NCBI GenBank assembly: GCA_947470515.1
Contig: CANITF010000022.1
Coordinates: 1 to 50,176, forward strand
DNA length: 50,176 bases
Direction: 5' to 3'
From: Flavobacteriales bacterium
GTDB taxonomy: Bacteria; Bacteroidota; Bacteroidia; Flavobacteriales_D; Crocinitomicaceae
In this document: positions 1 through 50,176 of the stretch, one piece after another
How the letters are laid out: every line of letters starts with the position of its first letter
Position numbering within the stretch: position 1 is the first letter of the stretch
Notes under the pieces: model-generated
Databases searched by the model: none
What the model saw: only the letters and a program-made list of their open reading frames with translations
Told to the model about the DNA's origin: nothing
Made by a program: the position numbers and the translations under genes

Positions 1-83
1 AACTATAAACTATAAACTATAAACTATAAACTATAAACTATAAACTATAAACTATAAACTATAAACTATAAACTATAAACTAA
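1..83. repeat. 7-bp tandem repeat (AAACTAT)n, left edge of window
   Basis: The heptamer aaactat is repeated without interruption about 11.5 times and continues beyond the left edge, so the full array length is unknown. The array runs directly into the stop codon (TAG on the minus strand) of the DUF983 gene, so that gene's 3' end lies on the repeat. Seven is not a multiple of three, so a copy-number change would shift any frame crossing the array, but here it lies just outside the coding region. This is a simple-sequence minisatellite; no function is visible. Confidence 0.95.
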
Positions 84-436
84 TTAAGTTTTCGAATATT
101 CAAATGAATCCAAATAGACCTTCCAAGTCGCAACATCACAGGATAAACAATTATAAATGCAATCACCATACCTCCAAAAAACCATGCTGGATTAACAGAA
201 TCAATCAGCAAGGCACACAATAAAAAAGGAAGTTCAGTTAAAACAATTATTGGGTAACTCGTCCATAATGATCCCAACCAAAAACCAGGCTCGATGCAAT
301 AAACTTGCCCACAAGAGGAACATTTCTCTGGCATGTCCAACATTCTCGAATACCGAAACAATCCCTTGGTGACAAATAAATCTCCTTTTGAGCATTTAGG
401 ACATTTCAAACGCAACATGGAAATTAGTCTACTCAT
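80..436 (-). CDS. DUF983 family small membrane protein
   Basis: A 118-aa protein with two zinc-ribbon-like cysteine pairs, C12-P-K-C15 and C39-S-S-C42, the second followed by the EPGF motif typical of DUF983. Two hydrophobic membrane segments follow (about residues 57-77 and 83-103). DUF983 proteins are small cysteine-containing inner-membrane proteins of unknown function that are common in Bacteroidota and Alphaproteobacteria. A second in-frame Met at position 7 is an alternative start. The gene lies 12 bp after the stop of the serine hydrolase gene transcribed toward it, so the two are probably cotranscribed. Its stop codon sits on the edge of the heptamer array. Family assignment is from motif recognition; function is unknown. 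Confidence 0.85.
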   Translation of the reverse strand: MSRLISMLRLKCPKCSKGDLFVTKGLFRYSRMLDMPEKCSSCGQVYCIEPGFWLGSLWTSYPIIVLTELPFLLCALLIDSVNPAWFFGGMVIAFIIVYPVMLRLGRSIWIHLNIRKLN

Positions 437-448
437 ATAATTGAAGTT

Positions 449-1615
449 TTATTCAAACTGAAATTGAAAAGGGTAATTCCCGAAATTCATGGCTAAACGA
501 TTTACGCTCCAAACCCTCTTCGAATATACGTTAGATAAAGCAATTATGCAAATGGTATCGTTTCTTAAAGTGGCATAACAAGCGGTATTCCCGTGCCACC
601 ACCCTGAATGAAAAAAATAGGTATCCTTCCCCATTTCTTCCTTCAAACGCATCCCTAATCCATAATTACTCTTTCCAGGATGCTCGTATGAATAACCTTT
701 AAACATCTGCTTTCGCAATGAATCTGGAAGGAAATTTTCAGAATAGGTTCCTTTATCCATTTGTAATAAATCTAGTGCTGTCGTGTACATGTTTTTATCC
801 CCATAAACGGCATCCAAATAATCAAATTCTTCTAACTTTTTAGCAGAATTATACGATTGACAGATTTTAGACAGATTTGTTGAACGATCTAAAATAAACG
901 TGTTTTTCATTTTTAAAGGCTCAAAAACCAATGTTTGCATCGCTCTAGGAAAAGATTGATCGGTAACTTTTTCGATAATCAACGCCAACAATGCATAATT
1001 GGTATTGCTATATGCAAATTTCGTATCGGGCGCAAAATTCAATGGGAACGTATACTTTTTTAATAGTTTTAAAATATTTCTATTGTACAGTGTTTTGCCC
1101 AAGTGCCATGTTTTGCTCGTGAAATAACCATAATACGGAATTCCACTTCGGTGATTCAACAACATTCGAACAGTAATTCCTTTGTAGGGCAAATCTGGTA
1201 AATACCAACGAACATCTGAATCGAGGAAAATCTGTTTTTTACTAACCAATCTCAAAATAGCCAAAGCAGTAGCAACCTTACTTACAGAAGCCACGTGCAT
1301 AGGCGTATTAAAGGTCATTTTTTTCTTTTCTCGGATATTCGAATACCCTTTGGAACGAATAAAAAGTACTTTCCCATTTTTGGCTACCAGAAATTGACCG
1401 TTGAACGTTTGAGGGTCGAGAACTTCTTTGTAAAAAGTAAGAACCTGAATTTGTTTTGATTTAAGTTCTCCTTTATTTGGCGCTGGAAAATCAGGTAGAT
1501 AAGAAATTTGCTTTTCCTTATTCAAAATAGACTTTTTTCCTGATTGATGAGTCGTACAAGAAGCTACATAAAGCAGCAAAATAAGTAAGATGTATCGCAA
1601 ATAGTTGTTTTTCAT
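449..1615 (-). CDS. Serine hydrolase, class C beta-lactamase/PBP-like, lipoprotein
   Basis: The protein has 388 aa with the chosen start; an upstream in-frame ATG at 1642 would add 9 residues. I chose the inner Met because MKNNYLRYILLILLLYVASC then makes a normal lipoprotein signal with the lipidated Cys at position 20. The beta-lactamase-fold catalytic motifs are visible: S-x-x-K (SVSK, Ser110 and Lys113), Y-S-N (Tyr202) and H-S-G (His336). This places it in the PF00144 family of serine hydrolases (esterases, D-aminopeptidases, penicillin-binding-protein-like enzymes). It is predicted to be anchored at the outer membrane or periplasmic face. The substrate cannot be read from sequence, and true beta-lactamase activity is unlikely for this subgroup. 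It lies 12 bp upstream of the DUF983 gene in the same direction. Confidence 0.88.
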   Translation of the reverse strand: MKNNYLRYILLILLLYVASCTTHQSGKKSILNKEKQISYLPDFPAPNKGELKSKQIQVLTFYKEVLDPQTFNGQFLVAKNGKVLFIRSKGYSNIREKKKMTFNTPMHVASVSKVATALAILRLVSKKQIFLDSDVRWYLPDLPYKGITVRMLLNHRSGIPYYGYFTSKTWHLGKTLYNRNILKLLKKYTFPLNFAPDTKFAYSNTNYALLALIIEKVTDQSFPRAMQTLVFEPLKMKNTFILDRSTNLSKICQSYNSAKKLEEFDYLDAVYGDKNMYTTALDLLQMDKGTYSENFLPDSLRKQMFKGYSYEHPGKSNYGLGMRLKEEMGKDTYFFHSGWWHGNTACYATLRNDTICIIALSNVYSKRVWSVNRLAMNFGNYPFQFQFE

Positions 1616-1726
1616 TTTCCGTGACAAAGATAGTAAGATCACTTAATTGATATTGATTCTAACACCTTTTTAAAGATAAATTTCTAAAAAGGGATTGTGA
1701 CTTATGTACATAGAATTATTGAACCA

Positions 1727-2110
1727 CTAAAAGAATTTTCCATCAACATAATACCATTTTTCACCTTCCAAAACAAAAGTGGATTTTTCATGATGTGTTT
1801 CAATTGAATTGTTTTCACCGTCAAATTTGGCAATAAATTCTACAGTTGATGTTGTTGCTTCAACGATTTCTAATCCTAACCATTTTGTTGATTTTGACCA
1901 ATTTTCAATGTCTATGCGCTTATGATTCTGTCGTGTTGAGGAATGAGTCGTTGCTATCAAATAATCAATTTGACCAACAACATATGCCGAATAACGCGAT
2001 CGCATTAATTCTTCAGCTGTTTGTGCAATGTTCGTTCCATCAATAAGTAATTTACAACAAGCAGTATAGCCATCTCGACTCCCACAAGGACATAGATTGA
2101 TTGGTGTCAT
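1727..2110 (-). CDS. YchJ-like SEC-C motif protein (UPF0225)
   Basis: A 127-aa cytosolic protein. The N-terminal CPCGS motif with C7, C9, C18 and C19 forms a SEC-C type zinc-binding knuckle. It is followed by the ELMRSRYSAY block and an NTF2-like beta fold with a WxxGLE-like strand, as in the YchJ/UPF0225 family. YchJ proteins are small and widespread and have no established biochemical role; the SEC-C knuckle in SecA binds zinc and ribosome or SecB partners. The stop of the histidine kinase lies 13 bp upstream in the same direction, so the pair may share a transcript. Length is slightly shorter than E. coli YchJ, which carries a second C-terminal SEC-C motif; this protein does not. Confidence 0.85.
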   Translation of the reverse strand: MTPINLCPCGSRDGYTACCKLLIDGTNIAQTAEELMRSRYSAYVVGQIDYLIATTHSSTRQNHKRIDIENWSKSTKWLGLEIVEATTSTVEFIAKFDGENNSIETHHEKSTFVLEGEKWYYVDGKFF

Positions 2111-2123
2111 ATTACAATTAAGC

Positions 2124-3317
2124 TCATTTATGGGGAAAGATCAATTTGAAAGATACACCATTATTTACCTCAAAAGTATATTTTCCTTCAATTTGATCCA
2201 CCAATGATTCAATTAAACTCATTCCAATTCCCGTTTGCTCATTTAAACTTTCGATGGTAGCTCCCAACCCGTTGTCTTTAACTAATAGTTCAATTAAACC
2301 ATCTTTCTTGGTAAGCGTGATTGAAATAGTGGGTTCTTCAATTTCCTCAAAAGCATGTTTGATAGAATTTGTTATTAATTCATTCAATATTAATCCAATA
2401 GGAATTGCAATTGAAACATCGAGTTGCACGGAATCAATCATTGTTTCATACATAATGTTCTCTTTTAAATCTAAAGAGTTTCTTATTTTAACAACTAAAT
2501 CAGCGATAAAATTTCCTAATTCAATGGATGTTTTATTTTTATTTTGATACATTTTTTGGTGTACCAATGCCGTTGACATGATGCGATCATGCACATCTTG
2601 TAATGCATTTTTTGTTTCTGAATTATTAGTTGCATTTTTTTGCATGTTTAACAAACTAACAATTATTGCTAGATTATTTTTAACACGGTGATTCACCTCA
2701 GACAGCAGAACCGATTGTTCTTCAACGGAATCCTGCAATCTTTTATATTGTTGACGATAGGTGCTAACAATAACAAATGAATAAACGAGTGAACTAATTA
2801 ATAAAATGTAAAAACTCATTTCACGTTGCTCATCTGCATTTAGCGTCGAATCAATAAAACCATCAAACAAATGAAATTTAAAACTCACTAAAACAAATAG
2901 AACACAAAAAATAGTAAAGTATAAACTTGTATTGTAATATATTTTAGTATTCTCCTTGCGATACAATAAAGAAAGACCCATGATGTTTAATACGAATAAC
3001 ATGTGTGTATATGCATCTTCGCCTGTTCGGAGAGAATAAACAGTCAAGAGTATAGAACTTGAAAGAAAAATAATTGTAATAGCTGTTAATGTTTTTCGTT
3101 TATAATTCAAATAAAAACCAAACAAAAATATTGGCAATTACAACAGAGCGTACAAACTTAAATCATTTTTTTGAATATAATATCCAAAAAGTGACGTAAA
3201 AACAACGCAAATTAAAGCAAGTGAAACTAATAAATTTACAGTTCTAATCATTTTTATATCTGCAGTATCTTGGTTCGGATAAACGCCCGAATTATAAAAT
3301 GATTTTAACAAGTTCAT
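2124..3317 (-). pseudogene. HisKA_2-type sensor histidine kinase split by an in-frame TAA
   Basis: The kinase core is complete: an H-box SEVNHRVKNN (His at residue 150 counted from codon 3135-3137), an N-box LNELITNSIKHAF, and G-boxes DNGLGA and GIGMSL. This makes it a HisKA_2/HATPase_c kinase preceded by several membrane helices. The longest uninterrupted frame has no ATG: it opens at TTG (3135-3137), directly after a TAA at 3138-3140. In the same frame upstream, an ATG at 3315-3317 opens 59 codons (starting MNLLKSFYNS) that encode the missing first membrane helix and run into that TAA. A TAnnTTTG box sits just upstream of this ATG. The simplest reading is a nonsense mutation (for example CAA to TAA, Gln60) or a sequencing error in a 397-aa kinase. 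Reinitiation at the downstream TTG could still give a truncated product. A phosphorelay partner is not seen next to it. Confidence 0.7.
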
Positions 3318-3334
3318 TCTTTTTTATTTTTTGG

Positions 3335-3342
3335 CAAATGTA
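3335..3342 (-). promoter_or_regulatory. Bacteroidota-type -7 box upstream of the kinase
   Basis: On the minus strand the sequence reads TACATTTG, an exact match to the TAnnTTTG consensus of the main Bacteroidota sigma factor. A TTG lies about 21 bp further upstream, as for the -33 element. It stands about 18 bp before the ATG at 3315-3317. It supports that ATG, rather than the later TTG, as the ancestral start. No experiment backs it. Confidence 0.45.
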
Positions 3343-3435
3343 TTTGAATTATTTCAAAATGAACAATTCTTTAATTTTTAATACCGATTAAAATGCGTCA
3401 TGAAATTCTAATTACCTTCATCAAAAAATTACAAT

Positions 3436-4464
3436 ATGAAACTTTTAATCCTACTTTTTAGTATCACTTTGAGCACGTGTTTTTCTCAAGACACAATCAC
3501 TTCAATTGCATTTGGCTCTTGCGCTCATCAGGATAAACCTGCACCTATTCTCAATTTAATTCCAACACATCACCCAGATTTATTCATTTTTTTAGGTGAC
3601 AACATTTATGCCGACACAAAGAGAATGTGTTACATGAAAAAACAATATAAAAAGTTGGGTAAGAAAGCAGAATATAAAAAGTTAAAAAAAAGTACTCCCA
3701 TCATCGCCACATGGGACGACCATGATTATGGAATGAACGATGTTGGACGACATTATGAGAAGAAAGAACAATCAAAGAAAATTTTTCTGAAGTTTTTCAA
3801 TGAACCAATGAATTCTGAACGCAGAAAACATGAAGGGATTTACACTTCTTACATGTATGCCGTTGAAGGAAAGATCCTTCAAATCATACTATTAGACAAC
3901 AGAACTTTTAGAGATGATTTACTACCTTATGATGGAGCTTTGAAAGCTGATTCACTTTACAAATATGAATTAGATTATTCGCCCATTCAAACACCCGATT
4001 CTACTTTTTTAGGTGAAATGCAATGGAAATGGTTGGAAACAGAATTATTGAAACAAGCTGATGTGCGTATTATTGGTTCTAGTACCCAATTCGCAACACA
4101 ATATAACGGTTATGAAGCGTGGGCTAATTTCCCGAGAGAACAAGAACGCATGTTTAACTTAATTAATTCAACAAAAGCAAATGGGGTGTTTTTCATCTCT
4201 GGTGATGTACATTATTCGGAACTTTCAAAACGCGAAGACACTGGCACCTACCCTATTTATGATTTAACTTCCAGTGGCTTAACGGAGGAATGGAAATTTG
4301 CAACGCCAAATCAATATCGCATTGGAAACGCCATAATGGAAAATCATTTCGGTATGATCAACATCGATTGGAAAGCACCTGGAATCAACGTTAGACTCGA
4401 AATCTGGGATGTGAACAATCAATTAAGAATTCAGCAATTGATTAATATGAATGAGTTAAAATAG
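3436..4464 (+). CDS. PhoD-like alkaline phosphatase/phosphodiesterase, exported
   Basis: A 342-aa protein with a cleavable signal peptide (MKLLILLFSITLSTCFSQ, residues 1-18). Metallophosphatase motifs of the PhoD type (PF09423) follow in order: FGSCAH, FLGDNIYAD, WDDHDYGMND and, near the C-terminus, SGDVHYSEL. These Asp, Asn and His residues bind the catalytic metals (Fe/Ca in Bacillus PhoD). The likely role is hydrolysis of phosphodiesters or monoesters in the periplasm or outside the cell, for phosphate scavenging or cell-envelope phosphate turnover. It is shorter than Bacillus PhoD because it lacks the N-terminal Ig-like domain, as is usual for the short Bacteroidota form. It is monocistronic; its 5' region is divergent from the kinase. 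Confidence 0.9.
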   Translation: MKLLILLFSITLSTCFSQDTITSIAFGSCAHQDKPAPILNLIPTHHPDLFIFLGDNIYADTKRMCYMKKQYKKLGKKAEYKKLKKSTPIIATWDDHDYGMNDVGRHYEKKEQSKKIFLKFFNEPMNSERRKHEGIYTSYMYAVEGKILQIILLDNRTFRDDLLPYDGALKADSLYKYELDYSPIQTPDSTFLGEMQWKWLETELLKQADVRIIGSSTQFATQYNGYEAWANFPREQERMFNLINSTKANGVFFISGDVHYSELSKREDTGTYPIYDLTSSGLTEEWKFATPNQYRIGNAIMENHFGMINIDWKAPGINVRLEIWDVNNQLRIQQLINMNELK

Positions 4465-4652
4465 GTGTTAAAACAAGATAATTTGCCACAGATGCACAGA
4501 TTAGTTTAAAAGATTCCTCAAAAATTATTGCGTGTATATTTTGATTTATTAGTTGAGTAATCGATATGATACCACAAGACGTAATTAAATCTTTAGGGGT
4601 GGTAAGTTTTTCGCAGGATTATATCCAGCGAAAACACATGAAAGATTCCAAC

Positions 4653-5741
4653 CTATTTTAGTTCCTTAAATGTTTTGGAAACAATAGTTTTAAATTCAGC
4701 CATTTTGAATTTCTTTTCGTTGATGCCATCATATTCTTTCATGATGTTACCATTCCATAAATAAAATACGCCTGGTGTATCTTTTGTTGAACCTAAACTT
4801 TTCCAAAATGCAGCAACATCCGCTATTTGATAGGGATATTTGCCGCCTGCAAATGTGAAGAAATCAGGAATTAATTCAGGTTCTTCATCCATAAATACAA
4901 TTTTAATTTCTGGAAAATCGGCAATTTGTTTTTTCAATTGTGTCAATTCTTTCGCTGTTTCTTTGCAATGGTCACAACCTGGCGCGAAAAAACACAGTAC
5001 CTTTTTCCCTTTATCAATATCCTGGAAGAAATTATTGAAACCCGATTTTTTCTTTTTAGGTTCATCAATTTTTGGAACTACCTCTTCCACTTTTGGTTCT
5101 TTAATGGTTTTATTGTCAACAACCTTCGCCTCTAATGTATCAATAACTGTAGTTGAATTGTTACTGTCGTCATTCAACTCAATTTGAGGTTGATCTTGCA
5201 TTGCGGTTTGAACCTTTCTCAATGGTCCAACAAGGTAAACTGCCAAAATACTGGCAAACGTAATCGATGTTAAGAAGGAGAAATTCATTTTATCTTTTAG
5301 TTTATCTGATTTAACATATAACAATCCAATTAATCCCATTGCAATGATATTTTTTATCAAGGCTTGTAAAGGTGTCATCGGTAACAATGATCCAAAACAC
5401 CCACAATTTCCAGCGTTTCCATTTGTCAGAATATCGTAGGACAAATGTGCGGAAAATATAAATAAGATTAAGAACGACATCGGCAAAACCAATCTTCTGT
5501 AATAATGAGCTTGCAATAATAAAATTCCCAATGCCAATTCGCAACCGATTAATGTTCGCGAGAAATAAGCGGCAGTAACTTCACTAAAACCCATTGGCAA
5601 CAATTGTTTTATTTCAAATGTTGTTAATGCAAAATAAGGCGAAGGATATAATTTTGCAACTGCGGATAAAAGAAACAAAAAAGACAAAACAAGTCTAATT
5701 GACAATGTAATATTTTTGTTTAATGCTTTCGTTGAATTCAT
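4653..5741 (-). CDS. MauE/DoxX-like membrane protein fused to a thioredoxin-like domain
   Basis: A 362-aa protein. The N-terminal half (about 1-170) has membrane helices and a GNCGCFG motif (C113, C115) between helices, as in MauE/DoxX-type proteins (the BT_3928-like family of Bacteroidota). A low-complexity acidic/proline linker follows (about 185-235). The C-terminal domain (about 245-362) is thioredoxin-like with a C256-D-H-C259 redox motif after FFAPG. MauE moves reducing equivalents across the membrane for periplasmic disulfide chemistry. The fusion suggests that a membrane electron carrier delivers electrons directly to its own periplasmic thioredoxin. The substrate is unknown. The gene stands alone, with a convergent phosphatase gene downstream. 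Confidence 0.85.
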   Translation of the reverse strand: MNSTKALNKNITLSIRLVLSFLFLLSAVAKLYPSPYFALTTFEIKQLLPMGFSEVTAAYFSRTLIGCELALGILLLQAHYYRRLVLPMSFLILFIFSAHLSYDILTNGNAGNCGCFGSLLPMTPLQALIKNIIAMGLIGLLYVKSDKLKDKMNFSFLTSITFASILAVYLVGPLRKVQTAMQDQPQIELNDDSNNSTTVIDTLEAKVVDNKTIKEPKVEEVVPKIDEPKKKKSGFNNFFQDIDKGKKVLCFFAPGCDHCKETAKELTQLKKQIADFPEIKIVFMDEEPELIPDFFTFAGGKYPYQIADVAAFWKSLGSTKDTPGVFYLWNGNIMKEYDGINEKKFKMAEFKTIVSKTFKELK

Positions 5742-5881
5742 CTGATTGCGTATTAATGGATTATTATTTTCCTAAAAGTAAATCATCCCATTGAAAAAAT
5801 AAAATAAGAATGAAAAACTAACGAATAATTAACGTTTTATGATTTTTATTAATGCTTTAAAAAACTTAATTGAAAATATAT

Positions 5882-5889
5882 TATATTTG
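5882..5889 (+). promoter_or_regulatory. Putative -7 box for the adhesin/PorP operon
   Basis: TATATTTG matches TAnnTTTG exactly and sits 22 bp before the ATG at 5912. No good TTG -33 element is at the expected distance, so this is a weak call made on one box and position. Confidence 0.35.
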
Positions 5890-5911
5890 GTTTTATTACT
5901 ACAACTAAGCA

Positions 5912-8900
5912 ATGAAAAATCCTATTATTAACGTTGAGGAGATTAGAATCCTATCTTTTCTTGATCATCAAAAAATAACTTCAAAGAAGTCTAAATTCAT
6001 TTTACGGTTCCTTTTGGTGGCTATGTGTTCCTTTTTTCTAAAAAGCGAGAACGCACGAGCTCAATGCACTGTTGTGGCAAATGCTGTTCCTGGAGTTACA
6101 CTAACTTACGTGCAAGGCGGAGGAACAAATGCTACAGGTGTTGCTTTCAATCCAACCATGAGTTTATATTATGCTGCAATTGCAGGAAATACTGGTTTTC
6201 CCTTAGAGACATTTTCAGCTGCTGGAGCGCCTTTGTTTCAAACGAATACAGGGTTTGATATGCGCGGAATGTGGTGGAATCCCAATACCAATCAATTAGA
6301 AAGTAATGGATACAATACTGGTGGAATATGGAAATACAACCTCAATGCTTCTGGTTATGCTTTGAATACGGGAATTTCAATTTTCACAGGAATGAATCAG
6401 CCCACAGCTCAATCGAATGGCGACTATAACTGTGCAGACAACGAAATTGTTTATTACAATGCAGGAGCAATTATGCGTAGAAACAGAACGACCAACGCCC
6501 TAATCGGTTCGCTAGCAATTACTGGATTACCAGTTGCTTTAGGAAACTTAAACGATAATACGATCTGTTATACGGATTGTTTAGCACATGAATATGCCCT
6601 TTTAGATTATGTTTTGAAACGCGTATATTTTATCAATAAGGCAACAGGAGCTTACAATGGAATGTCTCAATTACCAACATCTGCTGTTACAAATGTATCT
6701 TTTAGAACTTCTTGGGCCAACGGGTTATTTTGGATCTATAACACAGCAAATCTAACATGGTACAGCTATCAAGTTTTGACTGGAATAAGCGGAGTATGTT
6801 CTTTTCCGGTTTGTACACCTCCTACTCTTGTAATCAATAATTTAACTGCTTGTTCTCCAAATACAGTCAATTTGAATACAGCTATCAATGTTGCATCTAG
6901 TCCTGGAAATGCTACTTTTTATTCAACTTTAGCCAATGCAAATGCTGCCACAAGTCCAATAAGTAATATTGCAGCTGCATCAGGAACGTATTACGTAAGA
7001 CTTGAAACTTTAACGGATGCAACTTGTTTTTCTGTTGCTGCAATTACCGTTGTAATAAATCCTATTTTTAGTTCAGTAGTAGCTGTTACAACTTGCCAAA
7101 ATTCAACTGTTAATTATCCTGACGGAACATCTGCTGTAATATCTGCTAATACTTCACATGTTTCAAATTTATTAACTGCTGCAGGATGTGATTCAATTAT
7201 TACAACAAACGTAACAATGAATCCAGTTTATGCAATAACAAGTAATGTAACAGCTTGTCAAAATTCATCGATCACATATCCAGACGGAACGACTGCAGTT
7301 ATTACTGCTAATACTTCACATGTTTCAAATTTGTTGACTGCTGCAGGATGTGATTCAATTATTACAACAAACGTAACAATGAATCCAGTTTATGCAATAA
7401 CAAGTAATGTAATAGCATGTCAAAATTCATCCATCACATACCCAGATGGAACGACGGCAGTTATTACTGCTAACACTTCACATATTAGTTCGATCCTTAC
7501 ACTTGCAGGATGTGATTCTATTATCACAACAAACGTTACGATGAATCCATTACCTGTTTCAGGAACAAATGGCGCAATCTCTTTTTGTTCTTCTGATCCA
7601 GTTTCCAATTTATTTACTCAATTAGGAGGAACACCTACTGTTGGAGGAGTGTGGTCACCAACTATGGCTTCAGGTTCAGGGATTTTCAACCCTGCAATTG
7701 ATGCAGCTGGAACATATACCTATTCTGTGACGAATCTATGCGGAACAGCGAGCTCAACGGTAAGTGTAACAATTGCTTCCAATTCAAATCCAGGGTCAAA
7801 TGGATCAATTACCTTTTGTTCAAACGATCCTTCCTCTAATCTTTTTGCTCAACTTGGAGGAACACCGACTATTGGAGGAGTTTGGTCACCAGCTCTTGCT
7901 TCAGGTACAGGATTATTTAACCCTTCAATAGATCCTTCTGGAACATATGTGTATACGATAACTTCTTCTTGTGGTGTTTTTACAGCGCAAGTTATTGCAA
8001 CTGTAAATCCTGCAGATAACGCAACATTTACGATGCCTTCCTCAACAAATTGCACCAATGATGTGAACCCAATTGCAACCATAACGGGAACGCTTGGCGG
8101 AACTTTTACGATGACAGGTGGCGGTGTGATTAACGCTGTTACTGGAGAAGTAGATGTGGCCGCATCTGGTGCCGGAACATATGGAATCATATACACAACA
8201 ACTGGACCTTGTGCAGCTACCTATCTTTATAATTATTCTATATTAGATGACGCAGATGCATCAATTATTGCTGCCGGTCCATTTTGTCAATACGATTCTC
8301 CTTATCAACTTCAAACGGTTAACAGTGGAGGAACTTGGTCAGGAACTGGAGTTTCAGCAACAGGAATGTTTGACCCATCAATTGCGAATAGTGGCATGAA
8401 TTCGATAACCTACACGATCCCTGGGATATGCGGAGATGCTCAAACAATTCAAATAGATGTTACTGCAACGCCAACAGTTTCAACAATTGCAGACACGACT
8501 ATTCGATTAGGATCTCCTGTAGATTTAATTTCTACAAGTTCAGCAGCGATTTTTTCTTGGTCACCGTCAACATGGTTGGATTGCAGTTCTTGTTTAAATC
8601 CAATTTCCACACCACAAGAAACAATTACATATATTATTACAGCGGAAGACAATGGCTGTTATGCAACAGATGAAGTGACCATTACAGTTTTATACGACTT
8701 AGTTGTTTTCGTCCCAAATATCTTCTCCCCGAATGGAGATTCTGACAATGATGTATTATATGTTAGAGGAAAAGGAATCGTAAATGTGAAATTTGTTGTG
8801 TTTGATCGTTGGGGAGAAAAGGTATTTGAATCCACCAGTTTAGAAGATGGCTGGGATGGAAATTTCAGGGGTAAAAAAGTCAATCCTGCAGTTTTTGTTT

Positions 8901-8971
8901 ACTACGTTGATGTTGTTTATAAAGACGGTTCAACAGTTAGTAAAAAAGGTGATGTAACTTTAATTCGATAA
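5912..8971 (+). CDS. Secreted repeat-rich protein with type IX (type B) C-terminal sorting domain
   Basis: A 1019-aa protein. A long basic N-terminus precedes a hydrophobic signal stretch ending ENARAQ near residue 51. Residues about 55-300 form a WD/beta-propeller-like domain with no clear family. Three copies of a 54-aa repeat (CQNSS..YPDGT..GCDSII..) and two copies of a 77-aa repeat (FCS.DP.SNLF.QLGGTP..GGVWSP) follow. The C-terminus (about 925-1019) is the CHU_C/gliding-motility domain with VPNIFSPNGDSDND, FDRWGEKVFES and DGWDGNFRGK motifs. That domain directs export by the type IX system and attachment or release at the surface. The likely role is a surface adhesin or matrix protein. It is followed after 2 bp by a PorP/SprF gene, the usual partner of type B cargo. 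The repeat units suggest expansion by slippage or recombination. Confidence 0.9.
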   Translation: MKNPIINVEEIRILSFLDHQKITSKKSKFILRFLLVAMCSFFLKSENARAQCTVVANAVPGVTLTYVQGGGTNATGVAFNPTMSLYYAAIAGNTGFPLETFSAAGAPLFQTNTGFDMRGMWWNPNTNQLESNGYNTGGIWKYNLNASGYALNTGISIFTGMNQPTAQSNGDYNCADNEIVYYNAGAIMRRNRTTNALIGSLAITGLPVALGNLNDNTICYTDCLAHEYALLDYVLKRVYFINKATGAYNGMSQLPTSAVTNVSFRTSWANGLFWIYNTANLTWYSYQVLTGISGVCSFPVCTPPTLVINNLTACSPNTVNLNTAINVASSPGNATFYSTLANANAATSPISNIAAASGTYYVRLETLTDATCFSVAAITVVINPIFSSVVAVTTCQNSTVNYPDGTSAVISANTSHVSNLLTAAGCDSIITTNVTMNPVYAITSNVTACQNSSITYPDGTTAVITANTSHVSNLLTAAGCDSIITTNVTMNPVYAITSNVIACQNSSITYPDGTTAVITANTSHISSILTLAGCDSIITTNVTMNPLPVSGTNGAISFCSSDPVSNLFTQLGGTPTVGGVWSPTMASGSGIFNPAIDAAGTYTYSVTNLCGTASSTVSVTIASNSNPGSNGSITFCSNDPSSNLFAQLGGTPTIGGVWSPALASGTGLFNPSIDPSGTYVYTITSSCGVFTAQVIATVNPADNATFTMPSSTNCTNDVNPIATITGTLGGTFTMTGGGVINAVTGEVDVAASGAGTYGIIYTTTGPCAATYLYNYSILDDADASIIAAGPFCQYDSPYQLQTVNSGGTWSGTGVSATGMFDPSIANSGMNSITYTIPGICGDAQTIQIDVTATPTVSTIADTTIRLGSPVDLISTSSAAIFSWSPSTWLDCSSCLNPISTPQETITYIITAEDNGCYATDEVTITVLYDLVVFVPNIFSPNGDSDNDVLYVRGKGIVNVKFVVFDRWGEKVFESTSLEDGWDGNFRGKKVNPAVFVYYVDVVYKDGSTVSKKGDVTLIR
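7088..7573 (+). repeat. Three tandem 162-bp (54-aa) coding repeats
   Basis: The units begin at 7088, 7250 and 7412, exactly 162 bp apart. Units 1 and 2 share a run of about 100 nearly identical bases including silent sites (from the GCTAATACTTCACATG stretch through AGTAATGTAA), so the duplication is recent. Unit 3 has diverged in its second half. Each unit holds two Cys (TCQNS/ACQNS and AGCDSI), possibly a disulfide per module. Confidence 0.95.
7562..8023 (+). repeat. Two tandem 231-bp (77-aa) coding repeats
   Basis: Units start at 7562 (GTNGAISFCSSDP) and 7793 (GSNGSITFCSNDP), 231 bp apart. Both contain NLF.QLGGTP..GGVWSP and a terminal CG. A more diverged copy can be seen near 8280-8430 (FCQYDSPYQLQ, GGTWSG). 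Ig-like beta-sandwich modules are the likely fold. Confidence 0.9.
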
Positions 8972-8973
8972 AT

Positions 8974-10014
8974 ATGAAAGCTACCTTAACACTTCTTTCC
9001 GTTTTATTTATTGGGTTAACAGGAAGATCTCAAGACATTCATTTTACCATGTTTAATGCTGCTCCAATGGTTTTAAATCCGGGTGCTGCAGGCGTTTTTG
9101 AAGGGACTTTCAGAGCATCAACTAACTACAAAACTCAATGGGGTTCAATTTCTAGTCCATACCGTACTTTTTCTTTTTCCACAGATGGTGCACTGTTTAA
9201 AAACAAGGGCCGAAATGCATATATGGGGGCTGGATTATCAATGTATCGTGATGTTGCAGGAACCACAAATTTTGGGACAACTAAAATAGACATGACGATT
9301 TCTACTGTTCTACTTTTGGATAGAAATAACACCTTTTCTGTTGGATTGACAGGAGGTTGGGCACAAAGAACTATTTCTCCAGGTAATTTGCAATGGGATG
9401 CACAATTCAATGGACAAGCGTATGATCCAACTTTACCATCCAATGAAAGTTATATTTTTGAAAATAAATCTTATATGGATTTTGGTGTAGGTGCAATGTG
9501 GGCTTATGGCACTGCAGCTTCAACTATTTCATCTTTTGATAAAGTAAAAGCACAAGTAGGTATGGCATATCATCATTTGGCTCGTCCAGAATTGGAAAGT
9601 TATTATGGTACGAGTGAAAAAATGTATTCAAAATTTGTTTTTCATGCGAATATGCATTGGGCAACGGGTTATTCCAAATTGGCTTTGCGACCTCGAATTA
9701 ATGCAATTTTTCAAGGACCAATGCGAGAAATTAATCTTGGGATGATGCTCCGATATTTAGTTAGAGATGGATCTAAATATACAGGAAATGTAAAAGGTTT
9801 TGCAATTGGTTTCGGTGGATACTATCGTCTTGGTGATGCTTTTTCGCCTAGTATTGAACTGGAAATAGCTGGATTATCTATTGGCTATTCATATGATTTT
9901 AACACCTCGAGTTTACGAACAGCCTCAAATGGCTTTGGAGGATCTGAAATTTATTTAAAATTCCAAAATCCGAATCCGTTTTTTGTATTTTCGAGAACGC
10001 CTAGTTTTTGGTAA
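8974..10014 (+). CDS. PorP/SprF family outer-membrane protein (type IX secretion partner)
   Basis: A 346-aa protein with a signal peptide (ending GLTGRSQ). It opens with the family hallmark DIHFTMFNAAPMVLNPGAAG and continues as alternating amphipathic beta strands to a C-terminal aromatic residue (PSFW), as expected for an outer-membrane beta-barrel. PorP/SprF proteins help secrete or anchor type B C-terminal-domain cargo and are commonly encoded just after that cargo. The gene starts 2 bp after the stop of the 1019-aa cargo gene, so the two form a dedicated pair. No terminator is obvious after it. Confidence 0.93.
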   Translation: MKATLTLLSVLFIGLTGRSQDIHFTMFNAAPMVLNPGAAGVFEGTFRASTNYKTQWGSISSPYRTFSFSTDGALFKNKGRNAYMGAGLSMYRDVAGTTNFGTTKIDMTISTVLLLDRNNTFSVGLTGGWAQRTISPGNLQWDAQFNGQAYDPTLPSNESYIFENKSYMDFGVGAMWAYGTAASTISSFDKVKAQVGMAYHHLARPELESYYGTSEKMYSKFVFHANMHWATGYSKLALRPRINAIFQGPMREINLGMMLRYLVRDGSKYTGNVKGFAIGFGGYYRLGDAFSPSIELEIAGLSIGYSYDFNTSSLRTASNGFGGSEIYLKFQNPNPFFVFSRTPSFW

Positions 10015-10293
10015 ATACTGTTTCAACAGATTGCAACCTCTAGATTTCCTAAACACAAAGATGATTTTAATTTCGTCAGCATTCAATTATTTTGGAAATC
10101 ACTTGTAATCAAGTGTATAAAACAATTATTCTCAATTGCTGAAGGTCATTTGTTATAACAACTTCAAAAGATGGCGCTTACTGTCCTTAAAAAGCAAAAA
10201 AATTATAATAATTTGGCACGTTTTGAAGGATTAAATTGTGAACTTCACAAAACTTTTTAGCTATCTTGTTGTTCTTAATAATAAATTCTATTC

Positions 10294-11403
10294 ATGCCAA
10301 GATCCGGTTATGTTTTTACACCATATGAAGCTCCTGAACAAACACCTTTTGATAAATTGTTTGATATATTCAGTGAGCTCATCACACACACATCTGGGGA
10401 CGTTGACGAAGCGCTTGATTGGTTAAATGTTCTCGATAAAGAATATTCGTTAACTACGGATGAATATGCAATGGAGGATTTCATCGAAGATTTGAAGAAG
10501 AAAGGCTATTTGCGTGAAGAAATTGAACCGGATGGAAAAGGACAGTTATCAATAACGGCTAAAACAGAACGCGTTTTGCGTAAAAATGCTTTGGACCAAA
10601 TATTCGGGAAAATAAAAAAGAGTGGCGCTGGAAATCATAAATCCAAAAAAAGTGGTCAAGGTGATGAAGCAACTGGAGAGTTTCGTGATTTTCAATTCGG
10701 TGATTCTATCGAAAATATCTCCATCACTGAAAGTTTAAAGAACGCACAAATAAATAATGGAATTGGTGATTTTAAATTAACCGAACAAGATTTAGTTGTT
10801 GAGGATACGCACCACAAATCGCAAATGAGTACGGTTTTGATGATTGATATCAGTCACAGCATGATTTTATATGGTGAGGACAGAATAACACCAGCCAAAA
10901 AAGTTGCGATGGCACTTGCTGAACTGATTACAACCTCTTATCCAAAAGATACCTTGGATGTTATTGTTTTTGGAAACGATGCATGGCCGATCAAGATTAA
11001 AGACCTCCCATATCTTCAAGTTGGTCCTTATCATACCAACACCGTTGCAGGTTTGGAATTGGCAATGGATATTCTTCGCAGAAAACGCAATACCAACAAA
11101 CAAATATTTATGATCACTGATGGCAAACCAAGTTGCCTTCGTTTGCCAGATGGTCAATATTACAAAAATAGCAATGGTCTGGATGAAACGATTGTGGAAA
11201 AGTGTTACAACATGGCCGCACAAGCGCGAAAAATGCACATTCCAATTACAACCTTCATGATTGCACAAGACCCTTATTTGCAATCATTCATTGAAGAATT
11301 TACGAAATCAAATAAAGGAAAAGCATTTTATACCGGATTAAAAGGATTGGGCGAAATGATTTTTCACGATTATGAAACAAACAGAAAAAAACGAATTAAC
11401 TGA
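10294..11403 (+). CDS. VWA-domain protein paired with MoxR-like ATPase
   Basis: A 369-aa cytosolic protein. Residues 1-110 are a helical, charged N-terminal domain and 110-130 a Gly/Lys linker. The von Willebrand A domain begins near 178 with the metal-ion-dependent adhesion motif D185-I-S187-H-S189. The second MIDAS threonine lies in GPYHTNTVAG and the third element in TDGKP. VWA proteins of this type work with a MoxR-class AAA+ partner (as ViaA with RavA, CoxE with CoxD, NorD with NorQ) in metal-dependent maturation or chaperoning. The AAA+ partner gene follows directly. The start ATG follows an AT-rich leader. No client enzyme is adjacent, so the target is unknown. Confidence 0.88.
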   Translation: MPRSGYVFTPYEAPEQTPFDKLFDIFSELITHTSGDVDEALDWLNVLDKEYSLTTDEYAMEDFIEDLKKKGYLREEIEPDGKGQLSITAKTERVLRKNALDQIFGKIKKSGAGNHKSKKSGQGDEATGEFRDFQFGDSIENISITESLKNAQINNGIGDFKLTEQDLVVEDTHHKSQMSTVLMIDISHSMILYGEDRITPAKKVAMALAELITTSYPKDTLDVIVFGNDAWPIKIKDLPYLQVGPYHTNTVAGLELAMDILRRKRNTNKQIFMITDGKPSCLRLPDGQYYKNSNGLDETIVEKCYNMAAQARKMHIPITTFMIAQDPYLQSFIEEFTKSNKGKAFYTGLKGLGEMIFHDYETNRKKRIN

Positions 11404-11407
11404 TACG

Positions 11408-12868
11408 ATGAACACAACAAGCAACACGTTTGGCGCTTTAAAAGCAGCAGGATACACTTCCAAAAGTATTAAAACAGAACTTCGAGACAACTTAATTGCA
11501 GCACTTAAATCTGGTGAGACAACTTTCCCTGGAATGCATGGATATGAACAAACAGTTATTCCGCAACTAGAGCGTGCAATCCTTTCGAAACACAACATCA
11601 ATTTATTGGGATTGCGTGGACAAGGAAAAACGCGTATTGCTCGTTTGATGATCAATTTATTAGATGAATATATTCCAGTTGTTTCTGGTAGTGAAATGAA
11701 CGATGATCCCTTCAATCCAATTAGCCTTTTTGCGCGTGATTTAATTGCTGAAAAAGGAGATGAAACACCAATCGTTTGGATGCACCGTTCGGATCGCTTT
11801 TTTGAAAAATTAGCTACGCCAGATGTTACAATTGCAGACTTAATTGGAGACATAGACCCAATAAAAGCGGCGAATTTAAAGTTGAATTATTCGGATGAAA
11901 GAGTCTTGCATTTTGGAATGATTCCTCGTGCGAACCGTTGTATTTTTGTAATCAATGAATTGCCTGATTTACAAGCGCGTATTCAAGTTGCTTTGTTCAA
12001 TATTTTAGAGGAGGGCGATATTCAGATTCGTGGATTTAAATTACGTCTTCCGTTGGATCTTCAATTCGTGTTTACAGCAAATCCAGAAGATTACACCAAT
12101 AGAGGAAGTATTGTTACCCCGTTAAAAGATAGAATTGGCTCACAAATATTAACGCATTATTCAGCTGATATTAAAACAGCAAAGACAATCACAACCCAAG
12201 AATCTGACAAATTGGAAAATCGTCATTTTAACGTTTATGTTCCTGAGTTGGCAAAAGATATTTTAGAACAAATAGCATTTGAAGCACGCGAGAGCGAATA
12301 CATTGATCATAAAAGTGGTGTCAGTGCGCGAATGAGTATCACAGCATACGAAAATTTGGTAAGTACTGCAGAACGAAGAGCAATCTTGAACGATGAGAAG
12401 GAAACAACTGTTCGCTTCAGTGATTTGATTGGAATGATTCCTTCCATCACAGGAAAAGTTGAACTTGTTTATGAAGGAGAGCAGGAAGGAACATCTTTCG
12501 TTGCTAATCATTTAATCAGTGAAGCAACGAAAACACTATTCTTGACCTATTTCCCAAAAATTGAAAAGCTCAAAAAGCCAGATCAAGAGACACCATATGA
12601 TGCAGTATTAACTTGGTTTTTTGAAGCAGATTCATTCGAATTGGAAGATGAAATGGATCAAGAATCTTATGCCTCTGCATTGAATGACATTGAACCTTTG
12701 AAAAAACTTATTCTGAAATACCAGCCAAACGTTGCAGCAATTGATATGCCTTTTTTAATGGAATTTGTCTTATGGGCATTGGTTGATTTGAAACAATTAT
12801 CAAAACGAAGAACTGCGAATGGAATGTCGTTTAATGACCTTTATGATAATTTGTTGAAAGGAATATGA
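11408..12868 (+). CDS. MoxR/Mg-chelatase-like AAA+ ATPase
   Basis: The protein has 486 aa from the chosen ATG 4 bp after the VWA stop. An earlier in-frame ATG at 11372 would add 12 residues and overlap the VWA gene by 32 bp. Walker A is G68-L-R-G-Q-G-K-T75. The Walker B/sensor block is IFVINELPDLQARIQVAL, in which NE replaces the common DE. ANPEDYTNRG and TPLKDRIG (sensor/arginine-finger region) follow. The NELPDL form is normal for this Mg-chelatase-like MoxR subgroup, so loss of activity is not implied. The protein probably forms a hexameric ring that uses ATP to remodel a client through the upstream VWA protein. The last codons overlap the metallo-hydrolase start by 4 bp (ATGA), indicating translational coupling. 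Confidence 0.9.
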   Translation: MNTTSNTFGALKAAGYTSKSIKTELRDNLIAALKSGETTFPGMHGYEQTVIPQLERAILSKHNINLLGLRGQGKTRIARLMINLLDEYIPVVSGSEMNDDPFNPISLFARDLIAEKGDETPIVWMHRSDRFFEKLATPDVTIADLIGDIDPIKAANLKLNYSDERVLHFGMIPRANRCIFVINELPDLQARIQVALFNILEEGDIQIRGFKLRLPLDLQFVFTANPEDYTNRGSIVTPLKDRIGSQILTHYSADIKTAKTITTQESDKLENRHFNVYVPELAKDILEQIAFEARESEYIDHKSGVSARMSITAYENLVSTAERRAILNDEKETTVRFSDLIGMIPSITGKVELVYEGEQEGTSFVANHLISEATKTLFLTYFPKIEKLKKPDQETPYDAVLTWFFEADSFELEDEMDQESYASALNDIEPLKKLILKYQPNVAAIDMPFLMEFVLWALVDLKQLSKRRTANGMSFNDLYDNLLKGI

Positions 12869-13896
12869 GTAAACAATTTGGGGGTAAAGTTACTTCTGAA
12901 GAGATCTCAAATTATAGCCGTTCCAAACATTGGGACGGTAAAAAATTCAACAACTTGGAAGAAACAAAGATGGACATTCCATTTAAAGCGATTCCGAAGC
13001 TGTTGTATAAACAATTATTCAAGCGTAAGAATGGACAACCGAAAGAGAAAATCAAGTTTGTCCCATTCAATTCCACAACTTTTTTGGCTCCTTCTGAGCA
13101 GATGAAATTTATTTGGTATGGGCACTCTGCCCTATTGATGCGTTTAAAAAACAAAACGATTCTCATTGATCCAATGTTTGGAACAGATGCAGCGCCAATT
13201 GCTCCTTTTTCTATTAAACGCTTTAACTCCATTACAACAGACTTCATTTCGGATTTACCCGAAATAGATATATTACTAATGTCCCACGATCATTACGACC
13301 ATTTGGATTTAAAAAGTATCCAATTGTTAAAAGGAAAAGTGAAAAACTTTTACGTTGCATTAGGAGTTGGAAGGCACTTGATCAGCTGGGGAATTAACCC
13401 TTCAGCTATCACAGAATTTGATTGGTGGGAGAAAAAGCAATACGAAGACATCGATTTCACCTTTACACCTACACGTCATTTTTCGGGTAGAGGAATGCGT
13501 GACCGTTTCAAAGGATTATGGGGAGGTTGGGTTATCAAAACGGATACTGAAAACAATTGGTTTAGTGGTGACGGAGGTTATGGAACACATTTCAAAGAAA
13601 TTGGGGATAAATTGGGTCCTTTTGATTTCGCTTTTATGGAGTGTGGACAATACAATAAATTATGGCGTCCCATTCACCTATTTCCAGACGAATGTATCCA
13701 AGCAGCAATAGATGCAAACGCAAAAAAGTTAATGCCCGTTCATTGGGGAAGTTTCAATTTATCGGATCACGCTTGGACGGAACCAGCAGATCAATTTGTT
13801 GAAGAATGCAAAAAAAGTGCAATCCCTTATCTCACACCAATGCTTGGTGAATTGATCACGCCAATGTTGCAGGTGGAGAATAAACATTGGTGGTAA
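12865..13896 (+). CDS. Metallo-beta-lactamase-fold hydrolase (UlaG/NAPE-PLD-like)
   Basis: A 343-aa protein. The metal-binding signature H141-D-H143-Y-D145-H146 is preceded by IWYGHSALLMRL and ILIDPMF, and followed by TPTRHFSGRG, SGDGGYG and PVHWGSF. This is the two-metal MBL fold in the form found in UlaG and N-acyl-phosphatidylethanolamine phospholipase D relatives. It lacks an evident signal peptide, so cytosolic action is likely. It shares the ATGA overlap with the AAA+ gene, making a VWA-AAA-MBL operon. The substrate is unknown; phosphodiester or lactone bonds are plausible from the family. It may be the client or effector of the VWA/AAA pair, but that is inference from position only. 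Confidence 0.87.
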   Translation: MSKQFGGKVTSEEISNYSRSKHWDGKKFNNLEETKMDIPFKAIPKLLYKQLFKRKNGQPKEKIKFVPFNSTTFLAPSEQMKFIWYGHSALLMRLKNKTILIDPMFGTDAAPIAPFSIKRFNSITTDFISDLPEIDILLMSHDHYDHLDLKSIQLLKGKVKNFYVALGVGRHLISWGINPSAITEFDWWEKKQYEDIDFTFTPTRHFSGRGMRDRFKGLWGGWVIKTDTENNWFSGDGGYGTHFKEIGDKLGPFDFAFMECGQYNKLWRPIHLFPDECIQAAIDANAKKLMPVHWGSFNLSDHAWTEPADQFVEECKKSAIPYLTPMLGELITPMLQVENKHWW

Positions 13897-13968
13897 AAGC
13901 CTCGCCGTCCTTCGATGTCCGTTACCGAAATCCTTCGACTTCCTTATTAATGACTTTTATGTCTTCAA

Positions 13969-15045
13969 CTAAATTTTCCCCAATTCCTTTAATAACGAAT
14001 AGTGTCCAATTACTGCTTGTCTAAATGTGTCGTGAACAATATATGGCGTGTTAAATTCTTTGGCCGTGTTTTTAATGATTGTTGAGATTTTCGGATAATG
14101 AACATGAGAAACATCCGGAAAAAGATGATGCTCAATTTGATAATTTAAACCTCCGAAAAAATAGGTTAGTAGTTTATTATCCATGGCAAAATTGGATGTT
14201 GTCATTAATTGATGAATATGCCAATTTTCACGCTCAAAATTGTCATTTTTATCTCTGAAAGTACATATAGGAACAACATGAGCCGTTTGAAAAATAATTG
14301 TCATAACGACTCCAGCAACAACAAGCATGGTAAGAAACATTGATATTACCATTCCATTGGAAAGATCCAAATAAAGCATCGGAACAATAAGAAATATCAA
14401 GAAAAAAATGAACTTTTTTATCAAAACACTAAATAGAATTGAGATAAATTCAAGTCCAGGTTGAATAAATCCCATCTTTTTGTACTTAAAGATCTTCATG
14501 AAATCTTTCACTGTGACCCATTCAATAATAAGTAATCCATAAATAAAGGTCGCATAAAGATGTTGGTATTTATGAAACCATTTTTTAGGTTGATCTTTCG
14601 TAAATCGAAAAACAAAACGCGTTTCGATGTCATCATCCAAACCACTAACATTTGGATATGTATGATGCAACACATTATGTTCAATTTTCCATATTTTAGA
14701 TTCTACTCCAATTGCAATAACTGGAATTTCAAGGATCAGTTTTATATATTTATTTTTTGAATATGAACCATGCACAAAATCATGCATAACCGTAATGCCC
14801 ACAAATGCTTGTCCCAGACCGAATACAGCCCATAAAACAAATAGAAGGGGAATATTTTCTATTCCTCCAAAAAGAATAATTAAATAAATTGTAAAATAAT
14901 ACCCTACAATGAATACCGTTTTATTGACCATTTCCTGATTTGCCCTGCGATCAATTTTATTCATCTTGAAAAAAGAATTCACACGGCTGTTTAAAGCTTC
15001 GGAAAAGGCACTATTTGTATCTTTCGAGAAGGAATACTTTTGCAT
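13969..15045 (-). CDS. Membrane fatty acid desaturase (front-end/acyl-lipid type)
   Basis: A 358-aa protein with four or more membrane helices and the three histidine boxes of integral-membrane desaturases: H88-D-F-V-H92, H123-N-V-L-H-H128, and QIEHHLFP near the C-terminus. A Gln at the start of the third box is typical of front-end (delta-5/6-like) desaturases, here without a fused cytochrome b5 domain. It should insert a double bond into an acyl chain using a di-iron centre, O2 and an external electron donor. It borders the FAAL/P450/sulfotransferase cluster and is divergent from the sulfotransferase gene across 162 bp, which may hold both promoters. Substrate position cannot be assigned. 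Confidence 0.92.
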   Translation of the reverse strand: MQKYSFSKDTNSAFSEALNSRVNSFFKMNKIDRRANQEMVNKTVFIVGYYFTIYLIILFGGIENIPLLFVLWAVFGLGQAFVGITVMHDFVHGSYSKNKYIKLILEIPVIAIGVESKIWKIEHNVLHHTYPNVSGLDDDIETRFVFRFTKDQPKKWFHKYQHLYATFIYGLLIIEWVTVKDFMKIFKYKKMGFIQPGLEFISILFSVLIKKFIFFLIFLIVPMLYLDLSNGMVISMFLTMLVVAGVVMTIIFQTAHVVPICTFRDKNDNFERENWHIHQLMTTSNFAMDNKLLTYFFGGLNYQIEHHLFPDVSHVHYPKISTIIKNTAKEFNTPYIVHDTFRQAVIGHYSLLKELGKI

Positions 15046-15207
15046 GCGTTAAAAAATATTCGTTGAAAAATTCGTAAATCAAAGTGAAAGTTAATAAGTT
15101 AAAATCAACAAAGAATAATATTGTGTAATTTTCACCTTAAATAAGTGATGTTGATCAATCAATAATGGTTCTTTCAAAGAATCTCAATTAAATGAAACAC
15201 CTCAAAA

Positions 15208-16296
15208 ATGAATAAATTTGGAAGGAAAATTCCTTTTTTTCCTGTTTTTTCCCTGTTCAAAATGGCTTTTCAAAATGGGGGGATTAGTTTTGGCAAAACG
15301 CCTCTTTTTATTGGTTACGTCATTCGCTATTTACTATTGGAACCCTTTAGAATCGCTGAATTACTTATTTATAACAGAAGATTAAAAAACCACGTTTTAA
15401 CCGCTGATCCAATTTTCATATTGGGCCATTGGAGAAGTGGCACTTCTCATCTCCAAAATTTAATAGTACAAGATCCAAGAAATACTACCACAAGTATTTA
15501 CCAATTTTTATTTTTCGATAATTACTTCTTATCCGAAAAATGGCTAAAAAAACCTTTGAATTCTTTTTGCCGCATTTTCAAAATTCCCTATTCATTTCAG
15601 AGAACACTGATGAATCTTGATTTACCAGGAGAATTGGAATCTGCCATGTGTTCCATGTGCAGTTCGAGTAGTTATACTTGGGGGCATATCTTCCCTAGCC
15701 AATTCGAGAAATGGTCCAATCAATTTATTGCTCTAAATAATACAAGAAACGCTGAATCATGGATTGAAGATTATGACTATTTGATTCGAAAACTTTCCTA
15801 TGGATCAAAGGGTAAACAAGTCATTGTAAAGTCACCTGGAGACACCGCGAGAGTTGAAGTTTTACTTAAAAAATACCCGTCTGCCAAGTTTATTTACATT
15901 CATCGGGACCCAATTGATGTCTTCCATTCAAGCAAATATCTTTGGAATGTTATTCAACAACAAAATAGTTTTCAAAGAATATCAGATGATGAAATTGATC
16001 ACATCGTTATAAAAACATATAAACTTGTCATTGACACGTATTTGAAATCAAGAAGTTCTATCCCAGAAGGTCAATTGGTAGAAATAAGTTTTACGCAAAT
16101 TCAGCAAGCCCCTTTGGAAACAATGAAAACAATTTATAAATTGTTAAGCTTGGGTGATTTTCCTGAAAACAAACTTCAGCCTTTTATTAAGAAAAATGAA
16201 TCCTTTAAAATTTCTCACTACAAAACATCACCAGAACTTCTAAGCAAGTTAAATCAAGAATGGGGTTCTTGCACATTTGAATTGTTAGAAAAGTAG
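15208..16296 (+). CDS. PAPS-dependent sulfotransferase
   Basis: A 362-aa protein of the sulfotransferase_3 type. The 5'-phosphosulfate loop is G73-H-W-R-S-G-T-S80 followed by LQNLIVQDP. The 3'-phosphate-binding region is FIYIHRDPIDVFHSS (about residues 228-242). It should transfer a sulfo group from PAPS to a hydroxyl (or amine) of an acceptor. There is no signal peptide; a hydrophobic stretch near the N-terminus (about 30-55) could be membrane-associated. It converges on the P450 gene with only 5 bp between the stops. Within this cluster a lipid alcohol is a plausible acceptor, but sugars or peptides cannot be excluded. No PAPS synthesis genes are visible nearby. Confidence 0.9.
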   Translation: MNKFGRKIPFFPVFSLFKMAFQNGGISFGKTPLFIGYVIRYLLLEPFRIAELLIYNRRLKNHVLTADPIFILGHWRSGTSHLQNLIVQDPRNTTTSIYQFLFFDNYFLSEKWLKKPLNSFCRIFKIPYSFQRTLMNLDLPGELESAMCSMCSSSSYTWGHIFPSQFEKWSNQFIALNNTRNAESWIEDYDYLIRKLSYGSKGKQVIVKSPGDTARVEVLLKKYPSAKFIYIHRDPIDVFHSSKYLWNVIQQQNSFQRISDDEIDHIVIKTYKLVIDTYLKSRSSIPEGQLVEISFTQIQQAPLETMKTIYKLLSLGDFPENKLQPFIKKNESFKISHYKTSPELLSKLNQEWGSCTFELLEK

Positions 16297-16301
16297 ATCA
16301 C

Positions 16302-17660
16302 TTATTCTTTAACCCGCGTAAATTTCATATTCACCGGTCCATCGGGCTTAAGTAGCATCATGGCATGCAAACCAACATCCTTTTTTGACACCAATTCAAA
16401 ATCATATTTTCGTATAATAGCACTCATCACCAAGAGTATTTGCATTTTAGCCATGTTTTGACCGATACAAACTCTTGGTCCACCGCCAAAAGGTATATGT
16501 GCAAAAGGATGTTGCTTTTCATTTAAACTCAAATCAAAACGACTTGGATCAAATTTATCTGGATCCGGCCAATACTCTTCGTTGTGGTGGGCACCATAGA
16601 TATATGGAATTACTGTTGTTCCCTTCGGAATTTTAAATCCTTTGAATTCATCATCTGCTTGCGCTTCGCGGTCTATCATCCAGAACGGAGGGTAAATTCG
16701 CATGGCTTCGTCCAATACGGCAATCGTATAATTAAGGCTATGCAGTCGTGAATAATTAACCTCATCATCCCCAAAATTCGCTTCAATTTCCGTTCTGATC
16801 TTTGTAACACATTCTGGATGTTTGGACATGATGTAGAACGCCCAAGTAGCTGCTGTTGTTGATGTCTCATTTCCGGCAACGAGTAGCTGAAGTATTTCAA
16901 CCTTTACTTTTTCATCCGTCATATATTCATCGGTCCCTTTGAATGGTGTGGATAGAATCAGCTCTAAAATATCACTTCCTTCACCCAATTTCTTCCTTCT
17001 TTCTTCGAGATAATCGATAATTATTTGATCTCCTTCTTTTCTGATTTTATGGTATTTTTTATCTTGTCCAGTCAAGAAATACCAAGGCATCAAATATGGC
17101 TGAACAACTTTTTTCACTATGTATCTCTGAATATCTGCTATTGCCGCTGCGAATTTTTCGAGTTCCTCCTCTTTCATCTGACTTCCAAAAAGTGATTTCC
17201 CGACAGAACGCAAGGTGAACCTCACCATTTGATCGTGAATGTCCAATGGACCTTTCTCCACTGCAAGGTCAAAATCATGCATAAAGTCATTCAGTACTTG
17301 TAGTTGCAAAGGCAACATTTCAGATAGCCTACCTCTTGTGAAGCCCATACTAAGCAGTTTACGCTGACGTAACCAATAATCACCATGGCTGTTTGTTAAA
17401 CCTATTCCCTGAAATTCAACAAATCGCTCTGTTTGAATGTGCGATTTGTGATAATTGTCATTGTTGTCTTTTAGGACATGCTTCAATAGTTCAGGATCAG
17501 CGGTAACAACGGTATTTCGAATCCCAAACCTTAGCTGAAAGGTAGGACCTAATTTCTTTCTGTACTTCTCAAAAACAACTACAGGGCTTTTCAACATTTC
17601 TCTTGTATCCAGCAGCGTTTCAGCGATTGAAATTTTAGGTATCCCTGTTTTACTTGACAT
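16302..17660 (-). CDS. Cytochrome P450
   Basis: A 452-aa P450 with the full set of signatures: I-helix oxygen-binding AGNETSTTA, K-helix ExxR (DEAMRIYP), the PERF-like DPDKFDPSRFD, and the haem loop FGGGPRVCIG with proximal Cys398. No membrane anchor is seen, so it is probably soluble and needs separate ferredoxin/reductase partners, which are not in the window. The closest general resemblance is to fatty-acid or alkane hydroxylating CYP4/CYP102-like enzymes. The gene starts 9 bp after the stop of the FAAL-ACP-reductase, so the two share a transcript. Probable role: hydroxylation or other oxidation of the acyl chain handled by that enzyme. Confidence 0.95.
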   Translation of the reverse strand: MSSKTGIPKISIAETLLDTREMLKSPVVVFEKYRKKLGPTFQLRFGIRNTVVTADPELLKHVLKDNNDNYHKSHIQTERFVEFQGIGLTNSHGDYWLRQRKLLSMGFTRGRLSEMLPLQLQVLNDFMHDFDLAVEKGPLDIHDQMVRFTLRSVGKSLFGSQMKEEELEKFAAAIADIQRYIVKKVVQPYLMPWYFLTGQDKKYHKIRKEGDQIIIDYLEERRKKLGEGSDILELILSTPFKGTDEYMTDEKVKVEILQLLVAGNETSTTAATWAFYIMSKHPECVTKIRTEIEANFGDDEVNYSRLHSLNYTIAVLDEAMRIYPPFWMIDREAQADDEFKGFKIPKGTTVIPYIYGAHHNEEYWPDPDKFDPSRFDLSLNEKQHPFAHIPFGGGPRVCIGQNMAKMQILLVMSAIIRKYDFELVSKKDVGLHAMMLLKPDGPVNMKFTRVKE

Positions 17661-17669
17661 AATCTAAAG

Positions 17670-20600
17670 TTATATTATTTCGTTTTTATCCATAAACTTG
17701 TGAATTCCAACGACAACTTCTTCAAGTGAAGAGTCCTCTTTTCCCCAAGGAGAAAGATCTCGGTACTTCACATAGTTGCTATTGTCGTAACGTTTAAATT
17801 CCATTGTACTAATATTATCCACTGAGCGCACAAGAAAATTCAATAAGGGGAAAAGAATATCTTCTTTTTTGCAGCGACCAATAACTTCTGGAACAAATGC
17901 TTTCAAAGGAAAATTCACAAACTTTTTACCAATAATCTTCCCAAGTATTTCGGTAACATCTTGCATGCTTGAGTACGTATCTCGGGTTACGTGAAACGAT
18001 TTCCCACAGCTTTCTTCTATATTGGAAATAGCCACAATATTATTTGCGCCAAGATCAGCAGGGGTAAAACTGACTTGATTTTGTGCGCTCGTCCCTATTC
18101 CATATTTTACCATAAAAGATAATAAGCGAATTGAAATATCATAATTATACCCTTCTCCAGTAATGGAAGGAGAAATTAATGCAGGTCTAAAAATCCTGGC
18201 TTTCAGTCCTTTTTTCATTGCGTTAAGCACAATTCTGTCTGAAACCCATTTGCTTTGACTATAACCAAAATCTAATAATTCCATCTTGTCATTTGAATCA
18301 CCTTCCAATAAAGTATCCTTTACTGACCATCCAAAAATGAATGTAGTTGAGATGTGATTCAAAATTTTAGTTCTTTCTGTCATGGCCAAGCGAATAACTT
18401 CATTCGTTCCACCAACATTTATTTTTCGCATGGATTCATAATCCAATAAATAATTCACTATTGCACCATTGTGATAGATTGAATGGATGTTTTTGGTTAA
18501 AAACTCCCACTCCGATTCATTTACTCCTAGTTTTGTTCGGGAAATGTCTCCACAAATAGGAACCACACGGTCTTCAAAAGCAGCCTTCATTTCTGCAGAA
18601 GTGGTCATGAGCGAAAATGATTCTCTCAAACGATTCATTCCTTCCTCCTTATCTTTTGCTCTAACGATTACATAAATCGTTTCAGAATTCTGTTCAAGTA
18701 AACTTTTTATAAGGAATGGACCAAAAAAACCTGTTCCACCGGTAAGTAGAATATGTCCATTTTCTGTAGTATACGGTTTTAAATTGGCTTGTTCTGTTTC
18801 ATTTGAAGTATAAGCAGCATCTCTTTCCATCATTTCCATTTCCACTTTTTCAAATTCTTTGTGGAGTTTGTTAAAAGCATGTTTAAAACGGAATTTTGCT
18901 TGAGGAGAAGCAGTTTGAAGTCCTTGAAGAATCTCGAACAATTCAGACACTGCAATTTTTTGTATTAAACGAAGGTCAATTTCATTTGATAGATCATCGA
19001 AGCCTTGAAGATTTAAGAAAGCCTTTAGATCATGGGCAAATTCAGCCAGTTTAAGTGAATCAAAGCCAGCATCTCCGATTGACATGTTTTCCAATCCAGA
19101 AAGTTTATAGCGCTTGAAAATTGTTCGAAAATCTTTCTCATCACCTTTAAACTCATTAACTACCTCTTCATTATTCTTTTCTGAAAAAGTTAATTCATTG
19201 TTTTCTAAATTTACTTGAGCAATAATTTCCAATTCATTTAGAACATAACGGTTTTTATTTTGATACCTCATTATCTTTCCAGAACTCGTTTTTGAGATCG
19301 TTCGAGCAGGAACAAATACGATCGATTCGGCATTAATCCCAGTATATTTCGTTAGTTTATTATTGATCTCAACAGCATCTGGTACTTTTTTATTATTCTT
19401 GATTCCCACAATTACAACAAGTGCCTCCCGTCCTAATTTATCTATTGAAAATGCAGCAACACATCCTTTTCTCACTAAAGGGTCTTCTTCGATTATCATT
19501 TCTATATCCTGCGGGTAATAATTATGGCCACGAATGATAATCATGTCCTTTGATCTTCCACATACGTACAATTCATCCTTGTACATAAACCCAATATCTC
19601 CTGTTCTAAGCCAATTTTCACCTTCCAATTCAGCCTCAAAAGTTTCTTTTGATAAATCTTGTTGGTTCCAATATCCTTCACATTTACTCAAGCCATTCAC
19701 CCATATTTCACCTACGCCATCAAAATTGACTTCTTTCAAATTTGAAGTTATATCTACAATTTTAATTTTTGTATCGCCTAAAGGTTTTCCACAACTCATT
19801 AAATCAACCGCCGATTTGTCAACTGATTCATTCAGTTTTACTACATTATTTTTCAACGATTCTGAATCAAAAGAATTGACACTTCTTCCATAGTTGGAAA
19901 CTGCCAAAGTGAATTCAGCCAAACCATATGCAGCAAAAAAACTTTCAGCTTTTAAACCGTATGATGAGAATTTCTTTAGAAAATCTTTATAGATAGTCGT
20001 ACTTATAGGTTCCGCTGCTGTCATTAAAAACCTAAGCGTACTCAGATCAATTCTTGAAAGTGTTTCCTCTGGTATTTTACCTGGAATCAGACAATACTCA
20101 TATGCAAAATTTGGTGCAGAAGAAGCAGAACCACCATATTTCGTGATTGTCTCTAGCCAAAGAGCCGGTCGTTGAATAAAATCTATTGGTGAAAAACCAT
20201 AGGTCGTCCCCCCTTTTAAAGCAAAGAAAATATAGTAACCAATTAGTCCCATATCATGATATTGTGGTAACCAAGAAACACCAATTGGCAGGTGGTCCAC
20301 AACAATATCACAATTGTTAAGGATATTTTCATGCGTTACAATAACTCCTTTGGGATTATTTGTAGAGCCCGAAGTATATTGCAAAAATAATATATCCGAA
20401 TGTGCTTCCTGAAAATTGATCGAGCCGTCCGATCCAGAATCATCGCTAACAATCCATTCAAGTTGAGAAATATAATTGACTTTTTTAGAAAATATTTCCG
20501 TATTTTCTCTAGATAAATTCACTTTTATAGACCAATAATAGGATCGGTCAGTCAAAATAGCGGATGCTTTACAATCTTCAGCAATGAAGTTCATTTTTCT

Positions 20601-20903
20601 AACAGAAGATTGGAATCCTTGCGCCGTTGGAGGAGAAACAGGTACAGGAATCAATCCTAACTTAACGCAAGCAAAAAAAGCACATATCATTTCTATTCCT
20701 GGAGGGTATGCCAACAGAAGTCGGTCTCCAAGTTTTAATGAATATTTGTCATTTATAAACGATGCAATGCCATTCGTTCTATGCTCAAATTCCTGATAAG
20801 TATACGATTCTTTAACATCTCCTTTTAAATCAAGAAAAACATATAATAGCTTATTTGGATTTTCCTTGGTTCTTGAGGTTAACTCTGTTAATATTGAAAC
20901 CAT
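17670..20903 (-). CDS. Fatty-acyl-AMP ligase - ACP - thioester reductase (CAR-like)
   Basis: A 1077-aa three-domain enzyme. Residues about 1-560 are an adenylation domain of the FAAL class: phosphate loop LQYTSGSTNNPKG (about 177-189), the FAAL signature WLPQYHDMGLIGYY, APNFAYEYC, and LRTGDIGF. An acyl-carrier domain follows (about 595-670) with the pantetheine site GFDSLKL, Ser616. The C-terminal part (about 715-1070) is an NADPH-binding extended SDR reductase with LLTGGTGFFG (about 718-727) and catalytic Tyr881-x3-Lys885 (YSQSK). The order matches carboxylic acid reductases: a free fatty acid is adenylated, loaded on the ACP arm, and released as an aldehyde (or alcohol after a second reduction). 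The required phosphopantetheinyl transferase is the next gene upstream (77 bp) and the P450 the next downstream (9 bp). Confidence 0.93.
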   Translation of the reverse strand: MVSILTELTSRTKENPNKLLYVFLDLKGDVKESYTYQEFEHRTNGIASFINDKYSLKLGDRLLLAYPPGIEMICAFFACVKLGLIPVPVSPPTAQGFQSSVRKMNFIAEDCKASAILTDRSYYWSIKVNLSRENTEIFSKKVNYISQLEWIVSDDSGSDGSINFQEAHSDILFLQYTSGSTNNPKGVIVTHENILNNCDIVVDHLPIGVSWLPQYHDMGLIGYYIFFALKGGTTYGFSPIDFIQRPALWLETITKYGGSASSAPNFAYEYCLIPGKIPEETLSRIDLSTLRFLMTAAEPISTTIYKDFLKKFSSYGLKAESFFAAYGLAEFTLAVSNYGRSVNSFDSESLKNNVVKLNESVDKSAVDLMSCGKPLGDTKIKIVDITSNLKEVNFDGVGEIWVNGLSKCEGYWNQQDLSKETFEAELEGENWLRTGDIGFMYKDELYVCGRSKDMIIIRGHNYYPQDIEMIIEEDPLVRKGCVAAFSIDKLGREALVVIVGIKNNKKVPDAVEINNKLTKYTGINAESIVFVPARTISKTSSGKIMRYQNKNRYVLNELEIIAQVNLENNELTFSEKNNEEVVNEFKGDEKDFRTIFKRYKLSGLENMSIGDAGFDSLKLAEFAHDLKAFLNLQGFDDLSNEIDLRLIQKIAVSELFEILQGLQTASPQAKFRFKHAFNKLHKEFEKVEMEMMERDAAYTSNETEQANLKPYTTENGHILLTGGTGFFGPFLIKSLLEQNSETIYVIVRAKDKEEGMNRLRESFSLMTTSAEMKAAFEDRVVPICGDISRTKLGVNESEWEFLTKNIHSIYHNGAIVNYLLDYESMRKINVGGTNEVIRLAMTERTKILNHISTTFIFGWSVKDTLLEGDSNDKMELLDFGYSQSKWVSDRIVLNAMKKGLKARIFRPALISPSITGEGYNYDISIRLLSFMVKYGIGTSAQNQVSFTPADLGANNIVAISNIEESCGKSFHVTRDTYSSMQDVTEILGKIIGKKFVNFPLKAFVPEVIGRCKKEDILFPLLNFLVRSVDNISTMEFKRYDNSNYVKYRDLSPWGKEDSSLEEVVVGIHKFMDKNEII

Positions 20904-20980
20904 TAATTTTTAATTAATTCTTAATTTATTCTAACTAATACCACTAAAACACGAACTTTCGATGTTTAATTCAAAACCTT

Positions 20981-21709
20981 TTAAATGTCTTTGTTCCCAA
21001 TTGGAAAGATTTTAATTGAGTTTACTTTCCCATTCACAGCAACTGCAATGCGAAAATTCTCAGCTAAAGTAAAACTTTCCAACGACCACTGTTCCTTCTC
21101 ATTTAACGCCCATTTTGTAGCCCTCAATTCTGCTTTTTCATTCTTCACAAAAGACACCTCCAATTGATCAATTGGAAAAGTTAATCCTGCACCTTTTGCT
21201 TTTAAAAATGCCTCTTTTCTTGTCCAACAATTGATGAAGGCTTCTTTTTTATCTTCTTTTGGCTGATTGTTAAATACTTCCAATTCATTTGATGAAAATA
21301 TAAAACTACTCATTTTAAGAAAATTCACCTGTCTATCCAAATATTCGAGATCAACACCTATATCAAAATGGCGCGTAAAACCAAATAATACTGCATCCTC
21401 AGCATGCGCCATATTGAATTGAACATCGTTGTTCTTTAAGAATGGTTTCCCGTTCACGCCATAATCAAAAATAATTTCCTTGGGATTCATCGAAACATAT
21501 TGACCAATCAATTTACGAAGTAAACCTCTCGAAATAATAAATCGATCTCTTTCTTTCTCAATGCGATATTTATTTGCACGTTCCATTTCTGCATCAGATA
21601 AAAGTTTCAAATAAACTGATGGCCTTTCATTTACAATAAAAACATAGTGAAGATGCACTTCATTATTTAGAAGAGAAAAATCGGGTTGGCTTTTCTTAAT
21701 GTTATTCAT
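20981..21709 (-). CDS. Sfp-type 4'-phosphopantetheinyl transferase
   Basis: The protein has 242 aa from the chosen Met; an in-frame ATG at 21748 would add 13 residues that look non-conserved. Motifs of the Sfp/AcpT superfamily: FNMAHAEDAVLFG, G-V-D120-L-E122 (Mg-binding) and W162-T-R-K165-E166-A. It transfers the phosphopantetheine arm of CoA to a carrier-protein serine. Its position directly upstream of the FAAL-ACP-reductase makes Ser616 of that enzyme the obvious target; a genome usually has a separate AcpS for primary metabolism. It is divergently transcribed from the second desaturase across about 117 bp. Confidence 0.92.
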   Translation of the reverse strand: MNNIKKSQPDFSLLNNEVHLHYVFIVNERPSVYLKLLSDAEMERANKYRIEKERDRFIISRGLLRKLIGQYVSMNPKEIIFDYGVNGKPFLKNNDVQFNMAHAEDAVLFGFTRHFDIGVDLEYLDRQVNFLKMSSFIFSSNELEVFNNQPKEDKKEAFINCWTRKEAFLKAKGAGLTFPIDQLEVSFVKNEKAELRATKWALNEKEQWSLESFTLAENFRIAVAVNGKVNSIKIFPIGNKDI

Positions 21710-21826
21710 AGTATCGAAATAAAAATACGAATCATTAATGATATACACTTATTCATTATTCAAAAGAGCATCAAGGACTATAATTTGAATAAACATTCTT
21801 ATCTTTCACGCTAAAATTTAATTCGA

Positions 21827-22834
21827 ATGATATCAAGTAATAGGCAAACAGATTACGAAAGAGCAATTCAACTATTGAAGCCTTTTACAATCAAAAATAC
21901 TTCAAAAGCCAACTTCCAATTCTTTTTTACTTTCATTATGCTTTGGTCAAGTATTTACTCCAGTTATTACTTTTTAGGCAACTATAACTTGGTTTTATTA
22001 ATAACGATCCCAACAACAGTTGTTTTCTTATGTCGAAGTTATGTTATTCTTCATGATTGCGGACACAATAGTTTTTCAAATAACAAAACATGGGAAAATA
22101 GCGTAGGAACAATTTTAGGTTTCGGAATCATGATATCATTTTCAATGTGGCGCTATATTCATAATAGTCACCATAACCATGTGGGAAATCTTGATAAACG
22201 TGAATGGAACCCAGAAGTATGGACTATGACCATTGAAGAATACAAAGCTAGTTCTCTTTTTAAAAGGTTAATTTATCGTTTCATGCGTTCGCGTTTTACC
22301 AGATTTTTTATTGTTCCTACTATCAACTTTGGACTTATTTTTCGATTTTTACATCCAAAATTTTCTAGGCAGGTCAATCTTATTGTGTTGATTCACGATA
22401 TTATTTATGTTGCATTGATATGGTTTTTATTGAGCTACATGTCGATTATAACACTCGTAATTGTCTTTTTTCTACCACTTGCATTATTCTATAACATTGC
22501 TGCTTTTTCCTTATACACTCAGCATCAATTTGAAGAAACGTATTGGGAAAAGGACGAAAATTGGAACTATTTTGATGCTTCCTTTTCTGGATCAAACTGT
22601 GTTACTGCTCCACATTGGTTTAGATGGATGACTGGAAATGTATTATACCATAATATTCACCATTTGTGTTCAAATATCCCAAGTTATAAGTTGGATAAAG
22701 CACAGAAGGAACTTGGTACGTTGCTTAACTATAAATTAATTCCAATTTCTGAAGGATGGAATATGCTAGGTAAAAAACTATGGGATGAAGAAAATAAAAA
22801 ATTAGTAGGATTTAGCAGTTTAAGAAACAAATGA
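21827..22834 (+). CDS. Membrane fatty acid desaturase (DesA/omega-type)
   Basis: A 335-aa integral-membrane di-iron protein. Histidine boxes: H76-D-C-G-H80, H112-N-S-H-H-N-H118 and HNIHHL near residue 278. Four to six hydrophobic segments are visible. The third box starts with His rather than Gln, so it belongs to a different subgroup from the desaturase at 13969-15045 (methyl-end or beta-carotene-hydroxylase-like FA desaturase). It is therefore likely to act at a different position on the chain, or to perform hydroxylation or acetylenation, which related enzymes can do. The gene faces the PPTase/FAAL/P450 operon divergently and is probably controlled from the same intergenic region. Confidence 0.92.
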   Translation: MISSNRQTDYERAIQLLKPFTIKNTSKANFQFFFTFIMLWSSIYSSYYFLGNYNLVLLITIPTTVVFLCRSYVILHDCGHNSFSNNKTWENSVGTILGFGIMISFSMWRYIHNSHHNHVGNLDKREWNPEVWTMTIEEYKASSLFKRLIYRFMRSRFTRFFIVPTINFGLIFRFLHPKFSRQVNLIVLIHDIIYVALIWFLLSYMSIITLVIVFFLPLALFYNIAAFSLYTQHQFEETYWEKDENWNYFDASFSGSNCVTAPHWFRWMTGNVLYHNIHHLCSNIPSYKLDKAQKELGTLLNYKLIPISEGWNMLGKKLWDEENKKLVGFSSLRNK

Positions 22835-22868
22835 TTCTACCCATTTTCATTCTGAATATATTATCTCT

Positions 22869-23618
22869 CTACTTAAAAAACCCTAAATAGAATGTCAACC
22901 AATAGGCAGGTGAAACAAGAACAGCCATTTCATATGCACTATCATACGCAAGGCCTGCTGCCTGAAATAATGGACCTGGTTGTTTAAACTCTTTGGTGTC
23001 ATGGTCATATATTTCAACCATTCGTACGCCGAGATTATAATTAATTAGATAGAATAGCATTACCAACAAAGAATACGCAATAATATATATAAAGGCATGC
23101 ATTCGATATGGAGAGGGCATTAGAAAAAGTGCCGTCAAACATCCTGTATTGATAAGAGCCAGCAACATTACCGCTTTGGGTTTATTCATCGCCCTTCGAC
23201 TTATCAATGGTAATTCTCCTTTTTCAAGGTCCCGTTTATCAGACCATCCCAAATAATGTGCAGAGAAACCAACAACAATTACAGCGCTAACAATACCTAA
23301 TAAGAAATTACCAGCAATGAACTGGTCAGCAACAAAATATGCAGGTACACAGTAAGCAGGACCTTCGGTCATTGATTTTATGACAATTTCTATCGTTTTT
23401 GGCAATTTCTTCCCATAAACATATACCACACTTTTGCGCATCCCACTTAATGCCAAACCTGATTCTATGATAAGATGAATGATACTACTAGAGCAAAAAA
23501 TGATAAAATAGTTTATACCAAATTGCCAAGTGAGATAACACGTTATGGTAAGAATAAACAAAAGAACATTAAAATTTGTCGTCCCATGTTTCATTGTAGA
23601 TTTACGAACTGAATACAT
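22869..23618 (-). CDS. Unrecognised multi-pass membrane protein at cluster edge
   Basis: A 249-aa protein with about six or seven hydrophobic segments (roughly 15-35, 37-55, 88-105, 107-125, 150-168, 175-195 and 225-245). Conserved-looking polar motifs sit between helices: HLIIESG, MTEGPAYC, and LGWSDKRDLEKGELP. Acidic residues in or beside membrane segments recall membrane isomerase or carrier folds, but I do not recognise the family. It converges with the second desaturase (34 bp between stops) and closes the lipid cluster. A role in modifying or exporting the cluster's product is possible. An alternative start is Met9. Function unknown. Confidence 0.7.
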   Translation of the reverse strand: MYSVRKSTMKHGTTNFNVLLFILTITCYLTWQFGINYFIIFCSSSIIHLIIESGLALSGMRKSVVYVYGKKLPKTIEIVIKSMTEGPAYCVPAYFVADQFIAGNFLLGIVSAVIVVGFSAHYLGWSDKRDLEKGELPLISRRAMNKPKAVMLLALINTGCLTALFLMPSPYRMHAFIYIIAYSLLVMLFYLINYNLGVRMVEIYDHDTKEFKQPGPLFQAAGLAYDSAYEMAVLVSPAYWLTFYLGFFK

Positions 23619-23718
23619 TGAAATTATCGTTTATAAAATTGAATTCAAAAGTAATAAGAATTGGTGGGAATAAGCTCGGCGTCTAGACTGTCGCTCGACG
23701 ACCTTCGACCTTAAACAC

Positions 23719-24405
23719 TTATTTCTTTTTCGTGAAAAGCGCATCACTCAAACCTGTATTGACTTTGTAATCCGTCAGCGTTATCGTAATAATCCCTTTG
23801 CTATTGGGTTTAACTTTTTTATCAGTTGTGGTTTTATTGATGTCTGCAGCAACACTTTTCGGAAGTTTAAATGCTTTGACGTCAATCTCGAAAACCAATT
23901 GACTTGGTAAACCAAAACTCACTTTATCACCATACGTATACGTCGTGTTCACGGATCCATTACTTTTTGTCGTGATTTGTGATTTCATAATAACCGAACG
24001 TTTTGTGTCGATCCATAATTTTGCAAGTACAATTTCACTGCTTTCTCCATTTGGAATAACGGTAATTAATTTTGTCATTACACCACCAATTTTCGAAGTG
24101 TCTCCTGCAACTGCTATATATGATTTCTTATTTGCTAGAAACGTATTTATTTCTGTGAATCCTTGTTTTGGTAAGATGACAATCCCTTTCGAAACTACTT
24201 TGAACTTATCTTTCTGCTTGAAATAGATAGTCGCTTTAGAAGGTAAGATCTTGATCATTGGAATGTTTGCTTTCACATTAGCAGTCACCGTATAATCTTT
24301 CACCGTATTCAGTTTTGTTACAACTTTGCTTAGAATATCATCCGCTTCTTGGGATGTTACGCCAAATTGAATTGCGATGATTAAGAGGGTAAGGAAGTTT
24401 TTCAT
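23719..24405 (-). CDS. LolA-like periplasmic protein of an ABC exporter operon
   Basis: A 228-aa protein with a signal peptide (to about residue 19, VTSQ). It continues as repeated amphipathic beta strands with the pattern ILSKVVTKLNTVKDYTVTANVK, VVSKGIVILPKQG and AKLWIDTKRSVI, which matches the LolA/outer-membrane lipoprotein-sorting beta fold. Such proteins carry a lipid or lipoprotein across the periplasm. Its start codon overlaps the stop of the ABC permease by one base, so it is part of that operon. It could pick up the substrate exported by the ABC transporter. Alternative: a lipoprotein-like sensor with the same fold. It has no lipobox. Confidence 0.72.
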   Translation of the reverse strand: MKNFLTLLIIAIQFGVTSQEADDILSKVVTKLNTVKDYTVTANVKANIPMIKILPSKATIYFKQKDKFKVVSKGIVILPKQGFTEINTFLANKKSYIAVAGDTSKIGGVMTKLITVIPNGESSEIVLAKLWIDTKRSVIMKSQITTKSNGSVNTTYTYGDKVSFGLPSQLVFEIDVKAFKLPKSVAADINKTTTDKKVKPNSKGIITITLTDYKVNTGLSDALFTKKK

Positions 24406-25247
24406 CAGGATGTAATGTCTTTTTTATTGAATTTATATATCGCAATTGCTACCAGAACGACGTTGTGCACAACGAGAATGACAATCGATTGGATAATCGA
24501 AGAAAAAGGAACTGGATCTTCAAAGAAACTGCGCCAGGATGCCATGTGTGTCGTAAAAAGATAGGGTTTAATGTTGTCGAAAACGGTAACATCCAAACTT
24601 CCTATAATCGTGAATAAAATTATAATCGCCATCGTGGAGACAATTGGTCCAATTGAATTTTCTGCAAAAGCAGATAAGGTAATGGAAAGTGTTGAAACCG
24701 TCAAAAGAGCCAAGAACGCAACGCAGAACCCAAGTCCATAGCGCCATAAGATATCGGCATCTTGCAAGATTACCAAGCCATCGCTGTTGAGAACAATTAA
24801 ATCACCCGTTCCAAAGATTTGACGTGAAACGAACAAAGCTAAAAAGCCCAGCCAAATTGTCAAGAAAAGTGTGTACATCGCACCAGCAATGAATTTAGAT
24901 AAAACAATGTTGGTGCGCGAGATTGGTTTTGTCGCCAACATGCGAATTGTCCCCATTGCTGCTTCACCGGAAATGAGATCACCTGTCACCAAAGCGACCA
25001 ATAAAGGTATATGCACAATCAGCATTTGCAAAATAATGAAGGCGATTAGGTTGCCATTCAAAACATCCCCATTGAACGTCAAACTCTGTTCGAAAGTCGA
25101 AGTTATAAATGAAATGATTGACCTTCCATCCGCTTTCATTGCAAAAATGATTATTCCGACAAGTAAGGTTAAAGCGCCGATTCCTAAATAACTTCGAGGT
25201 TTCGAAAGTATTTTAATAAACTCGTTGTATGTATTTTTTAGTAACAT
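24405..25247 (-). CDS. ABC-2 type transporter permease
   Basis: A 280-aa integral-membrane protein with about six helices: near 15-35, 68-90, 105-130, 170-195, 197-220 and 250-272. The loop EAAMGTIRMLATKPISR, just after the second helix, is the coupling segment typical of ABC-2/NosY-like permeases. It should form a dimeric exporter with the ATPase encoded upstream, whose stop lies 1 bp before this start. The downstream LolA-like gene overlaps it by one base, making a three-gene operon. The substrate is unknown; lipid export would agree with the LolA-like partner and with the neighbouring lipid cluster, but that is inference. Confidence 0.88.
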   Translation of the reverse strand: MLLKNTYNEFIKILSKPRSYLGIGALTLLVGIIIFAMKADGRSIISFITSTFEQSLTFNGDVLNGNLIAFIILQMLIVHIPLLVALVTGDLISGEAAMGTIRMLATKPISRTNIVLSKFIAGAMYTLFLTIWLGFLALFVSRQIFGTGDLIVLNSDGLVILQDADILWRYGLGFCVAFLALLTVSTLSITLSAFAENSIGPIVSTMAIIILFTIIGSLDVTVFDNIKPYLFTTHMASWRSFFEDPVPFSSIIQSIVILVVHNVVLVAIAIYKFNKKDITS

Positions 25248-25248
25248 C

Positions 25249-26163
25249 TTATGCTTGTATTATTTTCATGAAATAATCCTCTAGTTTACGTGTTGGCTCG
25301 ATGGCGTGCACATTTATATTGTTGTTGACCAACAGTCGAGCGAGTTCAGGAACCAACTCTTTTACGAACGTAACTTCTAATTCGCTTTCGGAATTGATTT
25401 TAAAAATCGCTTCTGGATATGCCTTTTGCAGGAGTTCGGCAGTAGCACGTGCATTGTCCACTTCAATGCGCACAAGCAATTCTTGTGTATTCAATAATTC
25501 GGTTACGCTTCCTTCCACAATGGAACGACCTTGGTTGATAATTACCATGCGGTTAGCTATCAATTCTATTTCCGACAATTGATGAGAAGACAAAAGAATT
25601 GTTTTGTTTTGTTCATTTTTGAGTCGTAAAATCAAATTACGAATTTCAACGATTCCTTGCGGATCCAAACCAGTTGTTGGTTCGTCTAAAATAATCAAAT
25701 CAGGTTTGTGTAAAAGTGTCTGTGCAATGCCTAAACGTTGTTTCATTCCGTGGGAGAAACCACCTAATTTATGTTTACCACGATCGCCCAATCCAACAAA
25801 TTCAAGCATTTCCTGAATTTCCTTTTTCGAAACATCCGCTCCTGAAACACGCGCAAAGATTTCTAGGTTCTTCTGTGCAGATAAATATTTATAAAAATCG
25901 GGTTTTTCAATGATGCTGCCAATGTTCGATAAAATTGCCGTTCGGTTATTTTTAAATGACTTTCCAAATAATTCGATTGATCCGGCATCTGGCGTAATCA
26001 AGGATAAAAGACAGCGTATTGTTGTACTTTTTCCAGCACCATTCGGACCAAGAAAACCAAACACATCTCCCCTGCTCACACTAAAAGAAACGTCCTTCAC
26101 CGCTTCAAACGTACCAAAACGTTTGGCCAAATGTTCTACTTTGATTATCGTCTCACCATCCAT
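25249..26163 (-). CDS. ABC transporter ATP-binding subunit
   Basis: A 304-aa protein. Walker A is G39-P-N-G-A-G-K-S-T47, the signature is GFSHGMKQRL (about 135-144), Walker B is LIILDEPTTGLD (Glu161 catalytic), and the switch His lies in LLSSHQLSEIE. The C-terminal 80 residues form the accessory domain found in CcmA/DrrA-like ABC-2 exporters. It powers the permease encoded immediately downstream. The first gene of the operon, it is preceded by a 374-bp intergenic region that carries a dispersed repeat. The 'SHG' form of the signature instead of SGGQ is common in this subfamily. Confidence 0.93.
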   Translation of the reverse strand: MDGETIIKVEHLAKRFGTFEAVKDVSFSVSRGDVFGFLGPNGAGKSTTIRCLLSLITPDAGSIELFGKSFKNNRTAILSNIGSIIEKPDFYKYLSAQKNLEIFARVSGADVSKKEIQEMLEFVGLGDRGKHKLGGFSHGMKQRLGIAQTLLHKPDLIILDEPTTGLDPQGIVEIRNLILRLKNEQNKTILLSSHQLSEIELIANRMVIINQGRSIVEGSVTELLNTQELLVRIEVDNARATAELLQKAYPEAIFKINSESELEVTFVKELVPELARLLVNNNINVHAIEPTRKLEDYFMKIIQA

Positions 26164-26234
26164 GCTTAAATAACATAAAAGTACTATTATTGTTTAAAGA
26201 AATCAATAGGAGAATAGGATTCTCGACTTCACTT

Positions 26235-26280
26235 ATCTCGACCCTTCGATAAACTCAGGCGAGTCCAGCTCGATACATCT
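26235..26280. repeat. Dispersed REP-like element (CTTCGA...CTCAGG)
   Basis: The stretch ctcgacccttcgataaactc followed by aggcgagtccagctcg resembles the short GC-richer palindromic repeats (TTCGACAAGCTCAG type) that are scattered between genes in many Bacteroidota. Related CTTCGA/CTCGAC remnants are at 13900-13945 and 23665-23710, all between genes. The sub-sequence TCCAGCTC-ATACATC recurs at 31793-31808. Confidence 0.5.
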
Positions 26281-26422
26281 TGACGCACTTGAATTGAACT
26301 GGTTAGTTCATCTATTGGTTCTTCAACTTATTTTAACACATCACGTTTTTGGCACAAACTTTTAAGAACAATACATATCAATTGAAAATCAATAACTTAA
26401 GGGATTGAAATTCCAAATTATC

Positions 26423-26460
26423 GGTATGACGTATCATTTAGTCTCCCGTGATACCTTTTT
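26423..26460 (+). terminator. Possible rho-independent hairpin
   Basis: GGTATGACG and CGTGATACC pair over 9 positions with one mismatch around a 16-nt loop, followed by TTTTT. No annotated gene ends just before it, so it may end an unrecognised short transcript or be chance. Confidence 0.3.
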
Positions 26461-26537
26461 GATAATCAACACGCTATACATTTGTTTACCAATGATTTAC
26501 AGTTTATCTTGCTTGAAAATAGATTAAAAAATAAATC

Positions 26538-26723
26538 ATGGAAGCAAATAACGCACCTGTAGAATTAACCTTATTAGGAATTGATAAAATTTGGGTTCGA
26601 TCTAGAAATGGGCAATGGAAAGAAAAAGGTATTGAAGATGAACCTAAAAAAGTTAACCGCTTTAACGAAGATGACTCAATTTCTGAAGGTAAAAAATGGT
26701 GGCAATTTTGGAAGAAAGGATAA
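26538..26723 (+). CDS. Small hypothetical protein with Trp-rich tail
   Basis: A 61-aa protein, unrecognised. The N-terminal half is a short beta-like segment (PVELTLLGIDKIWVRSRNG). The middle is acidic/basic mixed, and the tail ends KKWWQFWKKG, a strongly aromatic and cationic segment that could sit at a membrane surface. The TTTG and TATCTTG-like elements at about 26479-26515 are near-matches to a promoter at suitable spacing. An ordinary start codon and balanced composition favour a real gene over chance, but there is no family support. Confidence 0.5.
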   Translation: MEANNAPVELTLLGIDKIWVRSRNGQWKEKGIEDEPKKVNRFNEDDSISEGKKWWQFWKKG

Positions 26724-26819
26724 GCTTTTGAAACAATGTATACTGACTTGCGCGCTGAAAGATAGAAAATAGTTTTGCAGCGTATCGTTACTATGTTAGT
26801 CGTTCATCTTTTTTTATTC

Positions 26820-27440
26820 CTACAACAGCAATTGATTTCTTGAAAACGTTTTCGCTTCCAAATGCCATTTTAAGCCAATTCCATTGCTGCTCATTTCAAT
26901 TGAATTCAATAAATTATCAAGGGACTTTTTTGAATGACGATTATGAATCACATAGGCTGTCAAATCAAATAAAAACAAAAATCCTCCCTGCATCAGCATA
27001 CTATTCCCGTAACCATTAAATTGAGCGCGTTTTTCCACATTGGATTTGGCCTCGCTGCGAAGAATTAAACCACTTGCCATATAACCAATATCAATTCCCG
27101 TGTTAATTAAAAAAATCTTTTCTGTTTGGTGCTCTTTTCTAATAGACTCAGAAAAAGTTAAGGTTGAGTTTGCCTTTTTTGCTTTTATATAAGCAGGAAT
27201 TGCCAATCCAATATTTACGGTATTCCACATCACATTCATTTGATGAAAATAACGAGCTTCACTGTTAGGAGCTGTTGAAGCCCAACCAATTCCACTTGCA
27301 ATAAAATTAGCAGTGGCCCAAGAACCTAAGCCAATCATTAGTTTTTTATTGATGTCTTCTCGATCAGCATTGAATTCCTGCAAAGGCTGCGCAAATGTAA
27401 AACATGGCACGAAAAATAAGAGTAAGTGAATTAGTTTCAT
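26820..27440 (-). CDS. DUF6992-like exported/membrane protein
   Basis: A 206-aa protein with a signal peptide (to about residue 17, FTFAQ). Motifs: EFNADREDINKKLMIGLGSWA, ARYFHQMNVMWNTVNIGLA, and a C-terminal GGFLFLFDLTAYVIHNRH. The FNADR...GSWA...RYFHQMN..WN..N pattern is what I recall for the DUF6992 family of Bacteroidota membrane proteins; I could not verify this. Three or four hydrophobic segments (about 35-55, 75-92, 115-130 and 155-175) suggest a small integral membrane protein. It is monocistronic. Function unknown. Confidence 0.65.
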   Translation of the reverse strand: MKLIHLLLFFVPCFTFAQPLQEFNADREDINKKLMIGLGSWATANFIASGIGWASTAPNSEARYFHQMNVMWNTVNIGLAIPAYIKAKKANSTLTFSESIRKEHQTEKIFLINTGIDIGYMASGLILRSEAKSNVEKRAQFNGYGNSMLMQGGFLFLFDLTAYVIHNRHSKKSLDNLLNSIEMSSNGIGLKWHLEAKTFSRNQLLL

Positions 27441-27659
27441 ACTATAAATTTAAACGTTCTAAAGGTTAAACAAAAAAGACGATCATTGGTTCAATTTTTA
27501 CGCTTATTCTTCAATAGTATATTTATTATTGTCAGCTGTATGGAAATGCTTCAAAAATTCTTTCGTATACCGAACATTAGCGCGTTTCAATTTTTATATT
27601 GGAAAACTTAAATAGGAGTTTGATTTAAAAAAAAAAATAGGAAAACAAGAAAAGACAAA

Positions 27660-28268
27660 ATGGACTTATTCAACAACGAAATAGCTTATCCAACAAACGT
27701 ATTACCCAAAGATGGTAGTGTTAATTATTACGGAAAACTGCTATCACATGTCGATGCAAATTATTATTTTGACTGTTTAATGAATACTATTAAATGGGAA
27801 AACGACCAAGCAAATATCTTCGGAAAACTCATACTAACAAAACGTAAAGTTGCTTGGTATGGTGACTCTGATTTTGAATATACCTATTCTAGTATCACAA
27901 AACGAGCATTACCGTGGACAAAAGAATTATTAGAATTGAAATTAATTGCTGAACAAAAATCAAATGAGAAATATAATTCCTGTTTGCTTAATTTATACCA
28001 CACTGGCGAAGAGGGAATGGCTTGGCACAGTGATGATGAAAAAAGCCTAAAGAAAAACGGAGCAATCAGCTCTTTAAGTTTTGGAGCAGAACGAAAATTT
28101 TCATTCAAGCACAAGGCAACAAAAGAAACTGTTTCAATACTATTAGAACATGGTAGTTTACTCGTTATGAAGGACACCACACAAACAAATTGGTTACACC
28201 GACTACCTCCGACAAAACGCGTAAGCAAGCCGCGAATAAACTTAACTTTTAGAACAATAAATGTTTAA
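27660..28268 (+). CDS. alkB: AlkB-type 2-oxoglutarate/Fe(II) DNA/RNA dealkylase
   Basis: A 202-aa protein. The iron triad is H123-S-D125 in AWHSDDE and His180 in NWLHRLP. The 2-oxoglutarate and substrate-binding arginines are in the terminal R192-I-N-L-T-F-R198 signature. YHTGEEGMAWHSD and SLSFGAERKF are the usual flanking blocks. It belongs to the ALKBH2/3-like short bacterial AlkB group that oxidatively removes methyl groups from 1-methyladenine and 3-methylcytosine in DNA or RNA. It is preceded by a poly-A tract (about 27624-27640) and lies in a loosely packed, accessory-looking region with no Ada regulon partner beside it. Confidence 0.92.
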   Translation: MDLFNNEIAYPTNVLPKDGSVNYYGKLLSHVDANYYFDCLMNTIKWENDQANIFGKLILTKRKVAWYGDSDFEYTYSSITKRALPWTKELLELKLIAEQKSNEKYNSCLLNLYHTGEEGMAWHSDDEKSLKKNGAISSLSFGAERKFSFKHKATKETVSILLEHGSLLVMKDTTQTNWLHRLPPTKRVSKPRINLTFRTINV

Positions 28269-28382
28269 TTCCTTAATCAAAAACAATAACTTTAGCAGAA
28301 ATATTAGTTTGAATGAGAAAAGAAATAAATTGTTTAGCCTATTTATCCATTTTTATAGCAATCGCCAACACTCCAAGAAATT

Positions 28383-29033
28383 ATGGTTAAACGCGCAAAA
28401 ATATCGGTAATAATGACCGTATTTAACACCAATTACACGTATACAAAAAGAGCAATTGATTCCGTTTTAAGCCAAGATTTTCAAGATTTCGAACTCATAA
28501 TTATTGACGATGGCAGTAGGGATGCTGATCGTGAGACATTAATGCAATATGTTGAAAAGTATGAAGATAAAATTGTCTATATCCGACATAGTAATCGGGG
28601 GCAATCAGCATCCATCAATCGTGGTGTGTTATATAGTTTAGGTGAATACATAACTATAATTGATAGTGATGATGAATATAAACTGAATCATTTGAGCGCT
28701 TGTCTTCAAGCTGTTAATAACTTAGATTTGGTATGTTCGACAACTGAAACAATCGTTGATACCATTGATGATTATTATGTTCCTGACAAAAATGATCAAA
28801 CAAAACTCATCCATCTTGACGATGCTATCTTGTTTGGAACATTATTCGGAATTAAAAAAGTATTTACCAGTATTTCCTTCAAAAATGGCTTTGCTGCCGA
28901 TGCTCATTTTTACGAAAAAGCAACTGAGCTATTTCGTGTAAAAAAAGTTGATCTAAGAACGTATGTTTATCACAGAAATATTCCAAACAGTATCTGTGCA
29001 ACGATTAAAATAGCAAATTCGATTAATTCTTAA
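28383..29033 (+). CDS. Glycosyltransferase family 2 (short)
   Basis: A 216-aa GT-A-fold enzyme. The nucleotide-sugar motifs are ISVIMTVFN at the N-terminus, IIDDGSRD (D42, D43) and the metal-binding DSDDEY (D94, D96, D97). There is no membrane segment. It is shorter than most GT2 enzymes (250-350 aa): the acceptor-binding C-terminal part after about 130 is reduced, but it still contains an ED-like substitute (AADAHFYEKA) and a basic/aromatic end. The acceptor is unknown; surface polysaccharide is the usual role. It is isolated from other glycan genes. A 25-codon ORF ends in an ATGGTTAA overlap with its start. Confidence 0.85.
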   Translation: MVKRAKISVIMTVFNTNYTYTKRAIDSVLSQDFQDFELIIIDDGSRDADRETLMQYVEKYEDKIVYIRHSNRGQSASINRGVLYSLGEYITIIDSDDEYKLNHLSACLQAVNNLDLVCSTTETIVDTIDDYYVPDKNDQTKLIHLDDAILFGTLFGIKKVFTSISFKNGFAADAHFYEKATELFRVKKVDLRTYVYHRNIPNSICATIKIANSINS

Positions 29034-29196
29034 ACAGTTATTTCCCTCTTTTCTTTTTAATCTCTTTGAGCATGTCTTTAAAGTCTGCTTGTGAATGATT
29101 AGAACTGAATGTATTTAGCCCTTAAAACACACTCTTTTCGTAAAATTGAATAAATAAAATATCTTCTTTGTTAAGCTTAAGCAGTTGTTAGGCGCA

Positions 29197-29250
29197 GCAG
29201 TGCAACTACAGCGAAGCTAGGTAGCAGTATAACTGCAACGAAGCTAGGCA
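29197..29250. repeat. Tandem 27-bp GC-richer repeat
   Basis: Two adjacent 27-bp units, 29197-29223 and 29224-29250, both of the form gcag-tgcaact-...-gcgaagctaggta (22 or so matches). The segment is clearly more GC-rich than its surroundings, with GAAGCTAGG in each unit. It lies just beyond the 3' end of the acyl-ACP desaturase, so it could form structure in that transcript. Similar AGCTTCGTTGCAGT-like minisatellites occur between genes in some Flavobacteriaceae, from memory. Confidence 0.8.
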
Positions 29251-29280
29251 GCGGAGCATCGTGCTTTTGCCTTCTTTCAG

Positions 29281-30273
29281 TTAAATCGCGTATTCTTTCT
29301 TATTCAACCAAATCAATTGTACTTCCGTGGTTTCTTGAAGTCGTTCAGCTAGATTGAAATAGCGTTTTGATAACGAGGATAAGAAATCTTGTGCTTTATT
29401 TCCTTCGGCACTTAGTCCTTTTAGCTTATCTATTCCCCAGAATTTTACCAAGTGATCAATAATATTCGCATAGTCATGACTGGCATAAACGCCAATTTTC
29501 TGTGTAATTGAAGCATAATTCACGTATTGCTTTTTGTCGGTGCCAAAATCCATCAGAGATGATGGCATGACTATTTTCTTTTTCATCATTTGAACAAATG
29601 CGGCAAGTCCACCGTTTGGATCGGTTTCAAACACTTTGCTCATGAAAAACTTATATGCTTTTTCGTGTAAAGCTTCTTCACCAGCGATAGTATTACATAT
29701 TTTCCCAAGGAGTTTGTCCCCCGACTTGAATGCTATTTTTCCCGTATTTACATGTGATATTTTCGTGGCGCGTTCTTGAAAAGAAGTATAAATTAAGCCA
29801 TTGTACGGATCGGCTTCTGTTTGAAGTTCAATACCATTGTATAGTAAACGTTGAATCGTAATCTCTACTTCGCGCATGTCTACACGACCACTGAGGTATA
29901 AGTATTTATTCAGTAAATCGCCGTGACGGTTTTCTTCCGCTGTCCACAGTCGAGACCAACGTACCCAGGCATTTGCACTTGCCACTGTGCGATCTTCGTT
30001 TATTCCTTTCAATAAATTGAAAAAAGTTTGATAGCTAGGAAGGGCTTCTTCTGTAATCATATTCCCAATCAAAGAGACCAATACAGTGTCTGGAACTTGA
30101 GCTATTCCTTCCTGAAGCAAACGGACTTGATCGGCAAAATCATCATCAGCAGCGTTTGGAATAAAATCAGTTGGTTGCCAACTCGTTTCTGGTGTTTTCA
30201 TTTTTTCATCGATGAATTGTCCAACGTGTTTTTCAATTGACTCAATTACTTCCATTTTTTCTTGGAATACCAT
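29281..30273 (-). CDS. Soluble acyl-ACP desaturase (stearoyl-ACP desaturase family)
   Basis: A 330-aa soluble di-iron protein of PF03405. Iron ligands can be placed: Glu in EEALPSY (about 75-76), E113-E114-N-R-H117 in the EENRHG motif, and E199-E200-A-L-H203 in the second EExxH. It should introduce a double bond (commonly delta-9) into an acyl chain carried on ACP, supplying unsaturated fatty acids for membrane lipids. It is the third, structurally unrelated desaturase in the window. The region upstream of its start has a TACATTTG box at 30474-30481 on the minus strand, about 200 bp away, giving a long 5' leader if used. It is monocistronic. Confidence 0.93.
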   Translation of the reverse strand: MVFQEKMEVIESIEKHVGQFIDEKMKTPETSWQPTDFIPNAADDDFADQVRLLQEGIAQVPDTVLVSLIGNMITEEALPSYQTFFNLLKGINEDRTVASANAWVRWSRLWTAEENRHGDLLNKYLYLSGRVDMREVEITIQRLLYNGIELQTEADPYNGLIYTSFQERATKISHVNTGKIAFKSGDKLLGKICNTIAGEEALHEKAYKFFMSKVFETDPNGGLAAFVQMMKKKIVMPSSLMDFGTDKKQYVNYASITQKIGVYASHDYANIIDHLVKFWGIDKLKGLSAEGNKAQDFLSSLSKRYFNLAERLQETTEVQLIWLNKKEYAI

Positions 30274-30551
30274 GTATTTTATTTGTTAATGTATTGTCTG
30301 AAAAAATATGGCTACAAACAAACCTTATATTCAGTGAAAAGAAAGGTATTTTGAATAGTAAAAAGACATAAAAATCCAAGCTAAATTATTAGCATGTATA
30401 GTCGCTCCTTAACATACTGTTTACATTAAACAAGGTGAACAGTTCATTGTTTAATATTCTGACTAGATTTTCGCAAATGTATATTGAAAACACGTTAAAG
30501 TAAAAAAAAATAGACTCTTACAAGTCAGAGTTCTTTTAGTGAACGCGCTAA

Positions 30552-30695
30552 TCGATTGGGAATTTAACAACCATTGAGGCCGTTATAGATAGTGCATACG
30601 GTGCGCCAATCCAGCAAATAGAAGAAATACAACAACCTTTTGACTTCTCAGAATTTACAACGGAGGAACTAAGGGAAGTATTGAAGGAAGATTGA
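30552..30695 (+). pseudogene. Orphan C-terminal coding fragment
   Basis: An open frame of 47 codons begins after a TAA at 30549-30551 and has no ATG. It reads TTIEAVIDSAYGAPIQQIEE and ends in an acidic tail TTEELREVLKED. The composition is protein-like (amphipathic, acidic C-terminus) but no start or family can be assigned. It is probably the remains of a gene truncated on its 5' side, and lies immediately before the composite repeats. Confidence 0.35.
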
Positions 30696-30718
30696 TTAAT
30701 ACTTTTATTAATCATATG

Positions 30719-30980
30719 TGACTATCTAACGCGCGTATGGAATCATTAATGAATACTTTTTTAATTATATTACACTATCTGTTACGCGTGTGTATCTGTT
30801 TTCTATTCATTATCGGACACTATAAAAAAGAAATAGTTTGTTGAATACATTACTATCTGTACGTGCGTGTATCATTCAAAAGAGACACTATAAAAAAGAA
30901 TATGTTACTATCTGTTGCGCGTGTAATGTGATTAATCAAGTTTTATCAATTCATATTTGAGTATCTGTTACGCGTAAAGA
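30719..30980. repeat. Five degenerate copies of TATCTGTTACGCGTGTAT plus two of GACACTATAAAAAAGAA
   Basis: Copies of the (A/G)CTATCTGTTACGCGTGTAT motif are at 30719-30749, 30773-30796, 30851-30875, 30907-30928 and 30959-30980, all in the same orientation. Two copies of gacactataaaaaagaa(t)a lie at 30816-30835 and 30884-30904, between them. Starts are 53-78 bp apart. The intervening DNA is not conserved and there is no dyad symmetry, so it is not a CRISPR array. The same two motifs recur on the other side of the next gene (31672-31787). The remainder of 30274-31011 holds only the orphan fragment. Confidence 0.75.
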
Positions 30981-31011
30981 AATATTAATAGCCCCTATTC
31001 TCTAAAATCAA

Positions 31012-31530
31012 TTACAAATTTACCTCAACAGATTTCACTAGGTCGTCACCTGCTGAATAGAGTTTAGATAATATTATTATATTACTAATTAGGCTTACCA
31101 CCCCCAATAATATATATATGTTTTTTATTGAATCCTTATCCTTAAAGACGCTTGCAACAAGGACTGAAATAATAGCGAAAATCATCATCCCCAATATTAC
31201 ATAAACTGCACCTTTAATCGCTTTCCCCGCATCAATTATTTTATTTGGATTAATTACTAAACTGGAATAATTTTGTCTTTTTAGTTCTTTCTTAAATTCT
31301 ATATTATGTTTTTTTGTAGTTTCTAATTCTTCTATAAAGTCATCAGAAAGAATATGGTCGACTGTTTCTCTTTCCTCGGCTGAAATCTCTCGTTCTGAAA
31401 GATGTATTTTTAATGCTTCATACCATTCTTTGTCTAATGTATTTCCTTTAATTCGATGAGACCTTAATTGCTCAATTAATTGACTTGTGGGTTTCATTGA
31501 ATAAAATTTCAGCATTGCTCCTTTTTCCAT
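31012..31530 (-). CDS. Hypothetical two-TM protein flanked by direct repeats
   Basis: A 172-aa protein, unrecognised. Residues 1-100 are charged and helical (LIEQLRSHRIKG, HLSEREISAEERETVDHIL), with a pattern like a short bacterial 'rhomboid-linker' or coiled domain. Two transmembrane helices follow: about 110-132 (VYVILGMMIFAIISVLV) and about 138-158 (IYILLGVVSLISNIIIL). The charged N-terminal domain is probably cytosolic. The first Met has an in-frame alternative at residue 6. It is flanked on both sides by the same composite repeats and lies between the acyl-ACP desaturase and a restriction-nuclease-like gene. Function unknown. Confidence 0.6.
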   Translation of the reverse strand: MEKGAMLKFYSMKPTSQLIEQLRSHRIKGNTLDKEWYEALKIHLSEREISAEERETVDHILSDDFIEELETTKKHNIEFKKELKRQNYSSLVINPNKIIDAGKAIKGAVYVILGMMIFAIISVLVASVFKDKDSIKNIYILLGVVSLISNIIILSKLYSAGDDLVKSVEVNL

Positions 31531-31671
31531 TTCATTTATTTTAATTATTCACTCAAGTGTTTATCCAGTCTGTTAAATTTTTAATACTCATAAATAACAT
31601 ATTTATAAGCTTACCTTTTATCAATATTAGGTATTAAATCCTAATTAGTTGAAATTCAAGAAGAAAAATCT

Positions 31672-31787
31672 GACTATCTGATTCGCCTATAGAATTAAAA
31701 TGGGACAATATAAAAAAGTAACACTATAAATAAGAAATATGTTTTTTGAATATCTAGGTATCTGTTACGTGCGTATAGAATCATTTT
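31672..31787. repeat. Second cluster of the composite repeats
   Basis: The TATCTG...CGTATAGAATCAT motif is at 31672-31700 and 31758-31787. The TATAAAAAAGTA/ACTATAAATAAGAA motif is at 31704-31720 and 31721-31741. The 31758 copy extends the match to the 30719 copy through GAATCATT. Orientation is the same as in the first cluster, so the two clusters are direct repeats flanking the two-TM gene. The rest of 31531-31866 shows no gene. Confidence 0.7.
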
Positions 31788-31866
31788 TTCAATCCAGCTC
31801 TATACATCAAAATACTGCATTTGATCCCGAGACAATAAAAGCACGTATAAGATTGTCTTTCATTTA

Positions 31867-32925
31867 TTAAATTAAATAACTCAAGGCCATTTCAGTAAGT
31901 TCTTTCTTCAATTTAGTTATTGATGAAATTGAAACATCTTCTAATTTGTAGGTCACTTTATTAATCTCAATAACCTTAGAATTGTCCTTGAAAATGACAG
32001 AACAGATTTGCTTGTTTTGATTATCATCAACTGTAATAATGAACATTGTCTTTAAATCTCTATAGCTGATTCTATCTAGTTGGGCGCTCTTTATCTTAGA
32101 AGACATTGCAAGTATTGTTTTGATGACATTGTATGCTTTAATTTCTTCATCAGTTGTTATAACTCCAGAATTTGATGAAGCTATTTCTTTTTTAAAAACT
32201 CTATCTAAAGCTGTTTTTATTGAAGTTGAATTTACTAATTCTTTAATTTGTGTAAGCACCTTATCATTAGACCTAAGTCCTCCCATATTTCGGTAAATTA
32301 TCTTTGCAAGGTCATCACTTGGATTGCCTATAGTCTCAAATAAAGCGTTATCAAATTCATCTAAAAAATAGATTTCTTCAGCTTCCGCCAAAATATCTTT
32401 AACTTCTATGTTTTGATGATTAAACAATGCCAACATTTCTAAATCAGAAGTTCCATAATTCATAATGTCAAAACTAAAAAATGGTTTTGTATTCAATCCT
32501 TGTTTCAATTTTGCATTGATTGTATAGAAATTATAGATTATTCCATTTGTTAAAATACCAATCTTTGCCGATGGCGTATAAAGGCAATATTCATTTAATT
32601 GTCTAAAATGATTATCGGTTAATTTGGAAGTGCAACTTTTACATTCTACCAACATAATTGGATCCTTTTTCCCTAGAGTTATTGCAATGTCAACACGTCT
32701 ATTTTTTTTATCTGCCATGTCAGCATAAAACTCGTGTGTATAATCATCTATCTTTTGATAGTTTAGGATATTCAAAAATGGATGGATAAGATTATCTCGT
32801 GTTTGAGTTTCATCTTTACTGGCGTTAATTGCCTTATTAAAGTCCCAATTGTCAAATGATTTTTTTAATTGAGTAGTTACTTGTTTAAGTCTTTTGCTAT
32901 CCATAATGAATTTGGTTTTATTCAA
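31867..32925 (-). CDS. HsdR-N-like PD-(D/E)XK protein (stand-alone)
   Basis: A 352-aa protein. Its N-terminal 200 residues match the type I restriction enzyme R-subunit N-terminal nuclease fold (HSDR_N type): RRVDIAI with Asp79, and MLVECK with Glu94 and Lys96, the D...ExK active site. They are preceded by TRDNLIHPFLNILNY and followed by LNEYCLYTPSAKIGILTNG. The C-terminal half (about 210-352) is helical then beta-rich, with no helicase motifs; the motor domain of true HsdR is absent. No hsdM or hsdS lies nearby. Stand-alone proteins of this kind are frequent in Bacteroidota accessory regions and are presumed to be nucleases or defence-related. Met8 is an alternative start. Confidence 0.78.
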   Translation of the reverse strand: MNKTKFIMDSKRLKQVTTQLKKSFDNWDFNKAINASKDETQTRDNLIHPFLNILNYQKIDDYTHEFYADMADKKNRRVDIAITLGKKDPIMLVECKSCTSKLTDNHFRQLNEYCLYTPSAKIGILTNGIIYNFYTINAKLKQGLNTKPFFSFDIMNYGTSDLEMLALFNHQNIEVKDILAEAEEIYFLDEFDNALFETIGNPSDDLAKIIYRNMGGLRSNDKVLTQIKELVNSTSIKTALDRVFKKEIASSNSGVITTDEEIKAYNVIKTILAMSSKIKSAQLDRISYRDLKTMFIITVDDNQNKQICSVIFKDNSKVIEINKVTYKLEDVSISSITKLKKELTEMALSYLI

Positions 32926-33094
32926 AGCTAATATTTATTTTTTAATACTAAGCTTTTTCAATTAGTGGGGAACATGTCGGGAAACTAAAAAAAGTCAAAC
33001 CATTGATATAAAATAATTTGACTCTATCTTTTGTAGCCTCAAAGATCGAAAAATCAAACTTTTATAAGGATTTGGAGCGGGTAGCAGAGTTCTA

Positions 33095-33215
33095 TTTACC
33101 GTCGAAAAAAGAGTAAACGGTAAAAAAGTAGATTATTGCCGTATGATACTGATTCCAATATCAATTTTACCGCCCAAATCTTCGCATACGGTATATTTTG
33201 TGTTTTTTACCGTTT
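33095..33215. promoter_or_regulatory. Cluster of TACCGT/ACGGTA boxes upstream of fic
   Basis: Within about 120 bp the core TACCGT or its complement recurs six times, some with one change: tttaccgt 33095-33102, acggta 33117-33122, gccgtat 33138-33144, tttaccgcc 33166-33174, atacggtat 33186-33194 and tttaccgttt 33206-33215. Both orientations occur, so paired inverted sites are formed. The density is high for such an AT-rich region. This fits a set of operator sites for a regulator, possibly the winged-helix C-terminus of the Fic protein itself. The rest of 32926-33253 is a non-coding divergent promoter region. Confidence 0.5.
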
Positions 33216-33253
33216 AATAATTGTAATGTCGTATATTTACAAAAAAGAGTCTG

Positions 33254-34381
33254 ATGTCTAAGTTGCTTTATAATATAAATCCAGATCGAAATAAACCTTG
33301 GAATGATTTACCAGAATTGCCAATTCGAAGTGAATTGATAGATTCAATTCCAATATTAAAAAAACTGGGGGACGCTAAAGCAGCACTGGCAAAACTTCAA
33401 GGAAGAAGTGCGGTAATCCCTAATCAAGGAATGCTGATTAATTCAATTAGTTTGCAAGAAGCAAAAACATCATCAGAAATCGAAAATATCTTCACAACTG
33501 ATGATGAGCTTTACAAAGCCTATAGCGACGGGCAAAACGAAGCAAATGGTTCTTCTAAGGAAGTTTTGCGTTATAGAGAAGCGCTTTGGTCAGGGTATAA
33601 TTATCTATTAAAAACGAAACAATTTAATCAAGAATACTTCCTGCAAATTTTTCAAGAAATTAAACAAACTAAAGACAAAATTAGGCCACCTTTTCTAGAA
33701 ACTGCTATCAAACAAGCTGGTGACGGACCAAATGCAGGCCAAGTAATTTATACACCACCTAGAGGTGCAGGAGTAATTGAAAAGAAATTGTCCAATTTGA
33801 TTGATTTTTTGAATGATGATGAATCCTATCAAATCGATCACCTTATTAAAATGGCTATCGCACATTATCAATTTGAAGCAATACATCCTTTTCGTGATGG
33901 AAATGGGCGAACGGGCCGTGTTTTCAATATTCATTATTTAACAGCAAAAGGATTGTTAGATTTCCCAATTCTCTTTTTAAGTCGCTATATTCTAGATAAC
34001 AAAACTGATTATTATAAAGGGCTACAAGGCGTTTCGCAAAGAGGAAATTGGGAAGAATGGATAATCTTTATGCTTAAGGCTGTTGAACAAACCTCTAAGA
34101 TTACCTTTCAAAAGATAAATGATATCATTTCTGTTAAAGATGCCATATTAGACTACATGAAAAAGGAAAGTAAATTTTTAAATCCAAATGAATTGATTGA
34201 GTTCATTTTTAATCAACCATATACAAAAGTCAACCAACTGGTTGAGAATAATGTTTATGCAGAAAAGACTGCAAGGAAATACCTAAATGAATTATGCGAT
34301 ATTGGGGTTTTAGAAAAAAAAACAATCGAGGGCAAACATTATTATCTTAACCTTGAATTATACAGGATTCTATCCGAATAA
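33254..34381 (+). CDS. Fic family AMP-transferase with wHTH C-terminus
   Basis: A 375-aa protein. The Fic core has the full active-site motif H211-P-F-R-D215-G-N-G-R219-T-G-R. Near the N-terminus, S73-S-E-I-E77-N78 matches the (S/T)xxxE(G/N) inhibitory helix, making it a class II (auto-inhibited) Fic protein. The flap region is VIYTPPRG. The C-terminal 90 residues (about 285-375) form a winged-helix-like domain with FLNPNELIEFI and KTARKYLNELCDIG. Fic enzymes move AMP from ATP to a hydroxyl of a target protein. Such Fic-wHTH proteins occur in accessory islands as regulators or toxin-like genes; no separate antitoxin gene is adjacent. Multiple TACCGT boxes upstream suggest autoregulation. Confidence 0.92.
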   Translation: MSKLLYNINPDRNKPWNDLPELPIRSELIDSIPILKKLGDAKAALAKLQGRSAVIPNQGMLINSISLQEAKTSSEIENIFTTDDELYKAYSDGQNEANGSSKEVLRYREALWSGYNYLLKTKQFNQEYFLQIFQEIKQTKDKIRPPFLETAIKQAGDGPNAGQVIYTPPRGAGVIEKKLSNLIDFLNDDESYQIDHLIKMAIAHYQFEAIHPFRDGNGRTGRVFNIHYLTAKGLLDFPILFLSRYILDNKTDYYKGLQGVSQRGNWEEWIIFMLKAVEQTSKITFQKINDIISVKDAILDYMKKESKFLNPNELIEFIFNQPYTKVNQLVENNVYAEKTARKYLNELCDIGVLEKKTIEGKHYYLNLELYRILSE

Positions 34382-34483
34382 CATGTATAGTTCTAACTTT
34401 TGAATTTTTCCAATAATACAGTAAAACTTAGGAATAGCAACACATTTAATCATGAAGTAATCCGTTTGGGGTGTGAACAATAA

Positions 34484-34516
34484 AAAAGTCCCAAACCTAT
34501 ATAGAATGGGACTTTT
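34484..34516. terminator. Bidirectional hairpin terminator
   Basis: AAAAGTCCCA (34484-34493) and TGGGACTTTT (34507-34516) pair perfectly around a 13-nt loop, with A/T runs on both sides. It can end Fic transcription (plus) and minus-strand transcripts from the tRNA side. Confidence 0.75.
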
Positions 34517-34523
34517 AGCTTAC

Positions 34524-34543
34524 TTTGTGACCTCGTTATGATT
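34524..34543 (-). other. Duplicated tRNA-Arg 3' end (19 of 20 identical)
   Basis: tttgtgacctcgttatgatt matches the 3' end of the tRNA-Arg gene at 34822-34841 with one change, in the same orientation, 298 bp away. The remaining tRNA body is absent here. A terminator hairpin follows directly on the minus-strand side, as it does after the intact tRNA. This is what an integration at a tRNA 3' end leaves behind, or a broken tandem tRNA copy. Confidence 0.7.
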
Positions 34544-34596
34544 ACAGGTCCAAAGTCGTCATCCCGAAAATTAGGGACAAGCTGTGCAGTGGATGT

Positions 34597-34640
34597 AAGC
34601 ACTTTTTCGCAAAAGCGAAAAATGGTGCTTTTTTGTTTTA
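34597..34640 (+). terminator. Hairpin terminator with T-run
   Basis: AAGCACTTTTTCGC (34597-34610) pairs with GCGAAAAATGGTGCTT (34615-34630), with a 2-nt bulge, AAAA loop and following TTTTTTGTTTT. A strong plus-strand terminator shape in a region with no gene directly upstream of it. Confidence 0.6.
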
Positions 34641-34715
34641 CCTCTTGCTTGATTCTAAGTTGTTAGTTAGGATAAATGATCCTTTCGTTTTGCTCATAGC
34701 AAGCATTGAACCCAC

Positions 34716-34798
34716 GAACTGCGAAAAGCAGTTCTAGGTTTTTCATTTTATAACTGCTTATCAAAATGCATTTTGAACGCTTTATAAAATGAAAAACC
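34716..34798. repeat. Nested palindromes: hairpin plus 17-bp inverted repeat around a 16-bp palindrome
   Basis: GAACTGC-GAAAA-GCAGTTC (34716-34734) is a perfect 7-bp hairpin. Immediately after, GGTTTTTCATTTTATAA (34737-34753) is perfectly complementary to 34782-34798. The 28-bp spacer between them contains the perfect 16-bp palindrome TCAAAATGCATTTTGA (34761-34776), whose centre lies within 1 bp of the centre of the outer repeat. The whole 83-bp block could extrude as a long cruciform or be a site for a dimeric DNA-binding protein or recombinase. Confidence 0.8.
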
Positions 34799-34818
34799 CA
34801 ACACTTTCGTATTGGGTT
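34791..34818 (-). terminator. Terminator after tRNA-Arg
   Basis: On the minus strand AACCCAA (34812-34818 complement) and TTGGGTT (34795-34801 complement) pair around a 10-nt loop and are followed by TTTTTC. It begins about 8 nt past the tRNA 3' end. Confidence 0.75.
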
Positions 34819-34825
34819 CTTTTTG

Positions 34826-34899
34826 TGACCTCGTTAGGATTCAAACCTAAAACCTCTACAGCCGTAATGTAGTGCTCTATTCAGTTGAGCTACGAAGCC
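34826..34899 (-). tRNA. tRNA-Arg (anticodon ACG)
   Basis: Read on the minus strand from 34899, the gene folds as a complete cloverleaf. The acceptor stem is GGCTTCG/CGAGGTC (two G-T pairs). The D-arm GCTC/GAGC encloses AACTGAATA. The anticodon stem CTACA/TGTAG has loop TTACGGC, giving anticodon ACG (arginine CGN). The T-arm TTAGG/CCTAA has loop TTTGAAT. The discriminator is A; CCA is not encoded. A terminator follows. Its 3' end is duplicated at 34524-34543. Confidence 0.93.
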
Positions 34900-34955
34900 T
34901 ATTGTGGCTGCAAAGATACAGCGTTTTTTCTTTTTTGCAATAGATAAGTTTGATT

Positions 34956-35228
34956 TTATTCAATCTCAGCGCTAATTCCTCTCTCTAGTAATGCAGTGCA
35001 TAGCGGTTCAAGGAGTTCATACTCCCCTCTTTTCACCTGACATTTGCCATTGTGGTGAATGATATACGTGCATTGTTCAGCTTGAATGGGGTTGTGCTCA
35101 CATACCTTAATTAGTGATTCAATCACGTGTTCAAATGTATTGTAATCGTCGTTGTAAATGATTAAATCCTTCTTATCAACCAACAATTCCAATACGGAAA
35201 CATCAAATTCCTCTTCTGTTTGTGTCAT
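34956..35228 (-). CDS. clpS: ATP-dependent Clp protease adaptor ClpS
   Basis: A 90-aa protein. The N-degron pocket motif LIIYNDDYNTFEHVIESLIK (residues about 21-40), with the conserved DD-x-N-T, is followed by QAEQC..IIHHNGKCQVKRG and a C-terminal ALLERGISAEIE. This is the ClpS fold with the usual N-terminal acidic extension. ClpS binds N-terminal Leu, Phe, Tyr or Trp of proteins and hands them to ClpAP for degradation. It starts 1 bp after the stop of the 2833-aa gene and is probably the last gene of the tpiA-prmA run. The stop is followed by the tRNA-Arg gene on the same strand. Confidence 0.95.
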   Translation of the reverse strand: MTQTEEEFDVSVLELLVDKKDLIIYNDDYNTFEHVIESLIKVCEHNPIQAEQCTYIIHHNGKCQVKRGEYELLEPLCTALLERGISAEIE

Positions 35229-35229
35229 T

Positions 35230-38200
35230 TTATTTTTCTTCTAATTCAAGTTCTTGTTCTGTCTCAATAACCTTAGACCAAGTTAAGCCAAATAATTCTA
35301 ATTTCAATTGTAATTCTTCCATTTTAACATCTGGAATTCTATAAATCCGCAGTTCTATTGTTTCCTCCGATTGGATAAATTCTCTTCTGTAATTATAACG
35401 CAATAGCCAATCGATGAAATCACCCGGTAAACTTTTGCTTTCAAATTTCACTGAAACAATAGTTGAAGACTCATTCAACGCCTCCATTATATAAACTGTA
35501 TCAACATCCTCTTTGAAATGATAAACTTGCGGTAATTCATCTTTTGAATCGGCAATAGCAGATTTTACGCGTTTATCAGTTTCATCATAATAGAAGCTAC
35601 CATGACTATTATAACGATTCAATATTTCACGAGGGAACTCATCAAACGTCTTTTTAGTAATGATTTGTATGCGCTCAATTTTGTTTTCAATTAGCGGTTC
35701 ATCGGCAATGACAACTTTAATCGGATCAACAACATCTCGAATAATTGGTGTTTTCATATTACCTTCAAGTATTGACACACCATTATCATCCAACAATTTT
35801 TGAGCTTCTGCTAAGGTAATTCGCTCTGCTTTATAATAGGCAGTGATAAAAGCATCTTTAACGCCTTTCTCGATTACCTCTAGTTTTTTAGGTCGTGCAT
35901 TCTCAATTGAGCTAAACATACCTGTAGAATAACGGATTTGGCCATTTGGTAACCTTACTGTCATTAAAGAACTGATGTTATAAACAGTATTTGCATTCAC
36001 CGGCTTGTTGTAAACACCTATTTGAACCGTGAAAAACAAACCTAAATGTTTTTCAATTGGTTCAGCAATTACAGCTCCTGGTAATTTGTTGTAAGATAAT
36101 TCATCCACATTGCTTATATTCAACTTCTCTTCTAATCCCATCGTAATAGCGGTATTCGCTGCCACCTCAAGAATTAATTCATTCTCCCCTTTCGCAACAC
36201 ATTCACCATTTGCTTCTAATATTCGCGCTTCAGCTAATGAAATTCGTATTCCATCACAATAAGCTACAGCAAAAGCATCTGCATATCCTAATCCTTTGAT
36301 TTGGTCTCTTACCTCAATTACTTTCTTACTATTATTGAAATATCCGGCCATGTAACGGGTGACGCCGTTGTTCAATTTTTCACCAGATACCGGATTGAAT
36401 TCTTTGAATAAATCTTGTGGAATGGCATTAGCAAAAGCGCCAACTTGAACGCGGTAAACTAAACCAGTAGGGTTTTTAACGTCAACAGGAATTGGTTTGG
36501 CTGCAGAATACGTATTTGTACCTTCAACCTTAATATCTAAACCACTTGCAGGAAGTGGAACCAATGCAGCAAGAACAGCCAATCGTTTGATTGGTAAAAT
36601 TCCTCTTTCAACAAGATTTTGCATTTTCATTGCGACTTCTGTATTGGATGGTAAAGCTTCTTTTGCTAATCGTTGTTTGGTTTTTAATTCACTTAGAAGG
36701 GTTTCATTCTCCGCTTCCATTTGTTTGATTTTTTCAATATTCACTTGAAGATTCGCTTGATTTTCTTCAGAAGGATTATCAACACTACTCTTAATCAATT
36801 CTTTCGTGATTGATTTTTCTGCGTTCAATTGAGCCTCTAAAATAGCAATTTGTTTTTCAACTTCCAAAGCTGGTTTTGCCTTCTCTTGATAATTCTTGTA
36901 TTCCTCTGTTGCAGCAATCTCTTGTTCTTCAATATAAGAAATACTTTTTTTCATCGCTTCAGGATTAGTCGTTGTTGCTGTTTTCTCTTGCTGAGCGATG
37001 AGCGCATCAAGAGCTTCCAATTGCTGTTGAACCAAAATTCGTTGTTGAACTATCTCTTTTCGTTCTTCATTTAAAGCAATTAATTCTTTTCCTTTTGCCT
37101 TAGAAATTTCATAATCTAATTCTTTGATTATTCGTGTTAGCTCACCAACTTGAATTGAATAACGGCGCTTCTTTTCTTCTAAAGTAACTTGCGTTTCCAA
37201 AGAAGTGATGTTGTTCTCTTTCGCTAATTGCTGAAATTTATTTTCAATAATTGCTTCTTCTAAAATAGTGTTCGCTTGTTTTTCCATTTGCAAAGCAGAA
37301 TTTAATAAGTAATTCTTTTCTTCTACACTTTTCGTTTCTTGAGCTTCTTTAAGGATACGTTTAACTTCTTTCGACAAAGATTCTTGCTGCGCAATCGCAG
37401 TTTCAGAAGTTAATTTTGTTTCAGTATTTAATGCAGAACCAGCTTTCAATTGTTTGGTTTGCGCTTCAATTACTTTTTCTTTAAGAGCAATTTCATTCGT
37501 TATTAATTTATTTTCTTGCGTTGATTGCTCCTTTTGAACTTGTGTTAATTCTTTTTGAATGACTTGCTTTTCCTTTGGCGTTAATTCTGAATTTGTTAAA
37601 TCACTTTGTAATTTCTCTTCCTTTTGAGTTAATTCAGTTAAAAGTGGATCGTTGAATTCATTTCCTTCAATCGTCGGATCTTCATTGGCAATTTTCTCCA
37701 ATTCACCAATAGAGATTTTCCATTGACGACGTCTTTCTTGAACGTTTATCAATTCTTCTTTCATCCAAGTCACTTCCTCTTTCAATGCATCATTTTCAGC
37801 ATCATTATTTAATTCGTTTGACTTTTTAGAAATCTGAGTTGAAAGTGCTTTTTCATAGTTTGCAAGAATGACATCCTGTTGTTTGAGTTCTTTGATTGTC
37901 TTAAATTCTTCTGTCAATGCAGTGCTATTACCTTGCAATAAATCTTCTCGTAAATTGGTTACAAATGCTGTTTTGCCGACACGATTTTCAACAACTTCAG
38001 CATCAACATTCCCAATTCTATAGTTCTGCTCGCTCTCTTTGCTTCTAATCAATTCATTATTCAATGCGTTATTTGCCTCAAAAATTTCTGGATTATCCTT
38101 TTTTGCAAGAATCTTTTCATTCGCAGCCATTTGCGTTGCAATTCTTTCTTGATGAATGACTTCTCGTTCTGCTAAATCAGAATTCTTCGTATCGGATGTT

Positions 38201-41200
38201 GATGCTTTTAATTTTTCAATATCCGCAGTATAATTTACATCTGCTTTCGAAATAATTTCAGTTGCTTTGATTTGTGCATTCAACTCAGTATTTCGAGCTG
38301 CTAATTCAGGAATAACTGCTTTTTGATTGGCAATCAATTCTCGTACAGATGCTAATTTCTGTTGATTTTTTTCGTCTGTTGGATTCTTGTCTAATTGTTT
38401 ATTCAAACTGTTTTCTTCCAATTGAAGTTTTGTCAACAATTCATTTTCTAACTTGATTTGCTCAACAATTTTGATGTTTTCAACCATTTTTGAGTTGGCC
38501 AATTCCTCTTTTCTGGAAGTGTAATCTGGTAAAATGTCGGCAACAATTTGTTCTTTATCAATTGGATTGTCAACAGATTCATTCGCATTGTTCAAGACAT
38601 TTTTATTCGCAGCAATCAACGTTTCCGTTTCTAGTTGAATTGCTTCTAGAACAGCTAATTCCTGTTTCAATGAATTATTATTTGGAGATTGATTCAATCG
38701 TTCTTGAATCTTGATTTTCTCAGTTGTTACTTTATCCAAGAAATCATTTTCTAGTCTCAATAATTGTTGCGCCTTTTCTTTAATTGATAGGTTATTATTT
38801 CCTTCGATTGTTTTCTTTTGAGCAACATAAGGAGCGTCTATTTCCTCTATTTTAGCTGTTTTTTGTTGCGTTGTAACGGTTGTTTCAGAGGATAACTGAT
38901 TTTTTTGTTCGTTTAATTGTTCAATTGAAGCTTGTAAATCAGAACGAATTGCTCCCAATTTTTTTCTTTCTTCAATTTTCACTTGATCATCTGGATTGTT
39001 CATCAACGCCTCTTCGATGGAGAATAACTCATTGTTTACTTTTGATAAAAGAGAAATTTCTTCATTCAGGAGTTTTTGATTTTTTTCAGATTCATTGCTA
39101 TCCAATTGATTTATCGCTTCGATATTCTTGAAATAAGAAGGATCAATTTTATTAATCGCTGCTTCTTTTACTTCTGTCGTGAGAGTCGAATTGACAGTTT
39201 TTTGGGCAATCTCAATTTGACGGTTTTCAATTTTCCTATCAAGTTCTTCACTTAATGCATTTAAAATTTCTTGTTCTTTTTTCAATTCAACGGAGGAAGG
39301 ATCTTCTATCAATTGATTTTCAACATTTTCAAGCTGGTCGTATACTTTTCCTAATAATTTTTGATCTAATAATTGAACCTGCTCCAACTTTTCTAAATCA
39401 ATTTGATTGCTTTGTTCAATAGCTTTCACATCACTGAAATAAGCGTCATTTAAGCGATTAATAATTTCCTCCTTCTCCTCTTGGGAAACAAAAACAGCAG
39501 GTTCATTCATATCTAAAACTGCTTCATTTTGAGCCACTTTTTCTTGAATATCTTTTTCGATTTGCGCTAAAACTGCTTGTTCCTTTAACAACGTTTGGTT
39601 GCCAGGATCTTTTACTAATTGTCCTTCAACATCTTGTTTCTTCTCTTCAACAGCGTTCAACAATGCTTTTTCTTCGTCAATTAATTGTTGTGCCTTTTCT
39701 TTTTCAGAAATTTCCGTTGAATTTTCAATTTCCCTTACGTTAGCAACATATTCTTCAGATAAATCGTTGATTGTAGCCTGTTTTTCTTGCTCAGTAACAG
39801 AGTTGATTGGTTGACCATTTTTAAGTGCAACGACATCTCCATTGATGCTATTAATATTGTTCTGCGTTTCTTTTTTCAATTCAGTTAAAACGGTCAATTT
39901 GGATTTAGCAGCAACATTAAACGGATCTTTATCCACTATTTTTTGAGCAATTGCTATTTCAGCTTGAATTTTTTCTAATAACTGTTGTTCTAATTTTAAT
40001 TCAGCATTTTTCTTTTTCAAGTCAGAATCGTTGCTTTTTACACTACTTTCTCGTTTAGAAATATACGATGGGTCAATTTTATTGCGAAGAATATTCTTTT
40101 GTTCTACGATACTTTCAGCCGTTAATTCAACATTCGACTTGCTATCCATCAACTGAACACGTTCTTCAATTCGTGATTCAATTAAGGATTTCAATTCTAA
40201 CAATTTCCTCTTCTCTTCTTTCAAAGATTCATTATTCGGTTGTTTTTCCAATTGTTTCTCTAGTGCAACTAATTTAGCATCTATTGCAGTCATCAACTTT
40301 TGGTCTTTTAACTGAAGTTGCGACATTTTCTCATCTGAGCTTAGTTGAGTGTTATTATTTATAATTGAAATTTCTTTCGCATATCCAGGTTGAATTTTCT
40401 CAATTAATGCATTGGTTACTTCGCTCGAAGATTCACTTGTTGAAGCACGCACAATTTGTTCTTCTCTTTCTTTAATAGCGTTTTCTTTTGTTGCTTTCAG
40501 GGCAACCAACGCATTTCTCTTGTTAATTAAAACCTCATTGCTTGGCACGGTAGATAATTTCTCATTGACTTGTGTTAATTCATTATCAATTTTCTCAATC
40601 AACGTTTTATCAATTTCGGTGATAGCCTTAAGTTCTTCTTCATTGGTTAAATCATTGTCTGCTTTGACTTCTTCAATTTTGTCATCATAAATCGGATCTA
40701 CTTCCGCAATAATATCATTAATATTCGGCGTTTCGTTCGTATTCTTAGCAGCATCTATTTCGGTGTTGCGTTGCGTAATTATTGTATTCGTATTTTGCTT
40801 GATTTCAATCAAAGCTTGTTTTTTCTTTTGAAGCGTTTTATCGCTAGGATTCTTCGCTAATTCAGTTGAAACGACTTTAAGTTCCTTGTCAATTGCAGCT
40901 AAAAGTTGTTCATCTTCATTATTCAACTCTTGAAGCTTTTCCGTTTCATTTAAATTAACATTCGCTTCAATTGATTTCCTTTCAGCTTCATAACCGGGTT
41001 GTATCGTTTGAATTAATTCATCACTATCACCAGTTCCATTTTGCGACAATAAAGCTGCGACTTGATTTTCACGATTGGAAATCAATACTTCCAACTCTTT
41101 TTGATACTTAATAATTTCTTGCTTTTCTTTATTTAGATTTTCATCGAATTTATTGTCAATTAGTGATTTTTCAATTTCCGCTAATCGTTTATCCAATATT

Positions 41201-43731
41201 TTATAGGCATTTCGATCATTTAAAAGTTGTTTGTACATTTTATCTTCGTTAGACAAAGAAGGGTCATCTTGAATTCCTTTTGACGATGTTTTGTATTCTT
41301 CAATAATGTTACTTGCTTTTAATCCTGATGCAACAACAATTCTTTCTTTCAAAGTTGGGTCCTCCTTTTCAAGCGCAACAATTTGTTGACTCACATAAGT
41401 AGTTAATGTATTAGAATTTGTTTTCTCTGTTTCTGCCAATGCTTTTGCCGCTTTTTCTTTCGTTACAACAGCAATTGATTTATTGGAAATAGCATCTTGT
41501 AAAATTTGGATTTGTTTATTAACCAAATATTTCTCCTGACTTTTTCTATCTATTATGCTTTGGATGTTGCCTAGCTCTTCTTTAATAAGTTTAATTTCCT
41601 CTTGTTTTTCGGCTATTTTTTGTTCTATCGCTGGCACATCCTTTTTCTTAACTGCACCAATTGAGTTTTGAAGGGATTGCATTTCAATTTCAAGTGTTTT
41701 AACATCTTTATTATAACCGTCAACCTTTCCTTTTAAACTGCTAATCTCGTCATCATATCTCACGACCTTATCAACTAAATTTTGCACTAATTCTGTTGAA
41801 TTATCTTTCAAAATATCTTGAAGAAAAGTTTTGTTTTCTACTATTAATTGAATTGCTTCTTTTTCATTTCCTGCTTTGTATAATTGATCAAACTGTTTAC
41901 TAACCGATAATAATTTCTGTTGATCAGCTCCACTTGTTGATTTGGAGAGCACTTCTTTAATCGAATCATTTAAATGCAATAAATCTTTTGAGTAGTTCTT
42001 AATTTCCGCTTGCTTAACAATAAGGGATTCAGCTTCTTTGAGAAGGATGTATTTATTTTCTTGATTTTGAGTTTTATTTGCTTCTGCAACTTTATTTTTA
42101 ATCTGTTCCTCTAAAGCGATGAACTCAACCGAATTCTCTACAACTAAATTATTTATATTATTCCCAATATTATTAATCAAATTATTGTTTTCGGCTCCTT
42201 TTTTCAATTCTTTATTTAACACATCCGAGACTTCTACAAGCAGCAAATCACCTAACCCTAAATCATCTAAAATTTCTTTATTGATTTTATCTTTTTCAAC
42301 TTCATTCATGTCAAATTCTTCAATATTGACATTTAAATTTGAACGCATCTTTATTACTTCTGCTAAAACCGCTGCGGGGTCATCAACTTCTTCGTCAAAT
42401 AAATTCACAATTTTCACTACCTCTCGCCCTTCTTCCATTGTATGGATAATTTTTTGCTTAAGAGGTTTAAACTCTTTCATGAATGGAATTGAAACGATGA
42501 ATTTGAATTCTTGAACACTTCCCTCAATTTTCATATTGTACTCATATTTCCCTCCTTTTGGAAAGGTTATCAAATACACAGCTTTATCATTTGAATTGAA
42601 TTTGCCAATGACTTCACCATTTGCATAATCTTTAATCTCAAAGTTGATTTTCTTGATTTTTGGATCTATTTCCGAGACAAAATTCCCCTTAATAACTGCT
42701 AATTGCAGCGGGACTCTGTCAACGTTTACTTTGTACACAAATAATTTACCTGATTCACTTTGTCGAGCAGAAGCAAAATAGGCATTCTTATTTAAGGAAT
42801 CGACAACATAAAACACATCATCATCAGGCGATGAAACGGCAAAATCCATGTTTTCGGGTGGACCAAATGAATTGTTGTCTGGGTCAAACTTGCTTCTAAA
42901 GACATCGTATCCCCCCATTGAGTTGTGCCCTTTAGATGAGAAATACAAATAATTACCATCTGGATGCATATATGGGAAATCTTCATCAAAAGCCGTATTT
43001 ACATTTCCTTGAATTTGCTGAGGCATACCCCAAGATCCATCAGGCAATTTTCTTCTGACATAAATATCTTTTCCTGTGTTTCCATCATCGCCATAACTTG
43101 AATAGTATATTAATGAAGCATTTTGGGGGAAATGTACCAAAGGAACGTGGTCATTTTTCTTGTCTAATTTTGTTTGAAAATCTGCTGTAACAAGAAGATC
43201 TCCGCCAATATCTTGTAAATCATAAATACGGAAAAATTTATCTGCAGTGATTTCCTTTTTATCTGAAACAATGATATCGGTAATGGTTGTCATCAAACGC
43301 TTTCCATTTTGGCACATTTGGATTTCTCTTTCTGCGTCTTTTACCTTATTTCCATTTGGATTTTTTTCCAAATAGCGTGTATACTGTTTTATCGCTTCGT
43401 TGAACTGATAATTTAAATGCAAGGCTCTTCCTAAAAAATAATACGCATCAGGAGAAATGGCAGGATCGTTTATTGCAAATGATAAATACTTAATTGCGTC
43501 TTGTTTATTATTGGAATTATATAAAAGGCATGTACCGTATTTATAATTGTATGCGAATTCTCTTGGTTGAAGTGACAACAAGCGCAAATACAATGGAGTT
43601 GCACTCAGATATTGTTCTGAATCGAACAGCTTATCTGCTTGCGCCTTCATTTCTACCTCTGTTTGCGCGTTATAAATAAACGGAAATAAGATAAAAAGCA
43701 AGAGTAATACTCTATGTTTTTGAATGTTCAC
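35230..43731 (-). CDS. Giant exported TPR/PD40/coiled-coil/SPOR-like protein
   Basis: A 2833-aa protein with a signal peptide (MNIQKHRVLLLLFILFPFIYNAQ). Domains in order: TPR-like helices (about 25-150), a WD40/PD40-like beta-propeller segment (about 190-345; IYYSSYGDDG, YLYFSSKGHNSMGGYDVF), a short beta region to about 440, a long charged helical region (about 530-2350), then two SPOR-like modules (VYRVQVGAFAN at about 2427 and FFTVQIGVYNK at about 2567), and a C-terminal alpha/beta domain ending in an acidic tail. Within the helical region are 11 phased repeats of about 102 residues. TPR/PD40 heads are typical of OmpA-related Bacteroidota outer-membrane proteins; SPOR modules bind denuded peptidoglycan glycan. 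It may be a periplasm- or envelope-spanning fibre. Role unknown. It sits 46 bp downstream of plsY and 1 bp before clpS. Confidence 0.85.
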   Translation of the reverse strand: MNIQKHRVLLLLFILFPFIYNAQTEVEMKAQADKLFDSEQYLSATPLYLRLLSLQPREFAYNYKYGTCLLYNSNNKQDAIKYLSFAINDPAISPDAYYFLGRALHLNYQFNEAIKQYTRYLEKNPNGNKVKDAEREIQMCQNGKRLMTTITDIIVSDKKEITADKFFRIYDLQDIGGDLLVTADFQTKLDKKNDHVPLVHFPQNASLIYYSSYGDDGNTGKDIYVRRKLPDGSWGMPQQIQGNVNTAFDEDFPYMHPDGNYLYFSSKGHNSMGGYDVFRSKFDPDNNSFGPPENMDFAVSSPDDDVFYVVDSLNKNAYFASARQSESGKLFVYKVNVDRVPLQLAVIKGNFVSEIDPKIKKINFEIKDYANGEVIGKFNSNDKAVYLITFPKGGKYEYNMKIEGSVQEFKFIVSIPFMKEFKPLKQKIIHTMEEGREVVKIVNLFDEEVDDPAAVLAEVIKMRSNLNVNIEEFDMNEVEKDKINKEILDDLGLGDLLLVEVSDVLNKELKKGAENNNLINNIGNNINNLVVENSVEFIALEEQIKNKVAEANKTQNQENKYILLKEAESLIVKQAEIKNYSKDLLHLNDSIKEVLSKSTSGADQQKLLSVSKQFDQLYKAGNEKEAIQLIVENKTFLQDILKDNSTELVQNLVDKVVRYDDEISSLKGKVDGYNKDVKTLEIEMQSLQNSIGAVKKKDVPAIEQKIAEKQEEIKLIKEELGNIQSIIDRKSQEKYLVNKQIQILQDAISNKSIAVVTKEKAAKALAETEKTNSNTLTTYVSQQIVALEKEDPTLKERIVVASGLKASNIIEEYKTSSKGIQDDPSLSNEDKMYKQLLNDRNAYKILDKRLAEIEKSLIDNKFDENLNKEKQEIIKYQKELEVLISNRENQVAALLSQNGTGDSDELIQTIQPGYEAERKSIEANVNLNETEKLQELNNEDEQLLAAIDKELKVVSTELAKNPSDKTLQKKKQALIEIKQNTNTIITQRNTEIDAAKNTNETPNINDIIAEVDPIYDDKIEEVKADNDLTNEEELKAITEIDKTLIEKIDNELTQVNEKLSTVPSNEVLINKRNALVALKATKENAIKEREEQIVRASTSESSSEVTNALIEKIQPGYAKEISIINNNTQLSSDEKMSQLQLKDQKLMTAIDAKLVALEKQLEKQPNNESLKEEKRKLLELKSLIESRIEERVQLMDSKSNVELTAESIVEQKNILRNKIDPSYISKRESSVKSNDSDLKKKNAELKLEQQLLEKIQAEIAIAQKIVDKDPFNVAAKSKLTVLTELKKETQNNINSINGDVVALKNGQPINSVTEQEKQATINDLSEEYVANVREIENSTEISEKEKAQQLIDEEKALLNAVEEKKQDVEGQLVKDPGNQTLLKEQAVLAQIEKDIQEKVAQNEAVLDMNEPAVFVSQEEKEEIINRLNDAYFSDVKAIEQSNQIDLEKLEQVQLLDQKLLGKVYDQLENVENQLIEDPSSVELKKEQEILNALSEELDRKIENRQIEIAQKTVNSTLTTEVKEAAINKIDPSYFKNIEAINQLDSNESEKNQKLLNEEISLLSKVNNELFSIEEALMNNPDDQVKIEERKKLGAIRSDLQASIEQLNEQKNQLSSETTVTTQQKTAKIEEIDAPYVAQKKTIEGNNNLSIKEKAQQLLRLENDFLDKVTTEKIKIQERLNQSPNNNSLKQELAVLEAIQLETETLIAANKNVLNNANESVDNPIDKEQIVADILPDYTSRKEELANSKMVENIKIVEQIKLENELLTKLQLEENSLNKQLDKNPTDEKNQQKLASVRELIANQKAVIPELAARNTELNAQIKATEIISKADVNYTADIEKLKASTSDTKNSDLAEREVIHQERIATQMAANEKILAKKDNPEIFEANNALNNELIRSKESEQNYRIGNVDAEVVENRVGKTAFVTNLREDLLQGNSTALTEEFKTIKELKQQDVILANYEKALSTQISKKSNELNNDAENDALKEEVTWMKEELINVQERRRQWKISIGELEKIANEDPTIEGNEFNDPLLTELTQKEEKLQSDLTNSELTPKEKQVIQKELTQVQKEQSTQENKLITNEIALKEKVIEAQTKQLKAGSALNTETKLTSETAIAQQESLSKEVKRILKEAQETKSVEEKNYLLNSALQMEKQANTILEEAIIENKFQQLAKENNITSLETQVTLEEKKRRYSIQVGELTRIIKELDYEISKAKGKELIALNEERKEIVQQRILVQQQLEALDALIAQQEKTATTTNPEAMKKSISYIEEQEIAATEEYKNYQEKAKPALEVEKQIAILEAQLNAEKSITKELIKSSVDNPSEENQANLQVNIEKIKQMEAENETLLSELKTKQRLAKEALPSNTEVAMKMQNLVERGILPIKRLAVLAALVPLPASGLDIKVEGTNTYSAAKPIPVDVKNPTGLVYRVQVGAFANAIPQDLFKEFNPVSGEKLNNGVTRYMAGYFNNSKKVIEVRDQIKGLGYADAFAVAYCDGIRISLAEARILEANGECVAKGENELILEVAANTAITMGLEEKLNISNVDELSYNKLPGAVIAEPIEKHLGLFFTVQIGVYNKPVNANTVYNISSLMTVRLPNGQIRYSTGMFSSIENARPKKLEVIEKGVKDAFITAYYKAERITLAEAQKLLDDNGVSILEGNMKTPIIRDVVDPIKVVIADEPLIENKIERIQIITKKTFDEFPREILNRYNSHGSFYYDETDKRVKSAIADSKDELPQVYHFKEDVDTVYIMEALNESSTIVSVKFESKSLPGDFIDWLLRYNYRREFIQSEETIELRIYRIPDVKMEELQLKLELFGLTWSKVIETEQELELEEK
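38230..41295 (-). repeat. Eleven phased ~102-aa coiled-coil repeats within the giant protein
   Basis: An anchor tyrosine in the motif (I/V)(D/Q)PxYxxxxxxIE recurs at codons starting 41293, 40990, 40687, 40381, 40063, 39748, 39439, 39133, 38827, 38521 and 38230. Spacings are 303, 303, 306, 318, 315, 309, 306, 306, 306 and 291 bp, that is 97-106 residues. Each unit continues LS..EK.QQLL..E..LL..I...L...E..L...P.N..L..E...L..L....I. DNA identity between units is low, so the array is old and maintained at protein level. Confidence 0.88.
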
Positions 43732-43777
43732 TTAAATTTAAAACTGTACACTATTTAATACCAATAGAATAGTACGA

Positions 43778-44404
43778 TTACTTCTTAAAAAGGTTCATCT
43801 TCGCCTCTTCTCCTTTCACAAGTCTTCCAATGTTTTTTCTATGTGCAAAAATGACAAGAAAACTCAACAATATACTGAAGCTAAAAAGCCAATTAGAATC
43901 CTCTTGAATAATAAATCTGATAACTAACGGAAATGACAAAGCGGCAACAATCGCCCCTAATGAAACAAATTGAAAAAGAATAAAAAATAGTAAGAAAAGT
44001 ACCACACAAATTAATGCGGCTAATGGCTGCAATCCGATTATTACACCTAATGATGTTGCAACCCCTTTTCCTCCTTTAAATTGCGCGAAAAGTGGAAAAA
44101 CATGTCCAATAACCGCGAAAATTGCTGCTAATATTTGAATTTGAATGATATGTTCATTTTCGATTCTTAAAGTCGAATTTAAAACAACGACGGGCAATAA
44201 CGTAGCTAAAGCTCCTTTAATGATGTCAATAGACAATACTACAATTCCAGGTTTCTTACCCAAAACTCTGAATGTGTTTGTTGCTCCTGCATTTTTGCTT
44301 CCATGTTCACGTACATCAATATTATACCACGCTTTACCAACCCAAACAGCTGATGGAATCGACCCTAAAAGGTATGCAACAATCGAAAAAATTATATAAT
44401 CCAT
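43778..44404 (-). CDS. plsY: Glycerol-3-phosphate acyltransferase PlsY
   Basis: A 208-aa integral-membrane enzyme with five membrane segments. The three PlsY motifs are present: GSIPSAVWVGK near the N-terminus, the loop REHGSKNAGATNTFRVLG (S-x-N-x-G-A-T-N), and GHVFPLFAQFKGGKGVAT (GxxFPxxxxFKGGKGVAT). It acylates sn-glycerol-3-phosphate from acyl-phosphate made by PlsX, the first step of phospholipid synthesis. It lies 2 bp after the stop of the 1538-aa gene. Its presence between two large envelope proteins ties this operon to envelope construction. Confidence 0.95.
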   Translation of the reverse strand: MDYIIFSIVAYLLGSIPSAVWVGKAWYNIDVREHGSKNAGATNTFRVLGKKPGIVVLSIDIIKGALATLLPVVVLNSTLRIENEHIIQIQILAAIFAVIGHVFPLFAQFKGGKGVATSLGVIIGLQPLAALICVVLFLLFFILFQFVSLGAIVAALSFPLVIRFIIQEDSNWLFSFSILLSFLVIFAHRKNIGRLVKGEEAKMNLFKK

Positions 44405-44406
44405 TT

Positions 44407-47400
44407 TTATTCAAATAATCTTAAGAATTTACTCAAATAAACTTGTGCCGAAGTTGATTCAAATTTAAAATTCTTTGTTTTACGCTTTTCTTCTTTTATG
44501 GCATTCACAGCAGTATTAAAATCTGGATCGGCAGTGACAATTCTCATATCACCCTCTTTTTTTGCCATCGAATAATCAAAATAATAATCATATCCTGCAG
44601 AAATTTCAATTTGCAAACCAAATCGGTCGCCTCCATTTTCAGAATAAATCTGCTGGAAAAATGCTCTCATAGGTACATATTTCATAATTGGCTTTTCAAA
44701 AATATTAACGAGCACAGCTGATTTATAATTAGTTATCAATCCTTTTTCTTGAGACGATATTTTATCATACGAAGTTAATCTCAATCCAGTTACAGTAATA
44801 GCTGTTTCAATTTGCTCTGGTAATTTTTTAATTTCACCTTTTATCGTATAATCTGATTTAATTCTATCCGCTGTTTTTAGGTCAGTCCATTCTACTAAAG
44901 CCTCTTCTAAAGTCGTAGAATTAAAATCCATTGCTTTTAATCCTTGAACAGCATTAATTCTCATTGCAAGATCTTCCATTACTCCTTTATCAAGTGCCAT
45001 ATTAAACCTTGCTGTCAGGTTCATAGAAGTTGCACCAGATTCTTGGTTGTAATTAACAACACCAACAGCATCTATAACAACATCTCCATAATCCATTCCT
45101 AAGTTTATAACACCTTGACCGTTTAAGGAACAGCTTGCAGTATGAAGCGCCAAGAAGTTTCCTTTTTCTGATCTGTTTAACAACTTTTCTTTTGAAGCAA
45201 TTTGAAACTCTTTAGCAGCCATGTTATACTGAAGATAACCACTAGCCGTCATTACAATTGGGTCATTTACATCGGCTAATTGTGACAGGAAAGTTGGATA
45301 TAATTTTATACTATCAGTATCTCTTGAATTGCGCCAAACTATACCAGCAGAAATTGCTTCTCCCTTTAAGTTCTTCATTTTCGCAGGAACGGGAATCTGG
45401 ATGTTTTTCGGGTCAATTGGCGCACTAAAACTCATCCACGTTTTATCAAACTTTTCGCATTCATGATTTATTCTTGTTGCACCTTCAAAATTGATTAGTG
45501 GATTGGAAGCTAAAACTGCTACTTTTCCATAATAATCAAACTCAGAACTCAATTTAAACCCTGCTTTTTCATCAATCACACCACTTGCATATGTTTGATA
45601 GGCTGTATCTAGTGTGATTTTTTTCATTTGGAAATAGGTTAGAACACTATCCTTATCATAAAAAGGATATTCACCACTTCCAGAATAGGCCCTTTTCGCA
45701 GTCACTTCAACATTTGCATTGGTAAACGTATGGTATTTTGTAATATAATTAGCAACTATTTTGGCATTCACAAAAGGTTCCATCCTCGCCTTTTTTTGTA
45801 TAACCACTTTCATACTATCAGGGTAAATTCGAGCATCTGCTATTTCTAAAAACTCTACTTTATCACAAAATATCGTTCTTAATTTCAAATCATATTTTGC
45901 TTTAGGCGCTCTAAATTGAAGCGAATCTTGGTCTGGATGAACAGAAAAGAAATTCGGGCCAACTAAATCCATATCTGAATCAATGGTAACATCTTGTTCA
46001 CCTGATTCTTCTAATTGCAACTCAGCATAATCCATGAACCATGAAAATTTATCCATTCTACAGATGTATTGGTTCACAGGGAAATTTACTTGCGATGATC
46101 CTCGATTTGATTTAAATTCTCCCATTCTTTCTTTAAATGAAATATGCGCCTCAACATTATCTGCTTGGAATGCCATCGGATCCTCCCCTTCTTCGGCAAA
46201 CGTATTCTTCAATGAAAAACCGGATGTATCAGCGTCTATATCCCAACGTTTGAAGTTGTAATCATCAGAAACAGTCGTTGCAGTGTTAAATGTCATTAAA
46301 CCATTACCCCTCATTCCTTTTGACGTTACAATTGCTTGACCTCTCAGCTTTGCTTCACCTTTAAAAAACAATAAATCACTTTTAGGTGTTGATTGAGCGC
46401 GTAAATAATTTTTCTTTGGAACATATGTTATAAAAGCTTCTTCAGAGTTTACATCAGGGAATTCAACGCCTATTTCAATTGGTCGATTTACAAATTGTGC
46501 CAATCCAATAGTTGAGTCAGGCAAGAAATTTAATGCTTTTGAAGTAGAAGTTGATTCAACAAAATTTATAACCCCCGCACCTTGAAGTCCATTGTTCGAA
46601 AGGACAATTTTGTTTTCATATTTTGCGCCAACTCCATAAAAATCATATCCACCAGCTGGAGCTTGAGCAGTAAAGCCAAACGAATAATCAGCCATAATTT
46701 TTATGTCTTCCGTAATTTTAGGAAAAATACCTGCAGAAGTAAGTTCACCTTTAAAACGCAATGTTTTTTCACTAAAATCATCTAAACTATCCATATCAAA
46801 AGGTGCTACAGTGTAATAAAAACGAGAACTATCATAAACTCCCCTGAAAATAGACTTGTCATTATAATAAACAAATGAGGGTTTTGAAGATTTTAATTTC
46901 GGGAAGTCTTTAATAATTTTGTCATTACCAGAGCGATTTTCAGGACTGTCAACAAAAAGCTCACCTCTAATTCCATTTATGTTACTTACCATTGGAATTG
47001 GCTTTGTTCCATCCGCTATCTGTAAGGGCCTAACCCTAAAAATTGATTCTCCTGATTTTAAGATGTTAAATTTATAATCTCTATAATTAAAATTTGCTGA
47101 ATAGGTGTTAATTTCCATTTTACCTGCATTGATCCATCCACTAAATTCAAAATTTCTATTCTCTTTCAAAATAACACGACTAGCTTCTGGAAAAACTGTT
47201 GTATTTTGCATATCTGAAATTTTCACTTTATCAACTGCATTCAAATCAATTTCTAATGTTCCAAGGTTCATTTTTCCAAAATAGGTCATTAACCTTCTTT
47301 CTTCAGATTGCTTTTTAAATAATTCTTTTAAAGCCTGTAGACTTGGATCCTCTTTAATTTGTTCATCTGAAAAACCTTTTAATTCCTTCGGTCTCAAGTC

Positions 47401-49023
47401 TGAAGAAAAAACCATATTATCATAATCTTTTTTACCTGCCTTTCCCAAAACAAAATTATCGAGCTTTGGATTAACAGCAATCATCTTTGTTTCTAAATCA
47501 TAATTAATAAAACCCAAACTTGATAATTCAATTAACAAGGGCTTCACTTGTTCTATTGTCTTCCCTAATGCGGTCGCAGCCTTTCCTTCGTTTATGATAT
47601 ACTCATCATATTTATAACAATATTTTGAGATTGCTGCCAATGGGTGCACTGCTTCCAACCCTTGTAATTTGTCATAAAGACGCTCGTCAAAATAACTTTT
47701 TGATTCAAAATTCGCAAACCTTTGTTCTTGTGAAGTTCCAAAATCAAAGGTGTAATAGATATCTTGTTCATCAACTTTCCAAGTAATTTTAGGAACAAAA
47801 ATATCCACCATATGGTATGAATCATGAAAAGGTGACATTCCATTTCCAGTTGAGGTACGTCTCAATTCAATTGTTTTTTTATCCAAATCATATCCAAATT
47901 GCAAACCTCCATGCGTAATTGAATCTCCCGTATTAAAATAAAGAGCTGTAGCAGCATTATTACTTGAAATTTTAGTAGGTGAGATGTATATAAATTGCGC
48001 AGTTAATTTGATGAAAACAATATTGTTTCTATAAATTAAAAGCTTAGCTGGATCCAAGGGTGTTCCCATACCAACAAAACTTGCTCCTTGCATTGTGAAG
48101 CCTCCATCATAATCAACATTTTCTTTTATGCTTTTAATTCTTAATCTTTTTTCATAAGATAGAAATTGCGGAAAAACTTTATCTTCTTCGCGGTTGATTG
48201 TAAATGCACGATCTGTTAATTGACCTAAAATTGGTTTAGAGAAATATTTTGTAGTTAAGGCAACTGAATCTGCAGAAAGATTAGGCGTTTTGCAGGAAAC
48301 ATCATATTTTTTAAGGGTTGCAAAAGTTTCATTCTTCGATAAACCAACTTTTTCCCACGTGATGTTGCCTCCTAATCCATCCCATTTTTTTAAAACTGGA
48401 TCATATGTCCCACTTGTTTTAAATACAACCAAACTATCAATAAATGGCTGCTCTTTTTTTGTTTTAGCATCACGATTTTCTATTCTACAAACCAAATTTC
48501 CATTCGAACACTTGATGAAAGGCTTATCGGTAAATTCAAAAGAATATTCTCCACCTTCATAAAACCATTTAAAATTTGAAGATTCTGCAATTTTTCTTTC
48601 TGAGAAAAACCCAGCTGATAAATCGATGAAATCCTCAAATTTCTTAACATTTGTTTTGTCTAATAATTTATCTACAGAACTTTGCCATGCTTGAAAACTG
48701 GCATTTGATTGTTTTGCATTTACCAGGGAATATACAGAATAAACATATTGGTATATTTCAGGATATGGACTTAGTTTTTTTGTTTCCATCAAATTGCACG
48801 TTTCCACCATTTTGGTGAAATAGGTATCTGGAAAAAGAGTTGTTTCTAACAGTATAACAGGTAATGTTTTCTTTGCAAAGTCATGAAATTCTCCCTTGCC
48901 ATATTCGGTTAAGGAATTTTGAAATTCTTTGGTGAATTTTTCACGGTTATTAGAAAATGTTTGAGAAAAAGTGACGAATGAACAAATAAATCCAAACACC
49001 AAAACAATTCTTTTTGCTACCAT
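44407..49023 (-). CDS. Unrecognised 1538-aa exported beta-rich protein
   Basis: A 1538-aa protein with a signal peptide (MVAKRIVLVFGFICSFVTFSQ). The first 170 residues are helical. A long beta-strand-rich body follows in which short strands with alternating charge and aromatic residues recur for over 1000 residues (for example GGFTMQGASFVGMGT, FNYRDYKFNILKSG, VTAKRAYSGSGEYPFYDKD, GVINLGMDYGDVVIDAVG). There is no lipobox, no membrane anchor and no type IX sorting domain. The layered beta pattern is reminiscent of LPS-transport or AsmA-like elongated folds, but I cannot place it in a family. It is flanked closely by prmA (10 bp) and plsY (2 bp). A role in the envelope is inferred from signal peptide and neighbours only. 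Confidence 0.8.
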   Translation of the reverse strand: MVAKRIVLVFGFICSFVTFSQTFSNNREKFTKEFQNSLTEYGKGEFHDFAKKTLPVILLETTLFPDTYFTKMVETCNLMETKKLSPYPEIYQYVYSVYSLVNAKQSNASFQAWQSSVDKLLDKTNVKKFEDFIDLSAGFFSERKIAESSNFKWFYEGGEYSFEFTDKPFIKCSNGNLVCRIENRDAKTKKEQPFIDSLVVFKTSGTYDPVLKKWDGLGGNITWEKVGLSKNETFATLKKYDVSCKTPNLSADSVALTTKYFSKPILGQLTDRAFTINREEDKVFPQFLSYEKRLRIKSIKENVDYDGGFTMQGASFVGMGTPLDPAKLLIYRNNIVFIKLTAQFIYISPTKISSNNAATALYFNTGDSITHGGLQFGYDLDKKTIELRRTSTGNGMSPFHDSYHMVDIFVPKITWKVDEQDIYYTFDFGTSQEQRFANFESKSYFDERLYDKLQGLEAVHPLAAISKYCYKYDEYIINEGKAATALGKTIEQVKPLLIELSSLGFINYDLETKMIAVNPKLDNFVLGKAGKKDYDNMVFSSDLRPKELKGFSDEQIKEDPSLQALKELFKKQSEERRLMTYFGKMNLGTLEIDLNAVDKVKISDMQNTTVFPEASRVILKENRNFEFSGWINAGKMEINTYSANFNYRDYKFNILKSGESIFRVRPLQIADGTKPIPMVSNINGIRGELFVDSPENRSGNDKIIKDFPKLKSSKPSFVYYNDKSIFRGVYDSSRFYYTVAPFDMDSLDDFSEKTLRFKGELTSAGIFPKITEDIKIMADYSFGFTAQAPAGGYDFYGVGAKYENKIVLSNNGLQGAGVINFVESTSTSKALNFLPDSTIGLAQFVNRPIEIGVEFPDVNSEEAFITYVPKKNYLRAQSTPKSDLLFFKGEAKLRGQAIVTSKGMRGNGLMTFNTATTVSDDYNFKRWDIDADTSGFSLKNTFAEEGEDPMAFQADNVEAHISFKERMGEFKSNRGSSQVNFPVNQYICRMDKFSWFMDYAELQLEESGEQDVTIDSDMDLVGPNFFSVHPDQDSLQFRAPKAKYDLKLRTIFCDKVEFLEIADARIYPDSMKVVIQKKARMEPFVNAKIVANYITKYHTFTNANVEVTAKRAYSGSGEYPFYDKDSVLTYFQMKKITLDTAYQTYASGVIDEKAGFKLSSEFDYYGKVAVLASNPLINFEGATRINHECEKFDKTWMSFSAPIDPKNIQIPVPAKMKNLKGEAISAGIVWRNSRDTDSIKLYPTFLSQLADVNDPIVMTASGYLQYNMAAKEFQIASKEKLLNRSEKGNFLALHTASCSLNGQGVINLGMDYGDVVIDAVGVVNYNQESGATSMNLTARFNMALDKGVMEDLAMRINAVQGLKAMDFNSTTLEEALVEWTDLKTADRIKSDYTIKGEIKKLPEQIETAITVTGLRLTSYDKISSQEKGLITNYKSAVLVNIFEKPIMKYVPMRAFFQQIYSENGGDRFGLQIEISAGYDYYFDYSMAKKEGDMRIVTADPDFNTAVNAIKEEKRKTKNFKFESTSAQVYLSKFLRLFE

Positions 49024-49033
49024 ATAATCAAAT

Positions 49034-49870
49034 TTATTTTTTCAATTCAATTGCTGCCCAATTATCTTTATTCAATATTCGATGTTTTTGTAGTCCCAAT
49101 TTCTCAGCAATTAGAATCAATTCATCTACGTCAGTATCAAAAAATCCACTTAACAATAACGTACCATTTTGATTTAACATTTTAACATAAGAAGGTAAAT
49201 GATCTTTCAAAACATTTTTGTTGATGTTGGCAAGAATCAATCCAAAATGCTGACCTTCTAAAACATCGATATTTCCACAAATTGCATCAATTTTTGTGCA
49301 ATTATTTCTTTCTGCATTTTCAATTGTATTTTCTACCGACCAATCTTCGATGTCGACCGCTACAATTTTTTTAGCGCCTAGTTTTTCAGCTACAAATGCT
49401 AAAACACCTGTTCCAGTGCCCATATCTAATACATCAAACGGCATGGATTCCAATTCAAACAGCGCTTTCGACATCATCCATGTTGTTTGGTGATGACCTG
49501 TCCCAAAAGACATTTTTGGCTGTATTTCGATTAACATACCTTTTAACTTCTCCTTCTCATGAAAAGGAGCATGAATTGTTAAATATTCTTCTACTTCTAC
49601 GACTTGAAAATCAGCCTCCCATATTGCATTCCAATTTTGCTGCGGAATTATTTTCGATTCCCATTGAGAGATAAAATCCGATGAAGGTATTTTTAAAAAA
49701 GTATTAAAAATTGGATCCTCACCATTGACCAATGTAACTTGTCCAAAAGCCTGAATACCAGTTTCTGTTTCTACAAAACTTTCATAACCACTTTCAGCCA
49801 ATTCAGTTATTAGGATTTCCGACCATGGATCCTTCGGTACGATGTTTACGGTTAATTCTATATAATCCAT
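49034..49870 (-). CDS. prmA: Ribosomal protein L11 methyltransferase PrmA
   Basis: A 278-aa protein with the N-terminal substrate-recognition domain and a SAM-dependent methyltransferase domain. The latter has FGTGHHQTTWMMSKAL, the SAM loop VLDMGTGTGVLAF, KKIVAVDIEDWSVENT, and the catalytic-region LILANINKNVL. PrmA trimethylates lysines and the N-terminus of ribosomal protein L11. Its ATG overlaps the tpiA stop by one base (TAATG), so translation is coupled. The order tpiA-prmA-clpS is what I recall from other Flavobacteriales; here three genes stand between prmA and clpS. Confidence 0.95.
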   Translation of the reverse strand: MDYIELTVNIVPKDPWSEILITELAESGYESFVETETGIQAFGQVTLVNGEDPIFNTFLKIPSSDFISQWESKIIPQQNWNAIWEADFQVVEVEEYLTIHAPFHEKEKLKGMLIEIQPKMSFGTGHHQTTWMMSKALFELESMPFDVLDMGTGTGVLAFVAEKLGAKKIVAVDIEDWSVENTIENAERNNCTKIDAICGNIDVLEGQHFGLILANINKNVLKDHLPSYVKMLNQNGTLLLSGFFDTDVDELILIAEKLGLQKHRILNKDNWAAIELKK

Positions 49871-50176
49871 TAAAAAGATCTTGCAATTGTGATGAATGAT
49901 TCTGCTTGTAATGATGCACCACCAATTAATCCACCATCAACATTTTGACAAGCAAATAACTCTTTTGCATTCGATGCGTTACAACTTCCTCCGTATAAAA
50001 TTGAAATTGAATTTGCTATTTCTGAATTATAAAATTCAGTTATCCAAGAACGAATAGCGTAATGCATTTCCTCCGCTTCTTCAACAGATGCAGTTCTACC
50101 AGTTCCAATAGCCCAAATCGGTTCGTATGCAATTACACACGTCTGAATTTCTGTATCCGAAAGGTGGAATAAGCTA
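49870..50176 (-). CDS. tpiA: Triosephosphate isomerase, C-terminal part (runs off the window)
   Basis: Only the last ~101 codons are present; the 5' part is beyond the right edge. Visible: [11 protein letters not shown] with the catalytic-base Glu and phosphate loop 6, [34 protein letters not shown] (loop 7/8 with the GG motif), and the terminal [11 protein letters not shown]. These are diagnostic for TIM, which interconverts dihydroxyacetone phosphate and glyceraldehyde-3-phosphate in glycolysis. The stop overlaps the prmA start. The frame is open to the last full codon at 50173-50175. Confidence 0.95.

Follow-up and report, generated by a model that had tools for sequence, protein, structure and literature searches.

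A recently transferred seven-gene block in a Flavobacteriales bacterium and the lipid pathway it may encode

Genes and predicted proteins of the block

The window, by which we mean the whole stretch of 50,176 nucleotides analysed here, is part of the genome of a Flavobacteriales bacterium of the Crocinitomicaceae. All seven of the open reading frames named in a first-pass annotation are present at 13969-23618, practically as first annotated, and the Pfam families agree with the parts list given there (Table 1). Its statement that the region holds no PKS or NRPS modules also stands, as no elongation domains of either kind were identified in a Pfam scan of 21 window proteins. A promoter scan returned 36 sites against 40.5 expected, and two terminators were found against 6.0 expected, neither figure being informative.

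Table 1. Features of the block and its borders (window positions)
Feature	Position	Strand	Basis
des1, membrane fatty acid desaturase	13969..15045	-	PF00487, 7.4e-35; HDFVH / HNVLHH / QIEHH
Putative PAPS-type sulfotransferase (Sulfotransfer_3)	15208..16296	+	PF13469, 1.6e-26; GHWRSGT
Cytochrome P450	16302..17660	-	PF00067, 8.6e-97; PPFWM[IV]DR
FAAL-ACP-thioester reductase, 1077 aa	17670..20903	-	AMP-binding and NAD_binding_4 (Pfam)
Sfp/HetI-type phosphopantetheinyl transferase (PPTase)	20981..21748	-	PF01648, 1.1e-17
des2, second membrane desaturase, DesA (delta-5)-related	21827..22834	+	PF00487, 5.1e-32
Orphan multi-helix membrane protein, 249 aa	22869..23618	-	No Pfam or NCBIfam match
Inferred inserted segment	13894..23667		Empty sites in relatives; direct repeat at ends
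Left neighbour, metallo-hydrolase gene, outside module	12865..13896	+	Adjoins right neighbour in G007
Right neighbour, outside module, LolA-like with a score under the Pfam cut-off	23719..24405	-	Pfam; relatives' sites

The largest protein has the predicted domain order FAAL (residues ~1-560), ACP (carrier Ser616) and thioester reductase (~717-1077, with Ser852, Tyr881 and Lys885). In NCBIfam the adenylation domain best matches an NRPS/PKS model (over its first 580 positions) and then models of fatty-acyl-AMP ligases, all of them below curated cut-offs. Among its PDB matches are chains labelled fatty acyl-adenylate ligase as well as the FadD23 and FadD32 AMP ligases; on these similarities the domain is FAAL-like. 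The reductase domain scores 213.6 bits against TIGR01746, barely above the cut-off of 213.35, and its best PDB match is MxaA at 180.5 bits, compared to 72.6 for the top chain named carboxylic acid reductase. Relatives were gathered by a scan of genome contigs and are represented by the best 80 of 156 loci (39-97% identity); four of the 80 (L028, L030, L075 and L076), in which there is no open reading frame of 75% length, were left out of the FAAL tree and of the column counts. The reductase Ser, Tyr and Lys are kept in 77 of 77 aligned rows and the Ser616 column is likewise serine in all 77. Scanned by itself, the window protein gives a weak ACP signal (PP-binding E 0.096), whereas 27 of 36 alignment members match PP-binding (best 7.1e-5). 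A profile of the ACP region matches many ACP chains in the PDB weakly (best E 0.015), and a fold search of solved structures with a model of this region (pLDDT 84.7) gave no match below E 5. Together, the FAAL models and structures, TIGR01746 and the invariant carrier and reductase residues support the first-pass reading of this protein as FAAL-ACP-reductase.

The sulfotransferase motif GHWRSGT, which we take to be the 5'-phosphosulfate-binding (PAPS-type) motif, is invariant in 11 of 11 rows. The bacterium's own genome encodes an APS kinase, making a supply of PAPS plausible; with the motif, this makes sulfation of the product a plausible prediction from sequence. The genome also contains two further Sulfotransfer_3 matches. 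The PPTase scores 154.9 bits against NF042922, below the cut-off of 370, and its start codon is uncertain, being either GTG or an internal ATG. It had been described as dedicated to the pathway, a description that we drop because the genome holds two ACPS-type matches, the cluster PPTase and one more.

The des1 slot is filled across phyla by desaturases whose third His box is QxxHH in 11 rows and HxxHH in 40, and these 51 rows split into two clades. A single orthologous des1 family was considered and rejected, and we accordingly claim no single des1 orthologue. The des2 protein reaches 204.5 bits against NF052548, below the cut-off of 500, and its His boxes are invariant in 10 of 10 rows.

For the orphan membrane protein, Pfam returned weak, unrelated matches only when 11 members were scanned, a fold search of the PDB with its model (pLDDT 86.7) produced nothing convincing (best E 1.3), and its profile found no match among PDB sequences. 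One member, that of L015, was recovered by tblastn and is absent from the ORF-caller output. Polar residues invariant in the 11 sequences include H48, E52, R61, E85, D127, R141, R142, D226 and E230, a pattern more suggestive of an enzyme than of a passive component.

Conserved linkage and horizontal transfer

A profile of the orphan membrane protein identified it in eight of 399 sampled genomes of the order, the window's genome included, and in all eight carriers (the window, G023 and six further genomes) it lies inside the cluster. The complete seven-gene set is present in seven of the eight, the exception being L130 in which there is no adjacent PPTase, and gene orientation is as in the window in six, the membrane-protein gene being flipped in L128 and L129. 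The proteins of the diverged clusters are 26-83% identical to the seven of the window, and we conclude that the seven genes are one unit, beyond chance adjacency. The first-pass annotation had tied its one-pathway idea to the neighbours being conserved together in relatives; this was checked and the set is kept together in seven of eight carriers, a conserved linkage across genomes that supports the idea. The combination, which that annotation did not recognise from Bacteroidota, is not confined to the window genome; going by record names, several Bacteroidota bins hold related clusters. The block has moved as a unit, and it could be argued that the neighbours have no common function and are together through one recent transfer only; this is hardly credible given that the same set is found together in the diverged clusters, and that a core of it is also together in other phyla. 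Between the window and G023, dN/dS is 0.04-0.27 for six of the seven genes, showing purifying selection on these six in this genome pair; the membrane protein differs by two synonymous and four non-synonymous changes, too few to judge.

The block was recently transferred horizontally between species of one genus, as an empty site, an alternative location and a divergence below that of the chromosome were all found. In the relative G007 the genes flanking the block adjoin each other with 33 bp between the alignments, and both the block and its left neighbour are absent at this site in the relatives G005 (54 bp) and G014 (133 bp), the former having the highest identity (92%) of six genomes compared in a chromosomal control region. 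In G023, another species, the block spans 9,688 bp that are 96.6% identical in nucleotides to window 13968-23655, and it sits at a different site, beside a homologue of window 34584-35235. Synonymous divergence between the window and G023 is 0.01-0.19 for the seven block genes, compared to 1.27-1.73 for a chromosomal control region on an adjoining contig (plsY, the adjacent gene of 1538 aa and prmA). The block-bearing contig of G023 and the contig of this control region are identical over 109 bp where their ends overlap, and we therefore treat block and control region as belonging to one genome. A 653-bp end stretch of the G023 contig is 92% identical to the window, compared to 80% for the G023 chromosome, which raised a suspicion of misbinning. 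Misbinning was rejected on the basis of the 109-bp overlap and of the same 653-bp stretch being 90% conserved between G023 and G005.

The inferred segment is bounded by an identical octamer, ATTGGTGG, at 13886-13893 and 23660-23667, and these copies sit within an imperfect direct repeat of ~60 bp. Taken by itself, the octamer carries no significance, with three copies found where 0.77 per strand would be expected; the score of the longer, imperfect repeat is 39, compared to a maximum of 25 in 300 single-letter shuffles. The junction repeat may represent a target-site duplication or the trace of repeat-mediated recombination, and none of the seven genes encodes a transposase or integrase. By eye, the 3' end of the left neighbour has seemingly been altered by the insertion.

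A smaller core in other phyla

Of the best 80 of 156 FAAL loci, 55 have a P450 no more than 4 kb from the FAAL gene (a count that takes in L086, whose P450 is without the signature) and 53 a desaturase; where these loci have at least 3 kb on both sides, the figures are 39 of 50 for each. As the loci were picked by FAAL sequence, these linkage counts apply to close relatives only. FAAL and P450 distances run in parallel (r 0.95, reached in 0 of 500 shuffles), a pattern that common descent alone could produce. The PPFWM[IV]DR signature occurs in 47 of 48 P450 rows from several phyla, with L086 as the exception. The block P450 is the sole Pfam p450 match in its own genome, and in an Edaphobacter genome the one from the cluster stands at 400 bits, the runner-up at 163.

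Only the FAAL-ACP-reductase, the PPFWM[IV]DR P450 and a membrane desaturase are common, sporadically, to several phyla. Presence is sporadic in the genus of the window's bacterium (three of 25 other genomes) and in the family of G402 (six of 100 genomes, counting G402 itself and one partial match). So scattered a distribution is more what would be expected for a special metabolite than for a housekeeping lipid. The remaining components belong mostly to Bacteroidota loci among the best 80 of 156: the sulfotransferase, encoded on the opposite strand, accompanies the FAAL gene in no more than 11 loci (9 Bacteroidota), the PPTase in 10 (9 Bacteroidota), the membrane protein in 10 (all 10 Bacteroidota) and des2 in only 9 (9 Bacteroidota). 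In the Acidobacteriota the P450 and desaturase genes are mostly divergently oriented to the FAAL gene, a small protein without assigned family is encoded nearby in 31 loci, and a large protein is encoded nearby in 34 loci, the one member of this protein cluster that was scanned being MMPL. Some other relatives have SDR and FMO genes nearby, and L070 a cyclopropane-synthase-like gene. Named strains with the core, according to record names, are Edaphobacter lichenicola and Bryocella elongata.

A candidate pathway and its relation to known systems

Our leading interpretation, which we hold with slightly better than even confidence, is that the seven genes form a horizontally mobile lipid pathway with reductive release and without PKS/NRPS extension. 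We infer the substrate, the step order, release as alcohol or aldehyde, the sulfated product and the role of the membrane protein as follows. The PPTase would arm the ACP, onto which the FAAL domain of the same protein would load a free fatty acid; the chain would then be modified by the P450 and by one of the membrane desaturases or both, probably when still attached to the carrier. Release would fall to the thioester reductase, with a primary alcohol likelier than an aldehyde since MxaA is the best-scoring solved reductase and myxalamid synthase is placed among four-electron, alcohol-forming reductases in a passage of PMC2835699. Against this, myxalamid S is cited as an aldehyde case in a passage of PMC11659414. 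The sulfotransferase would sulfate the alcohol, either the terminal one or one made by the P450, and the orphan membrane protein may contribute a lineage-specific membrane step, be it further modification or export.

The released aldehyde or alcohol could instead be incorporated into a larger membrane lipid of the ether, sphingoid-like or glycolipid type, the sulfotransferase then acting on a head group. The membrane desaturases and orphan membrane protein of the block would be at home in such a scheme, as would the MMPL-type gene of the Acidobacteriota and the PAP2-type genes beside some relatives (above the Pfam cut-off in L083, just below it in L019), but the window's seven genes include no acyltransferase, glycosyltransferase or head-group gene and we regard this scheme as unlikely.

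Insect CYP4G is a P450 decarbonylase that converts aldehydes to hydrocarbons. A comparable role for the block P450 on the released aldehyde would make sense of the reductase and P450 genes being 9 bp apart on one strand. The best PDB matches of the P450 are, however, the putative P450 7wzl (185 bits), LUTEIN DEFICIENT 5, CYP46A1 and CYP3A4, with CYP4B1 further down at 123 bits and no CYP4G among the best 60, and a hydrocarbon product would leave the sulfotransferase unexplained, so that we give this role very little weight.

The first-pass annotation had also proposed an acetylenic product. In this proposal des1, des2 or both would be acetylenases acting JamB-like on acyl-ACP, before reductive release of an acetylenic fatty alcohol or aldehyde. 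The part of it that stands is the gene set, as the adjacent FAAL, ACP and membrane desaturase of JamABC (described in passages of PMC8406139) are all found here, with the difference that the ACP is fused, and the block has two desaturases. In the passages of that source drawn on here, a polyyne cluster is defined as having FAAL, ACP, three desaturases, a thioesterase and a rubredoxin. The seven genes (open reading frames of at least 100 aa) include neither a thioesterase nor a rubredoxin, nor a third membrane desaturase, and as three defining parts are missing from them we do not class the block as a polyyne cluster. Ten actinobacterial polyyne clusters are reported there to have a P450 in place of thioesterase and rubredoxin, a point in favour of the proposal, but those passages name no Bacteroidota or Acidobacteriota among the cassette carriers and the rarity of des2 near FAAL genes (9 of the best 80 of 156 loci) also speaks against the proposal. 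It is weakened overall, and we consider an acetylenic product improbable.

As a candidate lipid pathway with reductive release, the block shares features with several known systems. With JamABC (jamaicamide) and the polyyne clusters of cepacin, collimonin, caryoynencin, ergoyne and protegencin it shares FAAL, ACP and membrane desaturases for a carrier-bound fatty acid, but its ACP is fused between FAAL and thioester reductase and it adds a P450, a sulfotransferase and the orphan membrane protein. Carboxylic acid reductases have an adenylation-carrier-reductase architecture, and the block enzyme resembles them in combining these three parts in a single protein, whereas its adenylation domain is FAAL-like, its reductase scores MxaA above carboxylic acid reductase chains, and it sits in a conserved tailoring cluster. 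Its MxaA-type terminal reductase would be fed by a single fatty-acyl carrier rather than by a PKS/NRPS chain as in MxaA. Both FAAL-ACP didomain starters and the olefin synthase of cyanobacteria likewise pair FAAL with ACP, and the olefin synthase pathway also includes a sulfotransferase (in a passage of PMC11837247), but the block has no PKS module, its sulfotransferase is stand-alone and release would be reductive, not decarboxylative. Multidomain FAALs are discussed in terms of PKS and NRPS assemblies in passages of the same 2025 FAAL review, and 'reductase', 'aldehyde', 'P450' and 'Acidobacteri' do not occur as word starts in the portion of it that was searched (PMC11837247). Judged by titles and the starts of abstracts, no paper describing this gene combination was listed in searches of an open-access library, which is weak evidence of absence.

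We therefore view the block as a real, functional-looking and mobile new variant among FAAL-started lipid pathways. More tentatively, and with less than even confidence, it may be a mobile pathway converting free fatty acids into sulfated, oxygenated and unsaturated (possibly acetylenic) fatty alcohols, in which the membrane protein would represent a new enzyme family, and which would form the sulfated branch of a cross-phylum FAAL-ACP-reductase/P450/desaturase class, MMPL-coupled in the Acidobacteriota. More widely, Bacteroidota and Acidobacteriota would share a class of compact lipid pathways that PKS- and NRPS-centred genome mining could set aside as fragments, and which may be recognized by the joint signature of FAAL-ACP-reductase and PPFWM[IV]DR P450. 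This signature, the named carrier strains and an orphan family found here only with the pathway make both the product and the possible new enzyme directly testable.

Genes outside the transferred segment

The acyl-ACP type desaturase is a separate gene lying 5.7 kb from the seven-gene lipid block, is unrelated to the two desaturases of that block and falls outside the transferred segment. Among the large proteins elsewhere in the window, the 1538-aa protein gave no match in a Pfam scan at E 0.01, and its region (plsY/1538-aa gene/prmA) had a DNA match in all six relatives searched. The protein with internal repeats has 1073 aa in the close relative G005, which lacks the block, as against 1019 aa in the window, and because the alignments with G005 are several and offset, the repeat number may differ between the two genomes.

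Features of the window beyond the seven-gene block
Feature	Position	Strand	Remarks
Large protein with internal repeats	5912-8971		1019 aa
Metallo-hydrolase (left neighbour)	12865-13896	+	
Acyl-ACP type desaturase	29281-30273	-	Pfam FA_desaturase_2, 4.6e-121
1538-aa protein	44407-49023	-	Between plsY and prmA

Distribution of the left neighbour and a record label

The metallo-hydrolase left neighbour is itself patchy across the genus, being present in 5 of 26 genomes including that of the window (one of the five partial), with no match in G005. Record L020 is titled Chitinophaga pinensis but has the same match coordinates as genome G021, a member of the genus to which the window belongs; the title is probably wrong.

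Surroundings of the insertion site

Inspection by eye identified a candidate transposase-like ORF (L115:32-1177) close to the empty site of G005. TCGACGACC-like repeats, also noted by eye, are abundant in the intergenic stretches 23670-23715 and L116:3230-3345; stretches of this kind occur at the insertion locus of the block in relatives. These intergenic stretches may be recombination or REP-like sites.
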